This document shows positions 1 through 34,427 of a stretch of 34,427 nt of DNA, piece by piece. Origin of the DNA: a virus; IMG/VR virus record IMGVR_UViG_3300025120_000243, positions 1 through 34,427 of that record; one strand, given 5' to 3'. Position 1 is the first letter of the stretch, and each line of letters begins with the position of its first letter. Below the pieces are notes generated by a model. The model searched no databases. It saw nothing but the letters and a program-made list of their open reading frames with translations, and was not told the origin of the DNA. The position numbers and the translations under genes were made by a program.

Positions 1-1
1 A

Positions 2-1561
2 GATAAAGTTGTACCCATATCGGTTAACTACCCGTTCTTTTTTAAACCCATTCAAGATGGTATGGACAGGCCGAAGACTGAATTGGCATATCGTGTTCCA
101 GCATCAAAGCTTACTAGAAGAAAGCTTGAGTCGAATGAACAGCTAAGAGAACTAGACGGACTTGATACAACTATTGACTGGAAAAATACAGGTGATAACT
201 CTTATGATGGGGAAAAGCTAAAAATATTAGCTCATGATGAAAGTGGTAAATGGGAAAGACCTGATAATATATTAAATAACTGGAGAGTTACAAAAACTAC
301 ATTACGTCTTGGTTCTAAAATTGTAGGTAAATGTATGATGGGCTCGACTTCAAATGCTTTAGATAAGGGTGGAAACAATTTCAAAAAACTATACTACAAT
401 TCTGACACTACTAAAAGAAATAGAAACGGACAAACATCTTCTGGACTCTACAGTTTGTTCATACCTATGGAGTGGAACTATGAAGGATTCATCAATACTC
501 ATGGACTACCTGTCTTTTTTGGAAGCAAACATAAAGTCAAAGGAATTGATGGTGTTGAAATTACAACAGGAGTTATCGAGCACTGGGAAAATGAAGTTGA
601 AGGATTAAAAAGTGATCAAGACAGTTTAAATGAATATTATAGACAGTTTCCAAGATCAGAAGCTCATGCTTTTAGGGATGAAGCTAAAGATAGTTTGTTT
701 AATCTTGTAAAAATATATGAGCAAATAGATTACAATCAAGAGATGAACTTAAACAAAGTTGTAAGCTGTGGTAACTTTCAATGGATTAATGGAATTAAAG
801 ATACTCAAGTTGAGTTTAATCCAAACAGTAAAGGTAGGTTTAATATAACCTGGATACCTAATAAAGATTTACAAAACAATGTTATATTAAGAAATGGAAC
901 TAAATACCCTGGTAACGAGCACATTGGAGCTTTTGGCTGTGACTCTTACGACATTAGCGGTACTGTTGATGGTCGCGGCTCTAAAGGAGCACTTCATGGA
1001 TTAACAAAATTTTCAATGGAAGACTCTCCTCCTAATCATTTCTTTTTAGAATATATATCAAGACCTCAAACAGCTGAAATATTTTTTGAAGATGTTTTAA
1101 TGGCTTGTATATTTTACGGCATGCCTATACTTGCTGAGAATAACAAACCAAGGTTATTGTATTATTTTAAACGTAGAGGTTATAGAGGTTTTTCAATAAA
1201 CAGACCAGATAAATTATTTAACAAATTATCTACTACTGAAAAAGAAATAGGTGGAATACCAAACTCAAGTGAAGATATTAAGCAAGCACACGCTGCTGCG
1301 ATAGAAGCTTATATTGAAGAGAAAGTGGGTAGATTAGAAACAGGATATGGAGATGTTTATTTTCAAAAAACATTAGAAGATTGGGCTATTTTTAACATAA
1401 ACAATAGAACAAAACATGATGCTTCTATAAGTTCTGGTTTAGCTATAATGGCTTGCAATAAAAATAAGTATAGACCTGTACCATTTAGAAAGAGTAATGA
1501 TATGAAATTAAATTTTAAAACTTACGATAACTCTGGTACATTATCAAAAATAAATAAATAA
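2..1561 (+). CDS. terL: Terminase large subunit, 5'-truncated by window edge
   Basis: This is the DNA-packaging motor ATPase and headful/cos nuclease. The reading frame is open from base 2, so the gene starts upstream; the first ATG (62) is internal. Of the 519 visible residues, the first part holds a Walker B-like hydrophobic strand followed by an Asp-Glu pair (236-241, context LAHDESGKW) and a coupling-type motif, MMGSTSN (about 340-360). Walker A lies outside the window. The C-terminal half shows the RNase H-like nuclease acidic residues: Asp in FGCDSYD (941-943), Glu in LAENNK (1136-1138) and Asp in KHDASIS (1418-1420). Its TAA stop is directly followed by the portal ATG, the usual terminase-portal order. 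The fold and role are well supported; the subfamily and packaging mode cannot be told from this fragment. Confidence 0.93.
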   Translation, partial: DKVVPISVNYPFFFKPIQDGMDRPKTELAYRVPASKLTRRKLESNEQLRELDGLDTTIDWKNTGDNSYDGEKLKILAHDESGKWERPDNILNNWRVTKTTLRLGSKIVGKCMMGSTSNALDKGGNNFKKLYYNSDTTKRNRNGQTSSGLYSLFIPMEWNYEGFINTHGLPVFFGSKHKVKGIDGVEITTGVIEHWENEVEGLKSDQDSLNEYYRQFPRSEAHAFRDEAKDSLFNLVKIYEQIDYNQEMNLNKVVSCGNFQWINGIKDTQVEFNPNSKGRFNITWIPNKDLQNNVILRNGTKYPGNEHIGAFGCDSYDISGTVDGRGSKGALHGLTKFSMEDSPPNHFFLEYISRPQTAEIFFEDVLMACIFYGMPILAENNKPRLLYYFKRRGYRGFSINRPDKLFNKLSTTEKEIGGIPNSSEDIKQAHAAAIEAYIEEKVGRLETGYGDVYFQKTLEDWAIFNINNRTKHDASISSGLAIMACNKNKYRPVPFRKSNDMKLNFKTYDNSGTLSKINK

Positions 1562-3976
1562 ATGCAGATTTACACTAATAGTAATAGTACTTTTCCGGAT
1601 CAAGTAGTTCCAGCTGAAGAAAAAGCTACTCAAGAGTATGGGGAAGCAGTCGGTAGAGCTGTAGAGGGTGAATGGTTTAGAAACTTTAGAGGAACTGGAT
1701 ACAAGTTTCAAACTAACTATACATGGTTTCACACTTTAAAACTTTATGCTAGAGGCGAGCAACCTGTACAAAAATATAAAGATGAATTAGCTATAAATGG
1801 CGATTTATCCTATTTAAATTTAGACTGGAAGCCAGTGCCTATAATATCTAAATTTGTAGACATAGTTGTTAACGGTATGTCACAGCGGAGTTATGAAGTA
1901 AAAACAATGGCTCAAGATCCTGAGTCTCTCAAGAAAAGAACTCAATACGCACAGAGAATAATACAAGATATTGAACAAAAAGAATATATAGCTGCCGTGC
2001 AAGATACGTTTGGAGTTAATATATCTTTAAGTCAAACAGGTGATAACACACCAGAAACATTGGATGAGCTCCCAGCTCACATGCAATTAAATTATAAGCA
2101 ATCTATAGAAACAGCTCAAGAAGAATTAATAGATTATGTTTTAGACAAAAACAAATATGATTTAGTTAGAAAAAGATTAAACTACGATTTAACAGTGTTA
2201 GGTATATCATGTGTTAAAACTTCTTTTAACTTGTCTCAAGGAATAACTGTTGAATATGTTGACCCAGCTTCTATAGTTTATTCTTATACTGATGATCCTA
2301 ATTTTCAAGATTTGTGGTACGTTGGAGAGGTTAAAAACTTAACAATACCAGAAGTTAAGAAAAAGTTTCCAAACTTAACACAAGAAGATGTTTCTACATT
2401 AGAAAAATACCAAGGTAATCAGGAATATCTTAGAGACTGGAACGGAAGGTACGACGATAATACTGTTCAAGTATTATTCTTTGAGTATAAAACTTTTGTT
2501 GATCAAGTGTTTAAAATAAAAGAAGGCCCTAACGGTCTTGAAAAAGCTTTAGAAAAAATGGATACTTTTATTGCTCCAGAAGATGCAAAGGGTTTTTCTA
2601 AAGTAGCTAGAACAATAGAAGTATTGTTTAGCGGTGCAAAAGTTTTAGGACACCCTATGATGCTTGAGTGGGGACTTTCAGAAAACATGACAAGACCAGA
2701 GTCAGACTCTACAAAAGTAAATATGAGTTACAACATAGTTGCTCCTAGAATGTACAAAGGCAGAATTGAATCTCTTGTTTCTCGTATAACAGGTTTTGCA
2801 GATATGATACAGGTAACACACTTAAAACTGCAGCAGGTAATGTCTAGAATGGTACCAGATGGTGTTTATTTAGACATGGATGGTTTAGCTGAGGTAGACT
2901 TAGGTAATGGAACAAACTATAATCCAGCAGAAGCTTTAAATATGTATTTCCAAACTGGTTCTATTGTAGGTAGATCTATGACTCAGGATGGTGCAGGAAA
3001 TCCCGGTAAAGTTCCTATTCAGGAATTACAATCTAGTTCAGGTGGTGCTAAAATACAATCACTTATATCTACTTATCAATATTATCTTCAATTAATAAGA
3101 GATGTAACAGGTCTTAATGAAGCTAGAGACGGTTCAATGCCTAACTCTGATTCACTAGTTGGTTTGCAGAAGCTAGCAGCTGCTAATTCAAATGTAGCTA
3201 CAAGGCATATCATGCAAGGTGGTTTGTTTTTAACTCTTAAAACTTGCGAAAATATATCTTTAAGAGTAAATGATGCTTTACAGTTTCCTATAACTAAAAT
3301 GGCTTTAGAACAAAGTATAAGTACTTACAATGTTGCAACGTTAATGGAAACATCGAATTCTCAATTAAGAGATTTTGGTATATTTATTGAGTTAGAGCCA
3401 GACGAAGAAGATAAAGCTCAGTTAGAACAAAATATTCAAGTATCTTTACAGACTCAGTCAATAGACTTAGAGGATGCTATAGATATAAGACAAGTTAGTA
3501 ATTTAAAACTAGCTAACGAACTACTTAAAAAACGCAGAAAGCAAAAGCAAAAGAAAGATCAACAATTACAACAAGCTAATATTGCTGCTCAAGGACAGGC
3601 TCAATCAGAAACCGCAGAAAGAACAGCTATGGCAGAAGTGCAAAAGCAACAAGCTTTAGCAGAAACTTCTATCCAGTTAGAGCAAGGTAAGTCTCAGTTT
3701 GAAATACAAAGAATGCAGATGGAAGCTCAAATTAAAAAGCAGTTAATGGCTGAAGAGTTTAATTATAACATGCAGTTAGCTAAAGCTCAGAGTGGTAACA
3801 AAGCTGCTAAAGAAAAAGAAATTGAAGATAGAAAAGACAATAGAACTAAGCTTCAAGCAAGTCAACAAAGTGAGATGATCTCACAGAGGAAAAACGATGG
3901 CACTCCAATAAACTTTGAATCATCAGGTAACGATAATTTAGGTGGATTTGGATTAGAAGAGTTTGGACCTCAGTAA
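1562..3976 (+). CDS. Portal protein
   Basis: This 804-aa protein is the likely dodecameric portal through which DNA enters and leaves the capsid. The call rests on its position directly after the terminase (no gap), a length typical of podovirus and crAss-like portals, and a mixed alpha/beta N-terminal body followed by a long helical C-terminus. From about residue 655 the protein becomes very rich in Lys, Gln, Glu and Ala (KKRRKQKQKKDQQLQQ near 655-670) and is predicted to form a long coiled coil to about 770, comparable to the barrel/crown extension of large portals. The last 30 residues are Gly/Asn/Glu-rich and probably flexible. The start has no Shine-Dalgarno sequence, only an A/T leader. 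Function is inferred from context and general resemblance, not from a single catalytic motif. Confidence 0.85.
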   Translation: MQIYTNSNSTFPDQVVPAEEKATQEYGEAVGRAVEGEWFRNFRGTGYKFQTNYTWFHTLKLYARGEQPVQKYKDELAINGDLSYLNLDWKPVPIISKFVDIVVNGMSQRSYEVKTMAQDPESLKKRTQYAQRIIQDIEQKEYIAAVQDTFGVNISLSQTGDNTPETLDELPAHMQLNYKQSIETAQEELIDYVLDKNKYDLVRKRLNYDLTVLGISCVKTSFNLSQGITVEYVDPASIVYSYTDDPNFQDLWYVGEVKNLTIPEVKKKFPNLTQEDVSTLEKYQGNQEYLRDWNGRYDDNTVQVLFFEYKTFVDQVFKIKEGPNGLEKALEKMDTFIAPEDAKGFSKVARTIEVLFSGAKVLGHPMMLEWGLSENMTRPESDSTKVNMSYNIVAPRMYKGRIESLVSRITGFADMIQVTHLKLQQVMSRMVPDGVYLDMDGLAEVDLGNGTNYNPAEALNMYFQTGSIVGRSMTQDGAGNPGKVPIQELQSSSGGAKIQSLISTYQYYLQLIRDVTGLNEARDGSMPNSDSLVGLQKLAAANSNVATRHIMQGGLFLTLKTCENISLRVNDALQFPITKMALEQSISTYNVATLMETSNSQLRDFGIFIELEPDEEDKAQLEQNIQVSLQTQSIDLEDAIDIRQVSNLKLANELLKKRRKQKQKKDQQLQQANIAAQGQAQSETAERTAMAEVQKQQALAETSIQLEQGKSQFEIQRMQMEAQIKKQLMAEEFNYNMQLAKAQSGNKAAKEKEIEDRKDNRTKLQASQQSEMISQRKNDGTPINFESSGNDNLGGFGLEEFGPQ

Positions 3977-3988
3977 TTTTACATTAAC

Positions 3989-4002
3989 TATTATATTATA
4001 TT
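3989..4002 (+). promoter_or_regulatory. A/T repeat leader before a start codon
   Basis: A TAT-TATAT-TATAT run directly abuts the ATG at 4003. The same kind of leader recurs before 7067 and, more loosely, before 13868 and 18424. No purine-rich Shine-Dalgarno sequence is present. It may act as an unstructured A/T-rich translation-start context of the Bacteroidota type; a promoter role is possible but not shown. Confidence 0.35.
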
Positions 4003-5178
4003 ATGTCAAAAGAAAAATCAGAAACAAAGGAGGCTCCTGACGGTACCCTTCAACAAGGTGAATTTAAAATTAAAAGTAAACCTAAAAAATTAACACAAAA
4101 GCAAGAAACAGCTAAAGTTGATTTAACAAAAAAAGAAGAAGATGCCAATACAGAGCCAAGCGCAGTGGGTATACCTACAGAAGAACCTGCCGAAAGTATT
4201 CAAGAAGTTGAAGTACCCAAACCAGAGGTTCAGCAAACTGAAGAAAAGATCGAAGAAAAAGTAGAAGCTAAAGAAGAAGTAACTGTTATAAATGAAGTAA
4301 CAGATGAGAAAATTGTTAAAAAAGACAAGGTTGAAGAACCTGCTGAATCAACAATAAAAGTACCCGAAAACATAAAAAAACTTTTAACTTTTATGGAAGA
4401 TACTGGTGGTACTTTAAACGATTATGTTGATTTAAATAAAGACTACTCTAAGTATGATAATGAAGAAATACTAAGAGAGTACTACAAAAAGACTAAACCT
4501 CATTTAGACTCAGAGGAAGTTGGATTTTTAATAGAAGACAACTTTGCTTGGGATGAAGATGAGGAATCAGAGCGAGACATTAGAAAGAAAAAAGTCGCTT
4601 TGAAAGACGAGATTGCTGAAGCCTATAATTTTTTGGAAGATTCTAAAAGTAAGTATTACGACGAGATCAAGTTGAGACCGGGCGCTACTAAAGAACAACA
4701 AAAAGCAACAGACTTCTTCAATAGATATAACAACGAACAAACAGCACAGAAAGAAAAATACAACAGGTTTACTAATGGTACTGATAATTTTTTCAAAAAC
4801 GATAACTTTGAAGGTTTTGATTTTAACGTAGGTGAAAAAAAGTTTAAATACAATATTAATAATTCTGAAAGTGTGGCTCAAGATCAAGCTGACCTCGGTA
4901 ATTTTGTTAAGAAGTTCTTAGATAAAAACGGAGAAATCACTGATTATAAAAAGTATCACAAAGCTCTTTATGCTGCCAACAACACGGATAAACTTGTAAA
5001 TCACTTTTATGAACAAGGCAAAGCTGACGCGGTTAAAGAAATGTCTGCTAAATCTAAAAATATAACTTTAGACGAAAGACCAACTAATAACGGAAGCGTA
5101 TTTGTTAATGGCATAAAAGTAAGAGCAATAAGTGGTGTTGACAGTTCTAAGTTAAAAATAAAAACAAAACAAAAATAA
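4003..5178 (+). CDS. Probable scaffolding protein
   Basis: This 391-aa highly charged protein lies between portal and major capsid protein, the classical scaffold position. Residues 1-120 are low-complexity Lys/Glu/Pro/Val (repeated EEKVE, EEP and similar), probably disordered. Residues 120-350 hold a more ordered, helix-rich acidic part: FMEDTGGTLNDYVDLNKDYS, then an acidic loop of DEDEESE type, then Lys/Glu helices. The C-terminus is basic (KLKIKTKQK), suited to contacting the inner capsid surface. The pattern 'TGGTLxDYVxLNKD' followed by 'REYYxxTKPHL' resembles proteins found beside capsid genes in other marine phages. No protease motif is visible. The scaffold role is inferred from position, composition and length; a minor structural or assembly-chaperone role is the alternative. 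Confidence 0.6.
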   Translation: MSKEKSETKEAPDGTLQQGEFKIKSKPKKLTQKQETAKVDLTKKEEDANTEPSAVGIPTEEPAESIQEVEVPKPEVQQTEEKIEEKVEAKEEVTVINEVTDEKIVKKDKVEEPAESTIKVPENIKKLLTFMEDTGGTLNDYVDLNKDYSKYDNEEILREYYKKTKPHLDSEEVGFLIEDNFAWDEDEESERDIRKKKVALKDEIAEAYNFLEDSKSKYYDEIKLRPGATKEQQKATDFFNRYNNEQTAQKEKYNRFTNGTDNFFKNDNFEGFDFNVGEKKFKYNINNSESVAQDQADLGNFVKKFLDKNGEITDYKKYHKALYAANNTDKLVNHFYEQGKADAVKEMSAKSKNITLDERPTNNGSVFVNGIKVRAISGVDSSKLKIKTKQK

Positions 5179-5197
5179 AACTTAAAACAAAAAAATC

Positions 5198-6655
5198 ATG
5201 GGATTTAAAGATGGTGGGGCTTTCCCCGCGTCGATTACGCCAATGCCTCAAAAGGTTGCGCAACCGACAAATTATATAAACTTCCAAAACGATGCAGAAT
5301 CAGGTTCGTCTGGTAAAGCTGAATTTACTCAGTGGTTACAACAGTACCTACCTGAATTATACGAATCGGAAGTAGAAAGATACGGAAACAGAACTTTATC
5401 TGGTTTCTTGAGAATGGTAGGAGCTGAAATGCCAATGACTTCTGATCAAGTTATTTGGGTTGAGCAAAATAGATTACACATCGCTTATGATGGAGTAACT
5501 AGTGACCAAGATGATAAATTAACCCTCGTGACTGGTGAAAACAACGCTGTAAGAGCTAATCAAACTATTGTTGTTTCTGATGGATTTAATACAGTAAAAT
5601 GTTTAGTTAAGTCTTCGTCTGGTCAAGACATTATTGCTTTACCATATACTGCAAATGATCTATCTGGATTAGGCACTACAGTTAAGTTATTTGTTTATGG
5701 TTCTGAATTTGCTAAAGGTACTACCGGAATGGTTGGTTCAATTAGCCCAGTTCCTCAAACTTATAATAATTCACCAATTATCATGAAAGATAAATTTGAA
5801 GTATCAGGTTCTGATGCTGCTCAAATTGGTTGGATTGAAATAGCTACTGAAGATGGTTCTAATGGATACTTATGGTATTTAAAAGCTGAGTCTGAAACTA
5901 GATTAAGATTTGAAGATTATCTTGAAATGATGTCTGTTGAAGGTGAGCTTGCAAAAACAGGTTCTGCTGCTCTTGATGATATGGGTGCAACTGGAGGTTT
6001 TACAACTGCTGTTAAGCCAAAAGGTACTCAAGGTTTATTTGCTGCTATCGAAGATAGAGGTAATGTATGGAACAATTTTGCTGGTGCTGCTGCTCCTGGA
6101 GCTGGTGCATTAAGTGATTTTGATGCTATACTTAAGCAATTAGACAAGCAAGGAGCTATTGAAGAGAACATGTTATTCTTAAACAGAGCTACTGCTCTTG
6201 ATTTTGATGATATGATTGCTGCTCAAGCTGGTGGAGGTTATGCTTCTACTCAAGCTGCTTCTTACGGTTTATTTGATAACGAAGCTGAAATGGCACTTAA
6301 CTTTGGATTTGCAGGGTTTAGAAGAGGTTCTTATGACTTCTACAAAACTGACTGGAAATACTTAAACGATGCTACTACTAGAGGTTTAACATCTGATATT
6401 GATGGTGTTATGGTTCCTGCTGGTACTACTACTGTTTATGATCAAATGTTAGGATCAAACATTAGACGTCCTTTCTTACACGTAAGATATAGAGCGTCTG
6501 AAGCTGATGATCGTAGAATGAAGTCTTGGATCACTGGTTCTGTCGGTGGTGCTTTCACTTCTGATCTTGATGCTATGGAAGTACATTTCTTAACTGAAAG
6601 ATGTTTAGTAACACAAGCTGCTAATAACTTCGTGTTATTTAAGTCAACTATATAA
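5198..6655 (+). CDS. Major capsid protein
   Basis: This 485-aa protein is the likely HK97-fold major head subunit. It follows the portal and scaffold-like genes, has the expected length, and is rich in Gly, Ala, Asp and Thr with few Cys residues. A helical N-terminal arm (FTQWLQQYLPELYESEVERY, about residues 43-62) precedes a beta-rich middle segment that may be an insertion, then a long helix (RLRFEDYLEMM) and a C-terminal region with FRRGSYDFYKTDWKYLND and HVRYRASEADDRRMKSW. The ATG at 5198 follows an A-rich leader without a Shine-Dalgarno sequence. The gene ends about 380 bp before an intrinsic terminator, with only one small gene between. It is called from context and overall character; structure prediction would settle it. 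Confidence 0.82.
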   Translation: MGFKDGGAFPASITPMPQKVAQPTNYINFQNDAESGSSGKAEFTQWLQQYLPELYESEVERYGNRTLSGFLRMVGAEMPMTSDQVIWVEQNRLHIAYDGVTSDQDDKLTLVTGENNAVRANQTIVVSDGFNTVKCLVKSSSGQDIIALPYTANDLSGLGTTVKLFVYGSEFAKGTTGMVGSISPVPQTYNNSPIIMKDKFEVSGSDAAQIGWIEIATEDGSNGYLWYLKAESETRLRFEDYLEMMSVEGELAKTGSAALDDMGATGGFTTAVKPKGTQGLFAAIEDRGNVWNNFAGAAAPGAGALSDFDAILKQLDKQGAIEENMLFLNRATALDFDDMIAAQAGGGYASTQAASYGLFDNEAEMALNFGFAGFRRGSYDFYKTDWKYLNDATTRGLTSDIDGVMVPAGTTTVYDQMLGSNIRRPFLHVRYRASEADDRRMKSWITGSVGGAFTSDLDAMEVHFLTERCLVTQAANNFVLFKSTI

Positions 6656-6681
6656 TTATTAACATTTTAAAGATAGAAATT

Positions 6682-6996
6682 ATGGCATACGTAAAATTAA
6701 ATAAAGCATCTGGTGATTTTGATATATTATCATCAGACAACGTAGCAATGGTAAAATTAGTAGATGGATCGGGAGATGCTAAACTTGGAAAACTTGAAGT
6801 TACTTACGTTGGAGATGTAGCTAATGAAGTTACTATTATACCAAATGGTTGGGTAGTTGGAACTGTAGCTACTCATTTTGTTCAAGCAGATGTAACAGCT
6901 TTAAATAAAGCTATTAGTTTATCTCAAACGCAATTAGAAATGATTGACGCTGATTTAACAAAAACTGTAGGAGAAGTGAGTTATGCTGTTAAATAA
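6682..6996 (+). CDS. Small capsid-region protein, function unknown
   Basis: This 104-aa beta-rich acidic protein is encoded just after the major capsid gene and just before a terminator, so it is probably made at the high level of the capsid protein. It has alternating hydrophobic/polar strands (VAMVKLVDGSG, KLEVTYVGDVANEVTIIPN), one short helix (DVTALNKAISLSQTQLEMI) and no Cys. Position and size would fit a capsid decoration or cement protein, but no family was recognised. The start at 6682 has an AAAGATAGAAATT leader. Confidence 0.75.
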   Translation: MAYVKLNKASGDFDILSSDNVAMVKLVDGSGDAKLGKLEVTYVGDVANEVTIIPNGWVVGTVATHFVQADVTALNKAISLSQTQLEMIDADLTKTVGEVSYAVK

Positions 6997-7018
6997 TAGC
7001 ATAACAAAACAATAATAA

Positions 7019-7044
7019 GATCCCGCTTCGGCGGGGTCTTTTTT
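7019..7044 (+). terminator. Intrinsic terminator after the capsid genes
   Basis: An 8-bp stem (7019-7026 with 7031-7038, one T-G wobble) closes a TTCG tetraloop and is followed by six T residues (7039-7044). The stem is GC-rich in an AT-rich genome. It sits 22 bp downstream of the small capsid-region gene and 22 bp upstream of the next start codon, so it separates the capsid genes from the tail genes. Confidence 0.9.
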
Positions 7045-7047
7045 AAT

Positions 7048-7066
7048 TATTATATTATATTATATT
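7048..7066 (+). promoter_or_regulatory. A/T repeat leader between terminator and start codon
   Basis: TATTATATTATATTATATT runs straight into the ATG at 7067. It is the same pattern as at 3989-4002 but longer. It contains several overlapping TATAAT-like hexamers on one or the other strand, so it could be a start context, a promoter element, or both. No Shine-Dalgarno sequence is present. Confidence 0.35.
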
Positions 7067-7867
7067 ATGGAAACAAAAGAAAAGAAAAAGCCTGTGGCTA
7101 AAGCCGAGGTGACTCCAGAAGTAAAAAAAGATACTTGGGAGTATAAAGATAGAAATTATTATTTAACCTTTGATAAGGAACCTTTAACTTATAAATTAGC
7201 GTCTAGACACACTTCTAGACATCCGCTAATGTGGTATGATCCAGAAAAAGGTTATAATAGAGAAATTAGATATGCTACTAATCAAAAGTCTATTTTTGTT
7301 GATGAACAGAAAGGACCTGTAACTTTAGAGCATATAGTTTTTGAAAACGGCACTTTATCAGTACCTAAAGAAAAGTCACAACTTCAAAAACTGCTTTCAT
7401 TATATCATCCTAGTAAAAGTAAACATTACAACGAGTTTGATGCTGTTGAAGTAGCTAAAGATGACTTACAAGATTTAGAAAACTCATTAGTTGCTATGAA
7501 TTTAGCTTATGAAATAGATGTTGATAAAGCTGAAGCTATATTAAGAGTTGAAGAAGGCTCTAGCGTGTCTAAGATGAGTTCTAAAGAACTTAAAAGAGAT
7601 TTATTATTATTTGCTCAAAACCAACCAGAGTTGTTCTTAGAGCTTGCTAATGATGAAAATGTAGAACTTAGAAACTTTGCTATAAAAGCTGCAGAAGCTG
7701 GAATTATTAAACTTTCTCAAGATCAAAGAACTTTTTCTTGGGGATCTAATGATAAAAAGCTTATGAATATTCCTTTTGATGAAAACCCGTATTCAGCTAT
7801 GGCCGCGTGGTTTAAAACAGATGAAGGTATAGATGTTTATAAATCTATACAGAAAAAATATAAATAA
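7067..7867 (+). CDS. Conserved virion-region protein, function unknown
   Basis: This 266-aa protein is encoded alone between two intrinsic terminators. The N-terminal ~20 residues are Lys-rich (METKEKKKPVAKAEV). They are followed by a beta-rich part with aromatic residues (WEYKDRNYYLTFD) and a basic segment, RHTSRHPLMWYDPEKGYNR (about residues 47-65). Next come helices with LQKLLSLYHPSKSKHYNEFD and a helical C-terminal half ending in YKSIQKKYK. The basic/aromatic face and separate transcription are compatible with a nucleic-acid-binding or head-completion role, but no catalytic motif or known family was recognised. Confidence 0.75.
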   Translation: METKEKKKPVAKAEVTPEVKKDTWEYKDRNYYLTFDKEPLTYKLASRHTSRHPLMWYDPEKGYNREIRYATNQKSIFVDEQKGPVTLEHIVFENGTLSVPKEKSQLQKLLSLYHPSKSKHYNEFDAVEVAKDDLQDLENSLVAMNLAYEIDVDKAEAILRVEEGSSVSKMSSKELKRDLLLFAQNQPELFLELANDENVELRNFAIKAAEAGIIKLSQDQRTFSWGSNDKKLMNIPFDENPYSAMAAWFKTDEGIDVYKSIQKKYK

Positions 7868-7881
7868 CAAGTGATTATAAT

Positions 7882-7908
7882 AAAGGCGGCTATGCGGCCG
7901 CCTTTTTT
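7882..7908 (+). terminator. Intrinsic terminator before the connector/tail genes
   Basis: A perfect 9-bp stem (7882-7890 with 7897-7905) closes a six-base loop and runs into six T residues (7903-7908). The hairpin lies 15 bp after the stop at 7867 and 20 bp before the next ATG. It contains an eight-base GC palindrome (GCGGCCGC, 7894-7901), which is rare in such an AT-rich sequence. Confidence 0.9.
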
Positions 7909-7927
7909 ATTTAAATAAATACTAAAA

Positions 7928-8713
7928 ATGGTAGATGTAAATGTAGTATACAGAACTGTCTTATATATATTAAACAAAGAACAAAGAGGTTTTTTAACCC
8001 CAGCTGAGTTTAATAAGGTTGCTGAACAGGTTCAACTTGAAATATTTGAACAATATTTTGAAGACTTAAATCAGATGTTGAGAATTCCTCAAACAGACAA
8101 TGAATATGCTAATCGACAAAAACAGCTTGAACAGAAAATAAGTATTTTTGAAACAAATGGTGATTCAACTTATATAGCTGTACCTGACCCAAATAATCCG
8201 CCAACTAATGGTGGAACATACACACTACCCAGTGATTTACACAGATTAGGCACAATATCATATAAAGACAAATCATTGCAAGAAATGCAAAGAAACGAAT
8301 ATCTGTTAGCTTACAAATCACAATTAACTAGACCTACTGAACAGTATCCAGCTTTCTATGCTTATGGTACAAACAGTCCTGATGGAGCTTTTGTTCAATC
8401 AGCACCAACTAGAATAAAAGTTTTTCCAAATACAATTACACAAAATTTACCAACTTATTACGTTAGAAAACCTAAGTCTCCAGTTTGGGCATATACTGTA
8501 AATGCTACAACTGGTGGTTATGTTTACCAAGGTGCTGCTGATTCAAGCGCTAATCCAACAACAGGATCAGTACAGTTTGAGCTAGATGCGTCAGAACAAG
8601 TAAGTGTAATATTAAATATACTAATGTACTCTGGTATAATAATAAGAGATCCTAGTGTTGTACAAGCAGCGTCTGCTCTTTCACAACAAGATGAACAAAA
8701 CGAAAAATCATAA
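7928..8713 (+). CDS. Probable head-tail connector/ring protein
   Basis: This 261-aa protein opens the tail block. The N-terminus (VVYRTVLYILNKEQRGFLTP, about residues 6-25) leads into helices with EFNKVAEQVQLEIFEQYFEDLNQ. Then come a Pro/Asn/Gly-rich loop, a beta region (YTLPSDLHRLGTISYKDK) and a C-terminal helix that ends in a Gln/Ser/Glu tail. The 'ILNKEQRGFLTPAEFN' start resembles ring or adaptor proteins that sit next to muzzle-type genes in crAss-like and other marine Bacteroidota phages. It lies three bases upstream of the next connector-type gene. The assignment is from order and remembered resemblance; the exact ring position is unknown. Confidence 0.65.
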   Translation: MVDVNVVYRTVLYILNKEQRGFLTPAEFNKVAEQVQLEIFEQYFEDLNQMLRIPQTDNEYANRQKQLEQKISIFETNGDSTYIAVPDPNNPPTNGGTYTLPSDLHRLGTISYKDKSLQEMQRNEYLLAYKSQLTRPTEQYPAFYAYGTNSPDGAFVQSAPTRIKVFPNTITQNLPTYYVRKPKSPVWAYTVNATTGGYVYQGAADSSANPTTGSVQFELDASEQVSVILNILMYSGIIIRDPSVVQAASALSQQDEQNEKS

Positions 8714-8716
8714 TAA

Positions 8717-9934
8717 ATGGGCTTAATAACTGAAACTAACGCAAAATACTACACAGGTTCTGAATACTATGTTGCATCCGCATCAGGAACTTCTTTTGTT
8801 GCTTATAAAGGAGATATAGAACTTCACGATGATGGAGGTGGTAATCCATCGGGTCCACCTAATTATTATGTAGCTGTAAACACATCTGCCGATCCTACTA
8901 CTTTTGTAAGACTAGACGTTAGCAAATACTCTATAAACAGTAACCCTAACTGGACCGAATTCGACCCAAATGTAGGTAGTCAAAGAATAGATTTTAGCCC
9001 TAGTATTGATGGTGCAGTAAACCCTAGAATAAAAGTACAATTAAAAAATCCTAGTATATGGAGTAATTATGGTAGTTATTCTTACATAACTCTAGAAGAG
9101 GTAATTACAAATTTCTTAGTTGGATATGTTGGTGCTGGTAAGATAATAGCCAACGTAAGAAGAACTGACGTTATGTTTCATGCTAAAAGAGGATTACAAG
9201 AATTTAGTTATGATACTTTAAAATCTGTAAACTCTATAGAATTAGACATAAGCCCTTCTAACACGTCTGTGATACCACAAGACTACGTTAATTATGTAGG
9301 CGTATATAGAGTTGATGGTTCAGGTGTTAAACACCCAATACATCCAGCACAAAATTTAACAAGTAACCCATTGGAAGTCCCTGTACAAGATAGTGAAGGA
9401 TTACCAACACATGGAGAACATGGGCAAATGATACAAGCTGATGAGTCTGAGACTTGGAAAAGATGGCAGGAAGCTAATGATACAAACATTATAGGTTTAA
9501 ACCCAAATGAAGCAGGCTTCAATAATAATGCTAATATATACCAGCAAGATTGGTGGAATTACTCTTATGGCCAAAGATATGGTTTAAACCCTGTTACAAC
9601 TCAAGGTAATGGATGGTTTACAATATCTGAAAGAGAAGGCAAATTTATGTTTAGTAGTAATCTTAAAGGTCAAATGATTATACTAGACTACGTTTCTGAT
9701 GGATTAGCTTATGATGGAACTAGTAGAATTCCAAAAATGATAGAAGAAGCAATGTACATGCATATAGCTTATTCTATATTATCTACAAGATCTAACGTTC
9801 CAGAATATCTAGTGCAGCGTTTCAAAAGAGATAGAAGCGCTAAGTTAAGAAATGCTAAAATAAGATTAAGTAATATAAAGCTTGATACTTTCATACAGCA
9901 AATGAGAGGTAAATCTAAATGGATTAAACACTAA
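8717..9934 (+). CDS. Neck/connector (tail adaptor) protein
   Basis: This 405-aa protein probably forms part of the collar joining portal to tail. The N-terminal ~120 residues are Ser/Asn/Gly/Thr-rich and beta-like, with an Ig-like or appendage-like character. The core from about residue 125 has YITLEEVITNFLVGYVGAGK followed by RTDVMFHAKRGLQEFSYDTL (about 153-172), then PQDYVNYVGVYRVDGSG. This 'DVxFHAKRGLQEFSYDTL ... VxPxDYVNYV' pattern is one I associate with a connector family widespread in marine tailed phages. The C-terminal helical region, with KMIEEAMYMHIAYSILSTRSNVPEY and a basic tail, fits a ring subunit. The gene is followed after five bases by the first muzzle-like gene. Confidence 0.7.
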   Translation: MGLITETNAKYYTGSEYYVASASGTSFVAYKGDIELHDDGGGNPSGPPNYYVAVNTSADPTTFVRLDVSKYSINSNPNWTEFDPNVGSQRIDFSPSIDGAVNPRIKVQLKNPSIWSNYGSYSYITLEEVITNFLVGYVGAGKIIANVRRTDVMFHAKRGLQEFSYDTLKSVNSIELDISPSNTSVIPQDYVNYVGVYRVDGSGVKHPIHPAQNLTSNPLEVPVQDSEGLPTHGEHGQMIQADESETWKRWQEANDTNIIGLNPNEAGFNNNANIYQQDWWNYSYGQRYGLNPVTTQGNGWFTISEREGKFMFSSNLKGQMIILDYVSDGLAYDGTSRIPKMIEEAMYMHIAYSILSTRSNVPEYLVQRFKRDRSAKLRNAKIRLSNIKLDTFIQQMRGKSKWIKH

Positions 9935-9939
9935 ATTAA

Positions 9940-12900
9940 ATGGCTGAATCAAGAAATACATTTACTGACTCTAGAATGAATCAAGATCTAGATTCTAGAT
10001 TAGTACAACCCGGAACTTATAGAACCGCAACTAACATAGGTATAAGTAGATCAGAAGGAGATGGTGTTGGATCATTAGAAAATGTTCTTGGTAATTTTAA
10101 AATATCAGATTTTGGAGTTTCTGAAAACAACTTAACAATAATAGGTTGTATTTCAGATGTGTTAACTAATAATATAGTTGTATTTTTAACAAATTATACT
10201 GATAATTCTGTAGACAATTTATCAAACTTTGCTAACACAGAATCAAAGCATTATATAGCCTTATACAATACTAACACTTTACAATCTAACATATTAGTAA
10301 GTGGAAATTGGTTAAATTTTTCTACTACACATATTATAACTGGTGTTAACATAGTAGAAGGTTTGTTATTTTGGACTGATAATAGAAATCAACCTAGAAA
10401 AATAAACGTTAATAAAGCGCAAGATAACTCTAGTTATTATTATAATGAAGATCATATTTCTGTTGCTAAATATTATCCTTTTGAACCAATATCTTTAATA
10501 CACTCTCCAATAACAAATTACAGCATAAATTCTTATATTGATGGCCCTAGTGGTCAAAGAGCAGATTATGTAAATAGACCTAACAACTGGGCTGCTGTTG
10601 GCGTAAATGGAGCTGCTACTAGTGGTGAAGGTTTGTCATTTAATGTTGTAGCAACAGATGTATACGATAACCCTTCCTCTTTGACTATAAACAACCCAGG
10701 CGATGGTTATACCAACGGAGAAATAGTATGGCTAGAAGGTTCTATAGCTTCTAATCCAGTAGCAATAACTTTGACTATTCAAAACATTGCAGGTATGCAA
10801 GATGTTTTTAACGAAAAACTTCCTGATGCTACTAGTTATAACCCATTTTATGACTCAACGTATGATGGCGACCCTGAGTTTATGAAAGATAAATTTATTA
10901 GATTTGCTTACAGATTTAAATTTGATGATAATGAATATTCTTTAATATCTCCTTTTACTCAAGAGTGTTTTGTTCCTATGCAAGATGGTTATTTTAAAGG
11001 AGAGGATGAAATTAAAACTTACCAAAGTAGTGAAAACTACATTATGGAAAATAAAATAAATAACGTAAGAATATCCATACCCTCACCTATAGATTTTGTT
11101 AATCAACAGAATATATTATTTAAAGATATAAATGACAAGTTTAAAGTAAAAGAAATAGATATAATATACAAACAATCAAACGAAAACGTATTAAGAGTTG
11201 CTTATACTATACAAAACTCTGAATGGGTAGATAATAATCAATTATTTTTCTTATACAATTATAGAGGCTCAAAACCATTTAAAACACTACAAGAGTCTGA
11301 ACTTTTAAGAGTTTATGATCAAGTACCTGTAAGAGCTTTATCTCAAGAAATATGCGCAAATAGAGTTGTGTATGGTAATTTTATAGATAAACCAACACCA
11401 CCAACTGATTTAAATTATACTGTTGGCTCTGACTTTAAAGGTGGCGCAGGTGGCGCTATAGATAGTCCTTTAAGAATAGAATATCAAAATCACACTTTAA
11501 AACAAAATAGAACATATCAAGCTGGCGTCGTGCTGTCAGATAGATATGGTAGACAATCTACTACAGTTCTTTCGTCTCAAGACAGCGTAGTTACACCTAC
11601 TGGCTCCACAACTCAAGGTTCCACCTACTATCATCCTTATAAAACAGGAACAAATATTAAAAGTTCTTCAAGTGATTTTTCTTACTATAGTTCAACAATG
11701 AGCAATTTACCTGAACGACTTTTTACAACTAATGCTTCTCAAGGTCCTGACACTTGGCCAGGCGATGCTTTAGAAATGACATTTAATACGGTAATAGCAT
11801 CTACAAAAAGCTCAACCACTGGAGAGCCAGGTTTATTCTCAAGCATAAACCCATTAGGTTGGAATAACTGGAAAGTTGTTGTAAAACAGCAAGAGCAAGA
11901 TTATTACAATGTTTATTTTCCAGGTCTATTAAATGGATATATAGATGGAGAGTCTAAAGATCCGTTAAGCGCTAGTAGCACTGAACCTATAGGTCACTTT
12001 GCTTTATTGGGTGATAATATAAATAAAATACCTAGAGACTTGTCATTATTAGGTCCTAATCAAAACATATTTAGATCAGGTAGACCAACATTCAACGAAG
12101 ATCCAGATTATTATACATCTACAAATGCTGATGATGAGAAATTTACATTAGATCCATATGACCCTGAAGATGAAGCTATATTAAAAACTAGAGATAGAAA
12201 AAGAGATCTAGATAGTGGTAGTCAAGTAGACAATGCTAGTATAAAGGTATACCCAAGAGTATTAAACTATTGGAAAACAGGCCAATCAGCTTCTACAGAT
12301 CCTAAATTTATATCTCAATATTACAATGCTCAATGGTATCCAGGTAGCGAGTATGATACAATAGTAACAATAGGAACAGGAACTGAGCTAGGTTTATGGT
12401 CACCCGCAGCGCCATCTCCTTTTGATATTGCACCTGTTTTTTATTCATATCAAAACAATCCATTAATAGCTAAAATAGAATTAACCGATACTAGTGCTGG
12501 TGTCACAGGTCCAAGTCCTAAAGCTGGAAGATTAAATTACGAGGTTGAAGACATAAGAACTAGAGGTAATTTCTACGTAACTGGAAGCGAAAACTTACAG
12601 AGTAAGCCTCATACCAGTACCAATCCTCAACAAGGTTTACTTTTTAACATAACAACTGTTCTAGATGTTAACAACGCGAGACAAAGTGAAGAAGGTAAAG
12701 AAGGAAAAATAGCTGATGATGGAATTGAAATATCTAATTTAGATGACAAAAGAATAAGAGGTTTTAATCACATTACTAGTTACGACAGTAGAGGCGCTGG
12801 AAAAGTTGACATAGACATTATTGGTGGCGACAACACTGGGAAAGTAACTATACTAACAACAAAATCAGAATATCCAGGTAAAATGGTTCCTCAACTTTCT

Positions 12901-13830
12901 GTTTATGAAGTAAAACCCTTAACATCTAAACTAGATATATACTGGGAGACTTCAACTAGTGGTTTAATATCTGAGCTTAATTCAAATATTGTAAATAATA
13001 ACTTATATTTACCAACTGAAATTAGATCTGGAGATGTTAGTTATTACCAATCTGAATCAATGTCTCAAGGTTCCACGGTTACTGCTTTATTTAAAGCTAG
13101 AAATTATAGAGGTGATTTGATAGATATTGTTGAAGCTTCTATAGTTAGGGTTGATAAAATAAATGCTAACGGCAATAGGTCAGATGTTACTAGCAAGTTT
13201 GCTTTACAAGCTCCAGTGGCTGGACAATTAAGAATAAAGACAGATGCTGTTTTTAACTATGAAACAGTTGGTGAAGACTATGTGTTTACTTTAAACTTAG
13301 GTACTGAAAACGATCCTGCTTCTGCAGCTGGAGGTTTACTATATACAGAATTAACGGTAAATGGAACTTTAAGCAACATATCTCCTAGTGCTCCTTCTAT
13401 AGCTACGCCTCAAACTATTGTTTGGGATTTATCTAATAGTGCTTCTGGAGGAACATCACTAGCTAGTATACTAGGTTTAAATGGAGGGCTTTTAACTCCA
13501 AACATAATACAGAGTTGGAAAATATATAATGTACAGCCATATAACGATATTGACTCTACAACACTACCTGTAAAAGATAGATTTATAATATACAGAAACA
13601 CTTCTGTAAACCCTGAAGTTGGTACTATAATATTAGACCCTACATTAGTAACAACTGGCCCTCCAGGTGCTAGTTTTATAGATACACCAGTTTACTATTA
13701 TCCAGATCCAAATGTTCCAAGTAATAAAACCTTATGGAGGTATCCTATAAGAGTTCAATTATTTGATGAAGCAGGTAGAATTGGTCCTAATGGTTCTCCA
13801 TATACAATAACCGTAGTGTTTGGTACTTAA
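9940..13830 (+). CDS. Large tail-stem/muzzle-like structural protein
   Basis: This 1296-aa beta-rich protein begins TFTDSRMNQDLDSRLVQPGTYRTATNIGISRSEGDGVGSLENVLGN. That is the typical opening of podovirus stem/nozzle (gp10-like or 'muzzle') beta-propeller proteins: x(M/K)NxDxDxRLxxPGxYxxAxNIxxS followed by GxxENxxGN. Blade-like strands follow (IIGCISD..., NIVEGLLFWTDNRNQPRKINVNKA near residues 145-165), then a conserved segment with KFIRFAYRFKFDDNEYSLISPF (about 318-340) and SQEICANRVVYGNF (near 470). The C-terminal third is Thr/Ser/Asn-rich and resembles Ig-like or cadherin-like surface modules. It probably forms the short tail tube or tip. The next gene looks like the continuation of the same assembly. 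Confidence 0.72.
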   Translation: MAESRNTFTDSRMNQDLDSRLVQPGTYRTATNIGISRSEGDGVGSLENVLGNFKISDFGVSENNLTIIGCISDVLTNNIVVFLTNYTDNSVDNLSNFANTESKHYIALYNTNTLQSNILVSGNWLNFSTTHIITGVNIVEGLLFWTDNRNQPRKINVNKAQDNSSYYYNEDHISVAKYYPFEPISLIHSPITNYSINSYIDGPSGQRADYVNRPNNWAAVGVNGAATSGEGLSFNVVATDVYDNPSSLTINNPGDGYTNGEIVWLEGSIASNPVAITLTIQNIAGMQDVFNEKLPDATSYNPFYDSTYDGDPEFMKDKFIRFAYRFKFDDNEYSLISPFTQECFVPMQDGYFKGEDEIKTYQSSENYIMENKINNVRISIPSPIDFVNQQNILFKDINDKFKVKEIDIIYKQSNENVLRVAYTIQNSEWVDNNQLFFLYNYRGSKPFKTLQESELLRVYDQVPVRALSQEICANRVVYGNFIDKPTPPTDLNYTVGSDFKGGAGGAIDSPLRIEYQNHTLKQNRTYQAGVVLSDRYGRQSTTVLSSQDSVVTPTGSTTQGSTYYHPYKTGTNIKSSSSDFSYYSSTMSNLPERLFTTNASQGPDTWPGDALEMTFNTVIASTKSSTTGEPGLFSSINPLGWNNWKVVVKQQEQDYYNVYFPGLLNGYIDGESKDPLSASSTEPIGHFALLGDNINKIPRDLSLLGPNQNIFRSGRPTFNEDPDYYTSTNADDEKFTLDPYDPEDEAILKTRDRKRDLDSGSQVDNASIKVYPRVLNYWKTGQSASTDPKFISQYYNAQWYPGSEYDTIVTIGTGTELGLWSPAAPSPFDIAPVFYSYQNNPLIAKIELTDTSAGVTGPSPKAGRLNYEVEDIRTRGNFYVTGSENLQSKPHTSTNPQQGLLFNITTVLDVNNARQSEEGKEGKIADDGIEISNLDDKRIRGFNHITSYDSRGAGKVDIDIIGGDNTGKVTILTTKSEYPGKMVPQLSVYEVKPLTSKLDIYWETSTSGLISELNSNIVNNNLYLPTEIRSGDVSYYQSESMSQGSTVTALFKARNYRGDLIDIVEASIVRVDKINANGNRSDVTSKFALQAPVAGQLRIKTDAVFNYETVGEDYVFTLNLGTENDPASAAGGLLYTELTVNGTLSNISPSAPSIATPQTIVWDLSNSASGGTSLASILGLNGGLLTPNIIQSWKIYNVQPYNDIDSTTLPVKDRFIIYRNTSVNPEVGTIILDPTLVTTGPPGASFIDTPVYYYPDPNVPSNKTLWRYPIRVQLFDEAGRIGPNGSPYTITVVFGT

Positions 13831-13867
13831 CGAGTAAACATGCAAAAAAACAAGTAATTATATTATT

Positions 13868-15682
13868 ATGGGTTATAAAGTTCAAGTAAAATATTTTAAC
13901 TCTTTTTGGAATAAGAAGATAATGGAAAAGCAAGTAAGTTTACCAAACTCACCTGGCCAGCCAAAATGGCCTGGGTTACCTTGGAATCCTAGCTTTACAC
14001 CATCTAACGGTAGCTCTGTTATAACTTATCCTACTTTTCCTGCTAACTATCAAGGTGGACAATCTGAAGCAGGTTGGTTAAACTACTATGTGGAAGAATC
14101 TAGATATAAGGGAGGTTTTAATAACCAAGGTGTTACTCTAGGCGTTAGAGCTTACGCTATAAACGATAGTAGAGAAAAACAAGACAGATCTAGTAGTTTA
14201 ATATACTCAGGTGTTTTAAACACAAGAACAGATTACAATAACACTAATGTGTTCTCTATAGCAGATGCTATAACAAAAGATTTAAATCCTCAAAATGGCT
14301 CTATACAAAAGCTTTACTCTGAGAACACTAACTTAATGGTTTTTCAACAGAACAAAACCGGTTATATTCTTGTTAATAAAAATGCAATATACTCTGGTAG
14401 TCAAGGTTCTGCCGAGGGTGGAGGTATAACTTTTTTAGGTCAATTAGTTCCATTTGCTGGTGAATATGGTATAAGTTCAAATCCTGAAAGTTTTGCCTTT
14501 TACGGATATAGAAAGTATTTTGCTGACAAGTATAGAGGTATTATTTGTAGAGTTTCTGGAGATGGTATAACTGAAATATCAGGATACGGAATGAGTGATT
14601 TTTTTAGAGACAAACTATCTAGTATAAAAGATGGTTTTCAAACGTTTACAATATCTCCTACATCTAGTGCTATATCAATACCCTCTGGCTCAACGGAGTT
14701 GTTAGCCGTTACTATAATAAATACCAACATATCACAAGTTGACATAGGGTCTATAATTGATATAGAATTAACAAATAAAGACTCTGGAAATATAGATGTT
14801 AATTATACAGGTAATGTATCTAACACATCTACTAGTGGGAATGATTTAATAGTTCATTTATCTCCTAAAATAACAGGTTTAACTCAATCAACTAACTACT
14901 CTGCTAAAGTAGATATATCTAGCGTTTATAGAGATAAAGTTTTAGCCGCTTGGGATACTCATAATAAATTTTACACAACATCTATTCAAACACTTCCTAG
15001 ACGTTTTTCAACTTCTACCGATACTTTTTCTACTTTAAGTTATGAAGAAAGAGTTCCTCAAGGTGGAGCTTGGACAACTTTTTACACTTACAAGCCTACA
15101 ATGATGGTTAGTTTAAAAGACTCGTTTTATAGTGTAATTGATAAATCTTTATATAAGCATTACTACCAAGATAAAACTGGTCTAGACGAAGACAGAGGTA
15201 GTTTTTATGGTGTTAAAGAACCTTCTAGTATAACTTTTATATTTAACAATAATCCTACAATAGTTAAAAACTTTAATACATTATCGTATGAAGGAAGTAA
15301 TGGCTGGGAAGTAGAGTCTATGGTTTCTGATTATGAAGGTTTTGAAGCTAATGGACCATTTCCTTCTGCTACGCCTTTAAGCTTCTCTCAAGACACTCAA
15401 TATAGAGATATAGCTAGACCAATAATGAGTTACATAGAAGGAGTTTATCAAGACGGTGGCATAACTTTTAGATCAGGTTTTGATAGAAAAGAAAATAAAT
15501 ACGTTGCTAACATAGTAAACAACAGTACTCAAAGACCTAATGAAATAATATATGGTAGTGATGTTAGTGGTATAAAAGGTTATTTTACAACTATTAAAAT
15601 GAAAACAGACGCTACGACACAGCCAGGTGGTGAAAAAGAATTATTTTCAGTTGCGGCAAATTTTGTAATATCATCAAATTAA
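13868..15682 (+). CDS. Second stem/muzzle-like structural protein
   Basis: This 604-aa protein is encoded 37 bp after the first stem gene. It contains EESRYKGGFNNQGVTLGVRAYAI, then SLIYSGVLNTRTDYNNTNVFS (about residues 112-132), QKLYSENTNLMVFQQNKTG (about 152-170) and NPESFAFYGYRKYFADKYRG (about 208-227). The block 'SLIYSGxxNxxTxxNxTNxFS ... xQKLYxExTNLxxFQExK ... GxYGxSxNPESFAxYGYRKYFxDKxRGxxxRLSxDGIxEIS' is characteristic of the C-terminal propeller part of large stem/nozzle proteins in Bacteroidota and marine phages. The upstream gene carries the N-terminal part, so the two products probably assemble together. The leader before 13868 is TAATTATATTATT with no Shine-Dalgarno sequence. Confidence 0.72.
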   Translation: MGYKVQVKYFNSFWNKKIMEKQVSLPNSPGQPKWPGLPWNPSFTPSNGSSVITYPTFPANYQGGQSEAGWLNYYVEESRYKGGFNNQGVTLGVRAYAINDSREKQDRSSSLIYSGVLNTRTDYNNTNVFSIADAITKDLNPQNGSIQKLYSENTNLMVFQQNKTGYILVNKNAIYSGSQGSAEGGGITFLGQLVPFAGEYGISSNPESFAFYGYRKYFADKYRGIICRVSGDGITEISGYGMSDFFRDKLSSIKDGFQTFTISPTSSAISIPSGSTELLAVTIINTNISQVDIGSIIDIELTNKDSGNIDVNYTGNVSNTSTSGNDLIVHLSPKITGLTQSTNYSAKVDISSVYRDKVLAAWDTHNKFYTTSIQTLPRRFSTSTDTFSTLSYEERVPQGGAWTTFYTYKPTMMVSLKDSFYSVIDKSLYKHYYQDKTGLDEDRGSFYGVKEPSSITFIFNNNPTIVKNFNTLSYEGSNGWEVESMVSDYEGFEANGPFPSATPLSFSQDTQYRDIARPIMSYIEGVYQDGGITFRSGFDRKENKYVANIVNNSTQRPNEIIYGSDVSGIKGYFTTIKMKTDATTQPGGEKELFSVAANFVISSN

Positions 15683-16180
15683 ATGGAATTAACTAAAAAA
15701 TTAAATAAATCTTCAGAAAAAAAACTAATTGAAATAGCTCAACAATCATCTTTAATGGATAAAAAAACATTTAGAGAAAGAGTTACTGATTTTTCAAAAG
15801 CTTTTGAAACTAACGAAGATGCCTACGGTTTTGGAACTGTAGTAGACGATAACAATCCATTAGAGCATTTTTTTGGTGATGGTACTTATATTAGAAAAAT
15901 AACAATGCCTGCTAATCAATTAATTGTAACTAAAATACATAAAATAAAACACCCTTATTTTATATTAACAGGATCAATTACAGTAATAACTGAAGATGGA
16001 GTACATAAGTTATCTGCTCCACATTTTGGTATAACCATGCCAGGAACTCAAAGAATTATATACGTTCATGAAGAATGTGTTTTTATAACCGTACATCCAA
16101 CTGACAAAGAAGATGTTGAAGAAATAGTGAAAGATGTTACGGCAGAAGATTTTAATGACCCAATAATAAAAATAAATTAA
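15683..16180 (+). CDS. Cupin-like phage protein
   Basis: This 165-aa protein has a helical N-terminus (residues 1-50) and a small beta-barrel of cupin type from about 58. The barrel starts with PLEHFFGDGTYIRKITMPAN, followed by a cupin motif 1-like stretch with two His (VTKIHKIKHPYFILTGSITV, about 89-108) and a motif 2-like PGTQRIIYVHEECVFITVHP (about 126-145). Metal ligands are incomplete compared with enzymatic cupins, so it may be structural or ligand-binding. The pattern 'P(V/L)EHxFxxGxYxRxIxMPAxxLxxxKIHKxxHPxxxLxG' is familiar from cupin-like proteins encoded in virion regions of many marine phages. It abuts the upstream stop directly, with only AAATTAA as leader. Its role is unknown; an accessory tail or sugar-binding function is possible. 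Confidence 0.75.
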   Translation: MELTKKLNKSSEKKLIEIAQQSSLMDKKTFRERVTDFSKAFETNEDAYGFGTVVDDNNPLEHFFGDGTYIRKITMPANQLIVTKIHKIKHPYFILTGSITVITEDGVHKLSAPHFGITMPGTQRIIYVHEECVFITVHPTDKEDVEEIVKDVTAEDFNDPIIKIN

Positions 16181-16181
16181 T

Positions 16182-17150
16182 ATGCTTTTAACAATAGGAC
16201 TAACAGGAATAGCCTTAACAATAGCTACTGTAGGCGCTGCTACAGCAGCTGCTGGAGCTATAGGATCAGGTGTTGTTGCAACTAATAATGCTGTGAAAAA
16301 TAAAAGATCAGCACTACTAGAAGGAGCTAAAGCCAGAAGATTAGAAAAACAACTTGAAGCTTTAGAGCAGAGTAGACAACCAGTAATAGATCAATCGCAA
16401 AAAATAAGAAATCTTAAAAATGAAGTTAGTAATCCTTACGCTAATTTAGGCGTTGCCATGCAAAGCGCTAATCTACAAATGGAGCAAACTGATCAAGCTT
16501 TAGCAAATACTTTAGAAACTATAAACGCTACAGGCATGGGAGCAGGTGGAGCATCTGCATTAGCCAAAGCCGCTGCGCAAAGTAAAGCAGGCATTTCAGC
16601 AAGTATTGAAACTCAAGAAGCTAATAATCAAAAACTAAGAATAGAAGGTGAACAAAAAGCTCAAGATACAAAAATAAACATTGAAAAACTTGCACTAGCA
16701 GAAGAAGTAGCAGCGTTTGATAGACAAGACGAAAGAGATGTTTCAAAAATGAATAGGTTAGCAGGCTTAGAAGACAGAGCTAATCAAAATCAAATGATGT
16801 ATCAGCAAGCTGCTCAAGAACAGTCAATGCAAGCCATGGGAGCTGTTACAGATTTAGGTACTTCTATGATGAGCATGGCATCCGGAATGCCAGGTGGTGG
16901 CGGTGGAAGTGTTCCAGGAGTAGCCCCTCCAACTGCTCCATCTGATAGAAGATTAAAGAAAAATATTAAATACATTGGTAATTCAGATTCAGGACTAAAA
17001 ATATATACGTTTGAATATATTGATAAAAAAGGAGTTTATAAAGGAGTTATGTCAGATGAAGTACCTAGCAATGCCATTACAAAAGATGTCAATGGATATG
17101 ATTTAGTAGACTACTCTAAAATTGATGTTGAATTTGAAAAAGTTAAATAA
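16182..17150 (+). CDS. Internal virion-type protein with S74-like C-terminal domain
   Basis: This 322-aa protein has three parts. Residues 1-35 are a strongly hydrophobic Ala/Gly/Thr-rich segment (possible membrane or amphipathic region). Residues 40-225 are a long Gln/Glu/Ala/Lys-rich helical coiled coil. After a Gly/Pro/Met linker (231-250), residues 254-322 begin SDRRLKKNI and continue with GLKIYTFEYIDKKGVYKGVMSDEVP. SDxRLKxxI is the signature of peptidase S74 (intramolecular chaperone) domains, where the Ser and the Lys five residues later form the self-cleavage dyad; both are present (S254, K259). This version is only about 69 residues, shorter than tailspike S74 domains. The stop overlaps the next start as TAATG. 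Pore-forming or ejection function is inferred. Confidence 0.72.
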   Translation: MLLTIGLTGIALTIATVGAATAAAGAIGSGVVATNNAVKNKRSALLEGAKARRLEKQLEALEQSRQPVIDQSQKIRNLKNEVSNPYANLGVAMQSANLQMEQTDQALANTLETINATGMGAGGASALAKAAAQSKAGISASIETQEANNQKLRIEGEQKAQDTKINIEKLALAEEVAAFDRQDERDVSKMNRLAGLEDRANQNQMMYQQAAQEQSMQAMGAVTDLGTSMMSMASGMPGGGGGSVPGVAPPTAPSDRRLKKNIKYIGNSDSGLKIYTFEYIDKKGVYKGVMSDEVPSNAITKDVNGYDLVDYSKIDVEFEKVK

Positions 17151-18412
17151 TGGGAGCATACGATAATCCACAACAATTACTAACAGCTAATATGTTAAGG
17201 CAAGAAAGTGCTAAAAAATATACTGGGCAGTTGGCTAAAACATTTGAATCTTTTGTAAAAGAAAGAAAATTACAAGCTAATGCTGCTGAAAAAGCTATTA
17301 GAACAAACCAAACAGCTGCACAATCAGCTTATGATAAAGAGTATTTAGAAATAACTGGAATGGCTAATAAGCTAGGAATTAGTGATGAAGCAGAATCTTC
17401 ATCTATGAACGCTAGAATAAAAGAGCAGTTAGTTATTATAGGTACAGAAATGAACAATGCTATAAGGCAAGCTGGGCCTGACGCTAGTGCAATGCAAGTA
17501 AGTCAAATAAGGTTAGCAGCAATGGATAAAATGCAAGGTTTAAAAGGTTTTGTTGATAATATTCAAGCTGGGTATAAAGAATATTTGGCTGCAAAAAAAC
17601 TACCTCCTGGAGCAGAAGGAAATATAGATTCTACTTATAATTCAAATTTATACAATTTATATGAGTCTTGGGGTGATGATAAGGCTGGATCAGTAGATTT
17701 TGTTTTCGATGCTAATGGATGGAATTTATCAAGTTTTGGCGAAAATAATGAAGTTAATCCTAATGTTGGTATTGTTAATTCTACTGCGATGATTAATAAA
17801 GCTTCAACGGATTATTCAGAGGGTAAAACAGGTAAAACAGTTTACTTTAGATCAAGTGTAGATCCAACTTCTGAAATAGAAGGATTATTAACAGATGAGT
17901 TTATAGCTAAACTTCCTGATGAATTTATGATAACAGATGAAGTGTCTAAACCAGGTAAAGAAGAGGAAAAGACTAAGTTCGTAAGCGGAAGACCAGCTGG
18001 AACTACTAAAGTTAGAACAGAACAAAAATCACAAAACGTATCAGGTTTTGATACAGATGCATTAACAACATGGTTTACTACAGGTAATAGAACTACTGCT
18101 GAAGGCAACGAAGTATTTGATGCAAATGGTAAAGCTATAATGGACCCTTTTTTAAGAGATCCAGATTTAAAATCTAAAATGATTTGGATGTATCAAAATG
18201 GTAAAATGACTATGGACCCTACTTTTACGCCTGAAGGTAAAGAGGATGCGGATTTTCACACAGAAAAACTAAACGAAGATTACTTACAAGCTGTTAGTGA
18301 TGAAATGGCTACTTTATTAGTTAAAAAAGGATTTAGTAACTCAAAAACTAAAGAGGCATTTGGTGATGACACGCAGGCTAATGCAGAACAATCAACTATA
18401 GCACCTAAATAA
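17150..18412 (+). CDS. Probable internal virion protein, function unknown
   Basis: This 420-aa protein is encoded between the S74-like protein (overlapping by one base) and the giant multidomain gene (11 bp gap). The first 170 residues are Ala/Gln/Lys-rich and helical (MLRQESAKKYTGQLAKTF, then KQ/AA-rich helices), like internal core or ejection proteins. Residues 170-420 are more mixed and acidic, with DFVFDANGWNLSSFGENNEV, a stretch rich in Thr/Asp, and an acidic C-terminus. No enzymatic motif was recognised. Its position in the internal-protein block suggests a partner of the two flanking gene products in the core or ejectosome. Confidence 0.7.
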   Translation: MGAYDNPQQLLTANMLRQESAKKYTGQLAKTFESFVKERKLQANAAEKAIRTNQTAAQSAYDKEYLEITGMANKLGISDEAESSSMNARIKEQLVIIGTEMNNAIRQAGPDASAMQVSQIRLAAMDKMQGLKGFVDNIQAGYKEYLAAKKLPPGAEGNIDSTYNSNLYNLYESWGDDKAGSVDFVFDANGWNLSSFGENNEVNPNVGIVNSTAMINKASTDYSEGKTGKTVYFRSSVDPTSEIEGLLTDEFIAKLPDEFMITDEVSKPGKEEEKTKFVSGRPAGTTKVRTEQKSQNVSGFDTDALTTWFTTGNRTTAEGNEVFDANGKAIMDPFLRDPDLKSKMIWMYQNGKMTMDPTFTPEGKEDADFHTEKLNEDYLQAVSDEMATLLVKKGFSNSKTKEAFGDDTQANAEQSTIAPK

Positions 18413-18423
18413 ATATAATATAT

Positions 18424-21400
18424 ATGGACGATTACTTAGATTTAGTATTCAAAGATGCTCAAGGTGTTTTTGGTAATGATTTTTGGAACATAGACGAATT
18501 TAAAAATACTATGTTATCAAGTAATGATTATGTAAAACACGTGTTTGAAGAATTAAATGGTAAGACTGAAAATGTAAACGAAAAAGACGTTGATGCTTTT
18601 TATGCTAAAGTACAAAATACTAAATTAAAAGCTTTAGCTCCTAACTACTCTAGTAAAATAGAAAAGCAAGATCAAGCTCAAAAGCAGCAGCAAAAAGATA
18701 TAGAAGAAGGTAAACAACTTGTTGAAGAACAAAAGTTAAAGCCTATGGACAGGAAGATAGATGAGTCAGACTTTATGCTTAATTCAGAAAGTACTCAAGT
18801 TAATATCAACTTACCTTTTATATACACCCCTGAAGCAGAAGAAAGAAAAGATAAACTAGTAATAGAAAATAAAAACCAAGAAGATCAAAATAAAATAAAT
18901 ACATATTTTAAATCTATTGAAAAGAAAGAGAAAAAGAAAGAAGACCCTAGAAAAGAAAAAGTTGAAAGTATTGCTAAAGGTGAAATAACTTACAAAACCT
19001 CAGATCCTAATCTTATAGTTCCTGAGTACAAGGATAATGTTTTAAATTTAGTACCAGGTGACAAAAACAAGAACGAAGCGCTTATAACCACTTTAAATGA
19101 TTTAGGATTAGATATAAATACTGATTTTAATTTTTATAAATCAAAATCCGCTCCTACTGATAGGGATGGAAATGAAATGTTAAAAGTTGGTGGGGCTAGA
19201 TATAAATCTTATAACCAAGTTTTAACTGAAACAATAACAGAAGCTTTAAATACTGAAGAAGGTAAAGAAATATTATCTATATATAATGCCGTACAGTCTA
19301 AAAGTATTGAAGCAAACATAGTTAATGAGACAGAAAAATGGGTAAAAGAAAATAATCCTAAAGATTCTGAAGCTCAAGTAGCAGATAAAGTTAATTTATC
19401 TATAACTAAAAATATGGCTTTGTCAGCCGACAACTTAACTAGCTCTTATATGGAAGAGCAGTATAATAACATAAGACCTGTACTTGATGAGTTGAAAATA
19501 CAAAGAACTAAAAGAACTTCTTCAGTTAAAACAAGAGCTGAAGAAATTTTTAAAGGAAAAGATTGGCCTAAAACAAACGAAGGTTGGCAAGCTGCATTAA
19601 TGGAAGCTAATGAGCAAATACCATTATCAGAAAAAGAAAAAGCTTTATTTGCTGAACATTCTAAAAACTTAAACAAATTTATGGCTGAAGGAGTAGTTCC
19701 TTTAGTAGATGCTAATGGTGGGTGGATTAGTGAAGCTAGAACTGATAAAGACTTTTTAGAAAAACAACAAATACAAAAACAACAAATTATAGAGTTGGGA
19801 ATGTTATCTCTTGATGCTAAAACCGATATGTTATTTAATTATGAAACAGAAATGTTAGCATTAATAAATAATATTAAGCAGTATGGTATTGAAAATGTCG
19901 TAAGTGACGCTAGTATAGCTCAAAGAATAGCTAGTTTCTATGATTCAATGACTGAAGGCGATGGATCGCTTAATACTATTGAAGGTAAAATCAATATGAT
20001 AACTTCTGGAGATAAAAATAAAACAATGGGTTTATTACCTCCATTACCAAGCGGAAGTCCTTTTACTGATCAGTATAATGAATTATTACAGAAGTATGTC
20101 ACAATGTCTGCTGCTGTAACATTAAATTATGATCCTTTATCTATGCCTAAAAGCTCTTTTGGAGATGGAGAAGGTTTCTTTGATGAACTAGCTCAAGGAT
20201 TTGTAGATATGGCTCCAGAAACTTTTGATATTTTTGACGTAGACGCTAATGAAGCTGCTAATATATTTGCTCAAGAATTACAAAGTCAAGGATACACATT
20301 AGATGCTAAAGAGCAAGAAAGAATAGATCAAGGTGTTGGTGAAATGATAGGTAATAGCTTACCTGCTCTTATAAAAATGGGTGTTGAAATATATGCTACA
20401 TCTGTAATGTTAGGTCCTGTTGGCGGTGTTGAAGCATTAAGTGCTGGCATGGGTAGGTTAGCGACTAGAGGTGTATTGAAAGCTACTGGTTCAAGAGGCA
20501 TGGCTAGAAGTGTAGGTACATTTATGAATATGTATGCTCATGAATCTATTGGACTTATAGGTTCTAATTATATAGGTGCTAATATGACCCACAGTGAAGG
20601 TATGCCTGTATATACTTTTGCATTAGGATCTACTTTAGGCCGTATGGGCTTAACTAAATTAATTTCTACAAAAGGAGCTGGAATTGACAAATGGTGGAAT
20701 ACTGTTAGTAATTCAAAAACATATGCTGGTGGAGTTGCTAGAACTTTAAATCATTTGAATACAGTTGTACCTATGGGTGGTGTAAGTGTTACAGCTAAAA
20801 GATTTGGCGAGGCTGGTATTGGTACATTATCAATAAAAGGTGGTGAAGGAGTAAGTGGCGGTATTGATGTTTTAAAAGGAGATATAACATTTGATGAGTT
20901 CTGGCATCATACTACTGACGCTAAGAGCTTTGTTTCTCTGTTTGGTGGTTTAGTTACTATGGGCATGTTTGGAAAGCCTGGAATGAAAGAAATGTACAAA
21001 GCAGTTAAGCTTGACATAAATACTATGCAAGGTGGTAAACGATGGGCAGAGTGGAATAGAAATGCTGAATTTCTAGGATTAAACAAAATAAATAAAATGC
21101 CTAAAAACGCTCAACCAGGTCAATATGGTGAAGGTATTACGTCTTGGTCTAAAGGTGAAATAACAAGCGCTAAAGATGCTAAGATAAAAGAAATTAATGA
21201 AAACAAAAATCTTGATGCTAAACAAAAAGTAGAAGCTATAGAATTAATAGAGAAAACAGCTAAAGGTCTAGAGATTAAAAGTGAGTTAGATAACATATAT
21301 GCTAACGAAGGTATTTATGATAGTTTCTTTTCAAGCAAAGATAATTTAAGAACACAATTTGAAAGAGTAACAGATAGGTTTAGACAGGGTAAAATTAGTG

Positions 21401-24400
21401 AGGTAGATCAAGATGTTATAGCTAATTTTGCTCATGACTTTGGTAGAGATTATGTTTCACTAAGAATACAAGAAGCTAGCGGCATGGGCAAAGTTGACGC
21501 TGACAATTTTGTAAATGCTTCTATACATGCTTCAAGAGCTACAACTGATAGAGGCTTTGGTATGAACTCACCATATAGAGCCAAGTATGTAGAAACAGAA
21601 ATGGTTGATAGACAGATAACTCAAAAGCGTAAAGCTATTAAAGAGTTTGATCAAATGAATGATGGTGAAAAGGCTAGAGAGTTTGAAAAGTTAGATAAGT
21701 TAGCTGAGCAAAACAAGTTAAGACAAGAAGAGCTGGCAAATAAACAAAGAGAATTTAATAAAGAAAAAGCTGAAGCTGATAAGAAGAAGTTTGATAAGGA
21801 AACTATAATAGAAGTTAAAGAGGATCAAACAGTAGATGATGTATTAAAAGAGTTGAATCCAGGGCAAGAAGTTAGTGAAACTAACGCTTTAGATTTTGGA
21901 GCACAAACAGTTGATAATAGACCTAACTCTAAAACAAAAGGTAAATCTATAATGATAGTTGATCCTAAGCTTGTAGATAGAGTGTTTACTGGATCACTTG
22001 AAAAATTGTATGAAAATAAAGGTGCTGTAGGTACTCTTATACATGAAGCTATACATCCTTTAACTAGTAGATATACGGATGTAAATATACTAGCTTCACA
22101 GTTAAAAGAAAATAATCCTAAATTAACAGATACCGAAGCTAGAAAATTAGCTAAAGAAAAGAAAGATAGTTTTGTTACAGACTTTATAGAAGTGTTAAAA
22201 AGCTCTGGCGAGTATGAAGCAGTGCTTCTTAAAGTAAAAGAAAATGCTGGTTATAAAAATGATAAATTAACAGATGAATGGTTTAGTGTTTATGGTGAGA
22301 TGGTTAATAGAGGTGAGCTTGACTTCTCTAAATCAAAAAGAAATAAGTTTAAAAACTTCGGTAAAAAAGCTGCAGAATTTTTAAATACATCTAAACCAGG
22401 ATTAAAAGCTAATTGGGAATCAGGTAAAGATGTTTACGACTGGATAACAGCATTCGCAAGTGGTAAAGGTAGAGAGGCAAATGAAGTCTATAAAAAAGGT
22501 GTAAAAGAATACGAAGACTTAGTTAAAAACTACGATCTATCTAAACCTCTTAGAAACAGTGTAGATAGAGATGCTAAAGGAGTTATGGCCAAACTGTATA
22601 ACGATGTAACTGATTACAGATCTAAGATAGATGCTAAAGGATCTGATCCAGTTAAAGCCGCTGCCGAAGCAAACAAAGCTTGGAAAGAAGGTGGAGCAAA
22701 TAAATTTATAGATAAAATATATAGAGATGGAACTTTAGATCGTTTAATAATGAGTAAAATACCATCTATAAAGCCTCCAGGTTGGTTAAAAGAGTTTGTT
22801 ATAGACCCAATGACAGGTAGAGAAGTAAACCAAGGAGATTTAGAATTTAAACAAAGTGTTTTTGTTGAATTAATAAATCATATAAAAAGCTTTAAAGTAG
22901 ACAAACAAACTACAAGTGCTGAAGACGGTTTATTTGCTTGGATAAACTCTCAATTAAGTAATAAAATAGGAGAAGTTTATAAAAAAGGAAATGTAGGTAC
23001 TAAAGAAGCTTATGATATGACCTATGAACAAGCTACAGAAGCTGGTCAACAAATAGCTGGTGAAATGGAAGCTGTTGTTAGAGAGGTAGAATCTAAAAAA
23101 CCTAGTCAACTTTACAAAGAACTAAATATAGATAAAAATGTTTCATCAAAACTAGAGCGTGATGTTATAGACATGGACTATAAAAGCATGGCTGACATAA
23201 GTAAAAAAGGAGGTAAAAATCAAAGAATATCACCTTTTATGCGAGACTTTAAAAAACAAGCTGGAGATAAACTAGGTAAAACTATATACGAAGAAGTATT
23301 TAACAAAGGTAAAAATTTAGACTATATAAAGAACAACTATGTAGAGATAGTTAAGAACCTTAATGAAGGTTATTTATCTAAAAATTTTCCAGAAATTGTA
23401 GAAAAAAGAGTTAACGGTGAATATACTAGCGATTGGCAAGGTAAGAAAATTGATGTAATAGGTGCTGAAAAAGGATTTACATCAGGCCCTGAGTATATGA
23501 GATTAAGACCTGATTTTGAAAGCGAATTAAATAAAGATTATTTTGTTAGCAAATTTAATTCTGAAGCTTTTTCAAATGCTAGTAATCCTTCTAGTGCAAG
23601 AGCCGCTAAGTACAAGGGTCTAGCTTACCAAATGGGAGATAAAATAGCTATAACTAAATTCAAACAAGAAGTAGATGCTGGTGTAAAAATAAAAGACAAT
23701 ATATTTAAACTACAAGAAAGTCTTATTAACTTAGATGCTAATTTACAAAAGTATGAGCTTTTAAAAGCAGAACACCCAGAATGGACAGCTAACAGGTTGA
23801 TGAGAGAAACTGATAATGTTACTAGTGGAAACTACTTTGACAAAAAAGTTCAATTAAGAGAAGATTTATTAGAAAACAAAATAGAACTTGGTGATTATGA
23901 AATATTTGAAGGCTTTACTAATGGTATAAAAACAGAAAACACCTCACCTGAGCTTTCTCAGCAGTTAAACAATAGCATAGAAAACGCTATGTTTAGAAGG
24001 AATAGTGTTATACGTAGAGATTTTCCAGTAGAAGCACAGTTGGAATCTTTCGTTAAGCTAGAGCAAGTTAAAGATATATTAAACAAGCAAGAAATAGCTG
24101 ATGTTAAAAACCCAAACATGCTATTTAAAAGAGCATTAATGGAATCTTTTGGTTGGGATGGCAAAGAATCAGTTAGACAATTAACAGAAGATTTTACACC
24201 TACTGGAGATCAAATGATGAAAATGCTAAAAAACTTAAACGATGGTGCTAAAACATTTAAAAAGATTAAAGCTCAAGGTGATAAAAACAAGAAAGCTTCT
24301 ATTAGATTTGATAATGAATCTTTAGTTGAATCTATTAAGATAGCTAAACAAGCTGAAGCTGAGAAAATATTGCTAAGAGAATTAGGATTACCTGAAAATA

Positions 24401-27400
24401 TAAGTTTACTAGAAGTTGCAAGAGGAGAAGGAACACGAGCGGAAATGCAAAATGTAGATTTTAAAGAAATAAAAAGTGCTATACTTAATGCTAAAGATCC
24501 AATAGCTAAAATAAATAATATAATATTAAATAGAGCACAGTATACCGGTGGTCAAAAAGGTAAGTCAGTTGAAAGATTGAAATGGTATGATACTACCTCT
24601 GAGTTTATAGATAAAGCTTTTAAACCAGCTTTAGAAGCTGCAGGTTATGAAGTAGAATATTCTGGTGGTAAAATGAATACTATGGTAATTAAAAAAGCCG
24701 GTAAAGAAATTAACATAGACTACAGAAATATAAGCGCACAAAAACCTAGAACATTTTTAACAAATAAAAAAGTTTTGAGTGAAGATGGATCTTTAAACAT
24801 AAAAGGTGATAAGTTTAAGGAAAAACTAGACTTACAAGAAAAAGATGCTGAATCAGCTCAAGAAAGAGTTATAGATCAAATGAGTTTTCTAGCCAATGAG
24901 TTTCATCAAGGTGGAGTTACTCCTCTTGAAGTAGCGCTAGCTGTTAAAAACCTACAAGGAGACATGCAAGGAGCTTTAAGAGCTTCTGCTAAGTTAACTG
25001 AAATTTGGCAACCAGTAGAAGGTGAAAGTTATATAACTGGCAAAGACATACAGTCTGATAACACAAGATGGGAGCATAAAAAACCTGCTGAGTTTATGGT
25101 TAATGAGTTGTCTAGAATATTTTTAGGTAATAAATTTATAGAAGAAGTTAGTACAGGAGAAAATACTACTAAATTTGAACTAAATGAAGCTGGTAAAAAA
25201 GAATTAAAAGAATTGTTTGATGATTACACGGTAGCTATAATACCTGTTTCTATGGATAACATATTTGAAGAAATAGGTTTTAAATCATCAGATCCAAAAG
25301 AAATTGATAGATATTACAATGAAAGAAGCAAAACAGATTCTAGACTTAGACAATTAAGAAACTTAAGAACTGGAGAAATTAGAGGATCTGAATTTATGTC
25401 TAAAGAAAATAGACAAAAATTATTACAAGAAGATCATTCTGTGCTGACTAATTCTGGTTTATTTAATAGATCATCTGTAAATAAAAAAAGTGTCTCAGAT
25501 GTTATTAAAATAACAGAGAGCATGGATAAGTCTTTAGACAAAGCTAGATCTGTTAACACGCCAGTTAAAAAAATTAGAATATTTGACTTTGACGATACTT
25601 TAGCTACTAGTAAAAGTTCAGTTTTTTACAACAAGCCTAATCCATCTGGGAAGCCGTCACCTAAGCGTAAGGCCATATTTATGATTGGTGGACCAGGTTC
25701 TGGTAAATCAAACATTGGAAAAGGTTTAGAACTTGGTAGAGAAGGTTGGAAAGTTGTTAATCAAGATATATTTATAGAAGCTGAAAAATCTAAACAAGGA
25801 TTACCTGAAGTAGAAAAAGACTATAACAAAGATCAAAGAAGTTCTAGAGCTAAGATAGGTGCTGCTGGCAAGAAAGCTGCAGATGCTAAAATGGAAAAGT
25901 ACAGACAAGCTGGTGATGGAATGGTTATTGATGGCACAGGTGCTAGCTATAATGCTACTATGAAAAAAGTTAATAAACTTAAAGAGCAAGGTTATGAAGT
26001 GTTTATGGTTCACGCTAAGACCTCTAATGAAGTTGCTCTTGAAAGAAATAGAGCTAGAAAAGAAAGATCATTAAAAGATTTTATTGTAGAAAAAACACAA
26101 AACTCAGTAAATGAAAACATACCTAAATATATGAAAGATCTAGGTGAAAATTTCATGGAGATAGACACTGAAACTATAGAGTATGGAAAACCTTTACCAA
26201 AAGATTTTGTTAAAAAGGTAAAACAAAATGTTTATAAAACTGAAAGAGGCATTTTAAATGCTGAAGAGTTTGCTAAAGACGGTAAAAGATTAATTGACGA
26301 AGGAGCAGCTATGGACTTTTCAGATTTTAATATAGTAAGAGAAGGTGAACGTGGTCCATTGTTTAAAATAGCTGAAAAAATTAGAGATGCTAGAGGTACA
26401 GAAGACGTGTTTGTTTTAACAGCAAGAGCTCCTGAGTCTCAACAAGCAATACATGAGTTTTTAAAATCTGAAGGTTTAGACATACCAATAAAAAACATAA
26501 CAGGTTTAGGTAAATCAACAGGTGAAGCTAAAGCAGAGTGGGTGTTAAATAAAACATCTGAAGGTTATAATGACTTTTATTTTGCAGACGATGCTATGGC
26601 TAATGTTGAAGCTGTTAAGAAAGTTTTAGATCCTATAGATGTAAAGTCAAAAGTTCAACAAGCTAGAGTAAATAGAAACTCTATAGATTTAGATAAAACT
26701 TTTAATGATATTATAGAGGGAAAAACAGGTATAGAATCTTTTAAAGAGTTTTCAGGAGCCAAAGCAGAAGTAAGAGGTAAAGGTAAAGGTAGAGGTAAGT
26801 TTATCACTCCTCCATCTGCTCAAGATTTTTCTGGTTTAATGGATTATACTTTAGGCAAGGGAAGTGTAGGAGAAGCACAGAGAGAATGGTATAATGAAAC
26901 CTTATATAAGCCTTATAATAGAGCTCAAAGAGCTGTAGCTACTGATAGAATAAACTTAATGGATGATTTTAAAGCTATTAAAAAAGAGTTAGATATACCT
27001 AAAGATTTAAGAGAAACAACACCAAGTGGTTATACTAAAGAGCAAGCTGTTAGAGTTCACTTGTGGGATAGACTTGGTGAAAAAGTTCCTAAGTTAACAA
27101 AGTCGGATTTAAAAGAAATAAATGAAATAGTAACATCTGACCCAAAGCTAAGTGCTTTTGCAGATCAAATACTTCAGATAACTAAAGGTGATGGTTATTC
27201 AAAGCCTAAAGAACATTGGCTGTCAGGTACTATAACAACTGATTTTATGGATCTTCTTAATACTACTAAACGTAGTAAGTATTTAGAAGAGTGGCAACAG
27301 AATGCAGATATAATATTTTCAGATAAAAACTTAAATAAATTAGAAGCAGGTTTTGGTAAGAAATATAGAGAAGCTTTAGAAAACTCTTTAGCTAGAATGA

Positions 27401-29259
27401 AAGCTGGTAAAAATAGAATACAAGAAGGTAATAGACTAAGCGATAAAGTTTTAGATTATATAAACAACGCACAGGGAACTATAATGTTCTTAAATATGAG
27501 GTCTGCACTTCTTCAAACAATATCATCAGCAAACTTTGCTAACCTAACATTTAATAACCCACTAAGAATGGGTCAAGCTTTTGCTAACCAACCTCGTTAT
27601 TGGAAAGACTTTATGAAAATTATGAATTCAGACTATTTAAGAGATAGACGTAATGGTTTGAAAATAAATATATCAGAGTCTGAAATAGCTGACGCAGCTT
27701 CTAGTAGTAGTAACAAAGCTAAAGCAGCTATTAACTATATACTAGAAAAAGGATACGCTCCTACTAAGTTTGCTGATAGTTTTGCTATTGCTTCTGGTGG
27801 TGCAACATGGTATAGAAACAAGATAAGAAGCTTAATTAAAGAAGGTAAAAGCGAGAAAGAAGCTGAAAAAGAAGCTTACGAAGAATTTATTGAAATTTCT
27901 GAAAAATCACAACAGTCTTCTGATCCTAGTAAAATATCACAACAACAGTCTAGTGATATGGGTAGATTGTTATTACAGTTTGTTAATACACCAATGCAGT
28001 ATAATAGACTTCAAATATCAGATGCTAAAGACTTAATAAACGGTAGAGGTAACCCGTTAGAGAAGGTTAGCAGAATACTTTATTATGGATTTGCACAAAA
28101 TATGTTTTTTAATTTAATGCAGCAAGGTATGTTTGCTTTAGGGTTTGGAGATGATTTTGGTGATGCTGAAGTTGAAAATAAGTTTTTAGATACAGCAAAT
28201 GGAATGTCTGATAGTATTTTAAGAGGTACAGGTTTAGTAGGTATGACAGCTTCTGTTATTAAAAACTTAGCGCTAGACGTTTATAAAAGAAGCAAAAGAG
28301 ACAGACCTGAATACATCGATGCAACTCAAAAGCTTTTAGATTTTTCTCCAGCTATAAAAAATAAGTTTTCTAAATTTAAGAATGCTGCTTATCAATTTGA
28401 TGATCCACTTAAAAGAAGTCAAATGGATGATGGTTTTAGTTTGGAAAACCCTGCATTTAAAGCCGCAACTAAAGTTGTTTCTGGAGTTACAAATGTTCCA
28501 TTAGATAGAGGCTTACAAAAAATAGAAAATATAAAGTATGCAATGAGTGATGACTCTGAAGACTGGCAGAAAGTAGCTTCAATACTAGGTTGGCCACAAT
28601 GGCAGTTAGAAGGTAAAGAAACTAAAGATGCTAGAAGAGATGATCAGAAACAAAAGCTAAGACAAGAGCAAGCTATAGAAGATCCATCTAAATATTCAAA
28701 AGCTCAACAAGTTGATATACTTAAAAAACATGGATATTCCGAAGAAGAAATAAAGAATCTTAAAAAAGAAGATCAAAGAGTTGAAGCTATATTAAAATCT
28801 CAAAAAGAAAACAATAAAATACACACTTCAAATATAAAAACTAAAAAACAAACACTGAAAGAAGTTTTAAAACAAAAACCTAACTTAAGTGAAGCTGATA
28901 AAAAAACCAACGATAATGTGGCTAAGTATTATAAAATGGGTAAAAACGAGCAAGTTGAATTACTTAATAAATACTGGGCCAAAAAAGATATTAGAACTAA
29001 ATTTAATACAGAACAAAAAAGAGTTGATCAGCTTTTAAGGTTGATTGAAAATGATAGCATACCTGATAGATTAAAAAGAAAAGAAAACATACCAGCAAGT
29101 CAAAGAACAGAACAACAACGTAGAATATATAGTCTAAATAAAAAAGATCAAATAGATACTTTAAAATCTCTTGGTTTAAATGATAGCGTTATAAAAACAC
29201 TAAGATTAGAAGCTGATAGAGTTAGTAGAATAGAGGAACTATACAAAAACAAAAAATGA
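18424..29259 (+). CDS. Giant 3611-aa multidomain (polyvalent) phage protein
   Basis: This is one uninterrupted 10.8-kb frame. Visible parts in order: an acidic helical N-terminus; hydrophobic stretches near residues 650-735; Lys/Glu coiled coils near 1080-1160; a zincin-like protease motif HEAIH (H1207, E1208, H1211) with a later DEWF (E1285) as possible third ligand; long helical regions; a conserved block near 2216-2310 (WEHKKPAEF, then DYTVAIIPVSMDN); a HAD phosphatase with motif I D2388/D2390, motif II T2666, K2703 and motif IV D2722/D2723, interrupted by a P-loop kinase (GGPGSGKS, 2422-2429); a conserved phage region from about 2800 (GEAQREWYNETLYKPYNRA) to 3270; and three repeats from 3425 to the end. 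Such giant proteins are known as phage polyvalent or internal proteins, often thought to enter the cell with DNA. Injection and overall role here are inference. Confidence 0.85.
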   Translation: MDDYLDLVFKDAQGVFGNDFWNIDEFKNTMLSSNDYVKHVFEELNGKTENVNEKDVDAFYAKVQNTKLKALAPNYSSKIEKQDQAQKQQQKDIEEGKQLVEEQKLKPMDRKIDESDFMLNSESTQVNINLPFIYTPEAEERKDKLVIENKNQEDQNKINTYFKSIEKKEKKKEDPRKEKVESIAKGEITYKTSDPNLIVPEYKDNVLNLVPGDKNKNEALITTLNDLGLDINTDFNFYKSKSAPTDRDGNEMLKVGGARYKSYNQVLTETITEALNTEEGKEILSIYNAVQSKSIEANIVNETEKWVKENNPKDSEAQVADKVNLSITKNMALSADNLTSSYMEEQYNNIRPVLDELKIQRTKRTSSVKTRAEEIFKGKDWPKTNEGWQAALMEANEQIPLSEKEKALFAEHSKNLNKFMAEGVVPLVDANGGWISEARTDKDFLEKQQIQKQQIIELGMLSLDAKTDMLFNYETEMLALINNIKQYGIENVVSDASIAQRIASFYDSMTEGDGSLNTIEGKINMITSGDKNKTMGLLPPLPSGSPFTDQYNELLQKYVTMSAAVTLNYDPLSMPKSSFGDGEGFFDELAQGFVDMAPETFDIFDVDANEAANIFAQELQSQGYTLDAKEQERIDQGVGEMIGNSLPALIKMGVEIYATSVMLGPVGGVEALSAGMGRLATRGVLKATGSRGMARSVGTFMNMYAHESIGLIGSNYIGANMTHSEGMPVYTFALGSTLGRMGLTKLISTKGAGIDKWWNTVSNSKTYAGGVARTLNHLNTVVPMGGVSVTAKRFGEAGIGTLSIKGGEGVSGGIDVLKGDITFDEFWHHTTDAKSFVSLFGGLVTMGMFGKPGMKEMYKAVKLDINTMQGGKRWAEWNRNAEFLGLNKINKMPKNAQPGQYGEGITSWSKGEITSAKDAKIKEINENKNLDAKQKVEAIELIEKTAKGLEIKSELDNIYANEGIYDSFFSSKDNLRTQFERVTDRFRQGKISEVDQDVIANFAHDFGRDYVSLRIQEASGMGKVDADNFVNASIHASRATTDRGFGMNSPYRAKYVETEMVDRQITQKRKAIKEFDQMNDGEKAREFEKLDKLAEQNKLRQEELANKQREFNKEKAEADKKKFDKETIIEVKEDQTVDDVLKELNPGQEVSETNALDFGAQTVDNRPNSKTKGKSIMIVDPKLVDRVFTGSLEKLYENKGAVGTLIHEAIHPLTSRYTDVNILASQLKENNPKLTDTEARKLAKEKKDSFVTDFIEVLKSSGEYEAVLLKVKENAGYKNDKLTDEWFSVYGEMVNRGELDFSKSKRNKFKNFGKKAAEFLNTSKPGLKANWESGKDVYDWITAFASGKGREANEVYKKGVKEYEDLVKNYDLSKPLRNSVDRDAKGVMAKLYNDVTDYRSKIDAKGSDPVKAAAEANKAWKEGGANKFIDKIYRDGTLDRLIMSKIPSIKPPGWLKEFVIDPMTGREVNQGDLEFKQSVFVELINHIKSFKVDKQTTSAEDGLFAWINSQLSNKIGEVYKKGNVGTKEAYDMTYEQATEAGQQIAGEMEAVVREVESKKPSQLYKELNIDKNVSSKLERDVIDMDYKSMADISKKGGKNQRISPFMRDFKKQAGDKLGKTIYEEVFNKGKNLDYIKNNYVEIVKNLNEGYLSKNFPEIVEKRVNGEYTSDWQGKKIDVIGAEKGFTSGPEYMRLRPDFESELNKDYFVSKFNSEAFSNASNPSSARAAKYKGLAYQMGDKIAITKFKQEVDAGVKIKDNIFKLQESLINLDANLQKYELLKAEHPEWTANRLMRETDNVTSGNYFDKKVQLREDLLENKIELGDYEIFEGFTNGIKTENTSPELSQQLNNSIENAMFRRNSVIRRDFPVEAQLESFVKLEQVKDILNKQEIADVKNPNMLFKRALMESFGWDGKESVRQLTEDFTPTGDQMMKMLKNLNDGAKTFKKIKAQGDKNKKASIRFDNESLVESIKIAKQAEAEKILLRELGLPENISLLEVARGEGTRAEMQNVDFKEIKSAILNAKDPIAKINNIILNRAQYTGGQKGKSVERLKWYDTTSEFIDKAFKPALEAAGYEVEYSGGKMNTMVIKKAGKEINIDYRNISAQKPRTFLTNKKVLSEDGSLNIKGDKFKEKLDLQEKDAESAQERVIDQMSFLANEFHQGGVTPLEVALAVKNLQGDMQGALRASAKLTEIWQPVEGESYITGKDIQSDNTRWEHKKPAEFMVNELSRIFLGNKFIEEVSTGENTTKFELNEAGKKELKELFDDYTVAIIPVSMDNIFEEIGFKSSDPKEIDRYYNERSKTDSRLRQLRNLRTGEIRGSEFMSKENRQKLLQEDHSVLTNSGLFNRSSVNKKSVSDVIKITESMDKSLDKARSVNTPVKKIRIFDFDDTLATSKSSVFYNKPNPSGKPSPKRKAIFMIGGPGSGKSNIGKGLELGREGWKVVNQDIFIEAEKSKQGLPEVEKDYNKDQRSSRAKIGAAGKKAADAKMEKYRQAGDGMVIDGTGASYNATMKKVNKLKEQGYEVFMVHAKTSNEVALERNRARKERSLKDFIVEKTQNSVNENIPKYMKDLGENFMEIDTETIEYGKPLPKDFVKKVKQNVYKTERGILNAEEFAKDGKRLIDEGAAMDFSDFNIVREGERGPLFKIAEKIRDARGTEDVFVLTARAPESQQAIHEFLKSEGLDIPIKNITGLGKSTGEAKAEWVLNKTSEGYNDFYFADDAMANVEAVKKVLDPIDVKSKVQQARVNRNSIDLDKTFNDIIEGKTGIESFKEFSGAKAEVRGKGKGRGKFITPPSAQDFSGLMDYTLGKGSVGEAQREWYNETLYKPYNRAQRAVATDRINLMDDFKAIKKELDIPKDLRETTPSGYTKEQAVRVHLWDRLGEKVPKLTKSDLKEINEIVTSDPKLSAFADQILQITKGDGYSKPKEHWLSGTITTDFMDLLNTTKRSKYLEEWQQNADIIFSDKNLNKLEAGFGKKYREALENSLARMKAGKNRIQEGNRLSDKVLDYINNAQGTIMFLNMRSALLQTISSANFANLTFNNPLRMGQAFANQPRYWKDFMKIMNSDYLRDRRNGLKINISESEIADAASSSSNKAKAAINYILEKGYAPTKFADSFAIASGGATWYRNKIRSLIKEGKSEKEAEKEAYEEFIEISEKSQQSSDPSKISQQQSSDMGRLLLQFVNTPMQYNRLQISDAKDLINGRGNPLEKVSRILYYGFAQNMFFNLMQQGMFALGFGDDFGDAEVENKFLDTANGMSDSILRGTGLVGMTASVIKNLALDVYKRSKRDRPEYIDATQKLLDFSPAIKNKFSKFKNAAYQFDDPLKRSQMDDGFSLENPAFKAATKVVSGVTNVPLDRGLQKIENIKYAMSDDSEDWQKVASILGWPQWQLEGKETKDARRDDQKQKLRQEQAIEDPSKYSKAQQVDILKKHGYSEEEIKNLKKEDQRVEAILKSQKENNKIHTSNIKTKKQTLKEVLKQKPNLSEADKKTNDNVAKYYKMGKNEQVELLNKYWAKKDIRTKFNTEQKRVDQLLRLIENDSIPDRLKRKENIPASQRTEQQRRIYSLNKKDQIDTLKSLGLNDSVIKTLRLEADRVSRIEELYKNKK

Positions 29260-29663
29260 AAATTTCAGAAAACACAGAGTTTAAAATAGATTTAAAAACA
29301 GTAATAGGTATAATAATGTTAACTACTACTTTAGTTGGTATGTATTATACTTTGCAAGAAGACATAAGGTTAGCCAAAACACTACCTCCTGTAGAGGTTA
29401 CTCGTTTAGAATATGAGTTAAAAGAAGAGTGGAACGAAAAAATGATTATGCAATTGAAAGACCAAGTTGAAATGCTTGAGCAAACTCAAGACATATTAAA
29501 AGAAGAAATTAGTATAACTGCTAGTATGATTAAAGATGGTACAGAAGCTGATGGTAAATTAGAAGAGCTTAATAGACAGTTAGAAGAGTTGCAAAACAAG
29601 AAACCTAATACTAGAATTATAGTAAAAGAGGTTAAAGTAGACAAAAAAGGAAGGAAATTATAA
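29256..29663 (+). CDS. Membrane-anchored coiled-coil protein (possible lysis or ejection protein)
   Basis: This 135-aa protein overlaps the giant gene's stop as ATGA (29256-29259), so the two are translationally coupled. Residues 13-31 (KTVIGIIMLTTTLVGMYYT) form one clear transmembrane helix. Residues 45-115 are a Glu/Lys/Leu/Gln-rich coiled coil (LKDQVEMLEQTQDILKEE), and the tail is basic (KKGRKL). Single-helix-plus-coiled-coil proteins of this size at the end of a late operon include inner-membrane spanins and holin-like proteins, but no outer-membrane lipoprotein partner is visible, so the lysis role is only a suggestion. Confidence 0.72.
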   Translation: MKISENTEFKIDLKTVIGIIMLTTTLVGMYYTLQEDIRLAKTLPPVEVTRLEYELKEEWNEKMIMQLKDQVEMLEQTQDILKEEISITASMIKDGTEADGKLEELNRQLEELQNKKPNTRIIVKEVKVDKKGRKL

Positions 29664-29675
29664 AAAATAGTAATT

Positions 29676-29828
29676 ATGGCTAAGAAAAAAACCAAAAGAG
29701 GAAGTACTTGCTGGAAAGGTTACGTTGCTAAAGGCAAGAAAAAATCACCAAGTGGTAAAAAAGATAAAAACGGTAAACCTAAAATGGTTAACAACTGTGT
29801 AAAGATTAAAAAACGAAAAAAGAAATAA
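29676..29828 (+). CDS. Tiny Lys-rich two-Cys protein
   Basis: This 50-aa protein begins MAKKKTKRGSTCWKGYVAKG and ends NNCVKIKKRKKK. About half the residues are Lys or Arg. The 'CWxGYxxKGxKKK...K..xNC(V)' pattern, with one Cys near each end (C12, C41), resembles small conserved proteins found at the ends of late modules in marine phages. It starts 12 bp after the coiled-coil gene stop, with an A-rich leader, and its TAA overlaps the next ATG (TAATG). Nucleic-acid binding is plausible from charge; function is unknown. Confidence 0.72.
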   Translation: MAKKKTKRGSTCWKGYVAKGKKKSPSGKKDKNGKPKMVNNCVKIKKRKKK

Positions 29829-29965
29829 TGGAAAAGAAATTTAAACCTCACCCAATGTATAAAGACTGTAAAGTTAAAATGGCTTTTAAAAAAGAAGACC
29901 ATGATAAGTTAAAGGCAAAGGGGTATAATCATAAAAAAGATCCGTCTTGTAAAAAGAAAAAATAA
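29828..29965 (+). CDS. Tiny Lys-rich two-Cys protein
   Basis: This 45-aa basic protein starts MEKKFKPHPMYKDCKVKMAF and has Cys at 14 and 41, near the C-terminal poly-Lys tail. It shares composition, Cys spacing style and size with the preceding 50-aa product and is joined to both neighbours by one-base TAATG stop-start overlaps, which is the main support for its being a real gene. A phage DNA-condensing or metal/nucleic-acid-binding role is possible; no family was recognised. Confidence 0.62.
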   Translation: MEKKFKPHPMYKDCKVKMAFKKEDHDKLKAKGYNHKKDPSCKKKK

Positions 29966-30228
29966 TGGCTATAAGAAAAACTACAAAAGGAAAAGGTCGT
30001 AACTTTAGAAGTACAGATGAAGGCGCGGGTATGACTGCTAAAGGTGTTAAAGCTTATAGAAAGAAAAACCCTGGTAGTAAACTTAAAACAGCCGTAACAA
30101 AATGTGATGTAAAAGTAGGTACTAAAGCTTATAAAAGACAAAAAGCGTTTTGTAGTAGATCAAAAAGCTGGAATGGAGAAAGAGGCAGAGCAGCTAGAAA
30201 GCGCTGGTGCTGTAGTAGATTTAGTTAG
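29965..30228 (+). CDS. Small basic conserved phage protein
   Basis: This 87-aa protein starts MAIRKTTKGKGRNFRSTDEGAGMT and continues AKGVKAYRKKNPGSKLKTAVTK, with Cys at 47, 63, 82 and 83. The 'GAGMTxKGVxAYRRxNPGSKLxTAVT ... KxGxxAxKRxxxFCxRSxxW ... ARKRWxC' layout matches a family of small late proteins common in cyanophages and other marine phages whose function is unknown to me. It starts on a TAATG overlap and is the last clearly supported gene before the bidirectional terminator. It is strongly basic, so DNA or RNA binding, possibly in packaging, is plausible. Confidence 0.82.
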   Translation: MAIRKTTKGKGRNFRSTDEGAGMTAKGVKAYRKKNPGSKLKTAVTKCDVKVGTKAYKRQKAFCSRSKSWNGERGRAARKRWCCSRFS

Positions 30229-30313
30229 GAACAATAAAAAACTGGGCACCATACCCAAAGTTCCTGTAACCAAAAAAGGGGAAGTCGTAATGACCTCCCC
30301 TTTTTATATTTAG
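30173..30313 (+). CDS. Possible 46-aa protein overlapping the 87-aa gene and the terminator
   Basis: A +2 frame inside the end of the preceding gene opens with ATG (30173) and gives MEKEAEQLESAGAVVDLVRN, continuing KKLGTIPKVPVTKKGEVVMT to a TAG at 30311-30313. The composition is protein-like (acidic helix, then basic beta-prone part) rather than the Lys/Ile/Tyr-rich product expected of random AT-rich sequence. Against it: 56 bases overlap another gene, there is no recognisable start signal, and its last codons form the terminator hairpin, which would limit complete mRNA. Treat as a candidate only. Confidence 0.33.
   Translation: MEKEAEQLESAGAVVDLVRNNKKLGTIPKVPVTKKGEVVMTSPFYI
30272..30305. 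terminator. Bidirectional terminator between converging operons
   Basis: AAAAAAGGGGA (30272-30282) pairs with TCCCCTTTTT (30296-30305); after one A-C mismatch, a 3-bp GTC/GAC extension closes a five-base loop. The A-tract on the left and T-tract on the right give a U-run in both directions. It lies between the rightward late genes and the leftward reductase operon, as expected for a shared terminator. Confidence 0.88.
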
Positions 30314-30351
30314 CACCATGGGCAAAATCCGCCCGGACATCCATCACACAT
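30310..30351 (-). CDS. Candidate 13-aa double-CxxC peptide
   Basis: The frame encodes MCDGCPGGFCPWC, which is four Cys in 13 residues arranged as two CxxC pairs. It starts three bases after the stop of the 51-aa membrane gene and ends about five bases before the terminator stem, so it would be the last cistron of the reductase operon. CxxC pairs are typical of thiol redox sites and of metal (Zn or Fe) ligands. This is below the usual size for confident gene calling and could be chance; the tight spacing and the Cys pattern are the only support. Confidence 0.35.
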   Translation of the reverse strand: MCDGCPGGFCPWC

Positions 30352-30354
30352 AAT

Positions 30355-30510
30355 TCATATTTTAATAGTTATACCTATTGACACTATAAAAGCGCCGCTT
30401 GCTATTGCAAGTGTGTTTGAATTAAAATCTAGCTTTTGCTTATGCCAGATCATGTTGGTACCAGCAAATGTCATCATGCCGATACCACCTATTACAGCTA
30501 GTCGTTTCAT
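30355..30510 (-). CDS. 51-aa two-helix membrane protein
   Basis: The product starts MKRLAVIGGIGMMTFAGTNM and ends SGAFIVSIGITIKI. Two hydrophobic segments (about residues 4-20 and 33-49) are separated by a polar, positively charged loop (WHKQKLDFNSN), giving a small hairpin membrane protein. Its ATG overlaps the reductase stop as ATGA (30507-30510), good evidence for coupled translation. Size and topology would fit a small holin-like or membrane-modulating phage protein, but the family is unknown. Confidence 0.65.
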   Translation of the reverse strand: MKRLAVIGGIGMMTFAGTNMIWHKQKLDFNSNTLAIASGAFIVSIGITIKI

Positions 30511-32369
30511 TTTATTTCACAATTATCACCTGCACAAGCTAATTCTCCTGCAAGATCCGTTTCATCTTCTGTCTCTACAATCCTACTAAGATCAACATCT
30601 TTAAGATGAGTCATAGCCATGTCATAGTGTACTTTACTTATGTCTTCAAAAGGTGCTTGAGTATATGTACCTCCATCATAAGGTAGCACAGACAAACCGT
30701 TGTAATGATCTCTATTTTCCCACATCCATCTACCAGCGGCATCCCACTCTTCTTTTTTCAAGCTAACAGTAGCTGAAACATTATGAGTGTTAGATCCTTT
30801 TCTATGACCAGGTTTAACCCATTCAGTAGCTACCTTTTTTATTCTTTCAAGTAAATCAAATGGTGATTCATCTCTTAATATAGAACCTTTAGGTGCTTTT
30901 TGTGGTATGCTAATCACCGCGGTATCATGAGGTCTGAAAAATTCATCTTCAATTAACTCAGGATGATTTTTAGATAAGTACTTATACATGGATTCATTTT
31001 TACCAACTCTGATTCTACGCGTATAATAATCTGCATGCCAAGCATGAATACCAGACGAAGTTCCTAATGCCAGAGATGTCGTCCCAGCAGGCTTCACAGT
31101 TGTACATCTTGCAGCTGGATTAATACCAATTGCTTTAGCTGTCTTTGTATTCTCTCTTTTTACTATACTTGCAGCGGCCTTCATATCCAACGGCAGCACA
31201 GCGGCACTCGCGATCCCTGTCATTGATACACCTATAAGCGCGTCCTTCTCTGTCGTATCTTTCCATATGTCTCTTAAATAATGAAAGTCAGTATAACCTG
31301 CTTGTAGTGTACCTATAAAGCTAGCGTATTTAACTCTCTCGTTTAAATCATCTTGTGATTCAATATCACTAGCATTTACCTCACATAAGTTGCAAAACTG
31401 AAAAGGTCTTAATGCTATTTCACAACAAGGGTTTGTACCCCAGTCTTTATCGTTGTTAAGATATATACCAGGCTCACCTGATCCTGATAACTCTACACGT
31501 TTCCAAAGATCCATAAAAAACTCTTGAGTAACTTTATGTCTCATAAGAACAGCTGAGTTGTTAGCTCTACCTCTTTGTGGGTTAGTTTCCCACCAAGTTC
31601 CTGATTTACAACTTATCATCTCGCTATCTTCAGCAGAAAACAAACTAATTAAAGCAGCTCTACGTATACCGCCTGCTAAAACTGAATCAGCTATATGACA
31701 AACTATATCGTGAGCCTCAACAGTAGTTAATGGTACACCGTCGTCTTTAGAATCGAATATACCTTTAATCTTTAGTATACACTCTTTTAGTGGCTGAGGT
31801 CCTGGTGCTTTACCACCTGATGTAACTAACTGTGCACCTTTAGCTCTAATATCTGAGTAATCAAACTCTACAGTAGAACTTCTTTTATCACCCATATAAG
31901 ATTTCATAAGAACTTTAATTGCGTCAGCCCAACCTTCAATACTATCGCCAATTAAAAACCTTCTAGTTCTTTTAGTGTAAGGTTGATTAACTGGCGGCAT
32001 TTGCTTTACATGGTGGTTTTGTACTGAGTATCCAACTCCTGTACCTCCAAGCAAGAGGAACATTGTCTCGTGGAAACTATCAATGTGATCAATTGGTAAA
32101 TAAGCGCAATTATACACACGATTAGGGCTAATCTCAATCGGTTTACCTCCGAATTGTAAAGAGCGCATGCTCGGTAGAATCTTCTTTTCATATACTAGTT
32201 TGTAAGCTTCGTTAATTTTATCAGCAAGATTAGGGTATTTTTTAATATGCATAGCTTTATTTCTATCTACTAACTCTATCCATGTTTCTCTACGATTTAA
32301 CTCAGGTACAAATTTAGCATATTTCATGTAAACTGTTATATCACTTAGTATCTTGTTGCTCAACTCCAT
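30507..32369 (-). CDS. Class II (adenosylcobalamin-dependent) ribonucleoside-triphosphate reductase
   Basis: This 620-aa enzyme reduces ribonucleotides to deoxyribonucleotides for phage DNA synthesis. The active-site set of the monomeric class II family (Lactobacillus leichmannii RTPR type) is visible: redox Cys C88 (in YNCAY) and C326 (in FCNLC); thiyl-radical Cys C315 with N313 and E317 (NPCCEIA); and the C-terminal shuttle pair C612/C617 in CAGDNC (CX4C). The spacing from C315 to C326 equals that of C408 to C419 in RTPR. No separate small subunit gene is present, which agrees with a B12-dependent enzyme. It is shorter than RTPR (about 740 aa). The residue after the radical Cys is Cys instead of the common Gly. 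The ATG at 32369 keeps the conserved LSDITVYMKYAKF start; it overlaps the upstream gene by 29 bp. Confidence 0.93.
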   Translation of the reverse strand: MELSNKILSDITVYMKYAKFVPELNRRETWIELVDRNKAMHIKKYPNLADKINEAYKLVYEKKILPSMRSLQFGGKPIEISPNRVYNCAYLPIDHIDSFHETMFLLLGGTGVGYSVQNHHVKQMPPVNQPYTKRTRRFLIGDSIEGWADAIKVLMKSYMGDKRSSTVEFDYSDIRAKGAQLVTSGGKAPGPQPLKECILKIKGIFDSKDDGVPLTTVEAHDIVCHIADSVLAGGIRRAALISLFSAEDSEMISCKSGTWWETNPQRGRANNSAVLMRHKVTQEFFMDLWKRVELSGSGEPGIYLNNDKDWGTNPCCEIALRPFQFCNLCEVNASDIESQDDLNERVKYASFIGTLQAGYTDFHYLRDIWKDTTEKDALIGVSMTGIASAAVLPLDMKAAASIVKRENTKTAKAIGINPAARCTTVKPAGTTSLALGTSSGIHAWHADYYTRRIRVGKNESMYKYLSKNHPELIEDEFFRPHDTAVISIPQKAPKGSILRDESPFDLLERIKKVATEWVKPGHRKGSNTHNVSATVSLKKEEWDAAGRWMWENRDHYNGLSVLPYDGGTYTQAPFEDISKVHYDMAMTHLKDVDLSRIVETEDETDLAGELACAGDNCEIK

Positions 32370-32565
32370 CTTCTGCTTTTTTATTTGTTTTAACTTGTTT
32401 TTCTAAAAACTCAATTGCACGATCATAATCAGGCATGCATTTGATTGTTTCAAGAGTTCCTATACCAAGGTCTCTTAAATTGTTTATTTCATTTACTAAA
32501 TACTGAACAACATTTGTTAATGATTCAATTTTATTTTTCATTTCTAATAACTTGCTTTCTTTCAT
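32341..32565 (-). CDS. Small coiled-coil protein, function unknown
   Basis: This 74-aa protein has a leucine/isoleucine heptad pattern in residues 5-35 (LLEMKNKIESLTNVVQYLV), a short Gly/Thr-rich turn, a second helix (YDRAIEFLEKQVK) and an acidic/Gln tail. Its start forms an ATGA overlap with the preceding 44-aa gene, and its end overlaps the reductase start by 29 bp, so it is embedded in the coupled operon. It may be a small oligomeric adaptor; no family was recognised. Confidence 0.62.
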   Translation of the reverse strand: MKESKLLEMKNKIESLTNVVQYLVNEINNLRDLGIGTLETIKCMPDYDRAIEFLEKQVKTNKKAEDGVEQQDTK

Positions 32566-32696
32566 CTTCCTTGTCCTTTGTATTTTTTCTTATATAATTT
32601 ACTTCCTATTGAATTAGAAGTTTTACATTTACTATGTACACCTTTTCTTTTAACTGTTGTAGTCTTTTGATACGGTAATAATGTCAACTTTGCCAT
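32562..32696 (-). CDS. Small basic conserved phage protein
   Basis: This 44-aa protein includes KRKGVHSKCKTSNSIGSKLY and ends KKKYKGQGR. The 'KGVHSKxKTSxxxxSKxYKKKYxGQGR' pattern is one I recognise from tiny conserved proteins beside nucleotide-metabolism genes in marine phages. Its stop overlaps the next start as ATGA (32562-32565), and its start lies 47 bp inside the preceding 65-aa frame. It is highly positively charged, so RNA or DNA contact is likely; function is unknown. Confidence 0.7.
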   Translation of the reverse strand: MAKLTLLPYQKTTTVKRKGVHSKCKTSNSIGSKLYKKKYKGQGR

Positions 32697-32847
32697 ATTT
32701 TTCGCTATATTTAATTAAGTCTTTGTATTTTAAATATCCTTTAACTTCAATACTCCAGTCAATAAACTTTTGTAATTGACGCTCAGCATATTTCCTTCTT
32801 GCTAAGTCTTTCTGCTCGAAAGAATTAAGTTCACGGTTTCTTCGCAT
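32650..32847 (-). CDS. Small basic protein, function unknown
   Basis: This 65-aa, mostly helical protein runs from an Arg-rich start (MRRNRELNSFEQKDLARRKY) to a Tyr/Lys-rich second half (YLKYKDLIKYSEKYGKVDII). It overlaps the endonuclease gene by 46 bp and the next gene by 47 bp. Both overlaps are long, but the 105 bp between those genes would otherwise be empty in an operon with no other gaps. The amphipathic helices suggest a folded product. No family was recognised. Confidence 0.6.
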   Translation of the reverse strand: MRRNRELNSFEQKDLARRKYAERQLQKFIDWSIEVKGYLKYKDLIKYSEKYGKVDIITVSKDYNS

Positions 32848-33251
32848 TCCTTTTGATTTTGAGGTTTGTATAACGTAATGTTCGGCAAGTGTTTATGTAC
32901 ATAAGCTTTAAATAGTTTCCAGCGTATGGGAAAAGATTCATTAGCACGTCCTTTACATTCAATAATAAAATTATCTCCCACAAAATCCGGAGTATACTTG
33001 ATATTAAGTATTTTTTTATTACCTCGATTACGGAACTCTCCTTTGCCATTTCCTTGTCTTTCATAAGCTTCTTGTTCAAAGTTAAAAGAAGGGACAAGCT
33101 CGTAAGTTTGTCCCTCGTAATGTGCCTTGATTTTAGCCTTTTTTAAGGCTATATACATGTGTTTTTCTAAGCCAGATGCAAATTGTATTCCATCATGCTT
33201 AACTTTTTTAGATCTTACCGGACCTTTCTTACGGCTAAACCGGCGCGACAT
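32802..33251 (-). CDS. PD-(D/E)XK endonuclease, phage endonuclease I-like
   Basis: This 149-aa protein has the restriction-like nuclease core: E29 in a helix (SGLEKHMYIALKKAK), then D89 in YTPDF and the E98-x-K100 pair in IIECKGR. The spacing PD-x8-ExK fits phage junction-resolving nucleases of the T7 endonuclease I type. The N-terminus is strongly basic (MSRRFSRKKGPVRSKKVKHD). Likely roles are resolving branched replication intermediates or breaking host DNA for nucleotide reuse, in line with neighbouring nucleotide enzymes. The start ATG overlaps the preceding MazG-like gene by 17 bp. The choice between a resolvase and a general endonuclease cannot be made from sequence alone. Confidence 0.82.
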   Translation of the reverse strand: MSRRFSRKKGPVRSKKVKHDGIQFASGLEKHMYIALKKAKIKAHYEGQTYELVPSFNFEQEAYERQGNGKGEFRNRGNKKILNIKYTPDFVGDNFIIECKGRANESFPIRWKLFKAYVHKHLPNITLYKPQNQKECEETVNLILSSRKT

Positions 33252-33570
33252 GATCGTCCCAGTCTAGTTGTGCTGATGAAGCGTGCGAAGGATGTGGTGG
33301 TCTAAAACTAGCTTTGTTAACTTCAGCTATAGCTTCTTTAGCTATTGAGTTGTCGTTTAACTCTTCTTTAGCTGCTTGAATATATAGAATAGCATCCATT
33401 AGTTCTTCTTGCACGTCATTAAGATAACCAGCTAGATCTTTATGTCCACCAGTTCTTTCATCGTGTAATGTTCTACCATACTTAGCATAGCCAACATCTG
33501 ATCTTGTAACGAACTTATCGCAGACTCTTTCTACAACAGGATCTCTGAATAATATAGTTTTACTTTTCAT
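33235..33570 (-). CDS. MazG-like nucleotide pyrophosphohydrolase
   Basis: This 111-aa protein carries VQEELMDAILYI (EExxD), preceded by KYGRTLHDERTGGHKDLAGY. This matches phage all-alpha NTP pyrophosphohydrolases that act on (d)NTPs. The likely role is cleaning or shaping the nucleotide pool, beside the reductase. I chose the ATG at 33570, which starts MKSKTILFRDPVVERVCDKF, over a TTG nine bases upstream; it overlaps the upstream fusion gene by 11 bp. The C-terminal 30 residues are Pro/His/Ser/Ala-rich and end acidic. A resemblance to dATP/dGTP diphosphohydrolases of the MazZ type is possible but unproved, and no purZ-like gene is in view. Confidence 0.78.
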   Translation of the reverse strand: MKSKTILFRDPVVERVCDKFVTRSDVGYAKYGRTLHDERTGGHKDLAGYLNDVQEELMDAILYIQAAKEELNDNSIAKEAIAEVNKASFRPPHPSHASSAQLDWDDHVAPV

Positions 33571-34427
33571 CTTTAACAAATGTTCCGTTAACCATTTTAC
33601 CAGTACGTTTAGATATTACCTTGTATGCTGAATCAATACATTTTTCAATAGTTGTACCGCCAAGATGAGCCATATTAGTTAATACAACAACCATATCTCC
33701 AATAGCATCTTCAAATTCAAGTTGATCATCTTTTAATACAGCTCTACCAAGTTCACCAGCTTCTTCCATAAGCTTACAGAACTGAGTTTTCTTATCACCT
33801 TTAGTGTATAAACCTCTTTCACCAGCCCAGTCTCTTATTAGCTGAAACCTGTTATCTGTTTTCATATAATCTAAAGTACCGTTAGATCTAGTTGTAAGAC
33901 CATCTAGGTAGACTTGATATGCGTCTTTACCAAATGGAAACTTTAAACTTCCTTGATCAACGTGATCTTTAACTTGAAAGTACTTAGCAAATGCTTTATT
34001 ATATATATAACATCTCTCCATTGTGTACTGAGATGTTGTTACGTTATCCATTATCCATTCAATGGTTTGCATATTGATTTCAAATGTACCGTGTGTTGTT
34101 TCCCACGTTTTACTCATGTTATCCATTAACCTACCTTTTAGCTTGGTAATTGGTACAGGAAACGTAGAAGTCTGCTCTGTCGCGTTTATGTGCATTGTAT
34201 TAGATTTTATTTTATTAATATATAGATCTTTATATTTCTGTCTATCAACTCGGTAGCCGTAAGACTGTTGAAGTTCTAACTCGCGGTCAGATATATAATC
34301 AATATCTGTACTTTGTTCTAGAACTTCTACTTCGTCTAAGCTGTAGCCTTGTTGGTCTACGACTCTAGATATAAGATCACGTGTAACACCTATTTTTTTA
34401 CCCGGTATATGGTATAAATAATAATTA
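33560..34427 (-). CDS. GIY-YIG-like plus MazG-like fusion protein, 5'-truncated
   Basis: The frame stays open from the window edge (first full codon at 34426) through the ATG at 34195 to the TAA at 33560, giving at least 288 residues. The 77 codons before that ATG contain no stop and no ATG, GTG or TTG, and look coding, so the gene starts outside the window. Visible residues 2-69 (YYLYHIPGKKIGVT, R21, then SDRELELQQSYGYRVD with E49) resemble the GIY-YIG nuclease core, with KIG standing for YIG. A middle region has TSTFPVPITKLKGRLMDN. The C-terminus (about 205-280) is MazG-like: EEAGE (E221, E222, E225) and EDAIGD (E239, D240, D244). The MazG part is well supported; the GIY-YIG call is weaker because the motif start is missing. 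Confidence 0.75.
   Translation of the reverse strand, partial: NYYLYHIPGKKIGVTRDLISRVVDQQGYSLDEVEVLEQSTDIDYISDRELELQQSYGYRVDRQKYKDLYINKIKSNTMHINATEQTSTFPVPITKLKGRLMDNMSKTWETTHGTFEINMQTIEWIMDNVTTSQYTMERCYIYNKAFAKYFQVKDHVDQGSLKFPFGKDAYQVYLDGLTTRSNGTLDYMKTDNRFQLIRDWAGERGLYTKGDKKTQFCKLMEEAGELGRAVLKDDQLEFEDAIGDMVVVLTNMAHLGGTTIEKCIDSAYKVISKRTGKMVNGTFVKDEK

What the first reader, a model, noticed from the sequence alone, without database searches (positions are those of the whole stretch)
25582..26650. P-loop kinase inserted inside a HAD phosphatase within the giant protein
HAD motif I (DFDDTLATSKS, D2388/D2390) is followed by a complete zeta-toxin/polynucleotide-kinase-like P-loop domain (Walker A 2422-2429; a later VIDGTG strand and an Arg-rich lid, RNRARKERS). 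Only then do HAD motifs II (T2666), III (K2703) and IV (D2722/D2723) appear. HAD domains of this type in related phage proteins, as I recall them, run straight from motif I to the 'LNAEEFAKDG' segment, which here resumes at about residue 2610 after the insert. Phosphatase plus kinase in one unit recalls polynucleotide kinase-phosphatases that heal RNA or DNA ends (T4 Pnkp), but those are tandem, not nested. An end-healing or nucleotide-modifying cassette in a possibly injected protein could counter host nuclease defences. The role is speculative.
Basis: partly seen in the sequence, partly recalled or inferred. Interest (0 to 1): 0.72.

Follow-up and report, generated by a model that had tools for sequence, protein, structure and literature searches.

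The report
Kinase nested inside a phage phosphatase
In a large family of uncultured marine phages, a giant and probably injected protein carries a phosphatase enzyme with a whole kinase enzyme grafted into the loop where such phosphatases normally carry their lid, so one unit could both add and remove phosphates; the design is real, conserved and, as far as I could find, undescribed, but its target is unknown.

Summary
Confirmed and extended. In the 3611-aa ORF (18424-29259 +), HAD motif I (D2388/D2390) is followed by a complete ~200-aa zeta/polynucleotide-kinase-like P-loop kinase, and only then by HAD motifs II-IV (T2666, K2703, D2722/D2723). Related viral contigs give the control: 50 homologues run straight through with no insert (175/176 aa) and 30 carry the kinase (373-378 aa). 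AlphaFold models put the kinase at the tip of the flap hairpin after HAD strand 1, the textbook C1-cap site: the phosphatase's cap is a second enzyme. HAD catalytic residues are invariant in 73 kinase-bearing and 48 insert-less sequences; Walker A glycines and lysine, D2448, DGTG and the lid arginines are invariant in all 73; dN/dS is low. Kinase and shell trees conflict, so kinases have been exchanged at this one site. Rarer forms un-nest the pair within one polypeptide or keep the kinase alone. Architecture and conservation are shown; activity is inferred. Leading mechanism: a virion-delivered kinase/phosphatase acting on nucleic-acid ends (about 0.4); a sugar-nucleotide or other small-molecule pair is the main rival. 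The PNK DxxR motif is absent and no RNA ligase was found in 35 related contigs. New variant of a known kind.

The parts
18424..29259 (+). giant ORF, 3611 aa, probable virion cargo / polyvalent protein
   Evidence: syntenic with the last gene of the structural block in Cellulophaga phage phi38:1, annotated structural protein; lies downstream of a crAss-type muzzle protein
25558..25617 (+). HAD N-terminal part: strand S1 with motif I DFDDT (D2388, D2390) and squiggle
   Evidence: D2388, D2390 and T2392 invariant in 73 kinase-bearing and 48 insert-less shells; model strand 5-10
25618..25638 (+). flap hairpin strand 1 (aa 2399-2405)
   Evidence: model E21-27; insert-less model E21-25
25639..26238 (+). 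inserted P-loop kinase, about 200 aa (aa 2406-2605)
   Evidence: absent from 50 of 80 homologues; Pfam Zeta_toxin/AAA_33
25687..25710 (+). Walker A GGPGSGKS (aa 2422-2429)
   Evidence: G2422, G2425, G2427 and K2428 invariant in 73 of 73; S2429 is S, T or G
25765..25767 (+). D2448 of VNQDIFIE, predicted general base
   Evidence: invariant in 73 of 73
25924..25941 (+). VIDGTG strand/loop (aa 2501-2506)
   Evidence: DGTG invariant in 73 of 73; aligns with EGTG of zeta and DAT of C. thermocellum Pnkp
26044..26067 (+). lid RNRARKER (R2541, R2545, R2548)
   Evidence: all three Arg invariant in 73 of 73; aligns with the RNKNRTDR lid of C. thermocellum Pnkp
26239..26259 (+). flap hairpin return strand (aa 2606-2612)
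   Evidence: model E228-234; insert-less model E31-35
26260..26679 (+). HAD C-terminal part with motifs II (T2666), III (K2703) and IV (D2722/D2723)
   Evidence: all four residues invariant in 121 sequences; seen uninterrupted in insert-less homologues

Best explanation
A HAD-superfamily phosphatase whose C1 cap is a complete P-loop (PNK/zeta-like) kinase. Shown here: the kinase lies in the turn of the flap hairpin after HAD strand 1, both active sites are conserved and under purifying selection, and kinase cassettes have been exchanged at this one site among phages. Inferred: the kinase lobe lies over the HAD active site as caps do, so the unit can add and remove phosphate on one class of substrate. 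The giant protein is carried in the virion and enters the cell with the DNA. The substrate is most likely nucleic-acid ends (5'-OH phosphorylation plus 3'-phosphate removal), countering host nuclease damage early in infection. Confidence about 0.95 for the architecture, 0.7 that both sites are active, 0.6 for virion delivery, 0.4 for the nucleic-acid-end substrate and so for the complete statement at most.
For: Bimodal lengths 175/176 versus 373-378 aa; alignment across the junctions; models with the kinase between the flap strands, and the definition of C1 caps as inserts in the middle of the flap hairpin (PMC8069645). Catalytic residues invariant; dN far below dS in both parts, e.g. window/L002 kinase 0.013 against 0.612. 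Nested in about 75 of 80 kinase loci. Exchange: L005/L009 shells 85% and kinases 54% identical, L007/L021 shells 55% and kinases 87%; kinase groupings that the shells would predict are rejected (AU p 0.003 and 1e-23). Nucleic-acid ends: PHROG 415 for the HAD half and 505 for the kinase half, both named polynucleotide kinase; profile hits to C. thermocellum Pnkp and T4 Pnk kinases; Foldseek 4gp6/4gp7 TMt 0.67-0.68; RNxxRxxR lid. Virion delivery: synteny with phi38:1 gp101, muzzle-gene neighbour and crassvirus cargo genes (PMC10172136).
Against: The PNK DxxR acceptor motif is absent (D-I-x-[LI]-E). No RNA ligase was found in 35 related but mostly incomplete contigs (the PF09511 search had no positive control). 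The HAD fold is nearest to AphA acid phosphatase, Lem4/Ceg4 and MDP-1, not PNK 3'-phosphatase, and PF08645 does not reach threshold in the window. Kinase-only and phosphatase-only forms exist at the same slot, so coupling is not obligatory. The giant protein has no detectable sequence relative in cultured phages outside the kinase.
Confidence: 0.4

Rival explanations
1. A small-molecule switch: the kinase phosphorylates a sugar nucleotide (zeta-like, UDP-GlcNAc) or another metabolite and the HAD removes the phosphate, altering cell-wall precursors or detoxifying a host-made molecule during entry.
For: Pfam Zeta_toxin is the top family; zeta 3q8x is the top Foldseek hit by E-value; zeta's EGTG aligns with DGTG here; an existing database entry of the same family is named UDP-N-acetylglucosamine kinase; zeta-like kinases are known in polyvalent and MuF phage proteins (PMC5512222); the insert-less HAD is closest to acid phosphatase AphA.
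Against: The acidic residue aligned with zeta E100 is not conserved (D2487 in the window, V in L007). The fold covers zeta poorly (TMt about 0.5) compared with C. thermocellum Pnkp (0.68).
Confidence: 0.3
2. The two enzymes are functionally independent: the flap hairpin is just a permissive insertion point in a polyvalent protein, where a mobile kinase cassette was tolerated.
For: Kinase and shell are decoupled in the trees; kinase-only (L107, L108, L240, L242, L243) and un-nested forms (L110, L113) exist.
Against: The kinase recurrently occupies one hairpin out of a protein of over 3000 aa, and the un-nested forms keep both enzymes in one polypeptide.
Confidence: 0.2
3. The pair edits protein phosphorylation: the HAD is a protein phosphatase (Lem4/Ceg4/MDP-1-like) and the kinase modifies a host protein or its own HAD.
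For: Foldseek ranks 2-4 for the insert-less HAD are Lem4, Ceg4 and MDP-1.
Against: P-loop kinases of this clade act on small molecules or nucleic-acid ends (general knowledge); E-values are modest (5e-4 to 9e-4).
Confidence: 0.08
4. Assembly artefact or chance motif resemblance.
For: The window is a fragment of an uncultured virus.
Against: The nested form recurs in dozens of contigs from many samples in one open frame, with invariant catalytic residues; 0 of 2000 shuffles.
Confidence: 0.01

Closest known systems
T4 Pnkp / phage PNK-HAD fusions (PMC7824862)
   Same: One polypeptide with a P-loop kinase of PNK type and a HAD phosphatase; the lid RNxxR is shared with T4 Pnk (the latter from memory)
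   Different: Known ones are tandem, kinase first; here the kinase is nested in the HAD flap. DxxR is absent and the HAD does not reach PF08645.
Clostridium thermocellum Pnkp kinase domain (4gp6, 4gp7)
   Same: Best length-normalised fold match among listed PDB hits; RNxxRxxR lid and following helix
   Different: Its phosphatase is a metallophosphoesterase in tandem with a ligase (general knowledge); no nesting; its DxxR is absent here
Zeta / PezT toxins (UDP-GlcNAc kinases)
   Same: Walker A, the base Asp, EGTG/DGTG loop; Pfam family call
   Different: No conserved equivalent of zeta E100; sits inside another enzyme
HAD phosphatases with C1 caps (e.g. phosphoserine phosphatase)
   Same: Insert in the middle of the flap hairpin; HAD motifs I-IV
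   Different: In the source I read, caps are helical or alpha+beta substrate lids; here the cap is itself a P-loop kinase
Polyvalent proteins of phages and conjugative elements (PMC5512222)
   Same: Very large multi-enzyme phage protein; HExxH and zeta-like kinase domains are known members of the class
   Different: The word phosphatase does not occur in that paper's main text; the nested pair is not described there

Membership tests
HAD superfamily phosphatase | Motif I DxDx[TV], motif II T/S, motif III K/R, motif IV acidic pair | tested here: met
   D2388, D2390, T2666, K2703, D2722 and D2723 invariant in 121 sequences
HAD superfamily phosphatase | Rossmannoid HAD fold | tested here: met
   Insert-less model matches AphA, Lem4, Ceg4, MDP-1 with E 5e-4 to 9e-4, probability 1.00
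HAD C1-capped | Domain inserted in the middle of the flap beta-hairpin | tested here: met
   Hairpin strands 21-27 and 228-234 flank the kinase; insert-less hairpin 21-25/31-35; definition
HAD C1-capped | Cap covers the HAD active site and shapes substrate access | not testable with these tools
   No coordinates returned
Polynucleotide 5'-kinase (T4 / C. thermocellum Pnkp) | P-loop and Arg-rich lid RNxxR(xxR) | tested here: met
Polynucleotide 5'-kinase (T4 / C. thermocellum Pnkp) | DxxR acceptor motif (from memory) | tested here: not met
   N[QS]D-I-x-[LI]-[EQ] in 78 of 80, never Arg at D+3
T4-type Pnkp | Tandem kinase then PNK3P-type HAD | tested here: not met
   Nested; PF08645 below threshold
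T4-type Pnkp | 5'-kinase and 3'-phosphatase activity | not testable with these tools
   needs assay
Zeta toxin (UDP-GlcNAc kinase) | Pfam PF06414 above cut-off | tested here: met
   43.6 bits against 22.3
Zeta toxin (UDP-GlcNAc kinase) | Substrate-site residues E100 and T118 (roles from memory) | tested here: inconclusive
   T118 equivalent T2505 invariant; E100 equivalent not conserved
Polyvalent phage protein | Very large multidomain protein with several effector enzymes | tested here: inconclusive
   3611 aa with HAD, kinase and an HExxH at aa 1207; no significant Pfam domain elsewhere in it
Polyvalent phage protein | Packaged and delivered at infection | not testable with these tools
   Synteny only

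The most novel reading that the evidence does not exclude
A P-loop kinase acting as an exchangeable C1 cap of a HAD phosphatase: two opposed phosphate-transfer enzymes share one substrate pocket in a virion-injected protein, and phages swap the kinase cap to change specificity. If so, it is a nested kinase/phosphatase with coupled active sites.
Probability: 0.35. Interest if true: 0.82.

Novelty: new variant of a known kind. Interest (0 to 1): 0.62.

Why it matters
HAD caps set what a phosphatase acts on; a cap that is itself a kinase would be a new way of making a bifunctional phosphate-transfer enzyme, with natural controls (with, without, swapped, un-nested) already in sequence collections. 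It also points to an early-infection function in widespread marine phages whose giant proteins are otherwise unannotated.

Tried and rejected
Chance or artefact: rejected. A single origin of the kinase-bearing shells: the quick tree forces at least 4 changes, but the AU test does not formally reject one clade (p 0.062), so repeated insertion is not claimed; exchange of kinases is. Sequence relatives of the rest of the giant protein in cultured phages: none, and no HAD or Walker A motif in the syntenic giant of MW202828. RNA ligase partner: none found. PDB sequence search with the HAD profile: no credible hit. Bacterial genomes: only 8 hits, mostly on short contigs of metagenome bins, which I take as likely viral. 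Held literature on a kinase nested in a HAD: nothing found, which does not prove absence. The apparent oddity of L068 was only an N-terminal extension of the match. A dedicated search for other domains in the same hairpin was not made.

Full report
Observation. The 3611-aa ORF at 18424-29259 holds HAD motif I at aa 2388-2392, a P-loop kinase at about 2406-2605, and HAD motifs II-IV at T2666, K2703 and D2722/D2723, exactly as reported. Pfam calls the kinase Zeta_toxin (E 3e-11) and AAA_33 (E 5e-11). The motif order does not arise in 2000 shuffles.

Insert-less homologues. A scan of viral contigs with aa 2373-2769 found 556 relatives, of which the best 80 were kept. Cut from motif I to just past motif IV they fall into two classes: 50 of 175/176 aa and 30 of 373-378 aa (one of the latter cut to 353 by a contig end). 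The alignment shows the two classes matching on both sides of a gap of about 200 residues in a turn of the type P-D-G-T.

Structure. The window segment was modelled with an alignment of 53 sequences (pLDDT 89.4, pTM 0.76), the insert-less L035 with 27 (pLDDT 85.6, pTM 0.76). The HAD elements are the same, offset by 199 residues. In the insert-less model strand 1 (5-10) is followed by a hairpin (21-25, 31-35). In the window model the hairpin strands are 21-27 and 228-234 and the kinase lies between. Inserts in the middle of this flap hairpin define C1 caps (PMC8069645). I had no coordinates, so I cannot say how the kinase is oriented to the HAD pocket.

Conservation. In 73 distinct kinase-bearing and 48 insert-less sequences D2388, D2390, T2666, K2703, D2722 and D2723 are invariant. 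In the kinases the Walker A glycines and K2428, D2448, the DGTG loop, R2541, R2545 and R2548 are invariant; S2429 may be S, T or G. dN is far below dS in both parts in ten pairs, e.g. 0.013 against 0.612 in the kinase of window and L002.

Evolution. A second scan with the kinase profile found 195 relatives, 80 kept; about 75 lie in the HAD hairpin. The shell tree does not group all kinase-bearing shells (at least 4 changes), though the AU test does not reject one clade (p 0.062). Kinase and shell disagree: L005 and L009 share 85% of the shell but 54% of the kinase, L007 and L021 55% and 87%, and kinase groupings predicted by the shells are rejected (p 0.003 and 1e-23). Hence kinases have moved between shells at this one site. 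Other forms: in L110 and L113 the kinase lies about 950-1050 aa upstream of an uninterrupted HAD in the same polypeptide; in L107, L108, L240, L242 and L243 the kinase occupies the slot and no HAD motif I is seen. Free-standing kinases of the clade occur in Pelagibacter phage HTVC008M, in Melnitz phages and in L205-L213, and one lies in the minor head protein of cyanophage PSS2.

What it might do. By profile the kinase matches C. thermocellum Pnkp, zeta, PezT and T4 Pnk; by fold zeta is first by E-value and C. thermocellum Pnkp best by length-normalised TM-score among the listed hits. It keeps the RNxxRxxR lid (78 of 80) but has D-I-x-[LI]-E in place of DxxR. The HAD half matches PHROG 415 and the kinase half PHROG 505, both named polynucleotide kinase, but by fold the insert-less HAD is nearest to AphA, Lem4, Ceg4 and MDP-1. 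No RNA ligase was found in 35 related contigs, which are mostly incomplete. I therefore put nucleic-acid end processing at about 0.4, a sugar-nucleotide or other metabolite pair at 0.3, and functional independence at 0.2.

Setting. The portal protein is 50% identical to MW202828, 41% to Flavobacterium elemo phages and 34% to Cellulophaga phi38:1; a crAss-type muzzle C-terminal domain lies in the ORF at 13868-15682. The giant gene ends the structural block as phi38:1 gp101 does, which is annotated structural protein by similarity to phi18:1 gp101. In crassviruses the cargo proteins gp45-gp50, numbered after the muzzle protein gp44, are carried in the virion and ejected (PMC10172136). Delivery of the window's protein is an inference from this; apart from the kinase no sequence relative was found in cultured phages.

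Known kinds. Polyvalent phage proteins with zeta-like kinases (PMC5512222) and tandem PNK-HAD proteins (PMC7824862) are described; I found no description of a kinase nested in a HAD flap, within the papers held. I rate it a new variant of a known kind: both enzymes are known, the arrangement, as far as I could find, is not.

Noticed in passing
window 22042-22056 (aa 1207-1211): HExxH metallopeptidase-like motif (HEAIH) in the giant protein, typical of polyvalent proteins.
   Followed up: partly
window 13868-15682: ORF with the C-terminal domain of crAss-type muzzle protein (PF25729, E 7e-11), linking this phage to crassvirus-like tails.
   Followed up: partly
window 30507-34195 (-): Ribonucleotide reductase with a B12-dependent-type insertion domain (PHROG 367, E 8e-130), next to a Holliday-junction-resolvase-like ORF and a MazG-like ORF.
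   Followed up: no
L022 and L038 (IMGVR_UViG_3300025131_000066): One contig yields two kinase-bearing giant genes on opposite strands; chimeric assembly not excluded.
   Followed up: no
L028 about 7140-7900, L038 about 7130-7700: Similar-looking extra domain of unknown function just after HAD motif IV in two kinase-bearing lineages.
   Followed up: no
L110, L113: Kinase and uninterrupted HAD both present in one polypeptide but about 950-1050 aa apart.
   Followed up: yes
L107, L108, L240, L242, L243: Kinase occupies the HAD slot with no HAD motif I; L107 keeps the flap-like remnant VPNVKGGFS.
   Followed up: partly
L083:3690-8189 (cyanophage PSS2): A related kinase lies inside a 1499-aa protein annotated minor head protein.
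   Followed up: no
L044:6016-6543, L034:6016-6540 and other insert-less HADs: Match to DUF2608 (PF11019) in 24 of 27 members (best E 3e-7).
   Followed up: partly
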